Positions 1 through 64,000 of a stretch of DNA of 64,000 nucleotides are shown one piece after another. Each line of letters opens with the position of its first letter. Position 1 is the stretch's first letter. Source of the DNA: Nostoc sp. S13. GTDB lineage: Bacteria > Cyanobacteriota > Cyanobacteriia > Cyanobacteriales > Nostocaceae. Under the pieces are notes generated by a model. The model was not told the origin of the DNA, ran no database searches, and saw only the letters and a list, made by a program, of their open reading frames with translations. The stretch covers positions 1 through 64,000 of the forward strand of contig NZ_JAQYWQ010000020.1 in the NCBI RefSeq assembly GCF_029379315.1. Reading direction: 5' to 3'. The translations under genes and the position numbers were made by a program.

Positions 1-1
1 C

Positions 2-55
2 CAATGCCCAATGCCCAATGCCCAATGCCCAATGCCCAATGCCCAATGCCCAATG
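2..55. repeat. Heptamer tandem repeat CCCAATG
   Basis: About eight head-to-tail copies of the 7-bp unit CCCAATG run from the window edge into the start codon of thiL. This is the short tandemly repeated repetitive (STRR) class known from heterocystous cyanobacteria. The same unit in the opposite orientation (GGGCATT) forms the array near 19478-19552. The array may extend left of the window. Confidence 0.9.
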
Positions 56-1075
56 AACAGTAATTTATCTTCTCAACAAGTAAAAGACATTGGCGAACAA
101 GGTCTTTTAGAAAGATTACAGCGCTTTTGCCCTCCAGAAATTATCGGCGATGATGCCGCAGTACTTGAGATTGCACCAGAGCAATCTTTGGTGGTGACTA
201 CAGATGTGCTGGTTGAAGGCGTACATTTTAGCAACCTCACCACTTCTCCAGAAGATGCTGGTTGGCGAGCGGCTGCTGCCAATTTATCAGATTTAGCAGC
301 AATGGGTGCTTTCCCATTGGGAATTACTGTCGGGTTGGGACTTCCCGGTGAAGTTAGGGTGAGTTGGGTTGAGCGACTATACCAGGGAATGACAGAATGC
401 CTGCAAAAATACAATACTCTAATTGTCGGGGGTGATATTGTGCGATCGCCTGTGACGACTGTAGCAATTACCGCTTTTGGTCAAGTTAACCCTAATCGAA
501 TTATCCGCCGTTCTGCTGCTGTTGTGGGAGATGCGATCGTCGTTACAGGCGTTCATGGAGCCTCAAGAGCTGGCTTAGAACTGCTTTTGCATCCCGAATT
601 AGGGCAAAGCCTCAAAGATGCAGAACGCACGGCTCTAATCCATGCACACCAACGCCCACAACCACGATTAGATGTCTTACCAATCCTCTGGAAAATCTTA
701 ATTCCTAACTCCCAACTCTCCTTTACTGGTATGGATAGCAGTGATGGTTTGGCAGACGCGATTATCCAAATTTGCCGCGCCAGTGGCGTTGGCGCTGTCC
801 TAGAACGCAGACAAATTCCTGTACCAAAAACTTTTAACCATTGGTTGCCACAAGAGCAAGCGCTAGAATATGCTCTATACGGTGGCGAAGACTTTGAATT
901 AGTGCTGTGCTTACCACAAGAGTTAGCATCAGCCTTAGTACAACATCTTGGTGAAGGTGCTGCGATCGTGGGCAGGATTACAGCCGGATCAACAGTACTA
1001 TTCCACGACCAACAAAAAAAATTTCCTGACCAAGTTCTGAGTCTTAGCCAGGGATTTCAACACTTTGGTCAATAG
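53..1075 (+). CDS. thiL: Thiamine-monophosphate kinase ThiL
   Basis: Phosphorylates thiamine monophosphate to thiamine diphosphate in the cytosol, the last step of the cofactor pathway. The 340-residue protein has the family hallmarks: an N-terminal GDDAAVL metal/ATP motif, TTDVLVEGVHF, GGDIVRSP, and a late MDSSDGLADA motif, followed by the YGGEDFELVL segment typical of the PurM/ThiL fold. An upstream in-frame ATG at 11 would only add residues encoded by the CCCAATG repeat, so the ATG at 53 is preferred. The tandem repeat occupies the place where a promoter or ribosome site would be expected, so the expression signal cannot be seen. It converges with gap2, with a second tandem repeat between them. 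Confidence 0.95.
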   Translation: MNSNLSSQQVKDIGEQGLLERLQRFCPPEIIGDDAAVLEIAPEQSLVVTTDVLVEGVHFSNLTTSPEDAGWRAAAANLSDLAAMGAFPLGITVGLGLPGEVRVSWVERLYQGMTECLQKYNTLIVGGDIVRSPVTTVAITAFGQVNPNRIIRRSAAVVGDAIVVTGVHGASRAGLELLLHPELGQSLKDAERTALIHAHQRPQPRLDVLPILWKILIPNSQLSFTGMDSSDGLADAIIQICRASGVGAVLERRQIPVPKTFNHWLPQEQALEYALYGGEDFELVLCLPQELASALVQHLGEGAAIVGRITAGSTVLFHDQQKKFPDQVLSLSQGFQHFGQ

Positions 1076-1098
1076 TCCTTTGTCATTTTTCATTTTTC

Positions 1099-1142
1099 TA
1101 ATGACTAATGACTAGTGACTAATGACTAATGACTAATGACTA
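1099..1142. repeat. Heptamer tandem repeat TAATGAC
   Basis: About six copies of TAATGAC, one with a single base change (TAGTGAC), fill the space between the convergent thiL and gap2 genes. It is an STRR array. No separate terminator hairpin is visible between the two stops. Confidence 0.85.
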
Positions 1143-1144
1143 AG

Positions 1145-2158
1145 TTATTGCCACTTTTCAGCTACCAATTCCGCCAAATCCAAAACTCGTTGGCTGTAAC
1201 CCCACTCATTGTCATACCACGCCATAACTTTCACTAGATCATTACCTAAGACAAAAGTCAAGTTGCCATCGACAATCGAAGAAGCATCATGACCTTGATA
1301 ATCGGAAGATACTAATTCTAGTTCGCTATAGTCCAAAATGCCTTTGAGTGGCCCTTCAGCAGCATCTTTAAGAGCTTGGTTAACTTCTTCAGTAATAGTA
1401 CGCTTCTCAACCTGAACTACGAAATCTACCATTGAGACGTTCGGGGTCGGTACACGCAAGGCAACGCCATTTAGCTTGCCTCTCAGCTCTGGGATTACCA
1501 GCGCTACCGCTTTTGCCGCACCAGTGGAGGTGGGTACAATATTGATCGCTGCTGCCCTCGCCCGTCGCAAATCCCGGTGAGAAGCGTCTAGCAAGCGCTG
1601 ATCACCTGTATAACTATGGGTGGTGGTCATCGTGCCTTTGATGATGCTGAATCTATCGTTCAACACCTTTGCGATCGGCGCCAAGCAGTTGGTTGTACAG
1701 CTAGCATTACTGATAATGTGGTGTATGTTGTGGTCATAATCCTGATGATTCACACCAATCACAAAAGTGCCATCCTCGTTTTTACCAGGAGCGGTAATCA
1801 GAACTTTCTTGGCTCCAGCATTCACATGCTTGAGCGCACCTTCTTTGCTAGTAAACACCCCGGTTGCTTCGATAATTAGGTCAATTCCCCAATCTTTCCA
1901 GGGCAATTTTTCTGGGTTGCGATCGGATACGCATTTAATCGTCTTACCGTTAACGATGATCGAGTTATCATCGGCACTAATCTCAGCACCCTTGATCTTC
2001 CCTAGCATTGAGTCATACTTTAGCAGGTGAGCATTGGTTCTAGGGTCTGATGTGTCATTAATAGCGACAAGCTCGATTTTACTATTCTCTCTGCCCACCC
2101 AGCAACGCGCAAAGTTACGTCCAATCCGCCCGAAACCGTTGATTGCAACTCTAATCAC
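1145..2158 (-). CDS. gap2: Glyceraldehyde-3-phosphate dehydrogenase (Gap2 type)
   Basis: Interconverts 1,3-bisphosphoglycerate and glyceraldehyde 3-phosphate. In cyanobacteria the Gap2 form serves the Calvin cycle and gluconeogenesis and can use NADPH. The protein shows the N-terminal Rossmann motif [10 protein letters not shown], the catalytic cysteine in [12 protein letters not shown], and the C-terminal WYDNEWGYS signature. The frame stays open upstream to a TTG at 2209, but starting at the GTG at 2158 gives 337 residues, the usual Gap2 length, places the Rossmann strand at the very N-terminus and leaves a GAGGG ribosome site about 10 bases upstream. The gene stands alone, convergent with thiL and 117 bp downstream of the end-side of nadD's neighbour region (nadD ends at 2275). 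Confidence 0.95.
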
Positions 2159-2274
2159 AGTGTCTTGCCCTCTGTATTTATGCTTATATGTTGATATCGT
2201 TGACCCCAATCATATCGCAAAGGGGGGGAGCACTTATAACCATGAAGTGTTAGATCAATAAAAAAACACATAAT

Positions 2275-2901
2275 TTATTCAGATTTGTGGGAGTAGAGGT
2301 TGTTGTTAGTAATATATGATCTAACCGATTTTGGGACTAAATAACGAATTGACTGGTGTTCGCGGCAAAATTTGCGAATTAGACTTGACGAAACTCCTAT
2401 TAAAGGTATATTCAAGAGTTGCCAGTGAATGGTATATGACTGCTCCCTGATTTGTTGCTCCACTTGCTTGCAGATTAATTTGCTTTGAGTTATAGTCTCA
2501 CCACCTAGCTGTCGGGGTGCTATTAACCAATCACACATTTGTGCTAGTTCGTGTCCACGATACCAACGGGGTAAGGTTTGGAAAGCATCCAAGCCCATAA
2601 TCCAGTACCAGTGAGTATTTGGATAACTAGCAGATAAGTCGAACAGGGTGTTAATGGCATAAGAAGTCCCAGAGCGATTTGCCTCCACTAGTGAGGCAGT
2701 AAACGCTGGGTTATCTTTTATGGCTAATTGCAGCATTTTGACACGATGCTCAAACAAAGCTGCTTCTTTATGAGGAGGATTTAGGGATGGCACCCAAATT
2801 ACCTTTTCAAGGGATACTTGATGCAAAGCTGTCTCGGCTACGAGCAGGTGTCCCCAATGAATTGGATCAAATGTGCCACCAAAAATTGCAACTTGTTGCA
2901 T
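2275..2901 (-). CDS. nadD: Nicotinate-nucleotide adenylyltransferase NadD
   Basis: Transfers AMP from ATP to nicotinate mononucleotide, making the direct precursor of NAD. The start at 2901 gives a 208-residue protein whose first residues form the nucleotidyltransferase motif GGTFDPIHWGHL (GxFxPxHxGH); the longer frame to 2949 adds 16 residues ahead of this motif that the family normally lacks. The second family motif, near the C-terminus, reads VSSSLIR (ISSTxIR class). Family length and both motifs are intact. It lies on the same strand as gap2, which is downstream of it. The region upstream contains an imperfect local duplication (2921-3028). Confidence 0.93.
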   Translation of the reverse strand: MQQVAIFGGTFDPIHWGHLLVAETALHQVSLEKVIWVPSLNPPHKEAALFEHRVKMLQLAIKDNPAFTASLVEANRSGTSYAINTLFDLSASYPNTHWYWIMGLDAFQTLPRWYRGHELAQMCDWLIAPRQLGGETITQSKLICKQVEQQIREQSYTIHWQLLNIPLIGVSSSLIRKFCREHQSIRYLVPKSVRSYITNNNLYSHKSE

Positions 2902-2920
2902 CCAGTTATGCCTGGGTTTT

Positions 2921-3028
2921 ATGCAATTGAAAAATAGTTTCACTACCAATGTACTATTGTACTCAACTCACGTCTAGACTTGATGCAATTTAAAATCAGT
3001 TTCACTCAACAATGTATTATGTAGCCAA
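2921..3028. repeat. Imperfect direct duplication upstream of nadD and murC
   Basis: Two copies of roughly 46 bp, 2921-2966 and 2983-3028, share the order ATGCAATT, a TTTCACT block, and an AATGTA-TATTGTA block with scattered differences. The first covers the nadD upstream and N-terminal extension region, the second begins the small frame at 3012. This looks like an old local duplication of an intergenic segment. Confidence 0.5.
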
Positions 3029-3218
3029 TTCCAGTAAGGTAGCCAAAAATATGTATTTGACATTACAAGAATTTCTTTCCCGATGCGGCCAAAATTTTCA
3101 GAATAATCTTAAGAACAATTCAAAAATAGCAAAAACCTCCAACCAAGGTAAAATCATTCTGAACAAGGAAAGCCAGAGCGGAAACATCCTTCGGGCATCA
3201 AACATAAACATCATATAG
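3012..3218 (+). CDS. Small uncharacterised open frame
   Basis: A 68-residue frame between nadD and murC. It is basic and asparagine-rich, with no recognisable motif, no clear ribosome site, and its first codons lie inside a duplicated intergenic segment. It could be a spurious frame in the murC leader. Kept only as a low-confidence candidate because the space between nadD and murC is otherwise empty. Confidence 0.15.
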   Translation: MYYVANSSKVAKNMYLTLQEFLSRCGQNFQNNLKNNSKIAKTSNQGKIILNKESQSGNILRASNINII

Positions 3219-3304
3219 GAGCAGTTACGGTAAAAATCAAATTCCTGTTATGATACGCGTGTCATTTGTGATTATGGTGTGGTGTGGTGTAAGAGGAGCA
3301 ATAA

Positions 3305-4768
3305 ATGACTAATTCTGTAGATTTTAGTGGTAGACCATTTCATTTCATTGGTATCGGTGGCATAGGTATGTCTGCTCTGGCATACGTTCTTGCCAAGCGG
3401 CAATTTCCAGTATCAGGTTCGGATCTTCGTCCCAACCAGATTACGCACAAGTTGGAATCTATCGGTGCTCATATTTTTGATAGACAAGAGGCAAGCAATC
3501 TCGAATTCTTTCGCCCTCAGCTATTGGCTAATACAGTAGTATTAAATTCACAAGAACAATTACCTAGTGATACTAAGTCAAAACTGCCTCAAGTCATTTG
3601 TTCAACAGCAATTAACACGAATAATTTAGAATACAAAGCAGCGCTGGAATTAGGTTGTCCAATTTTACATCGTTCAGATGTACTAGCCGCCTTAATTGCC
3701 GATTACTACAGTATTGCAGTGGCAGGAACACACGGCAAAACTACAACCAGTAGCATGATTGGCTATATGCTTCTGCAAGCAGGTCTAGACCCAACGATTT
3801 TAGTAGGTGGCGAAGTCAATGCTTGGTCGGGTAATGCTCGATTGGGACAAAGCCAATATTTGGTAGCCGAAGCAGATGAATCTGATGGTTCCTTGATAAA
3901 ACACGCTCCAGAGATTGGCATCATCACCAATATTGAACTCGATCATCCTGACCACTACGATACATTAGAAGAAGTCATTGACATCTTCCAGACATTTGCT
4001 AAGGGTTGTAAAACGTTAATAGGTAGTATTGACTGTGCGACAGTGCGCGATCGCTTGCAACCGACAATTAGTTACAGCTTGCACTCAGATACTGACGCTG
4101 ACTACACCGTCAGTAATATTGATTATCGTGCTGATGGCACCACGGCTCTAGTTTGGGAAAGAGGTAAAGCTTTGGGCGTGTTGAAGTTGCGGTTGCTCAG
4201 TCGACACAATCTCAGCAATGCCTTAGCAGCAGTGGCTGTTGGTCGCGCATTGGGCTTAGAATTTGGAGAAATTGCCAAAGGTATCGCCACCTTTGAAGGA
4301 GCAAGACGCCGCTTTGAGTTCCGGGGTGAAGTTGATGGTATTACCTTCATTGATGACTATGCTCATCACCCCAGCGAGATTCGCGTGACTCTCGCCGCAG
4401 CACGTTTACAGGCAAGACCAGGGCAAAGAGTGGTTGCTATCTTCCAACCCCATCGCTATAGTCGTACACTGACCTTTTTACAAGAATTTGCCGAGTCCTT
4501 TACCCATGCTGATTTGGTTGTGCTGACTGATATTTACAGTGCAGGTGAACCAAATTTAGGTCAAATTAGTGGTGAACGTCTAGCGGCGGAAATTGCTAAA
4601 CAACATTCGCAGGTAGTTTATCAACCAACTTTAACCTCAGTGTGTGAGTACTTGCTACAAACACTACGCCCAGGAGACTTGGCACTGTTTTTGGGGGCTG
4701 GGAACTTGAATCAGGTGATTCCTGAAGTAATTACGACACTTTGCGAACCTGCTAAAGCCACATCTTAA
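3305..4768 (+). CDS. murC: UDP-N-acetylmuramate--L-alanine ligase MurC
   Basis: Adds L-alanine to UDP-N-acetylmuramic acid, the first peptide step of peptidoglycan precursor synthesis in the cytosol. The 487 residues show the three-domain Mur ligase layout: an N-terminal Rossmann motif (IGIGGIGMSALA, about residues 15-26), the ATP-binding GTHGKTTT loop near residue 141, the EADESD and NIELDHPDHY segments of the central domain, and DDYAHHP near residue 350 in the C-terminal domain. An AGGAG ribosome site lies about 8 bases before the ATG. murB follows in the same direction 120 bp downstream, the usual cyanobacterial murC-murB pairing. Confidence 0.97.
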   Translation: MTNSVDFSGRPFHFIGIGGIGMSALAYVLAKRQFPVSGSDLRPNQITHKLESIGAHIFDRQEASNLEFFRPQLLANTVVLNSQEQLPSDTKSKLPQVICSTAINTNNLEYKAALELGCPILHRSDVLAALIADYYSIAVAGTHGKTTTSSMIGYMLLQAGLDPTILVGGEVNAWSGNARLGQSQYLVAEADESDGSLIKHAPEIGIITNIELDHPDHYDTLEEVIDIFQTFAKGCKTLIGSIDCATVRDRLQPTISYSLHSDTDADYTVSNIDYRADGTTALVWERGKALGVLKLRLLSRHNLSNALAAVAVGRALGLEFGEIAKGIATFEGARRRFEFRGEVDGITFIDDYAHHPSEIRVTLAAARLQARPGQRVVAIFQPHRYSRTLTFLQEFAESFTHADLVVLTDIYSAGEPNLGQISGERLAAEIAKQHSQVVYQPTLTSVCEYLLQTLRPGDLALFLGAGNLNQVIPEVITTLCEPAKATS

Positions 4769-4888
4769 GTGGAGACTTTGCGAAGTTTTATTTCTGAGCA
4801 AAGCGCCCTCTAGCAACGGTTCCATAGGTTCACTCTACCGTATTTTTGCGGTAAATAAATGTAAAAATTTTACCAATATAAAGTAAAG

Positions 4889-5890
4889 ATGACCATTTCC
4901 CAGGCAGCTGGAAACGTCTGCACAGTTTCTACTTTGAATACAAAGAAACACCAAACAACTAATTCGGTAGAGAGTGAAGTAATCTACTTACCCAATACTG
5001 ATTGTGCGATCAAGCCCCAGGCTTCTTTGTCAGCGTTTACTTCCTATAGAGTTGGGGGAGCAGCTGATTTGTATGTTGCCCCTCGAAACTTAGAAGCACT
5101 GCAAGCAAGTCTTAAATACGCAAAAGAACGTGATTTAAAGGTGACAACACTGGGAGCAGGTTCTAACTTGCTGGTGAGCGATCGCGGTATATCAGGTTTA
5201 GTCATTGCGACTCGTCATCTCCGCTTCAGTAACTTTGACCCAGATAAAGGTCAATTAACCGTTGCTGCCGGAGAATCAATTCCCAGCTTGGTTTGGGCAG
5301 CAGCAGAATTAGGGTGGCAAGGATTGGAGTGGGCTGTTGGTATCCCCGGAACAGCAGGAGGTGCCGTGGTGATGAATGCAGGGGCACATAATAGCTGTAT
5401 CGCAGATATGTTAGTTAGCGCCCAAGTACTTTCACCCGATGGTACGCTGGAAACTCTTACGCCCAATCAGTTAGGTTATAGCTACCGGACTTCATTATTG
5501 CAAGGTGGTGATCGCATAGTCACCCAAGCCACCTTACAACTCGCGCCAGGTGCTGACCCAGCAAAAGTTGTGGCAATCACCAAACAACATAAAAAGCATC
5601 GATTGAGCACCCAACCATACAACTTCCCCAGTTGTGGCAGTGTATTCCGCAATCCCAAACCTTACAGTGCTGGCTGGTTAATTGAACAAACTGGGCTGAA
5701 AGGCTACCAAATTGGTGGAGCACAAGTAGCACTACTCCATGCTAATTTCATCGTTAACCGTGGTGGTGCAAAAGCTAGTGATATCTTCTGTCTCATTCGC
5801 CACATCCAACATCAAGTACAAGAACGTTGGGCTATTAATTTAGAGCCAGAAGTCAAAATGCTTGGAGAGTTTCAAAGTGCTTGTGGATAG
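4889..5890 (+). CDS. murB: UDP-N-acetylenolpyruvoylglucosamine reductase MurB
   Basis: FAD-dependent reduction of the enolpyruvyl group of UDP-GlcNAc to give UDP-MurNAc. The 333-residue protein has the FAD-binding YRVGG and GAGSNLLV motifs, the mid-protein YSYRTS motif, the catalytic serine in CGSVFRNP (about residue 249) and the C-terminal EPEVKMLG containing the active-site glutamate, all typical of type II MurB. About 45 residues precede the first conserved motif, somewhat longer than in many bacteria; a later start cannot be excluded. It makes the substrate that the upstream MurC ligates, so the pair supplies consecutive steps. Confidence 0.96.
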
Positions 5891-6076
5891 GGAATGGGGA
5901 GTGGGGAATGGGGAGTGGGGAATGAGGAGTGGGGAGTGGGGAGTGGGAGAGATGAGCGGGAGAGATGAGCGGGATGAGCGGGATGAGCGAGATGAGAAAG
6001 AAGAATTAATAACCAATGTGCAATTCCCAATGCCTAATTCCCTACTCCCTACTCCCTACTCCCCACTCCCCATTCT
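5889..6076. repeat. Inverted pair of tandem repeats downstream of murB
   Basis: Directly after the murB stop lies a G-rich array (units GGGGAGT/GGGGAAT), then a GAGCGGGAT array, then a C-rich array (CTACTCC and CCCCACT units) ending near 6076. The first and last arrays are near reverse complements, so the transcript could fold into a long imperfect hairpin. A 72-residue frame through it is a repeat artefact. It could act as a terminator or simply be an STRR pair. Confidence 0.8.
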
Positions 6077-6173
6077 ATGAAGCATTAATTATTGGTAAAA
6101 AAAGAGGCAAATTACTTACCGCATCTATAATTGAATTTGATTTGTTATTCAACGCACAGGCGTACAAATAATT

Positions 6174-6521
6174 ATGACAGGAAAAGGACAGGGATTCGGC
6201 TTTGGCTTAGGAAAAATGAAAGAATTGGCTGAAGCTTTTAAGAAAGCGCAGCAAGTTCAAGAAGGCGCAAAGCGACTCCAAGAAGAATTGGAGCAAATGG
6301 AGATTCAAGGAGAATCTGGCGGTGGTCTGGTGAAGGTGATTGTCAGTGGGAACCAAGAACCCAAGCGAGTGGAAATTTCTCCAGATGCTTTAGGTGAAGG
6401 TGCAGAAGTACTTTCCGATCTCGTGACAGTGGCAATGAAAGAAGCCTACAACAAGTCCACTGCAACAATGCGGGAACGTATGGAAGAATTAACCAGTGGA
6501 CTGGAACTACCTGGATTTTAG
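6174..6521 (+). CDS. YbaB/EbfC family nucleoid-associated protein
   Basis: A 115-residue member of the YbaB/EbfC family of small dimeric DNA-binding, nucleoid-associated proteins. It has a glycine-rich N-terminus, a helical [17 protein letters not shown] segment (the first long helix), the central [11 protein letters not shown] strand pair with [12 protein letters not shown], and a C-terminal helix ending in GLELPGF, all as in the family. The role of the cyanobacterial member is not settled. It has its own start ATG at 6174, 98 bp past the repeat block. The low-molecular-weight phosphatase gene follows in the same direction after a tandem repeat. Confidence 0.9.
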
Positions 6522-6529
6522 TCCAGAGT

Positions 6530-6598
6530 CATTGGTCATTGGTCATTGGTCAAAGGACAACTGACAAATGACAAATGACTATTGACAAAGGACAAAAA
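6530..6598. repeat. Mixed heptamer tandem repeat (TTGGTCA / AAATGAC)
   Basis: Copies of TTGGTCA are followed by near-inverted AAATGAC/ACTATTG units between the YbaB gene and the phosphatase gene. The two halves can pair imperfectly (GGTCATTGGTCA against TGACAAATGAC). The longer frame of the phosphatase starts inside this array, an argument for the later start. Confidence 0.75.
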
Positions 6599-6604
6599 AT
6601 ATCT

Positions 6605-7084
6605 ATGCCTTACAAGTTGATATTTGTCTGCTTAGGTAACATCTGCCGATCGCCATCGGCAGAAAACATTATGAATCACTTAATTGAGCAGGCTGGCTTG
6701 ACCGAACATATCCTCTGTGACTCTGCTGGTACATCTAGTTATCACGTTGGTAGCCGACCTGACAGACGCATGAGTGCTGCGGCGGCTACAAAGTTGGGAA
6801 TTAAACTGCGTGGTCGAGCACGCCAGTTTGAAAAGTCAGACTTTCAAGACTTTGATTTGATTTTGGCGATGGATCAAGAAAATTATGACAACATCCTCAC
6901 TCTTGATCAAACTAAGCAATATCAGCATAAAGTGCGTTTGATGTGCGAGTTTTGCTCTCGACACACCCTAAAGGAAGTTCCAGATCCCTATTACGGTGGT
7001 CAACAGGGATTTAATCAGGTTATTGATTTACTGATCGATGCTTGTGAAGGTCTGCTGACAAAAGTTAAGAGTTATGAGTTATGA
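6605..7084 (+). CDS. Low-molecular-weight protein-tyrosine phosphatase
   Basis: A 159-residue LMW-PTP. The P-loop VCLGNICRSP (CX5R type) is within the first 16 residues and the general-acid loop reads PDPYYGG near residue 128, matching the DPYY of the family. It hydrolyses phosphotyrosine in proteins; bacterial relatives often reset Wzc-type tyrosine kinases, and one such kinase is encoded in this window at 23506-25680, although far away. The ATG at 6605 gives the family start; the frame continues upstream to 6575 but only through tandem-repeat sequence. The stop is inside another repeat (GAGTTAT units). Confidence 0.93.
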   Translation: MPYKLIFVCLGNICRSPSAENIMNHLIEQAGLTEHILCDSAGTSSYHVGSRPDRRMSAAAATKLGIKLRGRARQFEKSDFQDFDLILAMDQENYDNILTLDQTKQYQHKVRLMCEFCSRHTLKEVPDPYYGGQQGFNQVIDLLIDACEGLLTKVKSYEL

Positions 7085-7292
7085 GCTATGAGTTATGAGC
7101 TATGAGCGATGCCCTGAGCCTGCCGTACCCCTACGGGGAAGCGCAGCGTCTGATAGAGAAGGGTTATGTGAGTTATGAGCGATGCCCTGAGCCTGCCGTA
7201 CCCCTACGGAGAAGCAAGCTACGCGCAGCGTCTCGTAGAGAAGGGTTATAAGTTATGAGTTAAAACTCCTAACTCCTCACTCTTAACTCCTA
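7072..7292. repeat. Tandem repeat with two copies of a dispersed palindromic repeat
   Basis: GAGTTAT/GAGCTAT units are interrupted twice by a longer repeat (about 7105-7162 and 7175-7246). Each copy starts GCGATGCCCTGAGCCTG, contains the palindromic TACCCCTACGG(G/A)GAAGC, and ends GCGTCT(C/G)(G/A)TAGAGAAGGG; the second copy also has GCAAGCTACGC. A third copy lies in the opposite orientation inside a kinase gene at 45016-45081. The block ends with CTAACTC units before the response-regulator gene. Confidence 0.85.
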
Positions 7293-7296
7293 ACTT

Positions 7297-7980
7297 TTAT
7301 TCCACCAGACCATGCTTAATCGCAAAACGCACTAATTCCGCTCGGTTGCTGGTTGAGGTTTTTCTCAATAAACTGCTAACGTACTTTTCAACTGTTCGAG
7401 GACTCAGGTGTAGCTGATGACCCATTTCGGCATTTGAAAGACCATGAGTCAATAACTCTAGGACTTGCTGTTCTCTATGAGTTAGGGGTGAGTGCAAGTA
7501 GGATTTCTGAATTTGAGTGGACAGAGAATTATGGGCGTCCGCCGCTTTTGTCGAACCGGAAATGCCCAAACTCTCTTTATGAGAAAACCGGTACTCCGAT
7601 TGAATGATTTGCGATCGCTCCAAAAGATTGCGGATTGCTGCTGCTAACTCTTCCAGTTCAAAAGGCTTGGGTAAGTATAAATCGCACCCTGATTGGTAGC
7701 CCAGAATTCTTTCCTGTGTCTTAGTACGTGCCGTTAATAAAATTACAGGCAATAAACGAAACACTGGTTGTTGACGCACCCGGCGCACCAGTTCATAGCC
7801 ATTCATCTGTGGCATAACGATATCCGTGACAATCAAATCAGGATGATACTCATCCACCATAACCAAAGCCTCTTGACCGTCATTAGCCATGATCACCGAG
7901 TAGCCAGACAGTTCAAGATAGTCGCTAACAGACAGACGAGTGCCCAAATCATCATCCACTACAAGGATCGTCAAGGGCAT
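7297..7980 (-). CDS. Response regulator, receiver plus LuxR/NarL-type DNA-binding domain
   Basis: A 227-residue two-component transcription factor. Residues 1-120 form a receiver domain: acidic pocket VVDDD (9-11), phosphoacceptor Asp53 in VTDIVMP, conserved Thr in LLTAR and Lys in LPKPF. Residues about 165-225 form a LuxR-type helix-turn-helix (LTHREQQVLELL, then LSPRTVEKYVSSLLRK). A linker of about 45 residues joins them. The layout resembles the Ycf29-like regulators of cyanobacteria and red-algal plastids, but the assignment is by layout only. No histidine kinase is adjacent. Target genes cannot be inferred from context; downstream of its start is a 550-bp repeat-rich gap before the exosortase operon. 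Confidence 0.88.
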   Translation of the reverse strand: MPLTILVVDDDLGTRLSVSDYLELSGYSVIMANDGQEALVMVDEYHPDLIVTDIVMPQMNGYELVRRVRQQPVFRLLPVILLTARTKTQERILGYQSGCDLYLPKPFELEELAAAIRNLLERSQIIQSEYRFSHKESLGISGSTKAADAHNSLSTQIQKSYLHSPLTHREQQVLELLTHGLSNAEMGHQLHLSPRTVEKYVSSLLRKTSTSNRAELVRFAIKHGLVE

Positions 7981-8040
7981 GGATAATACACCCCTAGCAT
8001 TTTTTTACTCAGAAATTTGCTTCTACGTATTTCATCAGTG

Positions 8041-8389
8041 AACACAGGTAAGAACACTGTTCTTATGTTTCATACTATGACAGTATGACCAGCTAATAAC
8101 GGCCTCAATGTTGATTTATAAAGAAAATCTTAAATATTTTGGTTCGGTTCAAGAAGTGTAACTCACCTTTAACTCCCTCTGCTTGGGAGGCACAGAGAGC
8201 TTTGTAATTTGTAATAACTCATCAATAAGGCAGAGGAAATGTTTACCTTAGTGTAAATTAATATTAACTTAATTAACAAATTCTGGATGTTTAAGTCCCT
8301 GCTTCTAAAAGCAGCAAGTTTTGTGGGCGGAAACCGTCCCTACAACAGCACTCTTCTCTACGAGACGCTCTGCGAACGTTACAAAACTT
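8041..8389. other. Non-coding gap with repeat fragments
   Basis: No convincing gene. The stretch is AT-rich with a short CTCTTCTCTACGAGACGC fragment near 8350 that belongs to the dispersed GCGTCTCGTAGAGAAG repeat family. It contains the promoter region of the response regulator, but no clear operator was recognised. Confidence 0.5.
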
Positions 8390-8492
8390 AATTACGAATT
8401 ACTGTCTTCGTAGCGGTAGCGAGTCCGCGTACTCTTACAGAGAAGCAAGCTACGCTTTTAGCGTCTCGTAGAGAGCGTCATTACGAATTATT
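8390..8492. repeat. Dispersed repeat with ATTACGAATTA ends
   Basis: A 103-bp unit whose two ends are the direct repeat ATTACGAATTA. After the left end comes CTGTCTTCG; before the right end comes GCGTCTCGTAGAGAGCGTC. A second copy with the same ends but a different core is at 55481-55561. No coding potential. It lies downstream of the HpsJ-like gene. Confidence 0.8.
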
Positions 8493-8534
8493 GTAAAGCT
8501 TTGCCTAAGTTCGTAGCGAATGGAATCAAAACGA

Positions 8535-9215
8535 TCAACGTGCCCAGTGTGTAACACGCCAAATCGAAATAAAAGCAAATGAACAAATTAAAGCACCTAA
8601 ATTCCATTTTAGAGAATTTCTAATGAGTTCTTTGTGTGTATTATTTTGTACTACTTGAGCTTGATTATTAGTGTTTTTTTCTAATTGCCAAATTTGTGAT
8701 AAGAGTTGACTTTTTACCTCTTGAGGATTTTTTAACTCTGGCGTATTCTCTTGGCGGTTTAAAGACTTTATGATTTGATTGATATCTTGGTTTGTTGTCG
8801 CCTTACTCAACACTTTCTTGATTTGTTGCATTTGGGTAATTTGTTGTGATGAATGATTTGTAATTTGCACCCGATTTTGGTTATCGATACGCCAGGTATT
8901 GTTAATTCCTAAAGGCAGCAGCAATAAAAATAAAATCCCAGCTAAGAGAGCAGCCCATGAAATAAAATTTAATAGATATATTTCTACTTCTCGGCGATAA
9001 TTTATTTCTCCAAAAAATACAAGCATTGAGCCTATTAAAGGTAAAGGTGCATGTTCTACTAGCGCTCCAATCATTTGAAATTCCCAGACAGGATTAGTAA
9101 ACTGAAAGGGAATAAAAATATTGACAACATCAATAGAAGACAATATTAATAATATATAACCAATGAAGCGCAAATTAAAAATAGAAGGCCAGTAATCTTT
9201 ATCTAAGTTATTCAT
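8535..9215 (-). CDS. HpsJ-like membrane protein of the exosortase operon
   Basis: A 226-residue membrane protein. Three hydrophobic segments are visible in the first 105 residues (about 17-35, 55-68 and 83-102), then a hydrophilic region rich in Q, N and K (about 110-195), then a final hydrophobic segment near 205-220. The N-terminal part, with FTNPVWEFQMIGALVEHAP and a following FFGE, matches what I recall of the HpsJ family, first named in the Nostoc hormogonium polysaccharide (hps) locus. The function is unknown. It is the last gene of the operon, 26 bp after the accessory gene, so it probably works with the exosortase or its product. Confidence 0.7.
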   Translation of the reverse strand: MNNLDKDYWPSIFNLRFIGYILLILSSIDVVNIFIPFQFTNPVWEFQMIGALVEHAPLPLIGSMLVFFGEINYRREVEIYLLNFISWAALLAGILFLLLLPLGINNTWRIDNQNRVQITNHSSQQITQMQQIKKVLSKATTNQDINQIIKSLNRQENTPELKNPQEVKSQLLSQIWQLEKNTNNQAQVVQNNTHKELIRNSLKWNLGALICSFAFISIWRVTHWAR

Positions 9216-9241
9216 ACTTAACTACTTATATTTATTGAAAT

Positions 9242-9958
9242 TTAATATTTAGGAAAGCGAGGACTCCACGAAAAATAACAAGATAACCAAGCTTTCTCCA
9301 ATAATTTATATGCACTTTGATAGTCAGCATTATTTACAGTAATGGATAAATGTGCCCATAAACAACGTCTATCTAAAAAGCTTTCCTCGCCAAGTAACCA
9401 AGGTAAAAAACGATTCAAGCGAATATTGTAAATGTGTCTATTGTGAAGAAATTGTCCTGTAGTAACTGTACTATCACCTTGGGGATTTATACAGCTACTT
9501 AGATACGCCTTATTTTGATAGGTAAATAAACCATAATATCCTATCCCTAGCTGCTGGCGTACTGTTTGAAATGCCTTACCAGGAGGCAAATTTATAGTCG
9601 TATTATTTTTTATTAGTCCTTCGACATCCCCTAATGTACCTACGACATAACGCATTTCTATATCCAGAGGAATGCTGTTATAACGATATCGATAGCGCCT
9701 ACCAGCAATGACAGCATCATATTTTCTTGATTCTTGTACCACTTTATCAATTAATAATTGACTTTCTAAGATTTTCCCGTCTGTTAATAAGACATTGGCT
9801 GGAAATATAAAGTTGCTAACTTTATGACTAGCAGCATCAGTATCAAATATTAACTTTCCTAATGTAACAAAAACTCCAATACAAGTTATAGCCAGCAATG
9901 ATATTCGGATCTGTACCCAAAATCTGATTTCTTTTTTCCATTGAGTAAATTTAATCAT
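9242..9958 (-). CDS. Cyanoexosortase A system-associated protein
   Basis: A 238-residue protein with one N-terminal membrane anchor (about residues 18-38) and an extracytoplasmic domain. The GRRYRYRYN...DIEMRYVVGTLGDVEG region, a CINPQG segment and the closing LEKAW...WSPRFP segment resemble the accessory protein that accompanies cyanoexosortase A in many cyanobacteria. Its role is probably analogous to EpsI-type partners of exosortases but is not established. The frame is open upstream to 10054, but the ATG at 9958 overlaps the exosortase stop by 4 bp (ATGA), which fixes the start and implies translational coupling. Confidence 0.75.
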   Translation of the reverse strand: MIKFTQWKKEIRFWVQIRISLLAITCIGVFVTLGKLIFDTDAASHKVSNFIFPANVLLTDGKILESQLLIDKVVQESRKYDAVIAGRRYRYRYNSIPLDIEMRYVVGTLGDVEGLIKNNTTINLPPGKAFQTVRQQLGIGYYGLFTYQNKAYLSSCINPQGDSTVTTGQFLHNRHIYNIRLNRFLPWLLGEESFLDRRCLWAHLSITVNNADYQSAYKLLEKAWLSCYFSWSPRFPKY

Positions 9959-10806
9959 CCTGGTTTCTTTTCTCTTAGTATCCAATGACAGACAAACCCG
10001 AAAGCTAAAATCGAAATTGTAGAAAATATTTGACTTCCATATTCCCCATGCCAATATTCAAATCCTTGATGATTGGAGTCTGCCACTAGCAATGTCATCA
10101 ATACTAATCGGAAAATGTTAATAATAAATGCTAGAAATACAGCCACAATTGGTAATAGAATTTTCTGAAATATATTAAGAGGAAATACTAGAATAAAAAC
10201 CAGTGATAATTGTAATAATAATAATATGGCATTTAAGCCAGAACAACCAGGATATATCTCGATGCCTCCTGTGGGAAGAATGACGTTCACACCTTGACGA
10301 TACACAGCAAAACCTAGATACCAAAGCACAAAGTTTGAAAACTTAGCAGCGAGTAAACTAACATCTATCTTGGTTGCAATTAATGATATGAGTAATCCAT
10401 CAGATAAGGATAAAAGCAAAATTATAAATTCTTTCCAGTATTGCTTTAATCCTTTAATTCCTGATGCTATTAAAGCCAGCCCTAGAAATGACAACAAAGC
10501 AAATATTTTGATAAAAAAAGATTCAAACCAGAACAAAGATAGACTTTTTATTAGGATAAAGCTAATCAAGAATAAGCCAATTAAACTAGAAAATAAATCG
10601 CTTCTTAGATTAAGGATATGCTGTTTTTTCCAAATTAAATATAGTATAGCTGTTAAAAACAAACCTCTGAGAGTTAGAGCATCAATACTACCAATAAATT
10701 TCCAATTTAAATCGAGTTGAATAATTGTTAAACCAACAGCGATCGCCGATAGCCAAAAGTTAGATTTTTTTAGCTGTTCTATAATATCAAAGCCACATGA
10801 TTTCAT
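9955..10806 (-). CDS. Cyanoexosortase (A type), PEP-CTERM processing transpeptidase
   Basis: An integral-membrane protease/transpeptidase that recognises PEP-CTERM tails, cleaves them and passes the protein to the cell surface. The 283-residue protein is almost wholly hydrophobic with about eight membrane segments. The three exosortase active-site residues are present: Cys in YPGCSGLNA (near residue 188), Arg in NIFRLVLM (near 232) and His in YWHGEYG (near 256). It overlaps the genes on both sides by 4 bp. The adjacent upstream gene encodes a protein with a PEP-CTERM-like tail, its probable substrate, and the downstream gene encodes a cyanoexosortase A-associated protein, which supports the A-type call. 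Confidence 0.85.
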   Translation of the reverse strand: MKSCGFDIIEQLKKSNFWLSAIAVGLTIIQLDLNWKFIGSIDALTLRGLFLTAILYLIWKKQHILNLRSDLFSSLIGLFLISFILIKSLSLFWFESFFIKIFALLSFLGLALIASGIKGLKQYWKEFIILLLSLSDGLLISLIATKIDVSLLAAKFSNFVLWYLGFAVYRQGVNVILPTGGIEIYPGCSGLNAILLLLQLSLVFILVFPLNIFQKILLPIVAVFLAFIINIFRLVLMTLLVADSNHQGFEYWHGEYGSQIFSTISILAFGFVCHWILREKKPG

Positions 10807-11678
10807 GACTTTTTCTTTTTCAACAAATGATTTATAATACTCCCAGCGACTAATGCCAAAATACCAGTAGTTGGTGAAAATTCGTAGGGTACGCCAGCAG
10901 TGTTATTGGTAAGATTTATAGATTTAAGGTCGATGTTAGCTCGTGCAGATGTAGTATCATCTCCGAGAAAAACAAAGTTAGGAGTTTTATAAACATCACT
11001 TCCAACTCCAGTAGCTGCGGTGTAGTCGCGTAGTAAACCACTTAAGAGAGTAGTCGCACCATTAGTTAGCGTATAGTTGTTACCAGAAACATTTAAATCA
11101 TAAGTAGTGAGGTTTGATAGCAAACTGGAAACGCCAGTTATTTGTTCAGCAGAAGAAATAGAATTAAAAGAGGAATTAACCTGAGAAAAAATATCAGTAT
11201 TTCTAAAACCTATTTCTATTCCTTGTTTGTCACTACTGAGAACTATGACGCTGAAGCCAGCACGATAAGGGCCATTAGTTCCATCGTTGACTTGAGAGTT
11301 AATCCTCACAGTAAAACTCAAGTCGTAACCAGCATTTCGATCTAGAGAAGGAAATGATGAGTTAACCAGGGTAGTAGGGGTAATGACAGAAGAAGAAACT
11401 GGCGGATTAGCGACATTATAGTTGCTATAGCCACCATATATATTGTTGCTAGAACTGGTATCTAAATTTGTTAACCCACCACTAACACTTTGTGTTCCAA
11501 TAGGAGTGCCAGTAACAGGATTGACAGTGCCGAAATTTAGCCACTGGGATGGTGCATTATATTGATCGGGTGTGACACTTGATGCGCCATCATAAAGAGT
11601 AATTACTCCAGCTATACTGCGGTTCCCTGCCAGTAGCATGGCTAATCCAACGCTCAGAACAACTAATTTGTTTCTCAT
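10803..11678 (-). CDS. PEP-CTERM-type surface protein, probable exosortase substrate
   Basis: A 291-residue exported protein. Residues 1-23 form a signal peptide ending in SIAG; the mature part is rich in Ser, Thr, Asn and Gly and probably beta-stranded; no catalytic motif is seen. The C-terminus carries a sorting tail: VPYEFSPTTGILALV, a short hydrophobic helix and a KKKK cluster, the layout of the cyanobacterial PEP-CTERM subclass in which PEP is replaced by a P-x-E-F-SPT motif. It is the first gene of the operon and overlaps the exosortase start by 4 bp, so substrate and processing enzyme are produced together. It may be a matrix or sheath protein; function unknown. Confidence 0.8.
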   Translation of the reverse strand: MRNKLVVLSVGLAMLLAGNRSIAGVITLYDGASSVTPDQYNAPSQWLNFGTVNPVTGTPIGTQSVSGGLTNLDTSSSNNIYGGYSNYNVANPPVSSSVITPTTLVNSSFPSLDRNAGYDLSFTVRINSQVNDGTNGPYRAGFSVIVLSSDKQGIEIGFRNTDIFSQVNSSFNSISSAEQITGVSSLLSNLTTYDLNVSGNNYTLTNGATTLLSGLLRDYTAATGVGSDVYKTPNFVFLGDDTTSARANIDLKSINLTNNTAGVPYEFSPTTGILALVAGSIINHLLKKKKS

Positions 11679-12437
11679 GATGATATATGTAGATAATTAC
11701 GGCAATCTGAAAACATATTGAATCTTATTGTAAGTAGACCGACGAAAAGTTATGCCATGCCTAGTTTGGGCTACGCCTACGCTAAAAAATGTGAGTCTCC
11801 GATACCGTTTTTTGGAGATTGCACAAAAGTCGATTATCTAGGATTAATCTTATGGATGAATCACCCACAATCAATCCAAACTAGCCTTAGCTAAGATAAA
11901 TTTCATAGACGACTCCATAGTTGCAGTCTATGGTTTGACGCAAAAACTCAAGCATCTGTTTGAGGGTAAATAAATGGGAGAAAACTTATCTTAAACTTCT
12001 TTTTAAATGGCTAAAATAATGTTAACTTCTCAAAAAGCGATCGTAAAGAGCATATTTGGGTTAAAAGACATTGCAGCAGCGATGCCTACGGTGGTCACTG
12101 AGCTTTGTCGTTCGCGCAGCGTCTCGTAGAGAAGTGCTGGCTACGCCTACGCTATGATATTGCTAAATTAACTAAGGAAATTAAAATCAAGGCCAGCTTG
12201 CTGCAATCAACAGTGGTATCTATTGCTACTTACTCCTCGGATATTCAAAACCATTGGGCACGCTTATTATTGGCTCCAGGTAATTTAAATTTCCCACAAA
12301 AGTATTAATTACGAACTTAGAAAAGCTAAATTAGTGATATACAGTTCAGCATTTATAGCAGTTCTAAGATACACGCGATAATTCACAAGTCAATCGAAAT
12401 AATTTTTTAGGTACATTTAAAGCACACAAAATTATCA
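11679..12437. other. Non-coding gap upstream of smpB with repeat fragments
   Basis: No supported gene in about 760 bp. Fragments of the dispersed repeats occur at about 11765-11786 (GGCTACGCCTACGCT) and 12079-12153 (GCGATGCCTACGG, then GCGTCTCGTAGAGAAG, then GGCTACGCCTACGCTATG). A 67-residue frame at 12105-12308 begins inside this repeat and has no recognisable features. The stretch must carry the promoters of smpB and of the divergently read PEP-CTERM operon. Confidence 0.5.
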
Positions 12438-12905
12438 ATGAGCGACAAGAACGAAGGTTACAAAGTTATTAGCGACAACCGTCAAGCCCGTTATTTGTAT
12501 GAAATTCTGGAAACTTACGAAGCTGGAATTGAATTGACAGGAACTGAGGTGAAGTCGATTCGTGCGGGTAAAGTCAATCTCCAAGATGGCTATGCTTTGC
12601 TTCGCAATGGCGAAGCATGGTTGATCAATGTGCATATCTCGCCTTATAACGCTAGTGGACAATATTTCAATCATGAACCACGGCGTACACGCAAGCTGCT
12701 GTTGCATCGCAAAGAACTCCGCAAGTTAATTGGCACAGTAGAACAGCAGGGTTTAACTTTAATCCCTTTGAAAATGTATCTCAAACGCGGCTGGGTAAAA
12801 GTGAGTATCGCCCTTGGCAAAGGTAAAAAGCTCCACGATAAGCGAGAAGACCTGAAACGACGCCAAGACCAGCGTGACATTCAACGGGCAATGAAAAACT
12901 ATTAA
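12438..12905 (+). CDS. smpB: SsrA-binding protein SmpB
   Basis: Binds tmRNA and delivers it to stalled ribosomes for trans-translation. The 155-residue protein has the family's N-terminal YEAGIELTGTEVKSIRAGK motif, the HISPY segment, the GLTLIPLKMYLKRGWVKV core of the OB-like fold, and the basic KGKKLHDKRE tail that enters the decoding centre. Length and motifs are canonical. No ssrA gene was recognised nearby. It stands alone; a short stem-loop follows the stop. Confidence 0.97.
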   Translation: MSDKNEGYKVISDNRQARYLYEILETYEAGIELTGTEVKSIRAGKVNLQDGYALLRNGEAWLINVHISPYNASGQYFNHEPRRTRKLLLHRKELRKLIGTVEQQGLTLIPLKMYLKRGWVKVSIALGKGKKLHDKREDLKRRQDQRDIQRAMKNY

Positions 12906-12910
12906 GGGTC

Positions 12911-12932
12911 AGTGTGGCGAAACTACCACACT
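12911..12932 (+). terminator. Stem-loop after smpB
   Basis: Seven perfect base pairs, AGTGTGG and CCACACT, enclose an 8-base loop six bases after the smpB stop. There is no run of T after it, so it would be an atypical terminator or a transcript-end stabiliser. Confidence 0.45.
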
Positions 12933-13085
12933 ATAGTGAAAAACGGATTGCTGTGAAAAGCATGTTGTATATCCACAGCGTGAGTTATCAAAATGCCTAG
13001 TCTATAGCCGTAGATTGATTTCGCTAAGGTTGGAACTCGATACAGTGGTGAGTAACTTCGGATGGCATGAGGAATTTTCACTCTT

Positions 13086-13373
13086 ATGAAAAGTAATTTT
13101 ATTACAGCTCTTGGCGCTGGCGTTCTCAGCTTGAGTATGGGAATTTTACCATTAACTCTATCCGCACAAGCTCAGACGACTGCTGACCCCGGAGCCACTA
13201 CTGCTCCAAGAACGACCACTTCTACTTCCGATGATCGCAACGATTTTGATTGGGGTTGGCTAGGATTAATTGGTCTAGCTGGTCTAGCTGGTTTGGGTGG
13301 CAAAAAGCGTAATCAGGAACCGACCGCTTATCGCGACCCTAATGCTCCAGGCGGCACTACCTACAGAGACTAG
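13086..13373 (+). CDS. Small secreted protein with glycine-rich WGxxGxxG segment
   Basis: A 95-residue protein. Residues 1-29 form a signal peptide (basic start, hydrophobic core, cleavage after AQA). A Thr/Ser/Pro-rich stretch follows, then DFDWGWLGLIGLAGLAGLGGKKR, a short hydrophobic Gly/Leu helix preceded by acidic Trp-rich residues and followed by basic residues, then a polar tail with YRD repeated. This pattern is that of the small WGxxGxxG proteins seen in many cyanobacteria, whose function is unknown. The layout of helix plus basic cluster is reminiscent of sorting tails, but it is not C-terminal. Confidence 0.75.
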   Translation: MKSNFITALGAGVLSLSMGILPLTLSAQAQTTADPGATTAPRTTTSTSDDRNDFDWGWLGLIGLAGLAGLGGKKRNQEPTAYRDPNAPGGTTYRD

Positions 13374-13435
13374 ACAATTTAAAATTCAAACATTGTCAGT
13401 TGTTCTGTAGAAAAACAACTGACAACTTACTGATG

Positions 13436-14854
13436 TTAGTTTACTGCTGGTTCTGAGTTAGATAAATTTGTCTGGTTTTGAGCTAAAGATGTCCAGTAGC
13501 TGGCAATTAAGGCAACGATCAGCCACCAGAGGGTATTGACTTCAGGACGATACCAGACAGTATCTACAGTGCCGTGAGCTAGCATACCCAACAAAATAGC
13601 GATCGCTCCAATTAACCAAAACCCCTCTACACTTCTAAATTGTCGCAATCGTCGCACTTGCAAAAATGCCGTATTAAATGTGACAATTATTAGCCAGAGA
13701 AAGCAGGCTAAACCAACAAATCCAGTTTCTACTGTCACTTCAAACAAAATCGAATAGGCACTTAAAGCAGTGTAACGAGGGTGTTGGTAGAGGGGATAAA
13801 CTTTATTAAAAGAGCCGTGACCGGGGCCAATGCCGAAAATCGGGCGATCGCGAATCATCTGGAAGACAGCATCCCACACATTTCGACGAAAATTATTACT
13901 GCTATCTTTACGGTCAGCAAAAATACTGAACACCCGCAGGCGAACTGGCTCTACAAATATCACTGCTAGCAGCAATACCCCGATCAAACCTCCCAAGACA
14001 ATCGGTAGCGACCAAGTACGCCAAAAACGAGGCATTTCCACGCTTTTCCAATAAACTAGCAATGCCATCACAGCCAAAAATGCCACTACTAATCCAATCC
14101 AACCGCCACGACTAAAAGTTAGGATCAGGCAGGAAGTATTGACAATTAGCATTGTTAATGCTAGGGCTTTTTTGGGCCAGCTTTGCCATGCGAAAATTGC
14201 CACTAAGCTAAAAATTACTGCTGGTAGGAGGTATCCAGCTAATAAGTTGGGATTGCCTAAATAACTGTAGACTCTTGTAGTCTTAGACAGAGGAGATTCT
14301 GGGTCAACCCAAGTTGCCAGTGCTGTGGCTCCGAAAAACCATTGCCGCAATCCATATACACTGACAATTAACGATACATGCAGGTAAAGGATGATGATCC
14401 AAGACCGGAGGCGAGGCGACCTCAATACCCTGGCACAAAGGGCAAATAGTAGCAAATACAAGGTTAACGTTCCCAAGTCGTTAAGTGCCGCCTTTTTCAC
14501 TGGCGATAATGCTGTTGCGACTACGGCAATTCCCCAGTAGAGCAATACCAGCAGGTGAATAGGAGTGACTGTCGAGACATTTGCTGGTGTGACTTCATCA
14601 GATAAAGTCAACAACAGCCAAAATCCCACACAAGCCGCCAGCAACCAGCCCACCAATGTACTCGACGCAAAAGGTGCAAGGGCATATATTAAGCTGAGTA
14701 AAGCAGCTGCGATCGCATCTCCCCACTGGAGTAAGACGCTGGTTTGCCGCCAAGAACTCAACAGTCCGACCAGAGAACGATGTACGTAACTGGTAGCAAG
14801 ATATTCTTTGAGCGGTAAAGATGATAAAGTAAATCGTTGCCAGACTAAATTCAT
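13436..14854 (-). CDS. ictB: IctB family membrane protein (O-antigen-ligase fold)
   Basis: A polytopic inner-membrane protein of about 472 residues with 10-12 hydrophobic segments. It closely follows the remembered sequence of IctB from Synechococcus: LLQWGDAIAAALLSL near the start, SPVKKAALNDLGTLTLYLLLFALCARVLR, VYSYLGNPNLLAGY, LTFSRGGWIG, KDSSNNFR, GIGPGHGSFNKVYPLYQ, and the VEGF/AHGTVDTVWYRPE region. IctB was first proposed as a bicarbonate transporter; the fold belongs to the O-antigen ligase/Wzy group, so a role in glycan ligation is an alternative. The ATG at 14854 gives the family N-terminus MNLVWQRF; an ATG at 14863 is also possible, and the frame opens from a TTG at 14872. Confidence 0.9.
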   Translation of the reverse strand: MNLVWQRFTLSSLPLKEYLATSYVHRSLVGLLSSWRQTSVLLQWGDAIAAALLSLIYALAPFASSTLVGWLLAACVGFWLLLTLSDEVTPANVSTVTPIHLLVLLYWGIAVVATALSPVKKAALNDLGTLTLYLLLFALCARVLRSPRLRSWIIILYLHVSLIVSVYGLRQWFFGATALATWVDPESPLSKTTRVYSYLGNPNLLAGYLLPAVIFSLVAIFAWQSWPKKALALTMLIVNTSCLILTFSRGGWIGLVVAFLAVMALLVYWKSVEMPRFWRTWSLPIVLGGLIGVLLLAVIFVEPVRLRVFSIFADRKDSSNNFRRNVWDAVFQMIRDRPIFGIGPGHGSFNKVYPLYQHPRYTALSAYSILFEVTVETGFVGLACFLWLIIVTFNTAFLQVRRLRQFRSVEGFWLIGAIAILLGMLAHGTVDTVWYRPEVNTLWWLIVALIASYWTSLAQNQTNLSNSEPAVN

Positions 14855-15138
14855 AAAAAACATTGCGATCAATTAGCCTGCCGACGCAGAACTTGGAATT
14901 GATCATAATGCCTATGGCTATAAAAAGGTAATAAGGGAGATTGCTTTGTTAGTGATGGCATTCTTATTTTTAGCCACCAGCCACTACCTTTAATCCAAAA
15001 CCACTTCAGCTAACACTAAGTCAAAACAGCCCCTCATCTACTTAGGACACAATAATATAGATGAAAATACCTTTTTTCAATCCCGACTTCCCAGTTAGAG
15101 TACACTATTATTTGTCACCTGATCCCTATAGATTCTGA

Positions 15139-16698
15139 TCAGACATCGCTAATTGCTTGTGAGGAACTCGCCAGTTGCAGTGGCAAAGAAAGCACATAAC
15201 GATATCCTGATTCTGGTGAACCTTGAATCAAAATTTGTCCACCGTGCAACTCTGCCAGCTGACAACTTAGCAATAGACCCAAGCTTTCACGAGAAAGAGT
15301 TCCATGTGATTTAGCTAAATTTATACCTGAACTACTAGCAAAGAATTTTGAGTGGGAATCACTTGAGTTTTTTGAATTGTCCACTACTACTGATGAAGTA
15401 TCTGATTGCTCTTGGCTTTCTGCATGAGTATTGTAAGTTGCTACCTCACCTGTCAGATCCAGCAGCGATAAAGAATTCAGACGGAAGTAGGGATCAACCT
15501 CAGTTATGCCGTCCCCTAGCCAAGGATGGGAAACCCAAATAGTAATGTTGAGTGTATCTTCCTTATAAGAGACATGAATGCGAACAATGCTACCTGTAGC
15601 CGCAAGTTGAATCACGCTGAAAACCAGGTGATAGAGGATTTGCCGCACCTTCTCTTTATCTAAAGGCAAAATGCGATTGCGTCCCGGTTCTATAGAAAGG
15701 CGAATATCTTGCTCGCGGCGATTAGCCACTTCTTCTAGAGTATTGATAGCTTGTTGACACAGCATTTCGATATCCACAGGAGCTACATTCAGCACAGTAG
15801 AGTTTTCATCCATAGCTCCTAGTTCGGTAATTTCGTTTACTAAGGAAAGTAAGTACCGACCACTGTGTTGGATAATTTCCAAATATTCTCTCTGCTTAGT
15901 CGTCAAAGGCCCATAAATCTCACGTCCTAAAACACTAGCCATACCGAGTACAGATGTTAAGGGCGTGCGTAACTCGTGAGTTAGCTGACCCAAAAGTTCC
16001 AGTTTCAGTTGCTTAGTAGAAAGCGAGTCGCTATCTTTAGTGGGTGGCGTGATTTTAATCTCAGTGTTATGTTCGTCATTGAGTGAAAATATCGGAGTGT
16101 TCTTGGGAGTCCTTGATTTCAGTTTCCCTTGCAGGAGTCGGTTACGCTCAAATTCACTCATGCTCCAACGAGCGATAATTTGTAAAAATTCAATGTCTCG
16201 CGCTGTAAAACTGCGCGGCACTAAATCCATCACCTCCAATGCACCGAAACAATGTCCCTCAGCATCAATCAGTGGCGCTCCTAAGTAAGCACGAATACCA
16301 TAATCCTGCACCAACTTGCTGCTAGCAAAGACTGGATCTGTAAGTTTATGTGTATCATTAATTACAAATATTTGCAGACTTTCTACTACCTGAGTGCAAA
16401 AGGATTCCCGGCGTGAGAGTTGGCGGCTTTGTGCCAAATGATTCATTAGTCCCAACCTAGATAAACCCACCGCCGACTTGAACCAATGGCGTTCTTGATC
16501 CACAAATCCCAAAATGGAAATTGGTGCTTCCAAAAAGTGGGCAGCAGTCTGTGTGGCTTCTTCAAAAACCGGAATCGTTTCTGCTTGCCGCAAACCTAAA
16601 TCTGACAAAGCTTTGAGGCGTTGTTCTTCTCTTGATTCAGGAGAATCCCAACCATCCTTTAGGGCAAATAATTTGTTTTCAGGCTCTACCATTGCCAC
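15139..16698 (-). CDS. GAF-domain sensor histidine kinase with degenerate ATPase domain
   Basis: A 519-residue soluble sensor. A GAF domain spans about residues 30-180 (FVDQERHWFKSAVGL, RESFCTQVV, YLGAPLI motifs). A HisKA dimerisation helix with phosphoacceptor His lies in QLTHELRTPL near residue 245. The region that should be the ATP-binding domain is recognisable but eroded: the N-box position reads LYHLVFSVIQLA without the usual Asn, the DxGxG loop is absent, and a Ser/Asp-rich insert of about 50 residues precedes the final GLLLSCQLAELHGG motif. It may therefore be a pseudokinase or be phosphorylated by a partner. A later ATG at 16692 is an equally good start. No response regulator is adjacent. 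Confidence 0.85.
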   Translation of the reverse strand: MAMVEPENKLFALKDGWDSPESREEQRLKALSDLGLRQAETIPVFEEATQTAAHFLEAPISILGFVDQERHWFKSAVGLSRLGLMNHLAQSRQLSRRESFCTQVVESLQIFVINDTHKLTDPVFASSKLVQDYGIRAYLGAPLIDAEGHCFGALEVMDLVPRSFTARDIEFLQIIARWSMSEFERNRLLQGKLKSRTPKNTPIFSLNDEHNTEIKITPPTKDSDSLSTKQLKLELLGQLTHELRTPLTSVLGMASVLGREIYGPLTTKQREYLEIIQHSGRYLLSLVNEITELGAMDENSTVLNVAPVDIEMLCQQAINTLEEVANRREQDIRLSIEPGRNRILPLDKEKVRQILYHLVFSVIQLAATGSIVRIHVSYKEDTLNITIWVSHPWLGDGITEVDPYFRLNSLSLLDLTGEVATYNTHAESQEQSDTSSVVVDNSKNSSDSHSKFFASSSGINLAKSHGTLSRESLGLLLSCQLAELHGGQILIQGSPESGYRYVLSLPLQLASSSQAISDV

Positions 16699-17238
16699 TG
16701 TTACCTTAATAATTTCTCGATACTGGAAATTGATACAAGTCCTATTTCTAGGTTATCAACTCCTATCTTTAAGCATTCCCTAATTTTGCCTGTGACAAAC
16801 AAATTTGGGGCAAAAATTTTTTATGCCTTCCATTAAGTCGGCAACGCGGTCTTTACTAGTTACTGGTGCTGAATGTTTTCTATTACCACTAGTGCGGTTT
16901 CTATTGCTTGAGATTTTGCAATCAGACTGCGTTAGATTTGGATTCAGTCAGGGTAAGCTAATCCTAAGGATACAATACCAAAAGTCTGTCATTTTTTATG
17001 TACAGAAGGGAAAATTCCTATGGCAACCTTCAGGGTAAATTTACTTATTATAAATATAATAATGTAATTTATATAGCCATTTTTACTGATAATAGCTAGC
17101 ACTGATCGCTGACAATCCTAGATAGTTTATATAACTCTTGATCCGATAGATTGAAGCGATTACAATTTCATCCTGAAAATTGTGCAGGCTTATCTATTTT
17201 TTGCATACAAGTAAATCTCTTTTTGAGGACAACTGCTA
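16699..17238. other. Non-coding gap before the aminotransferase
   Basis: About 540 bp containing the divergent upstream regions of the kinase and the aminotransferase. A 77-residue frame at 16805-17038 lacks a ribosome site and recognisable composition and is not supported. No repeat array or hairpin stands out. Confidence 0.4.
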
Positions 17239-18432
17239 ATGAATAAAATGACTATTAGAGTTCCTTTTGTAGACTTGAAGTTACAACATGAACCAATTAA
17301 AACGCAATTGCAAGATGCAATCCAATCTGTATTGGAACGGGGAGATTTTATTTTAGGGCAAGCACTATCAGATTTTGAAGCAGCATTTGCGGCAGTGTCT
17401 GGGGCAGAATATGGAGTTGGTGTGGCATCAGGAACAGATGCGATCGCTCTGGGATTACAAGCGTGTAATATTGGTGTTGGCGATGAAGTGATTTTACCAG
17501 CAAACACATTTATAGCAACCTTAATTGGGGTGCTACGTGCTGGTGCCAAGCCAATTCTGGTAGATTGTGATCGCCAAACAGCTTTAATTGACTTAAGAGA
17601 AGCAGCAAAGGCAATTACGCCTCATACCAAAGCAATTATCCCTGTGCATCTCTATGGTCAGATGGTATCACCACTCCAGTTATTGAACTTTGCCGATACC
17701 TACAAACTAGTAATTTTTGAAGATGCAGCACAAGCACACCTCACCCAAAGAGATGGATATCACGCTGGTTCAGTAGGAATAGCAGCAGCTTTTAGTTTCT
17801 ATCCCAGCAAAAATTTGGGAGCATTTGGGGATGGAGGAATGCTGCTGACACGAGATTCAGATGTCGCCCAGAAGATGAGGCGCTTGCGAAATTATGGTGC
17901 ATCGCAAAAGTATTTTCATACTGAACCAGGTACAAATAGCCGCTTGGATACTTTGCAAGCAGCAATCTTGCATCAGAAACTACCATATTTGCCACAGTGG
18001 AATCGCGATCGCTTGACTATTGCCCAACAGTATAATAAAGAACTAGCACCTTTAGCAACTGCTGGGATTATCCCTATGGAAAATCAAAGTGGTGCAGGAC
18101 ACGTTTATCATCTTTATGTGATTAAAGTTGATGAGTCTTGCCCAATACAACGCCAGCAACTTGAGGAAAAACTCACAGCAGTAGGAATTCAAACTGGTAT
18201 TCACTACCCAATTCCTTGTCATCTCCAGCCAGCATTCACCAATTTAGGCTATCAGCTTGGAGATTTTCCCCAAGCCGAAAAACTGTCAAAGCAGATATTA
18301 TCATTACCGATGTATCCTGGTTTGAGTAGTAGCCAAGTCAAAGAAGTTGTAGCAGCGATCGCTCATGCAGTCTCAACGAGTTATAAAACAGATGAGCCCT
18401 CTCCTGCTGACCTTAGCAGCGTGGTAGTCTGA
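17239..18432 (+). CDS. DegT/DnrJ/EryC1/StrS family sugar aminotransferase
   Basis: A PLP-dependent aminotransferase of nucleotide-sugar metabolism, 397 residues. The N-terminal FVDLKLQHEPI is typical, VASGTDAIALGL is the cofactor phosphate region, FEDAAQAHL holds the PLP-ring Asp, and AFSFYPSKNLGAFGDGG carries the Schiff-base Lys. The family makes amino sugars (for example 3- or 4-amino-deoxyhexoses) for surface glycans. The exact product cannot be told from sequence. A GAGG ribosome site precedes the ATG at 17239; an ATG at 17248 is the alternative. It leads the exopolysaccharide region that continues with exosortase B and the export genes. Confidence 0.92.
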   Translation: MNKMTIRVPFVDLKLQHEPIKTQLQDAIQSVLERGDFILGQALSDFEAAFAAVSGAEYGVGVASGTDAIALGLQACNIGVGDEVILPANTFIATLIGVLRAGAKPILVDCDRQTALIDLREAAKAITPHTKAIIPVHLYGQMVSPLQLLNFADTYKLVIFEDAAQAHLTQRDGYHAGSVGIAAAFSFYPSKNLGAFGDGGMLLTRDSDVAQKMRRLRNYGASQKYFHTEPGTNSRLDTLQAAILHQKLPYLPQWNRDRLTIAQQYNKELAPLATAGIIPMENQSGAGHVYHLYVIKVDESCPIQRQQLEEKLTAVGIQTGIHYPIPCHLQPAFTNLGYQLGDFPQAEKLSKQILSLPMYPGLSSSQVKEVVAAIAHAVSTSYKTDEPSPADLSSVVV

Positions 18433-18507
18433 AGTAAATTCATACCTAATGTGCGTCTAAATTACACATTTTTTTGTTAAGACTGTCATTTGTTCTTTAT
18501 TCTTTGC

Positions 18508-18549
18508 TAATGACAAATGACAAATGACAAATGACAAATGACAAATGAC
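18508..18549. repeat. Heptamer tandem repeat AATGACA
   Basis: About six copies of AATGACA, an STRR array, in the 142-bp gap between the aminotransferase and the exosortase gene. It lies about 25 bp ahead of the exosortase ATG, in the position of its upstream region. Confidence 0.85.
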
Positions 18550-18574
18550 CTAAGTTTTTGAGTTACTAAAAATC

Positions 18575-19468
18575 ATGGCACTCCGGCAACAGGTAAAAAA
18601 CATAAACGCATCAGGCTTATTAAATCTAGCCATTTTAGGCATTTTGCTGCTGCTTTATGCTCCGATATTGCTACACTGGTTGGATGGTTGGCTGCACAAA
18701 AATATCAGTACAGAACACGAATATTTCAGCCACGGGATTATCGGTTTACCATTTGCTGCTTATCTGGGCTGGATGAACCGGAAAAAGTGGAAACGTTTGC
18801 CAGATACCAGCCATCCTTTGGGCGTTGTTTTCTTGTTATTAGGGGCAGTTTTTTATCTTAGCGGTGTTACAGAGTGGGTTAACCTTTCCTTGCCCGTTAT
18901 ACTGGCAGGATTATGCTTGTGGTTTAAGGGAATATCAGGTTTGCGATCGCAAGGATTTCCCCTGCTACTAGTATTTCTGGCAACCCCAACAGCAGTACCT
19001 TATCTCATTGCTCCCTATACCCTTCCGCTCCAAAGTTTCATCGCCGGCACAGCAGGCTTTATACTGAATCAATTTGGTATGGAAGTAACCGTGTATGAGA
19101 CAAATCTCTACGTGGGAGGACGGATTGTGGAAGTTGCCCCCTATTGTGCAGGGCTAAAAATGTTGTTTACTACTCTCTACGTAGGCTTGATGCTGCTTTA
19201 TTGGACAGACGCTTTGTCTTCACGTCGCACAACTATATCGTTTTTATGTATTGCTGCGATCGTTAGTATTACTGCCAATATCATTCGTAATACTTTACTG
19301 ACTTTCTTTCACGGTACAGGTCAAGAAGCGGCTTTTAAATGGTTGCATGAGGGTTGGGGTGGTGATCTCTACTCTGCTTGTATGCTGGTGTCATTAGTGC
19401 CCTTACTAAATTGGATTAATAGCTATTTTTTAGCATCTCTAGAAACACAGCAAGAAGCAGAAAGTTAG
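18575..19468 (+). CDS. Cyanoexosortase (B type)
   Basis: A second, clearly different exosortase, 297 residues, with about eight membrane segments. Active-site residues are in [10 protein letters not shown] (Cys, near residue 192), [13 protein letters not shown] (Arg, near 234) and [12 protein letters not shown] (His, near 258). The [11 protein letters not shown] segment near the N-terminus and the extended family of features match exosortases linked to exopolysaccharide genes. The B-type call rests on the downstream gene at 20969, which resembles the cyanoexosortase B-associated protein. The two are normally adjacent; here a tnpB element lies between them. No PEP-CTERM protein is encoded next to it, so its substrates are encoded elsewhere. 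Confidence 0.87.
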
Positions 19469-19477
19469 AATCACTGT

Positions 19478-19601
19478 GCATTGGGCATTGGGCATTGGGC
19501 ATTGGGCATTGGGCATTGGGGATTGGGCATTGGGCATTGGGCATTGGGCATGGATTATTTTCCTTGTCTCCCTCATCCCCCTCATCCCCCTCATCCCACC
19601 A
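19478..19601. repeat. GGGCATT tandem repeat followed by CCCTCAT repeat
   Basis: About ten copies of GGGCATT (the reverse complement of the CCCAATG unit at the left edge of the window; one copy reads GGGGATT) run to 19552, then CCCCTCAT units from about 19566 to 19601. They start ten bases after the exosortase stop and precede the left end of the tnpB element. Confidence 0.9.
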
Positions 19602-19652
19602 CTCCCCACTCCCTTAATTTTTCCTCGCTGATCAGTAAGTCATAAATATTAC

Positions 19653-20909
19653 GAGTCGTGATGTGTGAAGCCCCCGTGTTTCTAACCGGGGGATATCAGC
19701 GAAAAGCCGAATTTATTCGGCTATAAAATAATAAAATAGTGTGTATGAAAACACTGAAGTTTAAGCTTTATCAACACAAAAGAAATAGATACCTCAAGCG
19801 CATGATTAATGCCTCTGGGGTAATTTATAATCATTGTATTGCTCTCCACAAAAGATATTATCGGATGTGGGGCAAGCATTTAAACTGTGCAAAACTTCAG
19901 TCTCATCTTGCCAAACTGAGAAAGCGTAACCCTTTATGGCAATCAGTAGGCTCTCAAGCGGTACAAGATATATGTCAACGCATTGAAAAAGCCTATCAGT
20001 TATTTTTTAAACACCATAAAAAGGGGGTTAGACCACCAGGCTTCAAAAAGGTTAGGAAGTACAAGTCATTCACACTTAAGCAAGCTGGTTATAAGTTTTT
20101 GGGTGGCAACCGAGTGCATATTGGTAATCGAGTTTATCAATTTTGTAAGTCTAGAGAAATTGAGGGGACAGTTAAAACCTTAACTATAAAACGTACACCA
20201 TTAGGTAAATTGTTTATGGTTGTGGTTGTAGATAATACTGTTGATTTAGAAATCAATTCTACGCCTAGTAAAATAGCGGGATTTGATTTTGGACTCAAGG
20301 TGTTTCTCACTTGCTCAGACGGATCTAGAATTGAATCGCCCCAATTCTTCAAGCAATCCCTTAACGCTATTAAAAAAGCAAGCATTCATCACTTTAAAAA
20401 ACTAAAAGGTTCATGGAATCGGGAACGAGCAAGAAAGAACCTAGTACGCAAACATGAGGATATTTATAACCGAAGACGTGATTGGTTTTGGAAATTAGCG
20501 CATTCCTTAACCCTGAAGTTTGATGTCCTGTGCTTTGAAACCCTAAACCTAAAGGGAATGCAACGTCTTTGGGGCAGAAAAATATCAGACTTGGCTTTCG
20601 GCGAGTTTCTACAAATCCTAAAATGGGTTGCCAAGAAGAAAAACAAACTGGTTGTATTTGTGGACAGGTGGTATCCCAGCAGCAAAACTTGCTCTAACTG
20701 TGGACACATTTTAGAGAGTTTGGATTTGTCAGTCAGAGAGTGGCGTTGTCAACACTGTCAGTCAGTTAATGGACGTGATGAAAACGCCGCTAAGAATATT
20801 CAAGCAGTCGGGGCATCGACTGTTGAGTTAGGTGATGTAAGTCGGGTAGTGCCTGCAATTACTGTTTGACCTCACAATCCCCCGTTTTCTAAACGAGGGA
20901 GTATGTCAA
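19653..20909 (+). mobile_element. IS200/IS605-type element carrying only tnpB
   Basis: About 1257 bp. The left end is inferred just after TTAC (19649-19652) and the right end after TCAA (20906-20909), the boundaries known for IS608-like members. Each end has a subterminal hairpin: left CCCCCG/CGGGGG with a 10-base loop at about 19671-19692 and AGCCGAAT/ATTCGGCT near 19705-19722, right CCGTTT-TCT-AAACG at about 20882-20896. No inverted terminal repeats or target duplication, as expected for this family. tnpA is absent, so movement would need a transposase in trans. The exact ends are an inference. Confidence 0.7.
19745..20869 (+). CDS. tnpB: TnpB, RNA-guided nuclease of an IS605-type element
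   Basis: A 374-residue TnpB. The RuvC-like active site is complete: Asp in GFDFGLK (near residue 181), Glu in CFETLNLKGM (near 264) and the last Asp in GRDENAAKNI (near 346). The zinc-ribbon has its four cysteines in CSNCG and CQHC. The N-terminal HKRNRYLKRMINASGVIYNH helix region is typical. TnpB proteins use an RNA from the right end of the element to guide DNA cleavage, aiding element retention; the 3' end of the gene and the right-end hairpin are where that RNA would lie. A GTG at 19739 is open two codons earlier; the ATG at 19745 is preferred. Confidence 0.93.
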   Translation: MKTLKFKLYQHKRNRYLKRMINASGVIYNHCIALHKRYYRMWGKHLNCAKLQSHLAKLRKRNPLWQSVGSQAVQDICQRIEKAYQLFFKHHKKGVRPPGFKKVRKYKSFTLKQAGYKFLGGNRVHIGNRVYQFCKSREIEGTVKTLTIKRTPLGKLFMVVVVDNTVDLEINSTPSKIAGFDFGLKVFLTCSDGSRIESPQFFKQSLNAIKKASIHHFKKLKGSWNRERARKNLVRKHEDIYNRRRDWFWKLAHSLTLKFDVLCFETLNLKGMQRLWGRKISDLAFGEFLQILKWVAKKKNKLVVFVDRWYPSSKTCSNCGHILESLDLSVREWRCQHCQSVNGRDENAAKNIQAVGASTVELGDVSRVVPAITV

Positions 20910-20968
20910 TGAACTCAGAGTGTGATTTTATAAAGTAAAATTTTGCCTAAGTATTATAAATTTTAGTG

Positions 20969-21691
20969 ATGATTTCCTTCTCGAAGTTTTTCAAGCAAAA
21001 CCAATTGAGTCAAGTAGCAGCACTTTTGTTATTACTACTGCTGCTAGCAATAGGAGGGCTTCCCGGATACCTGACAGGACACTGGCAATGGAAACAGCCG
21101 CCACCTGTTACTACCCTCAAGGAATTAAAACAGATCCATAAAACTGGATTAACTCTTCCTGGTTGGCAAACCATTGAACAAGCAGAACAGCAAATTGGCG
21201 AACATAAATGGTCTTTGCAGGTAATTAAAAAAGAAGGTTCACAATCCCAGGCAATCCTGCTTTTGCTGCCGCAAAATGGCCCTATGGATCAACCAGAAGT
21301 AGAGTGGACAGAGGTTAACGGCTGGGGAAGGTCACGCTGGGGAAAGTGGGATGTAGCTCAATATCGCTCTGCGGAATTTACTGTGAAACCGCGTGCAAAG
21401 TTGACTTCTAATGTCGAAACTAAAGTAGAAGCTAGATTCTTTCGCGCCTCCACACCAGAGCAAACCTTCGCTGTCTTGCAATGGTACGCTATGCCAGACG
21501 GTGGAAATCCATTACCTTTACACTGGTTCTTGGCGGATCAATTGGCACAATGGCACAAGCAACGCATTCCTTGGGTGGCCGTCAGTATTCTGATTCCAAT
21601 GGAACCTTTGGGGCAAGTAGAAACATCTTGGTCTTTAGCCCAGTCTATCGGAGAAACAGTGCAAGCTGTATTGATGGCAGGCCCTTTATAG
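20969..21691 (+). CDS. Cyanoexosortase B system-associated protein
   Basis: A 240-residue protein with one N-terminal membrane anchor (a Leu-rich stretch at about residues 17-35) and a soluble extracytoplasmic domain. Recognisable features are the LPGYLTGHWQW segment after the anchor, TLPGWQTIEQ, and the LPLHWFLADQLAQWHKQRIPWVAVS region, which I associate with the accessory protein that follows cyanoexosortase B. It probably assists processing or EPS coupling in the way EpsI-like proteins do; the mechanism is unknown. The start could also be the GTG at 20966. Its separation from the exosortase is explained by the tnpB element; without it the gap would be about 240 bp. Confidence 0.75.
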   Translation: MISFSKFFKQNQLSQVAALLLLLLLLAIGGLPGYLTGHWQWKQPPPVTTLKELKQIHKTGLTLPGWQTIEQAEQQIGEHKWSLQVIKKEGSQSQAILLLLPQNGPMDQPEVEWTEVNGWGRSRWGKWDVAQYRSAEFTVKPRAKLTSNVETKVEARFFRASTPEQTFAVLQWYAMPDGGNPLPLHWFLADQLAQWHKQRIPWVAVSILIPMEPLGQVETSWSLAQSIGETVQAVLMAGPL

Positions 21692-21948
21692 AGTCTGTTA
21701 CATATACGTTTGTCCAGAGATTCATCAACAATATCTCAATAAATTGCGTTCAGGCTGAAACTGAGCTAAAAGATGTTAACAATATGAAGCTAGATATAAA
21801 ATTTTGGTAAACTATCCTGTTGTTCTTGGTAAATACTTGCAGACAGAAAAGACATTTAGGACATTCATAGAGTAAAATAACCATTCGGCGCGACTAATTT
21901 CTATATCAGTATTTTCTGCACCGATGTTCATAGATCCCAATTCTTAAT

Positions 21949-23286
21949 ATGCGTCGATTTAGCGCCCTGTGTTTTGTTAGTCTTCAAGTAGGAGTTTTCT
22001 TAACAACACCTATCCAACTTGTCGTTGCCCTGCCTTTTCCATCTCAAGGACAATCACCAGGGCAACCCCCCTCGCCTGTGCCAGGTACTGAGGTTGTGCC
22101 TCCAGGTGCAAATAACGAAATTTCCCCCCAACTGAGCCGCTACCTCTTGGGGCCAGGAGATACCATTGGCGTTGTGCTTCAGCGTCCTCCTGGGCCATAC
22201 CGCTTAGGAATAGGAGATGGAATTAGCGTTGCGGTTCAGCGCTTTCCAGATTTGAGCTTTCAAGCTTTAATCAACCCAGAAGGTAATATTGTGGTACCTT
22301 TACTAGGAACAGTTTCCTTACAAGGTTTAACTTTGCAAGAAGCTCAAGAAAAAATTCGCTTGGGTTTAAATCGTTATGTAGTTGATCCGGTAATAGTTTT
22401 AGCCTTAGCAACGCAGCGTCAAGACTTCAGTTTTCAAGCTGTAATTAGTCCAGAAGGTAACATTGTAGTGCCGCAAGTGGGAACCGTGTCATTACAAGGT
22501 TTAACTTTGGAAGAAGCTCAAGAAAAAATTCGCTTGGGTTTAAGTCGCATTTTTCCAGATCCAATTGTGGTAGTATCCTTGGCAGGTACGCGACCAGTTC
22601 AAGTTACTATTAGCGGTGAAATATTTAAACCAGGAATTTATCCGATTAATTCATCAACACCCCGCGTTGCTGATGCCTTGCTAATATCTGGTGGTTCAAC
22701 GTTGAATGCAGACCTGCGACAAGTGCAAGTACGCCGGAAGTTAATCGATGGTTCTGTGATTTCACAAACTATTGACTTATATGCAGCATTGCAAAATGGC
22801 GGTTCAATCCCTAATTTACGCTTACAAGACGGAGATGCGGTACTCGTGCCCCGTCGTGAAGTTGGTAATGATGATGGTTATGACCGCAATTTGGTAGCAC
22901 GTTCATCCTTGGCCACACCACAGATTAGAGTCCGGGTTTTAAACTACGCTGGGGGAGGTCTTTCCACTCAAGCGTTACCTAACGGCAGTACATTTGTAGA
23001 TGCTTTGGGAGGAGTAAATCTCGACGCTGCTAACCTCCGGGATATCGCTCTGGTTCGGTTTGATTCTGAACAAGGTAAAGCTGTTACCCAGAAACTTGAT
23101 GCTAAAAAAGCTCTAGGCGGTGATGCATCTCAAAATGTGCCGCTTCAAGATAATGACGTTATTGTTGTTGGTCGTAACCTCATCGGTAAGATTACTAATT
23201 TACTGACTACTATTACCCAACCTTTCTTCAATGTCCAATCCTTTCTCCAATTTTTTAGAAACGTCGGTGGCAATGGATCAAATTAG
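21949..23286 (+). CDS. Polysaccharide export protein (Wza/SLBB type) with duplicated export domain
   Basis: A 445-residue exported protein of the outer-membrane polysaccharide export family. A signal peptide covers about residues 1-29, a Pro-rich linker follows, then YLLGPGDTI and YRLGIGDGI start a polysaccharide-export domain. The core unit FQALINPEGNIVVP...SLQGLTLQEAQEKIRLGL occurs twice, 58 residues apart (about residues 103-160 and 161-218). Two SLBB-like beta-grasp domains follow (VTISGEIFKPGIYP near 222; a second near 327). No lipobox was seen. It should form the outer-membrane channel working with the Wzc-like protein encoded 219 bp downstream. Confidence 0.9.
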   Translation: MRRFSALCFVSLQVGVFLTTPIQLVVALPFPSQGQSPGQPPSPVPGTEVVPPGANNEISPQLSRYLLGPGDTIGVVLQRPPGPYRLGIGDGISVAVQRFPDLSFQALINPEGNIVVPLLGTVSLQGLTLQEAQEKIRLGLNRYVVDPVIVLALATQRQDFSFQAVISPEGNIVVPQVGTVSLQGLTLEEAQEKIRLGLSRIFPDPIVVVSLAGTRPVQVTISGEIFKPGIYPINSSTPRVADALLISGGSTLNADLRQVQVRRKLIDGSVISQTIDLYAALQNGGSIPNLRLQDGDAVLVPRREVGNDDGYDRNLVARSSLATPQIRVRVLNYAGGGLSTQALPNGSTFVDALGGVNLDAANLRDIALVRFDSEQGKAVTQKLDAKKALGGDASQNVPLQDNDVIVVGRNLIGKITNLLTTITQPFFNVQSFLQFFRNVGGNGSN

Positions 23287-23458
23287 TAATTAGAAAAGAA
23301 AGATGCAATCTGTAAATAGTTGGGAGTCGAGGAAGCCACATCTCCAACTTCTCTTTGAATCCATTAATGGAAAACTCTAAAAGATATCAACCGATATATA
23401 CAGTAGGAAATTGATAGCGTTCTTGTATCAAAGCCACTATATCGAGTTTGGTGCTTCC

Positions 23459-23491
23459 TAATTTTTAATTTTTAATTTTTAATTTTTAATT
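23459..23491. repeat. TTTTTAA tandem repeat upstream of the Wzc-like gene
   Basis: Four to five copies of TTTTTAA end 14 bp before the start codon. The following bases, GGAGCGAAGCG, contain the likely GGAG ribosome site. The AT-rich array occupies the expected promoter/leader position. Confidence 0.8.
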
Positions 23492-23505
23492 GGAGCGAAG
23501 CGACC

Positions 23506-25680
23506 ATGACCCCACCAATTGTTAAGCGCTATCTTATTGCTTTTGAGAAGTACAAGTGGATTGGACTGGCTAGTTTTGCTTTAGTTATAGCAGGGTCAAC
23601 TGTGGTGGCTATGCAACCAGAGCCAGCTACTAGTTATATAGGATCTGCTGCACTTACCTATAGTGGCCCACCAGTTTCTTTTTCTACAACTGGTACTCAA
23701 ATCCAACAGCAAGGAAAGGAACTGAATGAGGAAGTTTTACTATCAAACCAGATAATTGCAGGAGTGGCAGAGAAAGCTGATCTCAACCCGAAAAAGCTCG
23801 CTAGCAGTATTGCCCTTACTTTACCTAAAAAAAACCCCAGGACTGGAGAATTGGAATCTAATATCTTGGAATTGAAATATGTAGATACTGACCCCAAACG
23901 AGCTATACAGGTATTGGCGGAATTGATGCAATCAATGATCAAGTTGAGCAGTGATATCAATACTGGGCGATTACAGGCAATTATTCAAAAGATTAACGAT
24001 CGCACACCACAAGCTAAACGGGAATTGCAAATTGCTGAAAAGAAGTTGGAACAGTACGATCGCATAGAGCGAACAGCAATATTAGCAGCAGAGAATGGCA
24101 GTTTGTTAAGCGCTATTACTACCAGCCAAAATCTGCAACGGCAAATTCAATTAACCATTTCTGGGGTTGATGGTCAAGTTCGCAGTTTACAAAATAAGTT
24201 AGGCTTAACAGTCGGACAGGCTTATATTTCTTCTGCTTTAAGTGCCGATCCAATTATTGGTAGCTTGCGAACGCAAATTTATCAAAGTGAGTCGCAAATC
24301 GCCGTACTCACAAAAGATTTGCGACCGGAACATCCAACGATGGTTCAGTTGCAGCGTCAGAAACAAGCTGCTGAGGAATTGCTGCAACAACGTGCTACTG
24401 AGGTGTTAGGTGGTGAAGGTACGGCAGCTCCGCTTCCGGGTAAGATTGCAGGTATTCGCGCCCAAAGTAGCTTAGATCCAGCACGTCAGCAGTTGGCAAA
24501 TCAAATGGTGGCGTTGCAAACCCAAGGGGAGACGCTGCAACAACAACTAGCCCAAGAAATTCAACAAGAAGCGCGACTCCGGCGAGAGTATGCTCTGATA
24601 CCCAATAAGCAATTAGAGCGATCGCGTTTAGAACAGGAGGTTACACTCAAAAAAGCCATCTATGACCAAATGCAGGTGAAGCTAACCGATGCTAAAACCG
24701 CAGAGGCAGAAACTACTAGCAGCCTCAGCATTGCCAGACGCCCCACAGTCGTTGCCGATCTCAAACCTCCCAAGAGTGTGGCGATTACCCTTGCTGTGGG
24801 TGGTTTCTTAGGTGTGTTGATTGGTGGCGGGGTGATATTTGTGTTGGGAGCAATGGAAGGGACTTTCAAAACCAGGGAAGATATCCGCGAGAGCCTCAAG
24901 CAACGGGAAGTGGCACTGTTGGGAGAATTGCCTTTAATGCCAGTTGATGATTTAGATCCAGAAGCGATGCCTGTGCTACTTTCTGCCGATTCTCCTTATT
25001 TAGAATTTTATGAGAAATTTCGGAGTAATCTGCGCCGGGTTGGTGGTAAAAACTTAAAGGTGGTGTTGATTACTAGCACCAGTAGTCTTGAGGGTAAAAC
25101 GGCAAGTGCATATAATTTGGGTATAGCTTCAGCCCGTGCTGGTAAAAGAACCTTGATTATTGAAACAGATTTGCGATCGCCTTCCCATTGTGCATCCCTG
25201 AAAGTAATTCCTGATCCCGATGCCACTATTGAACCCCTGCGTTATTACGCTAATTTGAGTGAATGTATTCGTTTAGTTCCTGATGTAGAAAATTTATACA
25301 TTCTTCCCAGCCCTGGTCCTGTGCGGCAATCAGCTGCTATTCTTGAATCTAGCGAAATGCGGCGGCTGATCGAAGATGTCCGCGAACGTTTTGATTTAGT
25401 TATTTTAGACACTAGCTCTCTCAGCATATCCAATGACCCTTTGTTAATCCAACCCTACACCGATGGGATCGTACTAGTGACGCGACCACACTATACACAA
25501 GAGAACATGCTAGGTGAAGCTATTGATCAATTAGTTGAATCGGAACTAGGATTATTGGGAACAATTATCAATGGTGCTGATATCATCGTTTCTGTATTTG
25601 AACAAGTTGTAGAAGTACCAACATTTAGATCTCAAGTAGAAGAATCAGAAGAATTTTCAGCGCGTGCTAGCAAAAACTAA
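23506..25680 (+). CDS. Wzc-like polysaccharide co-polymerase / BY-kinase
   Basis: A 724-residue inner-membrane protein controlling exopolysaccharide chain length. A Wzz domain lies between membrane segments at about residues 18-35 and 425-447, with long coiled coils (about 150-410, including RPEHPTMVQLQ and the QQQLAQEIQQEARLRREYALIP region). The cytoplasmic C-terminal part (about 500-700) is a P-loop kinase: Walker A-like TSSLEGKTAS, a modified Walker A' IIETDLRSP (Glu in place of the usual first Asp), and Walker B LVILDTSSLS. The C-terminal tail lacks the tyrosine cluster that BY-kinases autophosphorylate. Kinase activity is therefore uncertain. It pairs with the Wza-like gene upstream. Confidence 0.9.
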   Translation: MTPPIVKRYLIAFEKYKWIGLASFALVIAGSTVVAMQPEPATSYIGSAALTYSGPPVSFSTTGTQIQQQGKELNEEVLLSNQIIAGVAEKADLNPKKLASSIALTLPKKNPRTGELESNILELKYVDTDPKRAIQVLAELMQSMIKLSSDINTGRLQAIIQKINDRTPQAKRELQIAEKKLEQYDRIERTAILAAENGSLLSAITTSQNLQRQIQLTISGVDGQVRSLQNKLGLTVGQAYISSALSADPIIGSLRTQIYQSESQIAVLTKDLRPEHPTMVQLQRQKQAAEELLQQRATEVLGGEGTAAPLPGKIAGIRAQSSLDPARQQLANQMVALQTQGETLQQQLAQEIQQEARLRREYALIPNKQLERSRLEQEVTLKKAIYDQMQVKLTDAKTAEAETTSSLSIARRPTVVADLKPPKSVAITLAVGGFLGVLIGGGVIFVLGAMEGTFKTREDIRESLKQREVALLGELPLMPVDDLDPEAMPVLLSADSPYLEFYEKFRSNLRRVGGKNLKVVLITSTSSLEGKTASAYNLGIASARAGKRTLIIETDLRSPSHCASLKVIPDPDATIEPLRYYANLSECIRLVPDVENLYILPSPGPVRQSAAILESSEMRRLIEDVRERFDLVILDTSSLSISNDPLLIQPYTDGIVLVTRPHYTQENMLGEAIDQLVESELGLLGTIINGADIIVSVFEQVVEVPTFRSQVEESEEFSARASKN

Positions 25681-25966
25681 TAGTTTCCAAATAGTCAATA
25701 GACATGTCGGAATTGCTTGTGCGGCTTTGGGTAAAACCTTGGCGAATTAGAATAAGGACGCAAAGGTTAGGGCACAGGATACACAAAGGTTTGATAGGTA
25801 GCAATTTTTTCGCTACGAGTTTTAGGAAATTCCGTACTTAGTTTTGTAGCATTTTTAAACGCAGAGGGACGCTGTAAACGCTTTTGCGGCTTGCCGCAGG
25901 CTGGAAAGCGCAGAGGTACGCAGAGTTTTTTTAAAGGATTCGCTACGAACTCGCGAAATTCTGCAC
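25681..25966. other. Non-coding spacer with AACGCAGAGG-type repeat
   Basis: Between two convergent genes. It contains two related blocks, AACGCAGAGGGACGC (near 25859) and AAGCGCAGAGGTACGCAGAG (near 25907), and two TTCGCTACGA blocks (near 25809 and 25940), all common in Nostoc intergenic DNA. No gene seen. Confidence 0.5.
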
Positions 25967-26671
25967 TTAGTCGCCCCTAAATAACCCAAATAGGGGAGCG
26001 AGAATCACCCCAAAAACAAAACCACCAATGTGTGCCCAATAGGCAACTCCACCAGTTTCCACGCTCATCTTAGCAGCTGTTTGCAGGGTAGCAAGACCGG
26101 AGAGCACATTTTGCACAAAGAAAAGTCCAATTATGACTAGTGCTGGAATTCTGATTGTGGTGATGAAAAACCCCAAAAAAACTAAAGTTCTAACTCTCGC
26201 GTGGGGAAAGCGGATAATGTACGCACCCAAAACTCCAGAAATTGCACCACTTGCGCCCAAGGAAGGAATCTCAGAATTCATCCCAATAAACCATTGAGAC
26301 AAGGCAGCTAAAGCACCACACGCCAAATAAAAAATCAGATATTTGAAATGACCTAATCGATCTTCAATATTGTTGCCAAAAACCCAGAGAAACAACATAT
26401 TCGAGATTAAGTGCCACCAACCGCCGTGTAAGAATTGCGACGTAAATAACGTTATCCATTTTCCACTCCAATTGGTGGTTAACTCTTGAGGTATTACTGC
26501 ATACTGACTTAAAAACTGACTCAATTGTGGCTGTGACAGGTTCACCTCGTGAATAAAAACTAAAATATTCATGCCAATTAACCCGTAGGTGAGATACGGG
26601 GTGATTCGCGTCGGATTTTCATCGTAGAGGGGAAACAAAGGTGTTTTTCCTAAATTATTAACTAACTGCAA
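25967..26671 (-). CDS. Rhomboid family intramembrane serine protease
   Basis: A 234-residue polytopic protease cutting membrane proteins within the bilayer. The catalytic serine is in SLGASGAISGVLGAY (near residue 137), the catalytic histidine in AYWAHIGGFVFG (near 214), and FLHGGWWHLISNMLFLWVFG provides the conserved HxxxN region of the oxyanion site. Six membrane segments are visible. It follows a close relative (26765-27484) on the same strand, 94 bp apart; the two share long stretches such as the GNN(I/V)ED(R/K)LGH segment and are a tandem duplication. Substrates are unknown. Confidence 0.92.
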   Translation of the reverse strand: MQLVNNLGKTPLFPLYDENPTRITPYLTYGLIGMNILVFIHEVNLSQPQLSQFLSQYAVIPQELTTNWSGKWITLFTSQFLHGGWWHLISNMLFLWVFGNNIEDRLGHFKYLIFYLACGALAALSQWFIGMNSEIPSLGASGAISGVLGAYIIRFPHARVRTLVFLGFFITTIRIPALVIIGLFFVQNVLSGLATLQTAAKMSVETGGVAYWAHIGGFVFGVILAPLFGLFRGD

Positions 26672-26764
26672 TATAGCCTGTAAGGCTAGCAGTTGCTAAC
26701 TCTAGCTAATTTCACCTGTTAAATCAAACAGTATAATTGAGGGGCATTATGATCCGATGAAAAA

Positions 26765-27484
26765 TTACTTATACCAAGATTCTTCCTGAGATTTATCACT
26801 AAATAAACCCAATAGTGGCCCGATAATTGCCCCAAATATAAACCCGCCTGCATGGGCCCAGTAGGCAATACCGCCGCTTTCCATACCGATGTTAGTAGGT
26901 GTTTCGAGACTAGCAAATCCGTAGAAGGCTTGTTCGAGAAACCAGAATCCCAAAAAGAAATATGCCGGGACACGGAAAGTTGGGAAGAAAAACCCTAAAG
27001 GTACAACGCCGAGAACTTCGGCGTTAGGAAAGCGGAGAATGTATGCACCCATGACACCTGCGATCGCACCACTTGCACCCAAAGAAGGAATGCTAGAATC
27101 TTGAGCGAAGTACCACTGGGTCAAGGATGCTAATATACCGCAAGATAAATAAAACAGCAAATATTTGACATGACCTAATTTATCTTCAACGTTGTTACCA
27201 AAAATCCACAGAAACAACATATTACCTGCTAAGTGCAAGAAACCACCGTGCAAAAATTGTGAGGTAATCAAAGTTGCCCACTCTGGCACTGGTTGATGTA
27301 GAGAGATACCAGCAAAGCTTAAAGTCAGTTCTCGTGGAACTACAGCTGCAAGGTGTAAAAACCCATTTAATGCTCGTGGGGGAAGATTTGCTTCATAAAG
27401 AAAAGCGAGGACGTTGGCAGCAATCAGTCCATAAGTCACATAAGGGGTGATTGTTGTCGGATTATTATCTCTAATGGGAACCAC
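26765..27484 (-). CDS. Rhomboid family intramembrane serine protease (paralogue)
   Basis: A 239-residue rhomboid with the full catalytic set: Ser in SLGASGAIAGVMGAY, His in AYWAHAGGFIFG, and the FLHGGFLHLAGNMLFLWIFG oxyanion region. The start at 27484 is a GTG (encoding VPIRDNNPT, matching the YDENPTRI start region of the paralogue). It is probably the first gene of a two-gene rhomboid unit. Compared with the neighbour it has a short insert after SFAG (ISLHQPVPE) and a longer polar C-terminal tail (SDKSQEESWYK). Confidence 0.92.
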   Translation of the reverse strand: MVPIRDNNPTTITPYVTYGLIAANVLAFLYEANLPPRALNGFLHLAAVVPRELTLSFAGISLHQPVPEWATLITSQFLHGGFLHLAGNMLFLWIFGNNVEDKLGHVKYLLFYLSCGILASLTQWYFAQDSSIPSLGASGAIAGVMGAYILRFPNAEVLGVVPLGFFFPTFRVPAYFFLGFWFLEQAFYGFASLETPTNIGMESGGIAYWAHAGGFIFGAIIGPLLGLFSDKSQEESWYK

Positions 27485-27577
27485 GAGCGTTTTTTCCTGA
27501 TTTTAAGACACCAATTCTACAATACTGAATTTTGTAAGTAGTTTCTTCTACCTCGTGGATAAATCTCGCTTTGAGAC

Positions 27578-28366
27578 TTAAAAACCAAAAGCTAAAAATC
27601 CCCCATCGACGGTGATACATTGTCCAGTGATGAAAGATGCCGCAGGCATACAAAGAAATGCCACTAAACCCGCTACTTCTTCTGGTTGACCAACCCGCGC
27701 CATAGGTGTTTGTGATAGAACTAATTCGAGAAAATCTTGGTTATCGAGTACAGACTCGGTTAGAGGCGTGCGAATAGCCCAAGGTGCTACGGTATTTACC
27801 CTAATATGATCTGAAGCCCATTCAACTGACAGCGATCGCGTCAGTTGATTTATAGCTGCTTTAGTCATACCATAAGGAGCACCTGTACGATTTGAGACTA
27901 AACCCGCCACAGAACTTATATTCACAATGCTGCTGTTTTCCCCATTTTGAAGCAGAGGATAAAACAGACGGCACATCTCAAAAATTGATGTCTGGTTTGT
28001 CTGGATAATGAACTCATACTCACCTAAGGTATACTCTACCAATTTTTTACTAATATTGGTTCCGACATTATTAACCAGGATGTCTAATTTATCCCAGGTT
28101 TTGCTAACCTTCTCAAAGATGACTTGACGACCATCAGGGGTTGCAACATCTGCCGTAATCCCATAAGCAGGTAATCCTGCTTGTTGCCAAATAATTAGTT
28201 GTTGGTCAACATCCTGAGAATTCCGTGCGACAATTGTGACTTCTGCACCCAGAGATAAGAACTCATTGGCAACAGCTAGTCCAATACCTTTCGTGGCACC
28301 TGTAACCAGTGCTTTCTTTCCTGTAAGTGTCCAGCGGCAGCTACGCCCGCCATAGGCATCGCTCAT
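27578..28366 (-). CDS. Short-chain dehydrogenase/reductase (tropinone-reductase-like)
   Basis: A 262-residue NAD(P)-dependent oxidoreductase. The cofactor motif TGATKGIG is at about residues 23-30, NNVG near 98, the catalytic Ser in NISSVAG near 148 and the YGMTK active-site Tyr/Lys near 163. The GxxxN and late [12 protein letters not shown] motifs are also intact. Sequence layout is closest to SDRs annotated as tropinone reductases, whose substrate in cyanobacteria is unknown. The first 11 residues ([10 protein letters not shown]) are encoded by a copy of the dispersed GCGATGCC-TATGGCGGGC repeat; family members normally begin directly with the [12 protein letters not shown] segment. Confidence 0.9.
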
Positions 28367-28513
28367 TTGTAATTCTGCGGATTTTTTATTTTTAAGCTAT
28401 CAATAACCTAATAGTTTATCTTGCAGGTGCCCAATGCGATCGCCTTTTATCATAATGTAGATGATCGCAATCTCTAAACCATTCACCGCATCTTATTCCA
28501 ATTTAACAAACTC

Positions 28514-29092
28514 ATGTTTTTTTCAAATTCTCTGGAAAATCAACTCCAGCGCTGGAACGAAACCATTCGCAATCAGCCGAAAAATCCTAATGCTTACATT
28601 CGTCGAGGTATGGTTAATTTTCAACTGGGCAAGATTGATGAATCTATTCAAGATTTTGACATGGCAGAGCAATTGGATACCCGTATTAAACCCTACCTCT
28701 GGCAACGGGGATTATCGTACTATTATGCAGAAAGATTTGCTGAGGGCGCTGAACAATTTGAAATAGATTTGACAGTGAATGCTGAAGATGTAGAAGAAAC
28801 AGTATGGCGATATCTCTGCATAGCTCGTTCGTTAGGTGTTGAAGAGGCACGTAATTCTTTACTAACTGTAAAAAATGACCCTCGACGTGTTATGCAGCAC
28901 GTATATGATTTGTATGCAGGAAATTGTACACCAGATGATATTTTAACTGTTGGTCAATCAGAAGGAATAAAGGGGAATTTTTACAGTCATCTTTACTTGG
29001 GATTATATTACGAAGCCCAGAAGAATCTTGATTTAGCTCAAGAATATATAGTTAAAGCTGCTGACCAGTACAAAATTGAGGATTATACGTAA
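28514..29092 (+). CDS. TPR-repeat protein
   Basis: A 192-residue soluble protein built of tetratricopeptide repeats. Two clear TPR units lie at about residues 23-90 (NPNAYIRRGMVNFQLGKIDE, then PYLWQRGLSYYYAERFAEGAEQFE), and another near 160-185 (YSHLYLGLYYEAQKNLDLAQEY). It has no signal peptide. Similar small TPR proteins are widespread in cyanobacteria and plants with unknown role, presumably protein-protein binding. The upstream gene is divergent (SDR), and HIP1-type sites lie in the shared upstream region. An overlapping shadow frame from 28461 is not real. Confidence 0.85.
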   Translation: MFFSNSLENQLQRWNETIRNQPKNPNAYIRRGMVNFQLGKIDESIQDFDMAEQLDTRIKPYLWQRGLSYYYAERFAEGAEQFEIDLTVNAEDVEETVWRYLCIARSLGVEEARNSLLTVKNDPRRVMQHVYDLYAGNCTPDDILTVGQSEGIKGNFYSHLYLGLYYEAQKNLDLAQEYIVKAADQYKIEDYT

Positions 29093-29226
29093 TATCTGGC
29101 ACAGGTACATAAAAAATTGCGAGGCTGGATATAATTGACTATTAAGCTTATGTAAATGCTGGGTTTAGCGCTAAATCTTACCAACTCAACAATTTCGGAC
29201 AAGACATCTTACGGGAAAGTCTCTAA

Positions 29227-29430
29227 ATATACGTTTTGGATACCAATACTCTGATTTACTACTTCAAGGGTCAAGGACAAGTCGCTTACAACCTTGCCAG
29301 TATCCCTGCTGAGGAAATTAGTATTCCGACAATCGTTATCTTTGAATTGCAAGTCGGTATTGAAAAATCCACCTCCCCAGTAAAACGCATTAACGGTGAT
29401 GAAATTCAACCTCTTTCTCCAGAATCTTAA
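29227..29430 (+). pseudogene. vapC toxin remnant (PIN domain, start lost and 3' end missing)
   Basis: The frame encodes YVLDTNTLIYYFKGQGQVA and IPTIVIFELQVGIEKS, the N-terminal third to half of a PIN-domain VapC toxin, with the first catalytic Asp and the Glu of FELQVG. The codon where ATG is expected (before YVLDTN) is ATA at 29227, preceded directly by a TAA stop. The frame ends at 29430 after about 66 codons instead of about 130, where it runs into the 3' end of the opposite-strand protease gene. The rest of the PIN domain, including later catalytic acids, is missing. No full vapB antitoxin was recognised upstream; a short open stretch ends at the TAA. Confidence 0.75.
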
Positions 29431-29947
29431 TATCATAGTTGCCAAAGAAATCGTGGCCTAATAAGCCGATGCTTGCTTTTGGTGCGATCGCTACCTGAAG
29501 ATTATTGGCTGTAACTCCACCTACTGCAATAGATTTTACTTTACTAGTTGGGAATTTCACTTCGCTACCATCGGCAATTTGGGCTTGCATTGTACCTGTA
29601 GCCTGGAGTTCAAGTGTACTCGCCATACTTAGAGTAATAACGGTTTCGCTAGCACCTGTATCTATAATCATTTCAAAGGTTTTTTTGTCGTTGAAGGTGA
29701 CATCAATCACAGGAGTTCCACCAAAGCGGCGTTTGATTGGGACTCGAAAAACTCTGTTGTCTGAAGGTGCGGTTATATTGCCACAAAGCCTTCCCAATCC
29801 AACGGTTTTACCAGAGGAGGTGATCATGTAACATACTCCTGGATCGTCAGCTGTTGCCTGATGAGAGAATGCTAAAAAGACTAGCGTCGGCATTAGTGCC
29901 GCAGCTAGATTAATGCTCATAATCCAACGCCTCCAAGCATTCTCCAT
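29390..29947 (-). CDS. Retropepsin-like aspartic protease, exported
   Basis: A 185-residue protein with an N-terminal signal/anchor (about residues 9-33, ending in SHQATA). The single aspartic-protease motif IIDTGASETVIT is near residue 95, preceded by the strand VFRVPIKRRFGGTPVIDVTF and followed by the GLLGHDFFGNYDIKI segment that closes the fold. Such clan AA proteases act as dimers because each chain supplies one Asp; substrates in cyanobacteria are unknown. The C-terminus, EKEVEFHHR, matches the usual family end, so the gene appears complete even though its 3' end overlaps the vapC remnant by about 41 bp. Starts at a later Met (IMSINLAA) are possible. Confidence 0.85.
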   Translation of the reverse strand: MENAWRRWIMSINLAAALMPTLVFLAFSHQATADDPGVCYMITSSGKTVGLGRLCGNITAPSDNRVFRVPIKRRFGGTPVIDVTFNDKKTFEMIIDTGASETVITLSMASTLELQATGTMQAQIADGSEVKFPTSKVKSIAVGGVTANNLQVAIAPKASIGLLGHDFFGNYDIKILEKEVEFHHR

Positions 29948-30523
29948 GTTATATTTCTCTCTAATTTTGCTGATATTTTTTAATAACTAAATTATTCATA
30001 ATAGATGCAAAATTGGGGCTAAATACTTACAGTTATTAGAAGAAAAACCAAAAAATTATCAATTTTTACTACAACAAAGATTCAGAAATCTAACATTATT
30101 TTGGTTATACTTTTTGTTTATATATTATGTCTAAGCTATCCAGACAAATTTTGTACTTCAAATTTAGTTACTGATTTTTTATTTATATGTTTTTATAAGA
30201 TGAAATGGTATTTATCTGACTTAATATATCTTACCGATAATTACTGTTTGATAATTAAAGATTAGGTAAAGACATGATAAAACTACTTAGAGGATGTTTA
30301 TCATGTCTAATTTATTACTCACATTGGCGACTATAAATCGCAACGACACGAGAGTTTAGCTGCCTCCGCAGGTTAGCAAATCCTTGATTTTGTATTAGTC
30401 CACGGAGGTAGACTTTGCTTGTGTAGTAGCAAATTATATTCATCCAATACTTTTAAAACAACCTCTTAGCACATATTAAATCTGGCATACTAAGAAGTTA
30501 GATAAGAGGAATTTGTTAGCTTA
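29948..30523. other. Non-coding, AT-rich degraded DNA
   Basis: No supported gene. Base composition is strongly AT-rich. A GGAGGTAGACTTTGCTTGTGTAGTAGC segment near 30404-30431 (with flanking CTCCGCAGG) looks like fragments of dispersed Nostoc repeats. The stretch begins the decayed island that runs to about 33.5 kb. Confidence 0.4.
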
Positions 30524-30703
30524 TTACAGCGTTACATCTACATGTACAGCAGTTGCGATCGCATTTTTAACAGCAATATATCTTTGTTTAAATATGATAT
30601 TTTTACTAATAGTATGTAAAGGAACTACACTGCAAATAGCTACTGCCAAATTATAGACTCCTGTGATTTTAAATATTGTGCCGCATTCCATCTCAGCATT
30701 TAC
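30524..30703 (-). pseudogene. C-terminal fragment of a nucleoside phosphorylase
   Basis: On the minus strand a 59-codon open stretch reads VNAEMECGTIFKITGVYN, then AICSVVPLHTISKN, then AVKNAIATAVHVDV before TAA. The NxEMExxTLF pattern followed by a Gly, the Cys-Val strand and a C-terminal ...AVKNAIATAV helix are those of the purine/uridine phosphorylase (PNP_UDP) family C-terminus. Just upstream (30710 side) an in-frame TGA interrupts the open frame and no N-terminal domain is visible. It has no start codon. I judge it to be a gene remnant. Confidence 0.55.
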
Positions 30704-31061
30704 CTGTGATCAAATTGAGATTAGCGATCGCTCCACCATTATAATATAGTAGAGTTCCTGTGCAGACGCTTTTAGATTATCTCGTTAGCCTCCGTTCCGC
30801 GTGCAGCCGCTTGTTAGGTATTCTAGCAGCGTTGAATTGAGACTTTTCTTTATTTTACATTCCATAGTATTTTGCACTAAAGCCTACTGTTAAAGGAGCT
30901 CCATCATATAAACAAGAAACACTTATTTTTAGTTTTTTCCTGTGGTCATAATAAGTGTGGAAGTGTGTCTACTTTCGTGAAAGTTCTATTTCCGATGGAT
31001 TTATACTAAGTGATCCAAGTATTGGTACTGAATCAAACTCTTGTGTTTGCAAATGAGGTGC

Positions 31062-31069
31062 GGTTTTCT
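31062..31069. repeat. Left target-site duplication of the ISKra4 element
   Basis: GGTTTTCT directly outside the left inverted repeat. An identical 8-mer is directly outside the right one at 32239-32246. Confidence 0.85.
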
Positions 31070-31144
31070 GGGAGCATCCAGTTTTGGAAGATTTACCATT
31101 TCTGAGAAAATATAGAAGGAAAGAACCCTGTGCGATCGCTGACT

Positions 31145-31363
31145 ATGAGCCAAGAGAAACAAGAACGGATCAAAGCCTGCTTACAAGAACTGGCAACATT
31201 ACTGTACTCGGAAGCTGATAAGAGTCAGTTAATAGACCTTGAAGGTATAGAAAAAACAGTTCGTAGCCAAATATTAGAATATGTCGGCCCAGAAATAGCC
31301 CTTTTTTTCTCGAACAAACAACAAAAACAAAAATTGGTAAAACGAGGAAAATCAAAAGCTTAG
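31145..31363 (+). CDS. ISKra4 transposase, N-terminal part (frame A)
   Basis: A 72-residue frame from ATG at 31145 (open from a GTG at 31130) that encodes the helical N-terminus of the ISKra4 transposase and stops at TAG 31361. It has an AGAAGG ribosome site upstream. At 31303-31309 the in-frame heptamer T TTT TTC, a classical -1 slippery site, lies inside the 97-bp overlap with the frame that encodes the catalytic part. A -1 shift there would yield a full transposase. Alternatively it is a disabling frameshift mutation. Confidence 0.75.
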   Translation: MSQEKQERIKACLQELATLLYSEADKSQLIDLEGIEKTVRSQILEYVGPEIALFFSNKQQKQKLVKRGKSKA

Positions 31364-32211
31364 TTGGGGAACTGAAATTAAAAGCTAAACAGATACAGAG
31401 GCTGGGTTTGAAACCAAGGAGTCGATTAAGTCCATTACTTCAAAAGTGCTGTTTGAGGCTATCAGCTAAGGAATCATACCAAAAAGCAGAAATCGAAATT
31501 GAGGCATTGACAGGAGTGAAAGTTGGACATACAACGCAACAAAAACTAGTGCTGTCACAAGATTTTCAATTACCACTTGCTAAACAATCAGTTTCAGAAG
31601 TCAGCCTAGATGGAGGAAAAGTCCGACTCAGGGGTAAACCAAAAGCAGGCTGTCACTGGCGAGACTATAAAACTGTTCGTCTGCAAGGCATTTACTATGG
31701 TGCATTTTTTGATGATAATCAATCATTAATTGATTACGTCAATAGCCAATGTTTGGTGAATCCACTTATTTGCTTAGGAGATGGTCATGATGGAGTTTGG
31801 AATTTAGTTAAGGAATTTGGAACTGAACCATTTGAACGTTGGGAAATTTTGGATTGGTATCATCTCAAGGAAAATCTTTATAAAATTGGTGGTTCTTTAA
31901 AGCGACTCAAAGCTGCTGAAACTCTTTTATGGCATGGTCAAGTAGAAAAAGCTAAAGCTTTATTTGAACATTGTCGGGGCAAACAAGCTAAAAACTTCAT
32001 TGCTTATCTCGAAAAACATCGCTCTCGTATTATTAACTATAGCTATTACCAAGCTGAACAACTGTGTTCTATTGGTTCTGGTGCCGTCGAGTCTGCTATC
32101 AAACAAATTGGCGCAAGAATTAAAATTTCTGGCGCACAGTGGAATATAGAAAGTGTCAACCAGATCCTTTCTGTTCGTTGTGCTTATCTCAATGGGTTGC
32201 TTGCAATTTGA
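31267..32211 (+). CDS. ISKra4 transposase, main catalytic part (frame B)
   Basis: The frame is open from 31267 and lacks a good start codon of its own before a TTG at 31408. From about 31345 it reads as the standard ISKra4 transposase: IKSLVGELKLKAKQ, LGLKPRSRLSPLLQKCCLRLS, EVSLDGGKVRLRG (first Asp of the DDE-type triad), CLGDGHDGVWNLV (second Asp), LDWYHLKENLYK, and CSIGSGAVESAIKQIGAR (with the final Glu), ending ...CAYLNGLLAI. All three acidic residues are present, so the enzyme could be active if made by frameshifting with frame A. It lies antisense to the TIR gene it interrupts. Confidence 0.85.
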   Translation, partial: PNIRICRPRNSPFFLEQTTKTKIGKTRKIKSLVGELKLKAKQIQRLGLKPRSRLSPLLQKCCLRLSAKESYQKAEIEIEALTGVKVGHTTQQKLVLSQDFQLPLAKQSVSEVSLDGGKVRLRGKPKAGCHWRDYKTVRLQGIYYGAFFDDNQSLIDYVNSQCLVNPLICLGDGHDGVWNLVKEFGTEPFERWEILDWYHLKENLYKIGGSLKRLKAAETLLWHGQVEKAKALFEHCRGKQAKNFIAYLEKHRSRIINYSYYQAEQLCSIGSGAVESAIKQIGARIKISGAQWNIESVNQILSVRCAYLNGLLAI

Positions 32212-32238
32212 GTCTTTCTGCCAAAAGTGGATGCTCCC

Positions 32239-32246
32239 GGTTTTCT
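32239..32246. repeat. Right target-site duplication of the ISKra4 element
   Basis: Second copy of GGTTTTCT, immediately after the right inverted repeat. Read on the minus strand it encodes the last complete codons (AAA ACC) of the uninterrupted TIR gene 5' part. Confidence 0.85.
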
Positions 32247-33148
32247 TCAGATCAACTTCAACATAATTGATGAGATTACCCTCGGCCTCAAGAAGCATAT
32301 GACAATCATCATTATCAATAATTATATTGCCGACTTCATTCGGTTCCTCCCTTACGGCAGTTGAGGCGGAGGCAATGCTCATGCCTATATATTGGAATGG
32401 TCTGTGAAATGGCTTACTAAATAAAGGAAGATTTATTATCGCTGCTTTATCCAATGCTTGACCTAAAGTAGTACCAGTAAGATTGCTTTCAAGAGCGTTT
32501 TTATTGAATACAACCCCAATACTACGCACAAGTTTTGCAAAGGCATCTTCATACCGAGATTCTTCGGTAAAGTCAGCATAAGACTTACCAAGTAAAAACC
32601 CCGGTAATTCACAGTTACGATACATAATCGGAAGAACCTTAACTCTTCTCCCCTTAATCTCTTGATTCATGGCTACATCCATTTCTCGCTGTACCCAAGA
32701 TGAGACAATTGAATTCGGAGATAGAATAATAGCAACATAGTCTACTTTATCCAAACCACTTCTGATTTTCTCTATTAAAGAGTCTCCAACGTTTATTTCA
32801 GCTTCATCAAGCCAAAATTTAACGCCGTGGTTGTCCAAATCTCTTGCAAGCTGCCTAACAAAAGGTTTGTCTTCCTTGTTGTGGCTAAGAAATACACTGA
32901 CTGTCATCTATGGGCATACTCCCTTTGAATACCATATGTAATACTTATAGGTATTTATTTTCATGTTATGCAGAATTTTTACATCCAATACCCTATTTTA
33001 GATATTAGACTAAAAATTTTCTTTCCGTATAAATACTCTATTTTGGTTTTAAAACCTGATTTTCAGTATATTCCTTGGTGATATCCAGAATTTTTCTAGA
33101 TAACATCCGATTTAGGACATTATACGGAAATTTTCTAGATATTACTTT

Positions 33149-33373
33149 ATGCAAGAAGGCCCAAAAAAGCTGCTAGAACAGGTTCAGGATACAATTCGGC
33201 TTAAGCATTATTATTACAAAACAGAAAAAAGCTACATTAACTGGATTAGGCGTTACATCTTTTTTCATGATAAGCGCCATTCTAAAGATATGGAGAGTGC
33301 GGAAATAGAAGCATTTCTAACACATTTAGCTGTTAAAGAAAACGTCACTGTGTCAACTCAAAATCTATCATGA
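33149..33373 (+). pseudogene. N-terminal fragment of an integron-type tyrosine recombinase
   Basis: A 74-codon frame encoding LLEQVQDTIRLKHYYYKTEKSY, then INWIRRYIFFHDKRHSKDM and AFLTHLAVKENVTVSTQN, the SAM-like core-binding domain of IntI/XerC-type integrases in its usual order and spacing. It ends at TGA directly after STQN-LS, where the family normally continues with the ALSALLFLY helix and the catalytic domain. No catalytic Arg-His-Arg-Tyr residues are encoded in the following 140 bp. It is a truncated remnant, consistent with the region having exchanged DNA. The 200 bp upstream contain repeated AT-rich motifs of the form TTTTCTAGAT. Confidence 0.8.
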
Positions 33374-33514
33374 GTGCGCGATTTGATGTTGTTCGCTGAC
33401 GCTACTCGACTAAATCGATAAAGCCATTACGAAAAGAACAGACCTGGTAAAGCTCGATTTATGAATTATAACTGTACAGACGGGCTATAACGCTCCTAAC
33501 TCCTTCTTTGCAAT

Positions 33515-36301
33515 ATGATATATAAACCCCCTCAACAAAAGCTGTTGAGATGGATTGCATTGTTCCTAATTGGAACATTTCTGCAATTGTTGTTCTACAT
33601 CCCGACACCAGTTTTATCCCAATCCAGTAGCTGTAGCACTCTTACTGCTCCTCTCACCGCTGAGGAACAAACTTATGCTCACGCTGCTTGGCAGTATTTT
33701 GTGAAAAATTATCAGCCAGCAACGGGATTTACCAACTCTACCGGGGGTTATCCTTCTGGTACACTCTGGGATATGGGTAACTACCTGATGGCATTGAATG
33801 CTGCACGCTGGTTAAATCTTACTGACCAAGCAGACTTTGATTCCCGCCTCAATAAGTTTTTGACGACTCTCAGCAGCTTGAAGTTATTTGAAGATACCTT
33901 GCCCAATAAAGTCTATAATGCAGCCACCGCACAGATGGTTGATTATGGTAATAATCCGCTTGAGCGGGGTATTGGTTGGTCTGCTTTGGATGTCGGGCGA
34001 ATACTGGCTGCGTTTGATGTCATCCGTACCTGTCATCCTCAATATAATGATTGGCTCAAAGGAATTGTAGCGAAATGGCAAGTAGCGCGATCGCTCAAAG
34101 ATGGACAACTTTTTGGCGCTACTGTTCTCCCAGACAACAAAACGTTACTGGTGCAAGAAGGACGACTCGGCTACGAAGAATACGGCGCTAGAGGCTATGG
34201 ACTTTGGGGTTTCTCTGCACCCAAGGCTATTTCTTTAGAACCATTTAAGCTGGTCGAAATTAATGGTGTGCAAATTCCCGTTGATACCCGTGACTTTAAA
34301 AGCACCAATGCTAATAATTATGTTGTGAGTGAGTCTTATATCCTTGATGGGATTGAATTTGGCTTGCAAGGTGAGTTAGCTGATTTTGCTGCCAGGGTTT
34401 TAGATGTGCAAAAACGGCGTTATGATACCACAGGCCAGTTGACTGCGGTAACAGAAGATAATATTGACCAAACGCCTTATTTTCTTTACAACACCGTCTA
34501 CGCCAACGGTGCAACCTGGGCAACTATTACCGATGCCAATCAACCTTATCCACAGTTTCGCAGCATCAGTACAAAAGCAGCTTTTGGCTGGCGCTATCTT
34601 TTTCCAGATAATGCCTATGCCCAAAAAGTTTTTGATGCAGTCAAGGATCTCCGCAGTCCTGATGATAGCGGTTACTATGCTGGTATCTATGAAGAATCAA
34701 AACAACCCAACAAAGCTTTGACAGGTAATACTAATGGGTTAATTTTAGAGATTTTATACTACAAAGCTAAGGGAAATCACCCTTTAATTGCTTCCACTTC
34801 TGTAAGTGTGTCTACTGGTAAGCCCAGTGAAAATGCTTCTTCGACAACACCTCCAAATTCTACTGTCACACCTCCGATCGCAATCCCTGCGGACACTTCT
34901 AATAAAGTCATAGAAGTGACCATTGCACCTATTCCACCAGTGGATAATCCTGAATCATCATTTAACCTGAAACTAGATCGATCACTGACGGTTATTGAAC
35001 GACGTTATGCGGAGGCGGCTTGGGGATACTTTCAAGCAAATTATCACTCCCAGAGTGGGCTGATCGACGATCGCAGTGATTTCAAAGGCGCAACTCTCTG
35101 GGGATTGGGAGATTATCTGGCAGCACTCCATGCAGTGCGATCGCTCGATATAATTACCCCGAAAGAATTTGACCAGCGCACCCGACATCTTTTAGCAGCC
35201 TTGACAAAGTTACCGTTATTTGCAACAGAGTTGCCGAGTCGGGGTTACGATACGCGATCGCTCCAACCAGTAGATTATGGTGGAAATCCAGTTCCAGAAG
35301 GAAACGGCTGGTCAGCTTTAGATTTAGGCAGGATACTCGCAGCGCTTTACAACTTAAAAACTTGTCATCCAGAATATACGGCTGCCGTAGATAAAATTGT
35401 GCTGGATTGGTCATACTTGCGTGTGGTGCGCGAAGGTATTCTCTCCAGTGCTACAACCGCTAAAGATCAAGATGGGCGAGTTATTACCCATGTAAACCCT
35501 GAAACCCGTTTGGGTTATGAGGAATATGCTGCTCGTGCTTTTCAATTATGGGGATTTAATGTTGAGCATTCTGCTGTTGGCGGTGAATATGAAACTGCCT
35601 TAGTAGAGGGAGTGAAGGTCCCAGTCCAACGCCGTCGCAGGAATACTAACTCCAAAAACCAATACACAGTTAGCAATCCTTTCTTACTCTATGCACTGGA
35701 GTTTGGACTAGATCCACAAATGCGATCGCTCTTTGAGCCAATTTTTCAGGCGCAAGCTGAACGTTACCGTCGCACCGGCATCCTCACAGCCTCAGCTACC
35801 ACTTTGATTGATCGTAAACCTTACACCGTTCATAGCTCAATTAGTGAGTCTTGGGTGGCTTTAGGAGACGATGGTAAATCTGTACCAAAGGGGCGATTGG
35901 TAAGTACAGCAGTAGCTTTTGCCTATCATGCCTTGCTTCCAGAAAACAAGTACAGTCAAGAGTTACTGCAAGGAACGACTGACTTATATAATCCATTAGT
36001 TGGATTTTATGAGGGCTTCTATGAAACTACGGGTAAAACGGCAATTGGTTTCACCAGCAGCACCAACAGTATGATTTTGCAATCCTTGCTATCCGAAGTG
36101 ACGAATCGACAACCCCTAATTCGTCCGACTACCACCATGAAATCTCCTTGGTGGCAAGAAGTTAGTAAGGGAAATTCTGGGCGAGGTTTACCCAACACTG
36201 CTACACAACGAACCAAGTTAATTTCTGATAGTTCTGGAAGTTACTGGGTTTCAGATAGCGAAAAAACTACGTTAGGAAGTAGTACAAAAGTTACAAATTA
36301 A
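33515..36301 (+). CDS. Exported protein with two DUF3131 domains
   Basis: A 928-residue protein with an N-terminal signal/anchor (about residues 11-36). Two homologous DUF3131 domains follow, about 45-430 and 490-875. Shared landmarks occur in each: YAHAAWQYFVKNY / YAEAAWGYFQANY, TLWDMGNYLMAL / TLWGLGDYLAAL, GWSALDVGRILAA / GWSALDLGRILAA, and RLGYEEYGARGYGLWGF / RLGYEEYAARAFQLWGF. The linker (about 430-490) is Pro/Thr/Ser-rich. DUF3131 is an alpha/alpha-barrel-like fold of unknown function that often accompanies glycan genes, so a periplasmic glycan-binding or glycan-cleaving role is likely. It is the first gene of the 33.5-41.9 kb polysaccharide locus. Confidence 0.85.
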   Translation: MIYKPPQQKLLRWIALFLIGTFLQLLFYIPTPVLSQSSSCSTLTAPLTAEEQTYAHAAWQYFVKNYQPATGFTNSTGGYPSGTLWDMGNYLMALNAARWLNLTDQADFDSRLNKFLTTLSSLKLFEDTLPNKVYNAATAQMVDYGNNPLERGIGWSALDVGRILAAFDVIRTCHPQYNDWLKGIVAKWQVARSLKDGQLFGATVLPDNKTLLVQEGRLGYEEYGARGYGLWGFSAPKAISLEPFKLVEINGVQIPVDTRDFKSTNANNYVVSESYILDGIEFGLQGELADFAARVLDVQKRRYDTTGQLTAVTEDNIDQTPYFLYNTVYANGATWATITDANQPYPQFRSISTKAAFGWRYLFPDNAYAQKVFDAVKDLRSPDDSGYYAGIYEESKQPNKALTGNTNGLILEILYYKAKGNHPLIASTSVSVSTGKPSENASSTTPPNSTVTPPIAIPADTSNKVIEVTIAPIPPVDNPESSFNLKLDRSLTVIERRYAEAAWGYFQANYHSQSGLIDDRSDFKGATLWGLGDYLAALHAVRSLDIITPKEFDQRTRHLLAALTKLPLFATELPSRGYDTRSLQPVDYGGNPVPEGNGWSALDLGRILAALYNLKTCHPEYTAAVDKIVLDWSYLRVVREGILSSATTAKDQDGRVITHVNPETRLGYEEYAARAFQLWGFNVEHSAVGGEYETALVEGVKVPVQRRRRNTNSKNQYTVSNPFLLYALEFGLDPQMRSLFEPIFQAQAERYRRTGILTASATTLIDRKPYTVHSSISESWVALGDDGKSVPKGRLVSTAVAFAYHALLPENKYSQELLQGTTDLYNPLVGFYEGFYETTGKTAIGFTSSTNSMILQSLLSEVTNRQPLIRPTTTMKSPWWQEVSKGNSGRGLPNTATQRTKLISDSSGSYWVSDSEKTTLGSSTKVTN

Positions 36302-36541
36302 AGAAGAATTCAGAAGTCAGAATTCACCATCAAAGCCGGACTCGTTGGCGGAGCCTCTGGTAGAGTTGAGGCTGCGCTATCCGCCAGTCGTAGAGAATAC
36401 ACGAATTGTACTCTGATTTCTGACTCCTGAATTCTGTTTTGTTATTAATCAGTTCTTTTTGGGAATACTTGTACATGATGCGGTAACTTTTACGAGCAAC
36501 ATGCATTTCGATTCAAAATCCCTGTTTATTCTTTCAAATCT
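36302..36541. repeat. Inverted repeat block between the DUF3131 and GH26-like genes
   Basis: GAATTCAGAAGTCAGAATTCA at 36306-36326 pairs imperfectly with TCTGATTTCTGACTCCTGAATTCTG near 36413-36437. Between them is a palindromic repeat of the GTTGGCGGAGCC/TAGAGTTGAGGCTGCGC type. The final 100 bp are unremarkable and hold the upstream region of the GH26-like gene. Confidence 0.65.
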
Positions 36542-37600
36542 ATGAACAAGGTACGGCTGGCGCTGATGATGCTAATTTTACTAGGAAGCATCCTTGTGAG
36601 TAAAAATCTCATGGCGGTTGCTGATGCCTCAAGGCAACTCGAAAACCGTAAAGGAAACCAAATTCGCAACCAAACAGCTTTCGGTATCCCTGTACTACTA
36701 GGACTGTACACTCCAGATTACATCGGAAATCAAAGTACAATTGACAGCCAATTGCGTCAAGTTGATCAATGGACTGGTAAGCGCCATTCTATTGCGGGAT
36801 TTTTCTTTGATATCGAAGACTCGAATCCTGCTTACAACATCCCAGTTTCCCTAGAACAACTGAAGCACAATGGATACACAGCCTTTATTAATCTCAAATC
36901 CACTCATTCAGCAGCGCAGATTGCTAGGGGAGACATAGATAGTTCTCTGCAAAAAGTGGCAAAAGCCTATGCTAAATGGGCAAATCAAGGCGAGGGTCGT
37001 ATTGCGTTTATCGCTCCGTTGCAAGAGATGAACATTGCTGGAGAAGCATACAGCAAAGACCCGCAGAACTTCAAGTTAGCTTATCAACGTATCCAAAAGA
37101 TATTTAAAGAGACTGGTGTATCTTCACAAGCAATCCGTTGGGTATTTGCGCCTAATGGTTGGAGTGAAAACAATGAACATCGCTTTGAAAACTACTATCC
37201 TGGCGACAAGTGGGTAGATATCGTTGCCTTTAGTTCGTACAACTGGGGCTATTGTAGTAATTCTTCTTGGAAGCACTGGAATAGCCCAAAAGAAGTTTTT
37301 GAACCATATATTAAGCGGATGAAGGTTATGGCTGGTAGTAAGCCGATTTTCATCGCTCAAACAGCTAGTACGAGTAATACCCAAAATGGTTTACAAAGAA
37401 GTACTAAAGACCAATGGTTACGAGACTCTTACACTCAGCTACCTGGGATGGGTGTAAGAGCCATCCTTTACTTCAATATTAATAAGGAATGTGATTGGGC
37501 AATTAACAGTAATAGCGGCAAATCTGCTGGTTATAAAGACGCTGTAAATAATCCGGATTTCGGCTATTTATCCCCTGCTGAGTTGGCAAATAAAATATAA
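36542..37600 (+). CDS. GH26-like (beta-mannanase-type) glycoside hydrolase, one catalytic residue replaced
   Basis: A 352-residue protein with an N-terminal signal peptide (about residues 1-27). It has the TIM-barrel layout of GH26-like proteins: GLYTPDY at the first strand, IAFIAPLQEMN with the expected acid/base Glu at residue 162, RWVFAPNGWSE, and VDIVAFSSYNWGY. At the strand where the nucleophile Glu is expected (IAETAS-like), the protein reads IAQTAS, with Gln at 273. If the alignment is right the enzyme would be impaired and might act as a glycan-binding protein. It ends one base before the ATG of the next gene, so translation is probably coupled. Bacterial relatives act on surface glycans. 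Confidence 0.8.
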   Translation: MNKVRLALMMLILLGSILVSKNLMAVADASRQLENRKGNQIRNQTAFGIPVLLGLYTPDYIGNQSTIDSQLRQVDQWTGKRHSIAGFFFDIEDSNPAYNIPVSLEQLKHNGYTAFINLKSTHSAAQIARGDIDSSLQKVAKAYAKWANQGEGRIAFIAPLQEMNIAGEAYSKDPQNFKLAYQRIQKIFKETGVSSQAIRWVFAPNGWSENNEHRFENYYPGDKWVDIVAFSSYNWGYCSNSSWKHWNSPKEVFEPYIKRMKVMAGSKPIFIAQTASTSNTQNGLQRSTKDQWLRDSYTQLPGMGVRAILYFNINKECDWAINSNSGKSAGYKDAVNNPDFGYLSPAELANKI

Positions 37601-39061
37601 ATGGCAACAACCGTTATTAAAAGTATGATTTTGCAATCAGTTTTGTACGCAACGACAAATCAACAACTCCTACTTTGTCCGAGTACGGCGACGTGGCAAT
37701 GCTTTCCTACCTCATCTATGATCATTGCTGCCGCTAATAGCTTTAACCCTGATGTCAAAACACCACCGTCACAAACCGTTCCAGAACCTACTGCTCCCAC
37801 AGTCACGCCACTACCGCTAAAACCAACAGCTACGCCAGAAAAACCTGCTACTTCTTCGCCAATAGTTCATTTACCACAATTGACCGAAGAAGCGGATCAA
37901 ATTGCCGCTGAGCGGGCTTGGAAATATTTTGAACGTAATTGGAATCCCCAAACAGGTTTAATAAATTCGGCAGACAACTTGCCCTGGACAACTTGGTGGG
38001 ATCAGGGTAGCGCCTTATTAGGAATTCATGCGGCTCGCCAGTTAGGGTTATTGCCGCAAGATATGTTTCAACAGAGGATGAACAATTTACTACAAACCTT
38101 AGAAAAACTGCCGCTACCTGCAACTGGTTTACCCAACAAAGCTTATAGCACCCGTACTGCCGAAATGCGCCAACTCAATGACACCCCCGATCCCAAGGGT
38201 ACAAGTGGTTGGTCAGTGCTAGATATGGCGCGATTTTTATTAGGATTGCATGTTATGCGATCGCATTATCCAGAATATAGCGATCGGATTAATCGCATCG
38301 TCGCTGGCTGGAATCTATCGAAACTTGTCAAAGATGGTTGGTTAAATGGTGCTATCCCCAGAGCCGGCAAACTTCTCGAAGTCCAGGAAGGGCGATTAGG
38401 CTACGAGCAATACGCTGCTCACAGTCTAAAGCTGTGGAACATTCGAGCTACTAATGCTCTCTCCAATCCACCAGTAAAGACGGTTAAGGTTGATGGTGTT
38501 ACTCTGCAAATCGATCAACGGAATTTAAAAAACTCTGGAGCTACTAACTATCTGACGAATGATCCTTATCTGCTTTGGGGTTTAGAAATGGGTTGGAATG
38601 ATGCTGTCAAACCTCAAGTGCAAAATCTTTTGAAAGTGCAACTACAACGGTTTAAGCGTACTGGAATTTTAACTGCTATAAATGAAGATTCCTTGGATCG
38701 TCCCCCCTACTTTCTGTATTACAGCGTCTACGCCAATGGTGAAGCTTGGCAAGCCGTTAACACTAGCGGAAAAGCCTATCCCCAATTGCGGTTTGTCAGT
38801 ACGAAAGCGGCATTTTCTTGGTTTGCTCTCATGCCAGATGAGGCTTACACGAAAATGCTACGAAACTTTGTTCAAAATTTATCAGATAAAAATCGCGGCT
38901 ATCTTTCAGGACGATACGAAAATTCCAAACTCGGTGTTAATGCTTCACTTGATGTTAATACCAATGCGATCGTTTTAGAAAGTCTGCTTTATCAAGCCAG
39001 AGGTAGACATCCACTGGTGCTTGAATCCAGGAGCCAACAACCAGGAATCAAAAGAGAATAA
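37601..39061 (+). CDS. Single-domain DUF3131 protein with a relic N-terminus
   Basis: A 486-residue protein starting directly after the GH26-like stop. Residues about 95-480 are a DUF3131 domain closely related to those at 33515-36301 (AAERAWKYFERNW, GWSVLDMARFLLGL, RLGYEQYAAHSLKLWNI, STKAAFSWFALMPD). The N-terminus has no convincing signal peptide. Instead residues 7-27 (SMILQSVLYATTNQQLLLCPS) match the very end of a DUF3131 domain in the first gene (SMILQSLLSEVTNRQPLIRPT), followed by a Pro/Thr-rich linker like that between the two domains there. It thus looks like the second half of a former two-domain protein. How it is exported without a signal is unclear. Confidence 0.85.
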   Translation: MATTVIKSMILQSVLYATTNQQLLLCPSTATWQCFPTSSMIIAAANSFNPDVKTPPSQTVPEPTAPTVTPLPLKPTATPEKPATSSPIVHLPQLTEEADQIAAERAWKYFERNWNPQTGLINSADNLPWTTWWDQGSALLGIHAARQLGLLPQDMFQQRMNNLLQTLEKLPLPATGLPNKAYSTRTAEMRQLNDTPDPKGTSGWSVLDMARFLLGLHVMRSHYPEYSDRINRIVAGWNLSKLVKDGWLNGAIPRAGKLLEVQEGRLGYEQYAAHSLKLWNIRATNALSNPPVKTVKVDGVTLQIDQRNLKNSGATNYLTNDPYLLWGLEMGWNDAVKPQVQNLLKVQLQRFKRTGILTAINEDSLDRPPYFLYYSVYANGEAWQAVNTSGKAYPQLRFVSTKAAFSWFALMPDEAYTKMLRNFVQNLSDKNRGYLSGRYENSKLGVNASLDVNTNAIVLESLLYQARGRHPLVLESRSQQPGIKRE

Positions 39062-39150
39062 TGCCTATAAAATATGTGTTTTGAGCTTTTTCAATGTTAG
39101 TTAATTTTGCCACATTGCACTAATGTTTTAGATTAATTACTGGTACTAAG

Positions 39151-41163
39151 ATGACTTCAATTTCTATTAGCGATAATTCCTCAAACTTTTCCGGCAACAG
39201 TCGTTCAGCACTCAAAAAAAGAACGCTGTTATTTCGCTATTTGGCAGAAATAAATTTAATTTTTGGGATCTGGTATTTGCAATGGCGCATTACCCATTCC
39301 ATCAATTTTGATGCGCTCTGGATCTCGATTCCTTTGCTGATAGCGGAAATTTATAGTTATTTCGGCGGACTGATGTTTGTAATTGGGTTATGGCGTCCTT
39401 TAGTCCGACAGATTAAGTCTATCGACCAGATGACCCCGCTTCTACCCAGATCAGACTGGCCAACAGTAGATGTGTTTGTAACATGCTACAACGAACCACC
39501 AGAAATTGTCGAAGAAACTGCCAAAGCTGCTCTGGTAATGGATTATCCGCCAACAAAGTTACGGGTTTTTGTGCTGGATGATGGCAACTCGGCTGCTATG
39601 CGAGCGATGACAGAAAGATTGTGTATTGAGGATTTGCAGTCACCAAAACTACAGCTAGAGGCGGAGCGGATTGATGCAGAACACTCTTATTTGTTGGACC
39701 GTTTGAAGCAACTGGAAAATCTGACACCTAATACTCAAGCCGCAGAACAATGGCTGCAAGCATCATCATCATCAGAACCAGTTACCGAATTTGTGCAAAG
39801 TCTGCGATCGCTTATACTTTGGTTATCTCCGGCTGACCAAAGTATAAGCGATTCTCCTGTAAAGACGCTACGCGATCGCTTAATTACCGAACGCAAAGCC
39901 TTAAAAGAAGCTATTCGCAAGAAAGAACTGGAACTAGTTGAACTTGCTCGTTTTCGCTACATTGCTCGTCCCAAACAATCTGGTGTAGCCCACCACGCTA
40001 AAGCGGGTAATCTCAATTACGCGATTTTTTCTGGAGAAACTTTAGGACAGTTTATTCTTACCCTAGATGCTGACCATATTCCCAAACCACAATTTCTCAA
40101 GCGAGTTCTGCCTTATTTCTACACCTATAATCTTTTCACAGGTAAATATGAGCCGAATAAAATTGCTTTTGTACAGACACCCCAGGATTTTTACAACATT
40201 CCTCCAGGCGATCCGTTTGGGCATCAAGCACATTTATTTTATGGGCCACTCCAACAAGGTAAGGATGGCATGAATGCGGCTTTTTATACAGGAACAGATG
40301 CAATATTAAGGCGTGAGGCATTGATTAGTGTCGGACTACAATATTTTGCTGATGAGTATGCCAAAGATGAAAAAAGTTTAAATGAATTTCATTTAATTGG
40401 TGGGATATCGAGTAATAGTATTACGGAAGATATGAATACAGCCATGCGTCTACATGGTGCTGGATGGAAATCTATTTATCACCATGAACTTCTGGCAGAA
40501 GGTTTAGCGCCAGATGACCTGAGTTCTACTCTGAAACAGCGGCTACGCTGGGCACAAGGAACTATCCAAGTATTACTGAGAGAAAATCCACTAACAAAAC
40601 CAGGGCTAACCTTTTGGCAAAGATTGCACTATTTTAAAACTATGTATAGCTATTTCTCTGGTTTTGCTACTCTGGTTTTTATCTCTTGTCCAATCATCTA
40701 TTTTTTCACAGACATCGTTCCAGTTAAAACCTACGGCTCTGATTTTGCCCTCCACTTTTTTCCAGCTTTTATTATCAACCGCTTAACTTTTATTGTAGCG
40801 ACTTGGGGCATTCCAGCTAGAGAAATTTGGCGAGCTGAACAATATGCGATCGCTTTATTTCCCTTGTTTATTCAAGCCGTCTTAAGTGTGTTTTTTGGTA
40901 GCAAACTCAAATTCCAAGTAACACCTAAGCAGCGACAATCTGGAGTATATCTCCAACTAGTTTGGCCTCAACTACTTATCTTTTTGCTGACTATTTTAGG
41001 AATATTATGGAGCCTTTACCGCTTTGCAATTGGTAATCTAAATAATCCTTTGATTCACTTAATCAATGGTGCATGGGCTATCTATAACTTGTTACTTTTG
41101 TCGGCTATCATCCGTGCATCTGTTTGGCAGCCGCCGAAAGAGGACGCGATGATGGGGGGATGA
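39151..41163 (+). CDS. Cellulose-synthase-like family 2 glycosyltransferase
   Basis: A 670-residue inner-membrane processive glycosyltransferase. Two membrane segments near residues 30-90, then the GT2 domain: VDVFVTCYNEP, first Asp in VLDDGNS (near 144), TLDADHIPKP (near 303), SITEDMNTAM (near 430) and QRLRWAQGT (near 466), the D, DxD, TED and QxxRW set; four or five further membrane segments complete the channel. A linker insert of about 110 residues between the first Asp and the DxD includes a perfect palindrome (39807-39852). The C-terminal PilZ c-di-GMP domain of bacterial BcsA is absent. The polymer is unknown; the adjacent PIG-L deacetylase suggests an N-acetylated hexosamine polymer. 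Confidence 0.9.
   Translation: MTSISISDNSSNFSGNSRSALKKRTLLFRYLAEINLIFGIWYLQWRITHSINFDALWISIPLLIAEIYSYFGGLMFVIGLWRPLVRQIKSIDQMTPLLPRSDWPTVDVFVTCYNEPPEIVEETAKAALVMDYPPTKLRVFVLDDGNSAAMRAMTERLCIEDLQSPKLQLEAERIDAEHSYLLDRLKQLENLTPNTQAAEQWLQASSSSEPVTEFVQSLRSLILWLSPADQSISDSPVKTLRDRLITERKALKEAIRKKELELVELARFRYIARPKQSGVAHHAKAGNLNYAIFSGETLGQFILTLDADHIPKPQFLKRVLPYFYTYNLFTGKYEPNKIAFVQTPQDFYNIPPGDPFGHQAHLFYGPLQQGKDGMNAAFYTGTDAILRREALISVGLQYFADEYAKDEKSLNEFHLIGGISSNSITEDMNTAMRLHGAGWKSIYHHELLAEGLAPDDLSSTLKQRLRWAQGTIQVLLRENPLTKPGLTFWQRLHYFKTMYSYFSGFATLVFISCPIIYFFTDIVPVKTYGSDFALHFFPAFIINRLTFIVATWGIPAREIWRAEQYAIALFPLFIQAVLSVFFGSKLKFQVTPKQRQSGVYLQLVWPQLLIFLLTILGILWSLYRFAIGNLNNPLIHLINGAWAIYNLLLLSAIIRASVWQPPKEDAMMGG
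39807..39852. repeat. Perfect 16-bp inverted repeat inside the GT2 gene
   Basis: ATCGCTTATACTTTGG (39807-39822) and CCAAAGTATAAGCGAT (39837-39852) are exact reverse complements separated by 14 bp. The left arm overlaps a GCGATCGC site. It lies in the non-conserved linker between catalytic motifs and keeps the frame open. Confidence 0.92.
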
Positions 41164-41191
41164 CGAAGAACTCCTAACTTTTTATTCATAA

Positions 41192-41929
41192 ATGCAATCT
41201 AGAAAGAAAACAGCTATGAGCACTTATTCAGACTTAAAAAACTTTAGTCAGCGAACTGTCTTAACAATTTATGCTCACGCTGATGATGAAGTCCTACCTG
41301 CTGCTGGTACTCTCAGTCTGATGTCTAAGGCAGGATGGAATGTTCGTTGCTTAATTTTGACTGATGGTGGTCTTTCTAGTTCGCCTATTAAGGGTACACG
41401 TCATCAAGAAGCAGATGCAGCTGGTAAAATCATCGGTGCAACTTACGAGTTTCATGCACTTGAGGAGTGCAATTTCTCCACACAAGCAGTGATTAAAGTT
41501 GCTGAAGAATCTATTGGGCGTTGGCAACCGGATCTGATTATTACTCATGCACCACAACCTGAAAAATATGGACATAGAGATCATGAAGTGTGTGCGATCG
41601 CAGTTTCTAATGTTGCTACCCGCAAAAACATACCCTTATGGTATTCAGCACCACCTGTTTTTTTGCGTGGTTTTGAACCAAACTTTTTTGTAGATATTAC
41701 CTCTGTAATTGAGGAAAAAGTCGCAGCTATTGGTTGTTATGAATCAGAGGCAAGCAAAGCATTTATGCAACTAGATGCAATACTTATTATCTCACGTTTT
41801 TGGGCACGAGAATTAGGTCAAAAAGATGGTTATTTTGAAGCTTTTGAGATTTCTCGACAATGGGTTGATGCTAGTTTCTTTACTGCAATAGCAAATAATA
41901 GTAATCACCAAGCAATAAAACAAAACTAA
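41192..41929 (+). CDS. PIG-L family (LmbE-like) deacetylase
   Basis: A 245-residue zinc-dependent N-deacetylase. The metal-binding motif near residue 29 reads AHADDEVLP (Ala replacing the usual Pro in AHPDDE; His and Asp retained), and the second metal ligand is in HAPQPEKYGHRDHEVC (HxDH) near residue 125. This family removes acetyl groups from GlcNAc-type sugars in small molecules and glycolipids. Just 29 bp after the GT2 gene on the same strand, it probably modifies the sugar precursor or product of that enzyme. There is no signal peptide, so it acts in the cytosol. A start at the ATG at 41216 (STYSDLKNFS) is equally likely. Confidence 0.87.
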   Translation: MQSRKKTAMSTYSDLKNFSQRTVLTIYAHADDEVLPAAGTLSLMSKAGWNVRCLILTDGGLSSSPIKGTRHQEADAAGKIIGATYEFHALEECNFSTQAVIKVAEESIGRWQPDLIITHAPQPEKYGHRDHEVCAIAVSNVATRKNIPLWYSAPPVFLRGFEPNFFVDITSVIEEKVAAIGCYESEASKAFMQLDAILIISRFWARELGQKDGYFEAFEISRQWVDASFFTAIANNSNHQAIKQN

Positions 41930-42028
41930 TTGCAGTAGTTTATTGCTATATCTATTGCGGTTTACATTAGATCAATGCCAAAATAGAAAGATATAGTTTT
42001 CAAGCCAAATAATCGGAAAATAAAAACC

Positions 42029-42355
42029 ATGAATTTGAGTGTAAAAGTACTAGAAATATCTGGGATTTTAGATGGGATTAGAGGTAATGAACTACGTCGT
42101 GAAGTTAGCAACGTTGTGGACAATGGAGCCGATATTTTGCTGCTTGATCTTAAAGAAGTAAAGTTTATTGATAGCTCTGGCTTAGGTGCTTTAGTCTCCG
42201 CAATGCAAATCGTACGAGCTGCTAATGGTAAACTTTTTGTCTGTTCGATCAGCGATCAAGTCAGAATGTTGTTTGAACTGACTAAAATGGATAGAATTTT
42301 TAAAACCTTTGCTGACCAGGATGAATTCAATCGTCAAGTATTGGCAACACAGTAA
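42029..42355 (+). CDS. STAS-domain anti-sigma-factor antagonist
   Basis: A 108-residue single STAS domain of the SpoIIAA/RsbV class. The phosphorylation loop FIDSSGLGALV is at residues 46-56; Ser49/Ser50 correspond to the serine phosphorylated by the partner kinase. The remaining strands and helices fit the fold length exactly. In partner switching the unphosphorylated protein captures the RsbW-type kinase and frees its other target. The matching phosphatase (42398-43588) and kinase (43727-44143) are the next two genes, giving a complete module. It is convergent with the phosphatase gene. Confidence 0.93.
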   Translation: MNLSVKVLEISGILDGIRGNELRREVSNVVDNGADILLLDLKEVKFIDSSGLGALVSAMQIVRAANGKLFVCSISDQVRMLFELTKMDRIFKTFADQDEFNRQVLATQ

Positions 42356-42397
42356 GCTGCTAAATAACACAAAAATCAATATGTACATTTGACTAAA

Positions 42398-43588
42398 CTA
42401 ACCAAACTTAACTTTTACTAAAGATAAGTCATCATCCAGATTGTCTTGAGCATTTAAAGTGTGAATCTTCGCTAATAGTTGATTTAGGTTACACGTATCT
42501 TTCAGGCTATATTCGGTTAGTAAGTCAATGAAAGCATCAATACCCCAAATTTGACCATCTGGCTGATTAATTTCATAAGTACCATCACTAAAGATATATA
42601 AAGTGCTGTTTTCTTCAATTTCAAAAACAGCATCCTCAAATTTGACTTCAGGTAAAAAGCCAATTGGTAAATCTAAAGAAGTTAGCTGTTTAACTTGAAT
42701 ACTGTTCGTAGAGGTATTAGATAACAGTAAAGCTGGTGGATGTCCAGCGTTGGCATAAATGAGTTGACGTTTAAGGGGGTGATAAACTCCATACCAGATT
42801 GTGAAGTATTTATCACCGTGCTTTCTCATTTGGAAGGCGTGATTTAGGGCTTTGAGGACTTCACTTGGTTCACAAAAGTTAGTGTTCGGTAGAGATTGCG
42901 ATCGCAAAACATTAAGTACAGATACAGATAGGAGGGCTGAACCCACCCCATGACCTGATACATCTAACAAATAAATTGCTAAATTATCCTCGTCAATCCA
43001 ATGATGATCGAAGCAATCACCCCCTAACTGTGCTGAGGGAATAAATAGACTTTCTGTAGTTACTGCTCCGACAAGCGGCGAGGGTAAAAGCGATCGCACA
43101 TAATCAGCTGCCTCAACCAATTCTGCTTCCAAAATTTGCTTTTGGGTTTGCAAATTCTGATTGAGTGTCTCCAAAGCTTGCTTTTGACTTTGTAAATCCT
43201 GATTCAGCTGGTGTAACCTTAATCCTGCTCTTACCCGTGCTTTCAATTCATTCATCTCTATTGGTTTAGAGATAAACTCATCCGCTCCAGCGTCAAGTCC
43301 CCTAACTCTATCTTCCTCTTCTCCTGGAGCCGCTCCCCTAGCCGTCAATAGAATAAAAAAAGTAGTTGCCAACTCTATATCTGCCCTAATTCGACGACAC
43401 ACTTCTAACCCATCTAGCTGGGACATCATCCAGTCACAGATAATCAGAGCAGGATGTAGTAATTGTGCTTGTGCAATTCCTTCCTGGCCATTGCTAGCTA
43501 CACTGGTATCATAACCCTGATTTTGGAGTGTTCTTTTCAGTACTGTTCGCACTATCGGGTCATCATCAATAACCAGAATTTTAAACAT
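42398..43588 (-). CDS. Response regulator with SpoIIE/PP2C phosphatase domain (RsbU-like)
   Basis: A 396-residue fusion. Residues 1-125 are a receiver (IDDD at 8-10, phosphoacceptor Asp52 in ICDWMMS, LLTARG, and the Lys in ISKPIEM); a coiled coil with a QNLQTQKQ heptad region spans about 130-165; residues about 180-395 are a PP2C-like SpoIIE domain with metal-binding Asp residues in GGDCFDHHW, DVSGHGVGSALL, YIFSDGTYE and DDDLSLVKV. It should dephosphorylate the STAS protein in response to phosphorelay input. Receiver-SpoIIE proteins of this type occur in cyanobacteria (for example the Slr1983-like group). Divergent from the kinase gene, 138 bp apart. Confidence 0.93.
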   Translation of the reverse strand: MFKILVIDDDPIVRTVLKRTLQNQGYDTSVASNGQEGIAQAQLLHPALIICDWMMSQLDGLEVCRRIRADIELATTFFILLTARGAAPGEEEDRVRGLDAGADEFISKPIEMNELKARVRAGLRLHQLNQDLQSQKQALETLNQNLQTQKQILEAELVEAADYVRSLLPSPLVGAVTTESLFIPSAQLGGDCFDHHWIDEDNLAIYLLDVSGHGVGSALLSVSVLNVLRSQSLPNTNFCEPSEVLKALNHAFQMRKHGDKYFTIWYGVYHPLKRQLIYANAGHPPALLLSNTSTNSIQVKQLTSLDLPIGFLPEVKFEDAVFEIEENSTLYIFSDGTYEINQPDGQIWGIDAFIDLLTEYSLKDTCNLNQLLAKIHTLNAQDNLDDDLSLVKVKFG

Positions 43589-43726
43589 AGATTACAGTTT
43601 ATTAAGTAAATAGTTGCTTTAATTTAAGTTATATGCAATTTAGTTGAGAATGTATAGTGAAAATACTCAAATTAAATAAATTAATTACCGAATATGATGA
43701 ACTCAAAATATTTTATTGGTTAAGAA

Positions 43727-44143
43727 GTGAAAAATAAAATTTATCTCAAAGTCAACACAGACCTAACAGCGTCGCCTCAAGTGTTGTCTTGGTTCGAGCA
43801 AATGAATCAACCACCTATTGCCGATAAAAAAATTTGGTGGCAATGTCAAACACTTTTGATGGAAGGCTTTACTAACATTGTTGAACATGCCCATAGAAAT
43901 TTACCCATTGAAACTCCGATTGAGATAGAAGCTGTGCGGTTAGATGAATACATAGAAATTCGGATTTGGTCTGAAGGTGAAGCCTTTGATTTAGAGCAGC
44001 AATTGCAACAAACGTCTGAATTTGAGGAGAATGAGCAAGAGCGCGGTCGTGGTTTAAAAATCATGTCCGCCATTGCTGACAAGTTGAGTTATGAGCCAAC
44101 AGTTGATAATCGTTACTGTTTATTTATTAGTAAATCTTATTAA
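43727..44143 (+). CDS. RsbW/SpoIIAB-like serine kinase (anti-sigma-type)
   Basis: A 138-residue single HATPase_c domain of the GHKL anti-sigma kinase class, starting at GTG (43727). The N-box reads MEGFTNIVEHAHRNLP (Glu and Asn present), the G1-like region IRIWSEGEAFD (Asp retained, first Gly replaced), and the G2 loop RGRGLKIM is intact. It should phosphorylate the STAS protein on its DSSG serine and bind a second partner, a sigma factor or another regulator. No sigma factor is encoded nearby, so the output is unknown. The stop is only 15 bp from the end of the convergent hybrid-kinase gene. Confidence 0.9.
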   Translation: MKNKIYLKVNTDLTASPQVLSWFEQMNQPPIADKKIWWQCQTLLMEGFTNIVEHAHRNLPIETPIEIEAVRLDEYIEIRIWSEGEAFDLEQQLQQTSEFEENEQERGRGLKIMSAIADKLSYEPTVDNRYCLFISKSY

Positions 44144-44157
44144 AATTACTGCAACAT

Positions 44158-46617
44158 TCACAATTCTGACTCCTGACTCCTGATTAAAAACTCTTGGATA
44201 CGTTTCACAAACTCTTCTAACTCTGAGATGAAGTTAGTACCACCTTGATGCTCTTGATTGTCAGCTAGTTGTTCTAATTTTTGTGCTGCCAGATGCATGG
44301 TTGTAGCTCCCATATTGGCACTAGCACCTTTAATTTGATGGGCTTGGAGCGTTAGTTGCTCAAAATCATGAGCTGTGATCGCTATTTTCATTACCTCTAG
44401 ACGAGGTTGAATATCTTCAACAAATATTTGCAGTAATTCAAATTCAAATTCTAGGTTGTTTTCCGAGATTTGATGCAAACGTTCCCAATCAATTGGGAGA
44501 TCAACTGAACCTACATGTGTTGTAGAAATTGTCTGCTCTGTGGCAGCTGTTTCTTTTACTTTGGATATCATACTTTCCCAATGCTCTAGCACCGCAGCCA
44601 ATTTTTCTTTCATTACTGGCTTGCTCAGATAGTCGTCCATTCCGGCATCTAGACACATTTGTTTGTCTTCTTTCATGGCATTAGCTGTCATCGCAATTAT
44701 TACAGGACGACGACCACTAGCAAAGCTGCTTTCTTGCCAACGATAAATTTCTTTTGTGGTTTCTAAACCGTCGAGAATCGGCATTTGGTAATCCATCAAA
44801 ATCAAATCGTAAGGAATTTTTTCTAATAGCTGCAACGCTTCTTGACCATTAACAGCGACATCAGCACTGTAGCCCAAGCTCTGGAGTTGCTTCAAAGCTA
44901 TTTTCTGATTCACTAGATTATCTTCAGTTAAGAGAATTCTTAATTTATGGGAATCAGGAGAATGATAATTAGCATTGTTATCGTAATTTTTCACTTCTGA
45001 ATTCTCTACTCCTGACCCTTCTCTACAAGACGCTGCGCGTAGCTTGCTTCCCCGTAAGGGTACGGCAAGCTCAGGGCACCTCTCCTGACTCCCCGACTCA
45101 TCTGGAATAACAGAAGCGGCAATCGTAAAGTAAAATGTACTACCTGCATTAAGTTCGCTTTCAACCCAAATTCTGCCACCCATTAACTCGCACAGTTGCT
45201 TGCAGATGGCAAGACCTAACCCAGTACCGCCATACTGTCGAGTCATCGAGGAGTTAACTTGACTGAAGGCTTTAAATAAACGTTCCAAGCGATCGCTTGG
45301 AATTCCAATGCCTGTATCTTTAACACTAAACTGAATTTCCTCAGTATTTGCAGCAGAGGAATGATTAATATCGCTATTCTTGCGGATTATAACTGAAATT
45401 TCTATGCTTCCAGTTTCGGTAAATTTAATAGCATTACTGAGTAGATTAATTAAGACTTGGCGCAGTCGGGTGATATCCCCCACAATCATAGTAGGAACTT
45501 TAGGAGTATCTAAAAATGTCAGTTTTAAACCTTTTTCTTGAGCTGTAGGCGCAAGTAAATAAAAAGCTTCATTAATGCAATTTCGCAAACTAAAAGGTTC
45601 CTCTTCTAGTTCTAAGTTGCCCGATTGTATTTTGGAGAAGTCAAGGAAATCGTTAATAATATTGAGTAAGGAATCTCCACTGGTGTAAATAATTTCAATA
45701 AAGTTTTTCTGTTCAACAGTCAATTCACTATCTAGTAACAAATTAGCTATACCAATTACTGATGAAATCGGAGTCCGAACCTCATGGCTAATCATCGCTA
45801 AAAATTCCTGTTTCGCAAGCTCTGCCTGCTTCCGTTCAGTTATGTCTCGCAAAATGTAAACATAACCTTGAAAATGTTCAACTTCTGTCTTCACTATTGA
45901 GGATGAAAAAGCTACGGGAATTTTTTTACCACTTTTGGTATAGCAAAAGGTTTCTACCTCTTTTTTTAAAGTATTTATATTTTGAGGCTGGAAAATATCA
46001 ATGCTTTCACCAATTATTGGCGGATAACTATTGACTTCTCTAATAATTTTTGTTATAGATTGACCTAGAATATCTACTTCGTCATATTCCAACAAAATTT
46101 GTGCGGCTAGATTTATTTTTTTTATCTTTCCTGATAGCGTTGTCACCAACAACGCGTCTGCCATTGATGTCACAATTTGGTCAATATATTCTTTACAAGC
46201 CTTTAAGTTACGTAGCAAAAGATTTGCTTCATTTGCACCTTGGAACAAAGATTGCTCAAGAACCATCCGTTCTGTCGAGTCTTCTACAAGAATGATTAGC
46301 GGATTGCTAGAAGAATTTTCTTGAATATTATTAGTAATCCGAATATCAATATACAAAGGAGAATCCGTATCTTGTGAGCGCATAATTCCTTTTAATTCAA
46401 AATTATCTTGCTCTCCCTGTCGAATTGCATCAAAAATATCTTCAAGTCCCTCTAATTCTGGAAATACAATCCGAGCATCCTGACCTGGCTTCACTTCATT
46501 AGGAATATCGGTAAAATGATTTAGTCCTAAAGACTTCTCCAGAATCTTGAAATTTTCATCAATTATCAAATATTCAATCCGACATACAGATAATAAGTTT
46601 GTCAAAAATAAGTTCAT
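44158..46617 (-). CDS. PAS hybrid histidine kinase with REC and HPt domains
   Basis: An 819-residue cytoplasmic kinase. Order: an N-terminal PAS-like region (about 1-115), a PAS domain (about 145-265, ending [11 protein letters not shown]), HisKA with phosphoacceptor His in [12 protein letters not shown] (near 280), an intact HATPase ([25 protein letters not shown]; about 390-510), a receiver (LLTEDN, Asp in LILMDYQMP; about 565-690) and an HPt domain (His in [13 protein letters not shown]; about 725-815). The linker before the receiver contains residues encoded by a dispersed repeat (45016-45081). Its receiver and HPt are nearly the same as those of the kinase at 50601-55346. The tail end may feed the receiver-phosphatase next door. 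Confidence 0.93.
45016..45081 (-). repeat. Dispersed palindromic repeat inserted in-frame in a kinase gene
   Basis: On the minus strand the segment reads GTGCCCTGAGCTTGCCGTACC, then CTTACGGGGAAGC, then AAGCTACGCGCAGCGTCT, then TGTAGAGAAGGG: the same element as the two copies at 7105-7246. It adds about 22 codons (around [18 protein letters not shown]) between the HATPase and receiver domains without breaking the frame. Confidence 0.9.
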
Positions 46618-46621
46618 CTTA

Positions 46622-47146
46622 CTAAATTAAACGAGTGGCTAAGGCTTGAAATATTTCATTAACATTATTGCCAGTTTTAGCTGAAGTTATATATGTGTCT
46701 AGTATATTAGCTTGATCAGTGAATTGATACATTTTGCGGATGTTTTCTAAATATTCGGCTGCAATCATATCTGATTTGTTCAGTGCAACAACAATATAGC
46801 TTTTAGGATTAACAGTTAAAAAAGTTTGAATATGCTCCCGGAGATGATTGAGCGTTTCTGGTTGTGTCACATCACCAACTATCACAGCACCTTTAGAACC
46901 TTGAAAATAATTTTGAGCAACTGCCTTAAACTTATTACTACCTTCAATATCCCAAATTATCAGTTGTAAATCCTGCCTATTATCTAAACCTTCTTTAGAA
47001 GAACTAACTAATTTTCGGGAGATTTTTACTCCGACAGTTGAAAGGTATTCGTCACTAAATTGACACTCGACAAATTGGCGAATTAGACTAGTTTTGCCAA
47101 CACCAAAATCACCAAACAAGCATATTTTTTTAGAGATTGTAGACAT
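46622..47146 (-). CDS. Ras/Rab-like small GTPase
   Basis: A 174-residue G domain. G1 P-loop GDFGVGKTSL (about residues 12-20), a switch I region with the conserved Thr in YLSTVGV, G3 WDIEGSNKF (DxxG; the residue after Gly is Ser rather than the catalytic Gln of Ras), G4 NKSD (near 123) and G5 TSAKTGN (near 153). No lipidation motif, so it probably works in the cytosol or via a partner. It lies 4 bp from the hybrid kinase gene start-side and 57 bp after the OmpA-family gene in the same direction, forming a unit of GTPase, sensor kinase and envelope protein. Confidence 0.92.
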   Translation of the reverse strand: MSTISKKICLFGDFGVGKTSLIRQFVECQFSDEYLSTVGVKISRKLVSSSKEGLDNRQDLQLIIWDIEGSNKFKAVAQNYFQGSKGAVIVGDVTQPETLNHLREHIQTFLTVNPKSYIVVALNKSDMIAAEYLENIRKMYQFTDQANILDTYITSAKTGNNVNEIFQALATRLI

Positions 47147-47202
47147 AATATCCTCTGATCCGAATCATCGCTACTATAAACTTAAAATTGCTTGTTTATT
47201 TT

Positions 47203-49404
47203 TCAATTTTTAATTTTTAACGGTTCTAGAATGACACAACGGCTTAACCACAAGGGCTGAGTTTCATCAATTCCTGGTGGTAAATTTGTCCTAGCAATGA
47301 CCTGTAGACGAGATGGCTCAACACCTAATTTAATCAGTGCTTGTTGTACAGCCTTTGCTCGCGCTAGTGCCAATTTTTGAGATGCGATCGCATTTGCACC
47401 AGTACGATCATAAGTATAACCAATGATTTTCAAATCCTTATTTGGGTGCTGATTCAGGAAAAAACTTACCTGTTGAACCTTGGACATTAAATCCGTTTTC
47501 ATCAAACTTGCTGAGTCGGGTTGAAAGTAAAATCGAACTTCAATTCGCAAGGGTTGTACTCGTACCACGCTAGACACAGATTTAACGCCTGGAATTTGTT
47601 CAAATGCATGAGCAATAATCTGAGCATCTGCAATCCGGTTGACAGTACCTTCCACAGCTACTTTATCAGCGATATATTGAGCGGAAATTGCTATACCGTC
47701 AGTCTGATTTAAAACTGCTGTGACTCGTTTGACTTCAGCAGCAGCTAATACAGGGTCTGGCGGTACTTCTACTAATAAAATTTGATTGTCAATCAACCAA
47801 TTAGGGGAAGTTATTTTGACGATTTCCTCGGCTTTCTGGCGAAGAAGTTGATTAGGTAATCGTCCTGTTAATTTTAATTTCTTGTGTTCTACCTGCACCG
47901 TAAGCCGATATACGGCTAGTTCTGGAGTAGAAGTTAGAGCCAACGAAGTTTGATTTTCAATGGAACGTATAACTCCACTATGGTATTGCCAAATACCCCA
48001 AGGAATGAAAATGGTGCTGATAACTGTTAAGCCTAATAGTAGTAGCGGCGATAATTTGTTTTTATTTTTCTGCTGTATTTCTGTACCTTTCAGATCTTCT
48101 AGAAGTGTATAAACTTCAATAGGAATTAAATCTTGATCGCCGTCAAATTTTTCAATTAAATCACCATATTTTTTAATGATTTTGCTGAATATTTGCCGCA
48201 TTTCGTAGGTAAAAGTTTTACTTGGCTTTCCTTGCACAACTATTGCTAAATAACAGTATCCAGCAACTTCTAAAATTATTTTGGATGTTCCATATTCAAT
48301 TGCGTCTAATTCTGTCATGCTTCCAGATTGATTAATGCAATCATTGGCAAAACTGCGAATTGCTGTCAGCATTCCTGCAATCATTTCAGCCTCTAGGTGC
48401 TCTGCATCAGAGTGCTGAATATCTGAGATAATTAAACCAGATGCTTTATGAATCAAGAAAATGGCTTGAATTGTAAATGGTAGAGCTTCTTTAAGAATTA
48501 ATTCTGCTTCGGAAACTCCCTGTAACTTGGCACGAATTTTACGTATGATGCCTTCAACGCTGAGGGTTTCTTCAACTTGTCTGTTAATGGCATTGATTGT
48601 CTCTCCCATATATTTAGCTATAGTACTACCAATAATTGGGTAGAGTGCATCCACAACAATATTCTGTTCAATTTCAATTTGCTTTTTTATGGCTTGTCCT
48701 ATTACAGGAGCGATCGCATCTGAAACTTCTTCTGAAGCAACAATAATCTGCTGGGAAATAGCTAGGGAAATAACAGGAGCGATCGCTGTACTCATGCTAT
48801 TTTTATCCTGTTCGGTGCGACTGTGAATAGCCTGATCAATAATCGGAGCAATTACCTGGGCAATTTCCTCTCTCGACTCCGCAATCGTCAGCCTTAAAAG
48901 CTCAGAAATCGACGGTAGTAGTAGATTGATTAGCTCTTTAGGGTCGTAAATTTGCTGCTCTATTTTTGTTAACTGTTGTTCAAATTTAGCTGTAATATTG
49001 TTTATTTCTGCTAATTCGTATCCGATCAATATCTCCCGTAATTTTTGCAATGCATCCTCTGAATTGTCTAAGTTTTCCTCAAAAGTTGCAAATGTTTCCA
49101 GAGATTTTTCTAATTCTTCTTGAGGAATTTGTGAGAAATTAGATATTTGTTGAGGAAAATTAAAAGACGACTCTAAATAAGCTTCACATACTTCTAATGT
49201 CGCGGGAGGAAGTTGCAGTAATTCAATTTGTTCTGCAATACACTCATTACTATGATTAGTTTCTAATGGCAATAAAGAAAAAGATTGCTCAGGTGATTCA
49301 ATAATTTTGAGTTCGACGAGTAAATGTAATAAATTGTCAAGCTGTACAGATATTTCTGGCTTTAACTCAACAGATTGAGAAATCGAATTTTCCACCTGAG
49401 TCAT
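47203..49404 (-). CDS. Large OmpA-family protein with membrane anchor, BON-like domains and possible roadblock-like region
   Basis: A 733-residue protein. The N-terminal 280 residues are acidic, helical and contain three degenerate repeats of the form IAPVIxxAI. About residues 300-425 (beginning EALPFTIQAIFLIHKASGLIIS, ending with the IIKKYGDLIEKF helix) has the length and strand-helix pattern of a Roadblock/LC7-like domain, though this is tentative. A single membrane segment (about 440-460, LLLLGLTVISTIFIPWG) is followed outside by two BON-like domains (about 480-620) and a C-terminal OmpA domain (about 625-725: VRFYFQPDSASL, IIGYTYDRTGA, ALARAKAVQQALI). It would link peptidoglycan to a cytoplasmic domain and so to the neighbouring GTPase. 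Confidence 0.8.
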   Translation of the reverse strand: MTQVENSISQSVELKPEISVQLDNLLHLLVELKIIESPEQSFSLLPLETNHSNECIAEQIELLQLPPATLEVCEAYLESSFNFPQQISNFSQIPQEELEKSLETFATFEENLDNSEDALQKLREILIGYELAEINNITAKFEQQLTKIEQQIYDPKELINLLLPSISELLRLTIAESREEIAQVIAPIIDQAIHSRTEQDKNSMSTAIAPVISLAISQQIIVASEEVSDAIAPVIGQAIKKQIEIEQNIVVDALYPIIGSTIAKYMGETINAINRQVEETLSVEGIIRKIRAKLQGVSEAELILKEALPFTIQAIFLIHKASGLIISDIQHSDAEHLEAEMIAGMLTAIRSFANDCINQSGSMTELDAIEYGTSKIILEVAGYCYLAIVVQGKPSKTFTYEMRQIFSKIIKKYGDLIEKFDGDQDLIPIEVYTLLEDLKGTEIQQKNKNKLSPLLLLGLTVISTIFIPWGIWQYHSGVIRSIENQTSLALTSTPELAVYRLTVQVEHKKLKLTGRLPNQLLRQKAEEIVKITSPNWLIDNQILLVEVPPDPVLAAAEVKRVTAVLNQTDGIAISAQYIADKVAVEGTVNRIADAQIIAHAFEQIPGVKSVSSVVRVQPLRIEVRFYFQPDSASLMKTDLMSKVQQVSFFLNQHPNKDLKIIGYTYDRTGANAIASQKLALARAKAVQQALIKLGVEPSRLQVIARTNLPPGIDETQPLWLSRCVILEPLKIKN

Positions 49405-49547
49405 ATCAGTAAGTTTTACTATTTAAAAGTGCTGTTAGCGGATAGCTAGGGTTTAGCCCGTGCTGAGTTAGGAGTTAGAGGAGTTAGGAGTTATTATTCT
49501 CCTCCTGCTTCCCCTGCTCCTTGATCTCTGCTGGCTTTTTGACTTGA

Positions 49548-50204
49548 TTATGAATGTAATTCTGCGGTACTGTTGGAGTGAGTTAACACTTTTGACAACT
49601 TTGTAGTTTCTAGAAACGGTAGAGTAGTATATTTGTCGCTGCCTTCATTGGCTGCTTCTCGCAATTTCGGAATGAATTCAGTTTCTTTCAGACGCATTCC
49701 CAAGGCAAACAAAGTTTCAGCCATATCGTCTTTAGAAACTTTAGCGTCTGTCAACTGCGAGAAACGTCGATCTATTTCTTCTAAAATCAGATCCCGTAAT
49801 GCCGTGACATCATCTTGTAATTGGACTTTAGTCTGAAAGATTTCATCTCGAATCGAGGTAGTTTGGCTATCTAATGTCTCATCAAGCGACTGAACGCTGT
49901 TAGAGAACTTTTTATTGAGTCTATCAACCTGTTGCCGTAAGTCAAGAGTTTCTTCTTGAGTTGTCACGTTGAGTGACTTCAGCTTTTTCTCCACCGCCTC
50001 AAACCCTGCCTTTAGTTCACCCGAAAAGTTGGACTTGAGTTGATCAACCTGCGATCGCATCTGTTGTTGCAACAGAGAGATATCTGATTCCAGCTTACTA
50101 AATCGATTTTCGTACTCTCTTACCTGTGTTCCCAGGATAATATCCCGGATCTGATCGATATTGCCAAGCCGTTCTCGTACATCGTCTTTACTCATCTGAC
50201 TCAT
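49548..50204 (-). CDS. Coiled-coil protein of unknown function
   Basis: A 218-residue highly charged soluble protein dominated by helical heptad repeats from about residue 25 to 150 (for example SKLESDISLLQQQMRSQVDQL and DLRQQVDRLNKKF). The C-terminal part (about 150-195) has a SKDDMAETLFALGMRLKET segment that looks like a small conserved end domain. It lacks a signal peptide and any enzyme motif. On the same strand as, and just upstream of, the OmpA-family and GTPase genes, it may be part of the same complex. Similar proteins are found beside OmpA-family genes in Nostoc, as far as I recall. Confidence 0.75.
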   Translation of the reverse strand: MSQMSKDDVRERLGNIDQIRDIILGTQVREYENRFSKLESDISLLQQQMRSQVDQLKSNFSGELKAGFEAVEKKLKSLNVTTQEETLDLRQQVDRLNKKFSNSVQSLDETLDSQTTSIRDEIFQTKVQLQDDVTALRDLILEEIDRRFSQLTDAKVSKDDMAETLFALGMRLKETEFIPKLREAANEGSDKYTTLPFLETTKLSKVLTHSNSTAELHS

Positions 50205-50600
50205 TAGGAAAATCTCACTTTTTAGTAATCAATTGGGATAGCAGGTGATGGATTTAATTGAGACTTAGGCTAAAAATTTTCAGCATAGGACGCAGCTAAC
50301 TCACCGAACCTACTTTTAGTACATCAAATTTATTATTCCCACTTATTCACAAGTTCTATCTTCAAAATCTGACAATTCAGGTCATGTGGAAAAGCCCACG
50401 AAAAACCTAACCCGCTTCCCAACGCTCTCAGGGGAGAATTCTAAGTCTCTCTCCTTTGATTTAGAGAGAGATTTTACAGATGCCCTGAAAAGTCAGCTTC
50501 AAAATAGGGAATGAGTAATGAGAAATGGAAAATAGATATTTTTCGTGCTTACTCAAAAAAAATCGTCACTGGTAATTTATTAATAAATATTATTAATTCT

Positions 50601-53600
50601 TCAGATTTTGGCGTTACTATCTTTAGAAATCAAAAACTCTTGGATGCGTTCAACAAACTCTTCTAACTCTGAGATAAAGTTAGTAGTACCTCGACGTTCT
50701 TGGTTACGAGCAAATTGTTCTAGTTTTTCTGCTGCCAAGTGCATGGTTGTAGCTCCTATATTGGCACTAGCACCTTTAATTTGATGGGCTTGGAGCGCTA
50801 GTTCCTGAAAATCATGAGATGCGATCGCTATTTTAACTACCTCTAGACGAGGTTGAATATCTTCAACAAATATTTGCAGTAGTTCTAATTCAAATTCTGG
50901 GTTATTTTCCGAGATTTGATGCAAACGTTCCCAATCAATTAGGAGGTCAACTGAACCTGCATCTATGGTAGAAACTGTCTGCTCTGGGACAGCTGTTTCT
51001 TTTGCCCTGAATATCACACTTTTCCAACGCTCTAGCGCCGCAGCCAATTTTTCTTTAATTACTGGCTTACTCAGATAGTCGTCCATTCCGGCATCTAGAC
51101 ACATTTGTTGATCTTCTTTCATGGCATTAGCTGTCATTGCAATTACCACAGGGCGATGACTGCTAGCAAAGCTGCTTTCTTGCCAACGATGAATTTCTTT
51201 TGTGGTTTCTAAACCGTCGAGAACTGGCATTTGGCAATCCATCAGAATTAAATCGTAGGGAATTTTTTCCAATAACTGCAAAACTTCTTTGCCATTACCA
51301 GCGACATCAGCACTGTAACCCAGGCTTTGGAGTTGCTTCAAGGCAACTTTTTGATTCACCAGATTATCTTCAGCTAAGAGAATTCTAAAACTTCGGCTTC
51401 GCTCAGTTTTAGCAGTGAGCGTAGTCGAACTGCTAAGTTTGGGGGAGTCAGGAGAATAATCCTTGCTGTTGTTGTCGTAATTTTTCAGTTCTAACTCTTG
51501 AATTCTGACTTCTGACTTTTGACTCCTAAATTCTGACTCCTCTTGTTCCGGGTGCACTCCTAAAATAGTCATGATGGTATCGAGAAGTCGTGACGGCTTA
51601 ACAGGTTTGACCAAATAAGCCGCAAATCCGATTTTTAGCGCCCGTTGGATTTCATCCCGTTGATTAGTAGAGGTAAGTATAATCAAAGGTAGCCCAGCGA
51701 TCGCTGAATTTGCCTTAATTTGCTCTCCTAAAGTCATGCCATCTATTTCTGGCATCTGCATATCAATCAGAGCAATGTCATAGAGATTTTTTTGGTTGGC
51801 AGACTCCTGAATAACTTTCAGGGCAGTAGTAGCCGAAACAGCCTGATCCACCAGCATCCCCCAACGGGTAGCTTGATGATAGATGATTTTGCGATTAGTA
51901 GCATTATCATCTACTACTAACAAGCGGCGATTGAGCAAAAGTTGGCCTTCGCCTTGTGAGGAAATAGGGTAAAGTTGCTTGGCGAGAGTTACTTCAAACC
52001 AAAACTTAGATCCTTTCCCCAAACGACTTTCTACGCCAATTTTTCCCCCCATCAAGCTCACCAGTTGTTTGCAGATGGCTAATCCCAAACCTGTGCCACC
52101 ATATTTGCGGGTGGTGGAAGCATCTACTTGGGTAAATGGCGTAAAGAGTTTGCATTGGTCTTCAGGGGTAATGCCAAGACCGGTATCTGTGAGCGCAAAA
52201 TAAATGGTGGCTGTAGTAGAATTTTCTGAACGCAATTCGGCTCGTAGTACTACCTCTCCATTGCTGGTGAACTTGATCGCATTGGTGATCAAGTTCATGA
52301 GAATTTGCCGCAGGCGGCCAGCATCGCCTTGAAGGTGAGTGGGGACGTTGTTATAGATCAACGCTGCAATTTCTAATCCCTTTTTATGGGCTGAGGGAGC
52401 CAATAATTCCAACACCTCTTCCACAGAGCTAGATAAGTCAAAATCTAGAGTTTCTAGTGCCATTTCCCCAGCCTCAAGTTTGGACAAATCCAAAATTTCG
52501 TTGATCAGGCTTAAGAGAGCGTCTCCACTAATGCGAATTGTTTCGATAAAATCTCGTTGCTCCGAGTTGAGCGGAGTTTCTAACATTAAGCTTGTCATCC
52601 CCAACACAGCATTCATCGGAGTTCTGATTTCATGGCTCATGTTGGCCAAAAAAGCACTTTTGGTTTGAGAAGCTAATTCAGCTTGCTGACGGGCAATTTC
52701 GAGTTCTCGTCGCTGTTCAGTTTCGGCGTTTAACATTTGGGCTTGGGCTAAGGCAATACCAACTTGGTCAGCTATTTGCCGTAAAAGATGAGTTTCAAAG
52801 CTAGACCAGTGGCGGTAACTGCCACACTGATGGACAATCAGCAAACCGCAAAGTTCTTCTTTGACAAGAAGGGGTATGATTAAATTCGATTTGACTCCAA
52901 ATTCTTGCAGTAATTCCATTTGGCTTTTTTGGACTTCAACTATGTCCAAGTCACCAAGCGCCAGATTCTGTTTTTGACGGTATTGCTGTAGATAGTACTG
53001 CTCTATGTATTCTGCTTGAAAGTAAGCATTGGTGAGCTTTTTATCTTTGATTGCCAGCCAACTAGATATTACTGCCTCCACCACGGTGCTTCCAGATCCA
53101 TCTGCCAAAGGTTGATAAATCAAAACTCGATCGCTATGGAGAATTTTTTGTACCTCCGTAACAGTGATTTGGAAAATTTCTTTGATTTGCAAAGATTGAC
53201 GAATCTTCAGGGTGATTTCAGTAAATAGTTGCGATCGCAAATTTTGGCGTTTGAGTTCTTCTTCTGCCTGCTTGCGCTCAATAAACTGCCCTACCTGCTC
53301 ACTAATAGAATTCATGACTTTTGCCAAATCTGGGTCAGGTTGCTGGATCTGATGGCTAAAGCAGGTAATAACACCGAGGACTTTTTGACCACTACGGATC
53401 GGAAAACCGAAAGCTCCGTGCAGTTCTGCTTGAGCAGCGATTTGAGAGCGGACGAAATTCTGATCTTTAACAACATCAGCGATCCAAACAGGTTCAGCAC
53501 TAGCCCAGACACGACCAGGCAGCCCAATTCCTGGTGGAAAGGTGGTTTGCCGACTTAGGATGTCAAATTCTTGCATCTCAAAGGAGATTTTATACCATGA

Positions 53601-55346
53601 ATTTAGCAAACTTAGTAGATTTACTTGCTGATCTACCATCCAAAATTCACTTAAATCCCATCCCAAACTTTCGCAGATTCCTTGCATGATTTGGGGCATG
53701 GCTTCGTTGATTGTAGTTGACTCTGCTAAGATGCGCGTTGTAGAATACTCTGCTTTAAGATGCTGTTCAGCTCGTTTGCGTAAGCGAAGCTCTTCGTAGA
53801 CATCGCTGATGTCAATACCAGTGCCAATAATATATTCAACTTCGCCCTGATCGTCTTGCAAAAAAGTGTTAGCCCAGGCAATCAGCCGTCGATTGCCATC
53901 TTTAGTTACCCAATAGTTTTCGTATTCGTTGGGCGCTTCACTAAATCGCAACTCCTCAAAAACTGCTTTAACCCGCCCAATATCTTCTGGAAGTAGAAAC
54001 AAATTCCAGAAATGCCTTCCTCTCACCTCATCAAATGAGTAACCAGTTGTTTGTTCACAAGCTTGATTGAAGCGAATAATTTGCCCTTGTGTGTCAACAA
54101 CTATTACCAAAGTGCTGGCTGTATCAAGAACTGCTGAGATAAATTTGCGTTCTTTGCTCAGTGTCTCCTCTGTTAATTTACGCTGTTTTACCTGACGATA
54201 AATGAAGTAGTAGACTATGAAAAGAATCAGAAAATTTAGGACAATAGCGATCGCAAGTGTCAAAAGAGTATTGTCGGCACTAATTTTTGTGATTTTTAAC
54301 TGCTGCTGAAATTCTTCCGTCTCTTTGTTTTTCATCTCACGAATGATATTGCGGATATCACTCATTAAGTTATTTCTCTGATTTGTATTCATTACCTCCA
54401 GTGCAGCATCTAATCCTAAATTCTGGCGCAAGTCGATAGTTTTTTTCAGTTCGTTCAGCTTTACTGTGATCAGGGATTCAAGGGTATTGAGTTGACTCAG
54501 TTGCTGAGGATCATTTGCTGTTAATTTTCTTAACTGCTTAATTTCGGGAGCAAATTTGGCAATTGCTGTCTGATATGGTTTTAGATACGCATTCTGCCTA
54601 GTGAGTATATAACCGCGTTGTTCCGTTTCCGTATCTTTGATATTAGACAGCAGTTCTTGCAAGTTGTTGATTGTCAGTTGGGTGTTATGCAACTTTTTAT
54701 TAGTATTAATCAACACTCCCGTACTCTGATAGAAGAACGTGCCAATCAGGATTAAAATTGCCAACGCCAACCCAAATCCCGCAGCTACTCTTTTAAAAAA
54801 TTGTTTGCGTATTTTCTCTGTCTGTTTGCGTGTATCACTCGCCAATACGAAACTTGCTAAGTTGCGCCGCATTTCTAGTTGCTTGATTACCTGGCGACCT
54901 AGTATTCGTAATGCTTCAACTTGTTCTGGAGAGAGGTCTCTTGGTATATGGTCAACTACACAAAGAGTTCCTAGTGCATATCCTTCAGGGTTAATTAGCG
55001 GTACAGCAGCATAAAACCGAACATTCGCGTCAGAGGTGACAAATGGATTTGTCGCAAACCTTTCGTCTTCTGTGGCATTAGGCACAACAAAAACTTCAGG
55101 TTGCATAATAGTATGGGCGCAGAATGAGATATTTCGGGGTGTTTGTAGGGCATTCAAACCAACTTTTGACTTAAACCACTGGCGATCGCTATCAATTAAA
55201 CTGATTAAAGCAATAGGAGTTCCACAAATATATGAGGCTAAACGGGTGAGGTCGTCAAAGGCAGCTTCCGAAGGAGTATCAAGGATCTTATACTGCAAAA
55301 GAGATTGGATTCGCTGTATTTCGTTATCAGGTAATGGCGCTTTCAT
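50601..55346 (-). CDS. Very large multi-sensor hybrid histidine kinase
   Basis: A 1581-residue kinase. Order: GAF (about 1-170, [16 protein letters not shown]), membrane segment (about 190-208), CHASE3-type extracytoplasmic domain (about 215-360, with [12 protein letters not shown]), second membrane segment (about 365-388), PAS (about 400-520), GAF (about 540-695), GAF (about 715-880), HisKA (His in [10 protein letters not shown], near 915), intact HATPase ([24 protein letters not shown]), a first receiver ([15 protein letters not shown]), a second receiver (LLAEDN, LMDCQMP) and an HPt ([11 protein letters not shown]). The second receiver and HPt are near copies of those at 44158-46617. The inter-receiver linker is built from repeats (51390-51545). 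Confidence 0.95.
51390..51545 (-). repeat. Repeat-derived linker in the large hybrid kinase gene
   Basis: Two repeat types lie in frame between the receivers. A palindromic one (TCGGCTTCGCTCAG, then CAGTGAGCGTAGTCGAAC; about 51391-51437) encodes [15 protein letters not shown]. An STRR array (TTCTGACT units, about 51484-51545) encodes [19 protein letters not shown]. The frame is kept throughout. Confidence 0.8.
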
Positions 55347-55480
55347 TCTTCAGCCTCATACCATTTTGGATTTTAGATTTTAGATTTTGGATTGGGAATC
55401 GTCTTGATGTGAATTCATTTATCGGCATCATTTTTAAAATTGGTATTATCTCCGGCTGAAGTTGTTGCTACAGAATTGAA

Positions 55481-55561
55481 AATTACGAATTACTGTCTTC
55501 GCCACGGAGAGGGACTCATTGTCCCTTGCGCGTCTCGTAGAGAGCGTCATTACGAATTATT
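55481..55561. repeat. Dispersed repeat with ATTACGAATTA ends (second copy)
   Basis: Same ends as 8390-8492: TTACGAATTACTGTCTTCG on the left and CGTCTCGTAGAGAGCGTC followed by ATTACGAATTATT on the right. The core differs (CCACGGAGAGGGACTCATTG) and the unit is 22 bp shorter. It ends 10 bp after the barrel gene stop. Confidence 0.85.
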
Positions 55562-55570
55562 AACTGACTC

Positions 55571-56989
55571 TTAAAATTTGACCCGCAACTGTCCTGTCAA
55601 AGAATTGCCACTGTAGGCACTTTCCCCTGTATCTTGATTGCGAACATTACTAAAGGTATAGCCCAAGTCTGCTTCTATATTGGGCGACAGCTTTATCGTG
55701 CAGCGCGTTTGATAGGTATTAGCGTTGTCAAATTTTCCTTGAAGTCGCTGCTGTCCTAAGTTGGCAGCAAAGCGACAGCGTAAGAAATTAGCAATATCTC
55801 CCTCCCAAGCCACCTCAGCGTTATAAACTAGGAAATCTGGTGGAGAAAAATAGCCACTTGTGCGTTCTAAATTGCGATCGTAACTCCAACTGAATAAGTT
55901 AGCTGCCAGCGAAAATTGTCCAAACTTGCGCTCTAATCTACTAAAAGACTGCACCTCGGAATTACCATCGTTGTAACTACCCAAACGTAATGACGAAAAC
56001 AAGCTGATGTTACGGTCAATTTGCCAGTATAAATCAGGCCCAAATCGCCAAGCAGTAATTTGATTGCCTAAAGTTTGGGCATTGGATTTATAAGGGCCTT
56101 GTTCTAAATTACCTGATACTACTACTACCGATAGCAATCGACCTGATGGCGACACTTGCGGCGGCGAAATGGGAGCTTCCACCTTAGCATTGAGATTAAT
56201 AGCTGTGGGTAAACGATTGAACACATCGACTCCGACTGCTGTTTGCAGAGTCACTTGCCCAATTTTTCCTTGCCATCCAACTTGTAAGGGAAAATTAGTA
56301 ATTGATTCAATACCGCGTTGCTCAAAGAAGTTAAAACCTGTCTTGAAAAATATTTTATTGCCATTACTCAATCGAAACTGAACTGTTGGTTCAAGGAAAA
56401 AATTGGTTTGGCCAAAGTTGTCTGTGTCATAGCGATAATCCGTATAAATACTTTCCAAAACTGCATCCGGCGTTCCTGGTTCGGTGGAAGTTGTTGGTGA
56501 GCTAGAATTCTGCGGTGGTTTGGGCAACGCTGGCGGTACGGGTAACACAGGCGGTAATCGCAGCTCAGGATTGAAGTTTTCCGGTGCCGCCATCAAAACA
56601 GGTCTTGGCTTTAATCGATTGGGAAACGGCATTGAAAATTCTAAGTCACCAAAGTTCAGTTTGCTTTCTTGCTTGGCAAAGCCAGAGGGCAAACGCGGAC
56701 TCGCTAACGCTACGCTATTCCCCCAAGCCGCCGCTCTGACATCTGTATGAGTTCTAAGTTTTAAGTATTGCTCTGCTGACTCAGGATTTACTTTGGCCAC
56801 TCCTTCGGCCAATTCTGAAGGTGATTTCCAAGTCTGATATGTTTGAGCAGCTTGTAACTTAAGTTCTGATTGTGCCCAAATACCTACGCTACAGATTACT
56901 CCTAATTGAATCTGTAAACATCCCAAAGTCAACTCAGTGTATAAGTGAGATCGAGAAACAAAAAGATCACGTCTAAAACTATCTGCCAT
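55571..56989 (-). CDS. Predicted outer-membrane beta-barrel protein
   Basis: A 472-residue protein. The N-terminus has a hydrophobic stretch (about residues 18-40) preceded by a longer-than-usual basic stretch, so a later start or an atypical signal is possible. A Pro-rich linker (about 140-165) leads into about 300 residues of alternating hydrophobic/polar strands with many aromatic ends (YTDYRYDTDNFGQTNFFLEP, FFKTGFNFFEQRG, LQTAVGVDVFNR, FGQFSLAANLFSWSYDR) and ends in QLRVKF, with the C-terminal Phe recognised by the Bam machinery. The fold is a barrel by pattern only. Its position beside the polysaccharide/kinase region suggests a porin or export role. Not a recognised family. Confidence 0.7.
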   Translation of the reverse strand: MADSFRRDLFVSRSHLYTELTLGCLQIQLGVICSVGIWAQSELKLQAAQTYQTWKSPSELAEGVAKVNPESAEQYLKLRTHTDVRAAAWGNSVALASPRLPSGFAKQESKLNFGDLEFSMPFPNRLKPRPVLMAAPENFNPELRLPPVLPVPPALPKPPQNSSSPTTSTEPGTPDAVLESIYTDYRYDTDNFGQTNFFLEPTVQFRLSNGNKIFFKTGFNFFEQRGIESITNFPLQVGWQGKIGQVTLQTAVGVDVFNRLPTAINLNAKVEAPISPPQVSPSGRLLSVVVVSGNLEQGPYKSNAQTLGNQITAWRFGPDLYWQIDRNISLFSSLRLGSYNDGNSEVQSFSRLERKFGQFSLAANLFSWSYDRNLERTSGYFSPPDFLVYNAEVAWEGDIANFLRCRFAANLGQQRLQGKFDNANTYQTRCTIKLSPNIEADLGYTFSNVRNQDTGESAYSGNSLTGQLRVKF

Positions 56990-57776
56990 AGGTCGATACT
57001 GTAGTTGTAAATAAAAAACTTGCTGCCAAAAAATTTTCTGGCTGCTAACTGATGTATTCGGCTTGGGATTATAGTGCCCACAACAGACCCTTGTTAAGAC
57101 ATGACAAAAGAAAAAGGCGTTACGGAACGGCAGGGTTAGGGAGAATCAAGAAAAAGAATGTAGAGACGTAGTAGTGCTACGTCTCTACAAGGATTCTGGA
57201 TAAGGGACTGACAAATACAGGACTTATGCACTCAAAACCTGAAACCTAGATCCCCCCTAACCCACGCCAGTCGCCTCAAGTCGGGAAACCCGCCCACAGC
57301 GCTGGCTCCCCTTAAAAAGGGGGGAACTTTAAAAGCCCCCTTTTTAAGGGGGTTGGGGGATCTCTTGTGCGTAAGTCCTAAAATAAAAAAATACTCAACT
57401 ACTTATTGTGGGGTGGGCGTTTCGCCATTGGTGTCAACTTAAGCCCAAACTCCTTTAAAACCTCGTTAAGAGCCTCTGGCTGGAAATACTATTCCTGGCG
57501 GCAGAGGCGCCAGTCAGGGAGGTGGAGCCTCAAAGACGGGCATTCCCAGTTGGAGACTCTTAACGAGATAAACGAGATAATTTCTAAAACAGAAGGGAGT
57601 TTGGCTCCCCCAACGCTAGTAGGGAAAAGCTGGGGGGGTTAGGTTTTTGATTCCTGAATCGATGCTCTAGGGTTTTCCGTAGTGAAAGTTCTATAACAGT
57701 TCGCTCATATTATTTGCCTATATGAGATAATTTCCTATTAATTGTTCAACATAGAGAAAATTAGCTCAATATTTGT
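56990..57776. other. Non-coding gap with several palindromic repeats
   Basis: Holds a perfect hairpin at 57160-57188, a CCCCTTAAAAAGGGGG / CCCCCTTTTTAAGGGGG repeat at about 57309-57355, and a CTCTGGCTGGAAATAC...GGCAGAGGCGCCAGTCAG repeat near 57472-57521. A 78-residue frame at 57406-57642 runs through these and is a repeat artefact. No gene supported. Confidence 0.6.
57160..57188. repeat. Perfect 12-bp hairpin GTAGAGACGTAG
   Basis: GTAGAGACGTAG (57160-57171) and CTACGTCTCTAC (57177-57188) are exact reverse complements with a 5-base loop. It is a common Nostoc intergenic element; no T-run follows, so terminator function is not obvious. Confidence 0.85.
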
Positions 57777-58508
57777 ATGCAACAACTATCAATCAATAGT
57801 GTGGAGTTACCAATTCATCTCAGTGCTAAAACAATTGCTCAACGTTTAAGTGTCACAGTTATGTGCCTCACTTTAGCAGGCGTTCTAAGTGGCTATTTCT
57901 GGCTCTCGAAGTTTCCCTTCCCAGCTACCAAATGGTTTTACGAACTATTTAGCCTAGATGGAGAATTCAATATTCCTGCCTGGTATTCCGTATTCTCTCT
58001 ATTATTTTGTTCGGGATTACTTAAAGTAATTACTGTTATTAAAACGGAAGACCGCTATTTTTCTTACTGGAAAACTCTATCTAGGATATTTTTCTATTTG
58101 AGTTTGGATGAAGCATTTAGTTTTCACGAGATTTTGATCATTCCGTCAGTGCGAGAATCGCTTCATCTCAATCCTATCTTTTTCCAAACCTGGGTTATCC
58201 CTGGTGCTGTTTTAGTGGGAGTTTTTGCATTTAAATATTTCAAATTTTTGCTCCATCTCCCTTTAAAGACTCGGTATTTATTTCTGATTGCCGCAGTTGT
58301 TTATGTGGGTGGAGGTTTAGGTATGGAAATGGTGGGTGGACTTTTGAGAGTAGACTTTGGGCGACGCACCCTAATAACGTTAATTGGCATAATTGTTGAA
58401 GAGTTTATGGAAATGGTCGGAATTGTGATTTTTATTTATGCGCTGCTAGCTTACCTTAGCCGCTTGAAAGAAAGCATTCAACTGAAAATCTATATCTCTG
58501 AAAAGTAA
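57777..58508 (+). CDS. Integral membrane protein of unknown function with conserved-looking acidic/His motifs
   Basis: A 243-residue polytopic protein with about six membrane segments (about residues 25-45, 65-85, 95-115, 130-150, 162-185 and 205-228). Within or beside these segments lie charged residues: SLDEAFSFHE (near 110), GMEMVGG (near 183) and VEEFMEMVG (near 210). Acidic and His residues buried in helices are seen in metal-binding or proton-moving membrane enzymes, but no family was recognised, so no function is claimed. It stands alone, with repeat-filled DNA upstream and purD convergent downstream. Confidence 0.75.
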   Translation: MQQLSINSVELPIHLSAKTIAQRLSVTVMCLTLAGVLSGYFWLSKFPFPATKWFYELFSLDGEFNIPAWYSVFSLLFCSGLLKVITVIKTEDRYFSYWKTLSRIFFYLSLDEAFSFHEILIIPSVRESLHLNPIFFQTWVIPGAVLVGVFAFKYFKFLLHLPLKTRYLFLIAAVVYVGGGLGMEMVGGLLRVDFGRRTLITLIGIIVEEFMEMVGIVIFIYALLAYLSRLKESIQLKIYISEK

Positions 58509-58650
58509 TATAAAGTCTACGCTTTCCTAACCTCACGCGCATCTGGAGCCAAAGCGATAAAATCTTGTAGTTTACCGATCGCATCAAGAGTCTATACATC
58601 TGTTGTCTGCCTTGAATTGAAACAGTGTAAATTTAGTATGCTTATCGGGT

Positions 58651-59943
58651 TTACTCCCCCTGCTTCCCACTTACCACTCTATGTCCAATATCTCTCCGGT
58701 AATATATCCCCTCAAACTGAATATATTTGATCCCTGCGTAGGCTTGGGCGATCGCTTGCTGAAAATTTTCTCCAATTCCAGTCACATTTAATACTCGACC
58801 GCCATCTGTCAATACTTGTTGTTGCTGGTTCGACTTCGTACCTGCATGAAATACAGTTGCTCCTGTTGCCTCTGCCTCACCAATGCCAGTAATCACCTGG
58901 CCTTTCTCATATTCTCCGGGATAACCCCCAGAAGCTGCAACGACGGTGGCAGATGCTCCCTCTTTCCAAGCAATGGGCGGCAATTCACTTAATCGCTGTT
59001 GTACACAAGCTAGAAGCAACTCTTCTAAAGGTGTTGCTAACAGTGGCAAAATCACCTGGGTTTCAGGATCGCCAAAGCGACAGTTAAATTCTAAAACTTT
59101 CAAGTCGCCATCGGGTGCAATCATTAACCCAGCATACAACACACCTCGGTAGTCAATGCCTTTAGCTCGTAAGGTTGCGATCACCTTTTCTAAGACTTCT
59201 GTTTGAATGCGTGCCATCAAAGAAGGCGTAGCGATGGGTGCTGGAGCATAGGCTCCCATCCCGCCAGTATTTTCCCCTGTATCGCCGTCACCAATCCGCT
59301 TATGATCTTGAGCTGGCAGCAATGGTCGAATTGTTAACCCATCCGTCAACGCTAAAACTGACACCTCTTGCCCAATTAAACATTCTTCAATGACAACAAA
59401 TTTACCAGCACTGCCAAACTGTCCCTGAAAAATTGCATCAACGGCATTTTCTGCCTGTTCAATTGTTTCAGCCACCGTTACACCCTTACCAGCCGCCAAG
59501 CCATCAGCTTTGACGACAATTGGCGCTCCCGTACCTCTCACATAGAATTTTGCTGCTGCTGCTTCCGTAAATACCGCAGCCCGTGCCGTTGGAATCCCTG
59601 CTTCTTGCATCAGGGCTTTTGCCCAAGCTTTACTCGCTTCAATTTGCGCTCCGGCTCTGACTGGGCCAAATACCATCAATCCTTTGTCTTGGAGATAATC
59701 TGTGATTCCTTTCGCCAAGGGGACTTCTGGCCCAACTATTACCAGAGTTATGCCATGTTCTAAAGCATATCGGCTCATGCCCTCAAAATCATCTACTGCT
59801 AAGGGCAAGTTCTGGCAACGTTCCAAACTTGCTGTGCCCCCATTCCCTGGTACACAAACAACTTGCTGAATTTGTTTAGATTGCAACAGTTTCCATGCCA
59901 GAGCATGTTCGCGCCCACCATTACCTACAACTAAAACTTTCAC
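58651..59943 (-). CDS. purD: Phosphoribosylamine--glycine ligase PurD (GARS)
   Basis: Second step of purine synthesis: ATP-dependent joining of glycine to phosphoribosylamine. ATP-grasp fold. The N-terminus [19 protein letters not shown] is the family signature; [61 protein letters not shown]-type region (here [12 protein letters not shown]) and [13 protein letters not shown] follow in order. The frame is open to 60021, but a GTG at 59943 with GAGGAAA six bases upstream gives 431 residues, the normal length; the extra 26 residues are Arg/Lys-rich and unlike the family. Confidence 0.95.
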   Translation of the reverse strand: [430 protein letters not shown]

Positions 59944-60514
59944 TGATTTCCTCGTGCGTCCCTTGCGAAACGAGAATACCAGATTCGGCTCTCGCGGATC
60001 AATTTTTTCATCAATTCTCACATTTGTGCAAGCATCTTATAGCTTAGGCTTCCAGAGATTGACGATGACTTTCAATTTTATCAGTATAATCTTTAACCGT
60101 TAAACTTTCTCCTACATCTAGAGTAAAACTGATAAATTTGATGATAGGCGGATCTCAGCCTTGCTAAGAATACGGAAATTGCGTTTGTATCTTGCCATAA
60201 TTAATACTCTTTATCTGAAAGAATAAGCTAAATTTCTAGTAACTCTATAGTGGACAAGTGGACAATTTTTTAAAGGCAATTGAACAAGCGATGCCTACGG
60301 CGGGCTTACGCCTACGCAGATACACATAGTATCGTTTTTGTACCTCCTGAACGGTTACGTTTAGGATGAGTTTTTATATGACGTTTATCTGAAAAAACAT
60401 TAGTTCTATAGATTTTCTATACATAAAATTCAAACTAATATAGTTTATAGAAAAGCAAAAAGCCAGAAAAACAAGAAGCTTGAGATTCAATAATTTTTTC
60501 GTAGGATGGAAATT
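59944..60514. other. Non-coding gap upstream of the crystallin-like pseudogene
   Basis: AT-rich; one short dispersed repeat (GCGATGCCTACGGCGGGC, then TTACGCCTACGC) near 60289-60319. No gene seen. It includes the upstream region of purD. Confidence 0.45.
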
Positions 60515-60780
60515 ATGGCTGCTGTAGAACTTTACGACAATGTTAACTTTAATGGTGCAACAATATATGCTACAGACATTTCACACCTGATCTAGGTGGT
60601 GCTGCTAACCGAACTACCGCATTGGTAATTTATCAAGGTGTTTGGAATTTTTATTCAGAAGCAAATTATAAAGGCTGGCCAGTTCAAATTTCTGCAAGTA
60701 ATCAAGCCCTAATAATTTCAGATGTTCGGAACGTTGGCATCGACAACGATAGTATCCGTTCCATATACCGACTATCATAA
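60515..60780 (+). pseudogene. Beta/gamma-crystallin-like gene with a frameshift
   Basis: From ATG at 60515 the first frame reads MAAVELYDNVNFNGATIYATD and stops at TAG near 60593. The next frame then continues FTPDLGGAANRTTALVIY, QGVWNFYSEANYKGWP, and NDSIRSIYRLS to TAA at 60778-60780. Together they make an about 88-residue protein with two Greek-key-like halves (xLYDNxNFxG and WNFYSEANYKG motifs) and the closing D/N-D-S-I-R-S-hydrophobic signature of beta/gamma crystallins, which in bacteria bind calcium. A net one-base loss (or equivalent) around 60575-60590 separates the frames. GGATGG sits just upstream of the ATG as ribosome site. Could be a sequencing error. Confidence 0.7.
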
Positions 60781-60785
60781 AAAAT

Positions 60786-60919
60786 ATGAACCAATCCCAC
60801 TATCCTACAAATTCTTAATTCTTGCCGTAAAGAGTGTCTGAAAACCTTTATTTGTGGTTTTTAGTTCTCAATCAACTTAAGCTTTGTAGCACAAATATTA
60901 TTAGTGGGATAGGTTCATA
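60786..60919. repeat. Imperfect inverted repeat around a 90-bp core
   Basis: TATGAACCAATCCCACTA (from 60786) and its near reverse complement TTAGTGGGATAGGTTCATA (to about 60919) flank about 90 bp. A 65-residue frame (60872-61069, minus strand) in this area has no recognisable features. It may be a long transcript hairpin or a miniature element; no target duplication was identified. Confidence 0.55.
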
Positions 60920-61108
60920 TAAAAATAAGTTGTACAAATTTTTTCTAGAATAGCTTGCAATATAGCTTCCGTATAAAATTTGTTTACTTAAATTCCTACT
61001 TTGCAAACATATTATTTTATTAGACGTTTTATGATAACAAAGGAGATTACTTAGGTAGTGTAGAAGCAAACAACAGTGATTTTCCTAATAGTGCGAGAGT
61101 AAGTAAAA

Positions 61109-62182
61109 ATGTTCAAAATAAAATCTTTAATCAGTGTCGTTATTCCGATCGCTGTTTTGTTAGGGAGTTGTGGAGCTAATTTTCAGTCTGTAGAAAACTT
61201 TAGCAAGAGCAGAAAGGAAGTTGAACAAGCTTCTAATGATTTTGCTGAAGATATTTATCAATCTTGTTTACGACGTACTAGATATATCGACTTAGTTCCC
61301 GATGATGGAATCTCTATTCGCAATGCTCGGCGAGAGAGTTGTGACACAATTGAGCAACTTGATTCTGATAATTTCAAAAAAGTAGTTAGCATTTTAATTG
61401 ACTATATGGGAGCTCTAGGTGCGATAGCAAGCGGGAAAGATTTATCTTTAGATAACTCAATAGATAACTTAGGTCAAAGTATCAAAATTTTGTCTATTAG
61501 AGGCAAAAAACTAGATGCGAATGCAGTGGACGGAGGTAGTCAAATCCTCAAAGTATTATTTGATTTAGTGACTAAGAAAACTCGAAAGGATACTCTCCAA
61601 AAAGCGATTGTTTGTACTAATGAACCTCTCCATAAATATGTGACTGGTAATTCAGTTCCAGCAACCGATCAAGATGGAGTTGATCTTTATCAACCTGCTA
61701 CAGGAGGCTTAATATTTCTTGTAGAACATACCTACCTTGGTAAGAATGGAACTTTAGACCTAGAAGCACAGGCAATTGATCTTTACTATAAATCTGACTT
61801 TACTATTTTAAATAATCTAGGTACTGATCCAAAAATAAATCCAAGCAATTATCAACAATATCAACAACTTGTTGATCGAATTGCAGTAGGTCACAGCTTA
61901 ACAGCAGACTACAATAACAATATGGAAATAGTAGCAGAAAAAGGACAAGCAGCTAAGGCTTATAATGAGATTCTTTTAAGTACAGTTAGAACCCATAATC
62001 AACTGACAAAAGAATTTCAAGAAGGGCTAAAATCCCAAGATATTAATCGATTGTGTCAGTTTCAGGCTAAAGTTTCATTCAAAAAAATTGATGCAAAAAA
62101 AATGAAGCGTATTCAAACAATTCTCAATGAATACGTCATCTCAGTCAAACCTCTAATAGAGAAAGTTGATCGCGCTTTTTAA
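61109..62182 (+). CDS. Lipoprotein of unknown function
   Basis: A 357-residue exported protein. The N-terminus MFKIKSLISVVIPIAVLLGSCG is a lipoprotein signal with lipobox LGSC, so Cys21 is the expected acylated residue. The mature part is helical and charged, with a KSRKEVEQASNDFAEDIYQSC start that includes three further cysteines (near residues 53, 78 and 169), an IDYMGALGAIASGKDLS helix near 99, and a long C-terminal helix. It lacks enzyme motifs. It resembles uncharacterised cyanobacterial proteins beside short helical ones. The next gene follows after 63 bp in the same direction, probably as an operon. Confidence 0.8.
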   Translation: MFKIKSLISVVIPIAVLLGSCGANFQSVENFSKSRKEVEQASNDFAEDIYQSCLRRTRYIDLVPDDGISIRNARRESCDTIEQLDSDNFKKVVSILIDYMGALGAIASGKDLSLDNSIDNLGQSIKILSIRGKKLDANAVDGGSQILKVLFDLVTKKTRKDTLQKAIVCTNEPLHKYVTGNSVPATDQDGVDLYQPATGGLIFLVEHTYLGKNGTLDLEAQAIDLYYKSDFTILNNLGTDPKINPSNYQQYQQLVDRIAVGHSLTADYNNNMEIVAEKGQAAKAYNEILLSTVRTHNQLTKEFQEGLKSQDINRLCQFQAKVSFKKIDAKKMKRIQTILNEYVISVKPLIEKVDRAF

Positions 62183-62245
62183 TTATATTTTATTTAATTT
62201 TTTCCAATTGCAAATTCATTATTTTAAAAAGGAGAGTTATTGTTT

Positions 62246-62641
62246 ATGTCCTTGAAAAATCAGATGATAGAGCTAAAGTCCGCTCTTGAGAAAAGAGCAG
62301 CACAGCTTTTACATGACCAGCAAATTAGCTTCAGTGAATCGAAAGTAATTAATAATGAGTGCCAAAAAATTTTGGACTTTGCTGCCAAACTTAATAGCAT
62401 AGAATTAAATAAAGTTTTAACTGATATAAATGAACCAGCCCAAAAAATAATTGAGGCTACTAATTCTCTTGATAAAGCGGCTGCAAAAATTCAAGAAGCT
62501 CAGAAGTTTTTTGAGATTTTAAGTCCACTAATCAGATTAGGAGAAGCTGTTTCAAAGTCCATTGCAAACCCTACCAGTGTAGCTGCAATCGGTACTTTAG
62601 TTACGGAACTTAAAGATATTGGCGATCGGCTTAATACCTAA
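62246..62641 (+). CDS. Small helical protein, partner of the lipoprotein
   Basis: A 131-residue soluble, almost entirely helical protein. It has long amphipathic stretches (KNQMIELKSALEKRAAQLL, then EPAQKIIEATNSLDKAAAKIQEAQKFFEIL) and ends in LVTELKDIGDRLNT. No signal peptide and no motif recognised. A GGAGAG ribosome site at 62231-62236 lies about 9 bases before the ATG at 62246; a TTG at 62240 is the other option. Composition suggests a binding partner or chaperone-like protein for the upstream lipoprotein's pathway, but this rests only on adjacency. Confidence 0.75.
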   Translation: MSLKNQMIELKSALEKRAAQLLHDQQISFSESKVINNECQKILDFAAKLNSIELNKVLTDINEPAQKIIEATNSLDKAAAKIQEAQKFFEILSPLIRLGEAVSKSIANPTSVAAIGTLVTELKDIGDRLNT

Positions 62642-62802
62642 ATTGAAAGTGCAATCAGAAATTACAATCAATATAATCCGTTAGCCGACCTAACAGTGCG
62701 TCTCGCAGAGAAGGCTTTGGCAAAATCATCGCTTTTGCTTAATTTTACAGGTATCTTGAATTTGGGCGATCGCCTGTCTAATTAGTTTAATCCTTAGCTT
62801 AC

Positions 62803-64000
62803 CTATTGCCATGATTGAAATTCATCAATAGTGCTACGAATTAAGGAAGTTATTTGAGCGCGACGGGTTTCAAAGTTGGCGGCAATATAAATTAGTAAAA
62901 TGCCAATGAGCAAGCCAATAACCCATTTTAAGAAAGAGTAGTGCAAGCTGAAAATTACCGATTGATAAATTGTAGTGATTAAAAAAGTGGCTGTACCAAT
63001 ATAGAGAAAAGCCCGCACTCTCAAAGCTAATCCGGCAAAAATGGCAATCAGGCTGAAAATTCCCGGTATCCAGGCTTTATCTTGATGAAATAAAATAGCC
63101 CACCCACAAATTAAACCACTACCTAGCACTCTCAAAATATGACGAGATGTTTTGTACTCTGGTAGTTTTAATTGGGTATCTACTTGAGCAATATAAAGGA
63201 GTGATAATCCAATTGGTGTCACGTACCACAAAGCGTCAGTTAGATGTAAGGAATTAAACCAACGGTAAAGTGCCCAATCAATCAACGCCAGACTAATATA
63301 GGTAAAACGGATGTTTTCACCCACCTTTGCGAGGAAGATGTAGAATCCAGCTGCGAGTAGCAAGGTAATGGGGTAAACTCGCACTCTGGTTTCCCATAAA
63401 ATGATCAGTGGTACGATGTAGGCAGCTTGTTGCCAAGGTCTTTTAGACCAACCCCAACTTTCCCAAGGTAGGATGTATAGAAAATAGGCTACCACACAGG
63501 CGATCGCACCATTCCAAGGAACTAACGGCCCAGCCCAAAATTTCCCTACTGCTGTCTCCCGCCAATAAATCCTCATACCGGCTACCTCTAATAAGCCAAG
63601 GTAAACCCACATTTCGGCTATTGTGATTCCTCCAAAGATGCTGGGGGAAATGCGCGAATTTCGTCCCTGAAAGATGGCATAACGAATTAAAAATACCCCT
63701 GTTGCCAATCCCACTAAACGGTTAACTTCAATGGGAGTAATAATGGCAGCCATTAATAAACAGCTACTCCAAGCCCAGTGAATATGGGCAATTCTTCTCA
63801 GTTCTTGGGGAGTTAAGCGTAAGTAGCTTACAAGCCAAGGCGATAAAATGCGATAAGCATACATGATACTGGCACCAAGGGCAGACATGGCAATCAATCC
63901 ATCACCTAATTCTCCTCCTGAAGCTTCTAACATTTGATAGAACAAAAGTTCATAGGCAGAAATCGATACGCCAATAATTCCTAAGTACAGCAGAGGTTTA
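62803..64000 (-). CDS. Polytopic membrane protein, partial (N-terminus beyond window)
   Basis: At least 399 residues, with ten or more hydrophobic segments. The frame is open to the right edge: upstream of a TTG at 63945 the codons read LYLGIIGVSISAYELLFYQ without a stop, so the true start lies beyond position 64000 and this is the C-terminal part. Recognisable local features are AHIHWAWSSCLLMAA, WRETAVGKFWAGPLVPWNG and the ending TSLIRSTIDEFQSWQ. It looks like a large multi-pass membrane protein family of cyanobacteria with no known role. No motif for transport or catalysis was seen. Confidence 0.8.
   Translation of the reverse strand, partial: KPLLYLGIIGVSISAYELLFYQMLEASGGELGDGLIAMSALGASIMYAYRILSPWLVSYLRLTPQELRRIAHIHWAWSSCLLMAAIITPIEVNRLVGLATGVFLIRYAIFQGRNSRISPSIFGGITIAEMWVYLGLLEVAGMRIYWRETAVGKFWAGPLVPWNGAIACVVAYFLYILPWESWGWSKRPWQQAAYIVPLIILWETRVRVYPITLLLAAGFYIFLAKVGENIRFTYISLALIDWALYRWFNSLHLTDALWYVTPIGLSLLYIAQVDTQLKLPEYKTSRHILRVLGSGLICGWAILFHQDKAWIPGIFSLIAIFAGLALRVRAFLYIGTATFLITTIYQSVIFSLHYSFLKWVIGLLIGILLIYIAANFETRRAQITSLIRSTIDEFQSWQ

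Follow-up and report, generated by a model that had tools for sequence, protein, structure and literature searches.

Genes at the locus

The window (the whole stretch of 64,000 nucleotides that we analyzed) contains a locus of eight genes, as judged from open reading frames, their translations, and Pfam matches (Table 1). The original prediction had the right eight genes, at the right coordinates, but placed them all on one strand. In fact, the gene for the receiver-SpoIIE phosphatase is on the minus strand, between the plus-strand genes for the STAS and RsbW-like proteins. This orientation, convergent with the STAS gene, is also found in related loci.

Table 1. Genes of the locus and its conserved neighborhood, in window coordinates
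Feature	Position	Strand	Basis
Two-domain DUF3131 protein, 928 aa	33515..36301	+	ORF, Pfam
GH26-like protein	36542..37600	+	ORF, Pfam, structure match
Single-domain DUF3131 protein, 486 aa	37601..39061	+	ORF, Pfam, model
BcsA-like GT2	39151..41163	+	ORF, Pfam, motifs
PIG-L/LmbE-type deacetylase	41192..41929	+	ORF, Pfam
STAS protein (RsbV-like)	42029..42355	+	ORF, Pfam, FIDSSGLG motif
Receiver-SpoIIE phosphatase (RsbU-like)	42398..43588	-	ORF, Pfam
RsbW-like HATPase_c_2 protein	43727..44143	+	ORF, Pfam
Hybrid histidine kinase, PAS-HisKA-HATPase-Rec-Hpt	44158..46617	-	ORF, Pfam
CHASE3-PAS-GAF hybrid histidine kinase	50601..55346	-	matches in related loci
472-aa protein without a Pfam match at 1e-5	55571..56989	-	matches in related loci

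The conserved neighborhood extends beyond position 44143 into the gene for a hybrid histidine kinase (PAS-HisKA-HATPase-Rec-Hpt), and possibly as far as 56989. To describe the neighborhood, we compared the loci of the best 80 of 118 relatives; depending on the analysis, 71 or 59 of these were long enough to be kept, or 58 for pairs of flanks. The hybrid kinase is a neighbor of RsbW in many Nostoc, with 70-80% identity. It has matches in 49 of the 80 loci, but these are only ~38% identical in distant loci and may be other hybrid kinases. This kinase is a possible input of the partner switch. The CHASE3-PAS-GAF kinase, which is a possible second input, has matches in 39 of the 80 loci (many loci stop short of that gene), and the 472-aa protein has matches in 36 of the 80.

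The synthase

The catalytic motifs of the GT2 are intact, as originally claimed: DDG, DAD, TED, and QRLRW are all present, which is the signature (D, DxD, TED, QxxRW) of a processive β-glycan synthase. TED and Q..RW are found in 108 of 110 GT2 rows, and the remaining two rows are one and the same fusion protein, from genome G040 (see below). (Among the GT2, RsbW, and GH26 rows, several genomes have two entries, one under a G handle and one as a named record; there are therefore fewer species than rows.)

By sequence and by Foldseek, the best matches of the GT2 are BcsA chains. It scores 332.9 bits against the cellulose synthase model (CelA equivalog), which is below the cutoff of 699.1; 69.3 bits against the PgaC equivalog, which does not reach the cutoff of 422.3; and 24.7 bits against MdoH. 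No PilZ domain was found in the window's GT2 (P0004) by Pfam at E = 0.01, nor in four proteobacterial GT2s that we checked. Among the window proteins scanned, which were the neighbors at the locus, there were no members of the BcsB, BcsC, or BcsZ families.

Between DDG and HHAKAGN, the GT2 has a helical insert of ~100 residues. This region is 138-150 residues long in ten cyanobacterial GT2s, versus 33 residues in eight GT2s of the proteobacterial type. Because those eight proteins lack the insert, we ruled out the idea that it is a general docking site for RsbW. (The structure model of the GT2 has a low pLDDT of 67.4, and we used its insert helices alone, as a hint.) In an unrooted tree, the GT2s divide with strong support into a cyanobacterial group, a group of proteobacterial GT2s plus G208, and a BcsA-like group. 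As the tree is unrooted, sister status of the DUF3131-linked GT2s cannot be read from it.

DUF3131, GH26-like, and PIG-L proteins

Of the 59 loci (from the best 80 of 118) whose upstream sequence reaches 8 kb or more, 58 have DUF3131 matches upstream of the GT2. The 928-aa protein begins with a hydrophobic stretch, seen by eye, and is probably exported. The 486-aa protein is predicted to form a helical barrel that resembles GH144, GH162, and GH189 enzymes: its model has an (α/α)6 fold (pLDDT of 84.1), with Foldseek matches at TM scores of about 0.5-0.6. The top match was a putative glucoamylase (4qt9, E = 3.7e-11), and the β-1,2-glucanase CpSGL (5gzk) matched with E = 8.0e-10. Also, the DUF3131 profile matches the GH189 domain (structure 8wy1) with E = 6.4e-4 over 92 positions. 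Two acidic residues, E329 and D208, are found in 29 of 29 sequences, and E263 in 25 of 29; the glutamates may include a counterpart of the catalytic Glu of CpSGL (E211) and TiCGS (E1356). At the level of the model, then, DUF3131 proteins resemble enzymes that act on β-1,2-glucans. They share the fold of the SGL-clan glycoside hydrolases (GH144, GH162, and GH192-194) and of the cyclization domain of GH189, but unlike those enzymes they are putatively exported proteins encoded next to a GT2, and the top matches are just 10-15% identical. The main text of a 2025 paper on these families mentions neither DUF nor Pfam. At two loci, relatives of DUF3131 at ~25% identity have a glycosyltransferase as a neighbor and no STAS annotated in the region fetched, for which the gene tables are incomplete.

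The GH26-like protein had been expected to trim the polymer, but it has Q273 where the nucleophile Glu should be. The residue is Gln in all 21 rows that cover this position, and Glu in both of two separate paralogues. (We considered matches above 80 bits and excluded one fragment from L122 that does not reach the nucleophile.) We therefore reject active trimming. Because the nucleophile is lost, the protein is probably a non-hydrolytic, glucan-binding pseudoenzyme. Its closest solved structure is Endoglucanase H (2vi0), which we take to be Lic26A. The gene is accessory, as it was found in 13 of 59 loci from the best 80 of 118 relatives.

The deacetylase gene is optional: PIG-L is present in 34 of 71 loci (again from the best 80 of 118), and short remnants remain in L049, L057, and L060. 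By eye, the active-site motif looks intact, and no export signal was seen.

Partner-switch proteins

The STAS protein contains the phospho-acceptor motif FIDSSGLG, from which its phosphorylation is predicted. SSGL is kept in the aligned relatives, with DSSGLS in L062 and L063 and NSSGLG in G040. The phosphatase has a clear SpoIIE domain (Pfam E = 1.8e-41), and we saw its metal-binding Asp motifs by eye. The RsbW-like protein retains the N-box and G2, and has Ser in place of the Asp of the G1 box. This Asp is absent from 76 of 82 RsbW rows (matches above 60 bits within ORFs of under 260 aa) and present in 6 deep-branching rows; RsbW of Pseudanabaena is of the Asp type. Because the Asp is missing, RsbW of Nostoc may not be an active kinase. 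No cognate sigma factor was found among the window proteins scanned, which represent part of the window's ORFs.

Linkage across cyanobacteria

Gene neighborhoods bear out the proposed linkage of the GT2 and DUF3131 genes with the partner switch, which is conserved across cyanobacteria and recurs in Proteobacteria. Among 71 loci with enough downstream DNA (from the best 80 of 118 relatives), STAS, SpoIIE, and RsbW are all beside the GT2 in 59. Considered singly, STAS is present in 65, SpoIIE in 61, and RsbW in 59, and at least one switch gene is missing from 12. The linkage extends down to Pseudanabaena. Where 1.5 kb or more of DNA precedes the cluster (58 loci), any homologue in the upstream flank was common to just 146 of 1653 pairs of loci, while STAS was next to the GT2 in 54 of these 58 loci, so the linkage is not due to chance. 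Two window ORFs that fall within the 10 kb compared upstream of the GT2 (29390-29947 and 31960-32907) have matches in 0 of the 80 loci (best 80 of 118). Ten ORFs further upstream lie mostly outside the DNA that was compared, so the absence of matches for them says little.

Across 35 genomes from the same genus, an RsbW orthologue is present in 25 of 25 with the GT2 and in 3 of 10 without it (P = 1.8e-5, uncorrected for relatedness or incomplete assemblies). The ten genomes without the GT2 include two that are less than 90% complete and another with 7% contamination. The switch is kept without the GT2 in three genomes; in G016 and G022, remnants of PIG-L or DUF3131 adjoin it. In G001 and G006, the STAS, SpoIIE, RsbW, and histidine kinase genes are grouped, apart from the GT2.

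Counterparts in Proteobacteria and a fusion protein

Related GT2s of one subfamily were found at 18 places in 17 proteobacterial plasmid records. We examined 12 of the 18, and in all 12, a SpoIIE-type phosphatase, a STAS protein, and an RsbW-like ATPase were encoded within the region fetched, with gene orders and strands that differ from the cyanobacterial ones. For L207, L208, and L216, the phosphatases were confirmed by BLAST. A place in Vibrio, which lacked annotation, was judged by tblastn, and its match to RsbW was weak (25%). At three bcsA loci, no switch genes were annotated, in plasmid gene tables that are incomplete. OpgC is beside six of the proteobacterial sets. As the pairing is conserved in both groups, the switch may well control whether a surface sugar polymer is made.

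In one cyanobacterium, G040, an RsbW domain lies inside the GT2, within the helical insert. The fusion gene is inside a 76-kb contig, and STAS and SpoIIE genes adjoin it. Such fusions were found in 1 of 386 genomes in a sample of the phylum (with two candidates scored per genome), and a search for a family around the G040 protein returned only itself, which leaves a single assembly as the source for the fusion. Its GT2 has lost TED, QxxRW, and the lysine of KAG, which rules it out as an active, regulated synthase.

Comparison to known systems

The best-known role of bacterial cellulose synthases is as effectors of c-di-GMP, and that of partner switches is the control of sigma factors, which is the canonical role of RsbU/V/W. 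The window's GT2 shares its fold and the D, DxD, TED, and QxxRW motifs with BcsA of the bcs operon. Unlike BcsA, it has no PilZ match, it has the helical insert, it is accompanied by a partner switch, and BcsB, BcsC, and BcsZ are missing from the neighbors scanned.

The switch resembles HmpU/V/W from hormogonia of Nostoc punctiforme, which also comprises a phosphatase, a STAS protein, and an RsbW-type kinase. In the literature, HmpU/V/W is linked to motility and polysaccharide, and HmpV is proposed to act via an undefined effector. By locus tags given there, hmpV (Npun_F5169) is separate from hmpU and hmpW (Npun_R5135 and R5134), unlike the clustered switch in the window. Also, the window's genome has separate candidate paralogues on contig C92 that are better candidates for HmpU/V/W. 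Judging from locus layout and these candidates, the window's switch is probably not HmpU/V/W itself; it looks like a paralogue.

In Vibrio fischeri, the phosphorylation state of the STAS protein SypA, with SypE, governs biofilm that depends on syp polysaccharide. SypA/SypE reportedly works at the level of transcription, through partners described as unknown, and unlike at our locus, no GT2-DUF3131 operon figures in the excerpts consulted. The GT2 might also relate to clade 6 of the bacterial GT2 β-glucan synthases, which is described in PMC6821405 as limited to cyanobacteria and of unknown function. That tree excluded sequences with insertions of over 10 residues, so GT2s like the window's may be missing from it.

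Proposed mechanism and alternatives

We think it fairly probable that the locus encodes a synthase-dependent machine for a surface β-glucan, governed by the partner switch. In the scheme that we infer, for both the product and the direction of control, the inner-membrane GT2 would polymerize and extrude a β-glucan with 1,4, mixed 1,3/1,4, or 1,2 linkages. Outside the cytoplasm, the DUF3131 proteins would cut, transfer, or shape the chain, and the GH26 pseudoenzyme, where present, would bind it. The histidine kinase would act on the Rec-SpoIIE phosphatase, so that STAS becomes dephosphorylated; unphosphorylated STAS would bind the RsbW-like protein, and the activity of the GT2 would change. The switch would substitute for the c-di-GMP/PilZ control of BcsA. 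As for the target of the switch, it is quite possible, though somewhat less likely than not, that it is the GT2 itself and not the operon's transcription. We are a little more tentative about the full proposal, in which RsbW is a binding partner of the membrane GT2 and STAS frees the enzyme from it, this post-translational control of β-glucan synthesis replaces c-di-GMP/PilZ in two phyla, and DUF3131 is a new family of glucan-processing enzymes.

Gene linkage fits both direct and transcriptional control and does not distinguish between them. The switch might work on transcription, with RsbW as an anti-sigma factor or with STAS acting via another regulator, and the glucan genes would be one output. 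This would be the canonical role of RsbU/V/W, and the switch does persist without the GT2 in three genomes. The suggestion that HmpV acts via an undefined effector also fits this reading. We are somewhat doubtful of transcriptional control, as no sigma factor was among the window proteins scanned (part of the ORFs), the link across phyla is to synthase genes, and there is one GT2-RsbW fusion. Alternatively, the polymer might be a β-1,2-glucan or OPG-like glucan, with DUF3131 proteins serving as SGL-type glucanases or transglycosylases. The DUF3131 fold, the weak sequence match to GH189, the invariant Glu and Asp, and OpgC beside six proteobacterial sets are all consistent with this. But the GT2 is far more similar to cellulose synthase than to MdoH (332.9 vs. 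24.7 bits), and GH16 genes and the Lic26A-like GH26 protein, with the specificities usual for such proteins, point to 1,3/1,4 linkages, so we consider this alternative unlikely.

While a synthase-dependent polymer machine is still the best reading of the locus, the amino-sugar version of the original prediction, with deacetylation by PIG-L and trimming by GH26, is very unlikely and we reject it. A PIG-L gene with an apparently intact active site is present, but PIG-L is absent from over half of the loci (it is in 34 of 71, from the best 80 of 118) and has no visible export signal, the GH26 nucleophile is lost in 21 of 21 rows, and the PgaC score is far under the cutoff (69.3 vs. 422.3 bits, as against 332.9 for cellulose synthase). 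Finally, adjacency can persist by descent among close Nostoc, so the genes might be linked without any functional coupling. We judge this to be highly improbable: upstream flanks are seldom common to pairs of loci, the set recurs in Proteobacteria in differing orders, and in G001 and G006, the switch genes were relocated together.

The conserved pairing of synthase and switch offers a concrete type of candidate for the effectors, described as unknown, of orphan STAS proteins such as HmpV and SypA, and it gives DUF3131 a likely class of function. Our literature search, whose scope did not include Riley et al. 2018 (on HmpU/V/W), found no functional study of the GT2-DUF3131-switch set. The original prediction that no such system had been described holds for function, within this search, but not fully for the gene set itself. 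In PMC12974863, accessory block 3b of Klebsiella pneumoniae, which is listed in a genome association and given no function in the passage concerned, has a gene list that matches the proteobacterial set. An uncharacterized surface polymer is indicated in many cyanobacteria and, going by that list, in Klebsiella.

Genes of the cluster

The genes of the cluster, listed in the table below with nearby features, form a unit. Among named relatives found, those nearest to the window's genome are Nostoc. Eight of the genes had originally been predicted to lie on one strand and to be a polysaccharide machine coupled to a partner switch. The gene list was correct, but the receiver-SpoIIE gene is on the opposite strand.

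Genes of the cluster and nearby features in the window, each following the one above
Feature	Position	Strand	Comment
TIR-domain protein	31960-32907		directly upstream of cluster
Two-domain DUF3131 protein	starts 33515	+	first gene of cluster
GH26-like protein		+	
Single-domain DUF3131 protein	N-terminus at 37601-37670	+	
BcsA-like glycosyltransferase (GT2)	39151-41163	+	
PIG-L		+	
STAS		+	
Receiver-SpoIIE		-	
RsbW-like ATPase		+	
Hybrid histidine kinase		-	
Ras-like small GTPase and OmpA/BON protein	46622-49404		between this and a second histidine kinase

The TIR-domain protein, which possibly has a role in defence, has a match in 0 of 80 related loci. The genes for the Ras-like GTPase and the OmpA/BON protein have matches in 11/30 near Nostoc loci, 0/34 middle loci, and 1/16 distant loci.

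Linkage of the synthase and the switch

We compared the best 80 of 118 relatives of the locus, all of them named. Among the 71 loci that extend 6.5 kb or more past the GT2 start, 65 have STAS near GT2, 61 have SpoIIE (inverted, as in the window), 59 have RsbW, and 34 have PIG-L; STAS, SpoIIE, and RsbW are all present in 59 of the 71. Where at least 8 kb upstream was available (59 loci), DUF3131 was present in 58 loci and GH26 in 13. The loci extend beyond Nostoc, as far as Pseudanabaena and deep MAGs.

To control for synteny, we took the 58 loci with 1.5 kb or more of flank upstream of the cluster and looked for homologues shared by each pair of these flanks. Any upstream homologue was common to just 146 of 1653 pairs (18/276 within close Nostoc, 81/561 within the others, and 47/816 between both groups), while STAS adjoins GT2 in 54 of these 58 loci, so general synteny does not explain the linkage. 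Of the window's upstream ORFs, the two that lie within 10 kb have no match in any of the 80 related loci. That the GT2/DUF3131 set and the switch are functionally coupled, and that this is conserved, is well supported.

Twelve loci are without at least one switch gene. At two of these, L095 and L124, matches to STAS and SpoIIE lie 8-12 kb off, and L128, where a switch gene is missing beside GT2, has a weaker match. In two genomes, STAS, SpoIIE, RsbW, and the hybrid histidine kinase form a group separate from GT2: the distance is 1.2 Mb in G006, and in G001 the group is on a different contig.

In Nostoc sp. UHCC 0926 (L205), the whole set is on a 1-Mb plasmid, and SpoIIE matches there as two pieces separated by about 1.9 kb. 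In loci L137 and L138, the STAS match spans about 750 bases, roughly 2.1-2.8 kb past the GT2 start; perhaps these are two tandem STAS genes.

Within the genus, GT2 has an orthologue in 25/35 genomes and RsbW in 28/35. RsbW is present in 25/25 genomes with GT2 vs. 3/10 without (hypergeometric, 1.8e-5, uncorrected for relatedness and assembly gaps). Of the three exceptions, G016 has full-length STAS, SpoIIE, and RsbW matches beside remnants of PIG-L and DUF3131; G022 is nearly the same, with a PIG-L remnant alongside and DUF3131 absent; and in G033, the PIG-L match reaches the end of the contig, which may point to an assembly gap. These genomes with the switch but no GT2 fit a scenario in which the synthase side was lost first, and retention of the switch without GT2 leaves room for further switch targets. 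According to our search, the GT2 orthologue at L029 (genome G002) has two in-frame TAG codons.

Counterparts in Proteobacteria

Searching plasmid records with GT2 and DUF3131 as queries identified a proteobacterial GT2 subfamily at 18 places in 17 records. We examined 12 of these places: Paracoccus (2), Pseudooceanicola, Rhodobacteraceae SC52, Pantoea (4), Chimaeribacter, Vibrio, and Sphingobium (2). Each of the 12 fetched stretches includes a SpoIIE-type phosphatase, STAS, and an RsbW-like ATPase (three phosphatases were annotated under other names and were confirmed by BLAST; the Vibrio place has no annotation, and its RsbW match is weak). Both Sphingobium sets are without DUF3131. Gene order and strands are unlike those in cyanobacteria, and OpgC or another acyltransferase, sometimes with GH16, takes the place of PIG-L and GH26. 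A Klebsiella paper (PMC12974863) lists an accessory block, 3b, whose genes match this set. At three ordinary bcsA loci, phosphatase, STAS, and RsbW genes were not among the annotated genes. Near DUF3131 relatives (~25% identity) from Sulfitobacter and Mesorhizobium, a glycosyltransferase is present and STAS was not in view. In G208, a genome that shares the phylum of the window genome but not its class, a proteobacterial-type GT2 adjoins DUF3131.

The synthase and a natural fusion

GT2 resembles cellulose synthases in both sequence and fold, and its product is likely a beta-glucan. It scores below the CelA equivalog cut-off, and PilZ had no match in it. DDG and KAGN are 138-150 residues apart in ten cyanobacterial GT2s; the distance is 33 in eight GT2s of the other type and either 33 or 50 in two BcsA-like sequences. 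The predicted model, whose overall confidence is low, has helices in this insert. Of 110 alignment rows, 108 retain TED and Q..RW.

Both remaining rows are from genome G040, where one open frame of 784 codons has a HATPase_c_2 domain within the GT2 insert. Fusion rows aside, no insert in the alignment exceeds 149, and this is the sole fusion in our phylum sample of 386 genomes. STAS begins 16 bases after the fusion frame, followed by SpoIIE on the opposite strand. In the GT2 portion of the fusion, the KAG lysine, the aspartate of TED, and QxxRW have been lost, and no DUF3131 match was found in that genome. Judging from these residues, the G040 synthase is probably dead. The fusion hints that RsbW and GT2 are in one physical complex. 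That the switch controls the synthase directly is our proposal, which is bold and testable. What is new is the pairing and the control; these kinds of synthase and switch were already known.

Accessory proteins

The nucleophile Glu of GH26 is replaced by Gln in all 21 rows covering that position (three genomes are counted twice), and it is kept in two separate GH26 paralogues. In Pseudanabaena (L132), one 1766-aa frame contains three DUF3131 domains and a GH26-like region (identified by BLAST, not Pfam). D208 and E329 of DUF3131 are present in 29/29 sequences from two phyla, and E263 in 25/29. For GH189 and for the SGL clan, published work identifies the catalytic Glu.

By eye, the window's single-domain DUF3131 protein has an N-terminus that looks like the C-terminal end of such a domain, which would fit the splitting of a longer protein. 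The genome encodes a further stand-alone DUF3131 protein (L002, G000:C177:26558-27652), and other Nostoc have single DUF3131 proteins of about this size.

The partner switch

The STAS motif SSGL is kept among aligned relatives. RsbW keeps the N-box and G2, and the G1 Asp, which is important for ATP binding, is replaced in 76/82 rows (by Ser in 74, Cys in 1, and Gly in 1) and retained only in six deep-branching rows. Given this substitution, the Nostoc RsbW-like protein may bind partners without phosphorylating STAS. Two other RsbW-like proteins in the window genome have the G1 Asp; in the proteobacterial proteins, this residue is variable (by eye).

The window's switch is probably not HmpU/V/W, the partner switch of Nostoc punctiforme hormogonia. 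There, judged by locus tag, hmpV is apart from hmpU and hmpW, while the window's switch genes are in one cluster. Also, contig C92 of the window genome has better candidates, which are likely the Hmp orthologues: there, another STAS gene is convergent with a Rec-SpoIIE gene of its own, and SpoIIE and RsbW form a pair apart from these. At L157:4422-5885, STAS and a convergent Rec-SpoIIE are tail-to-tail, as in the window; this is likely the HmpV neighbourhood.
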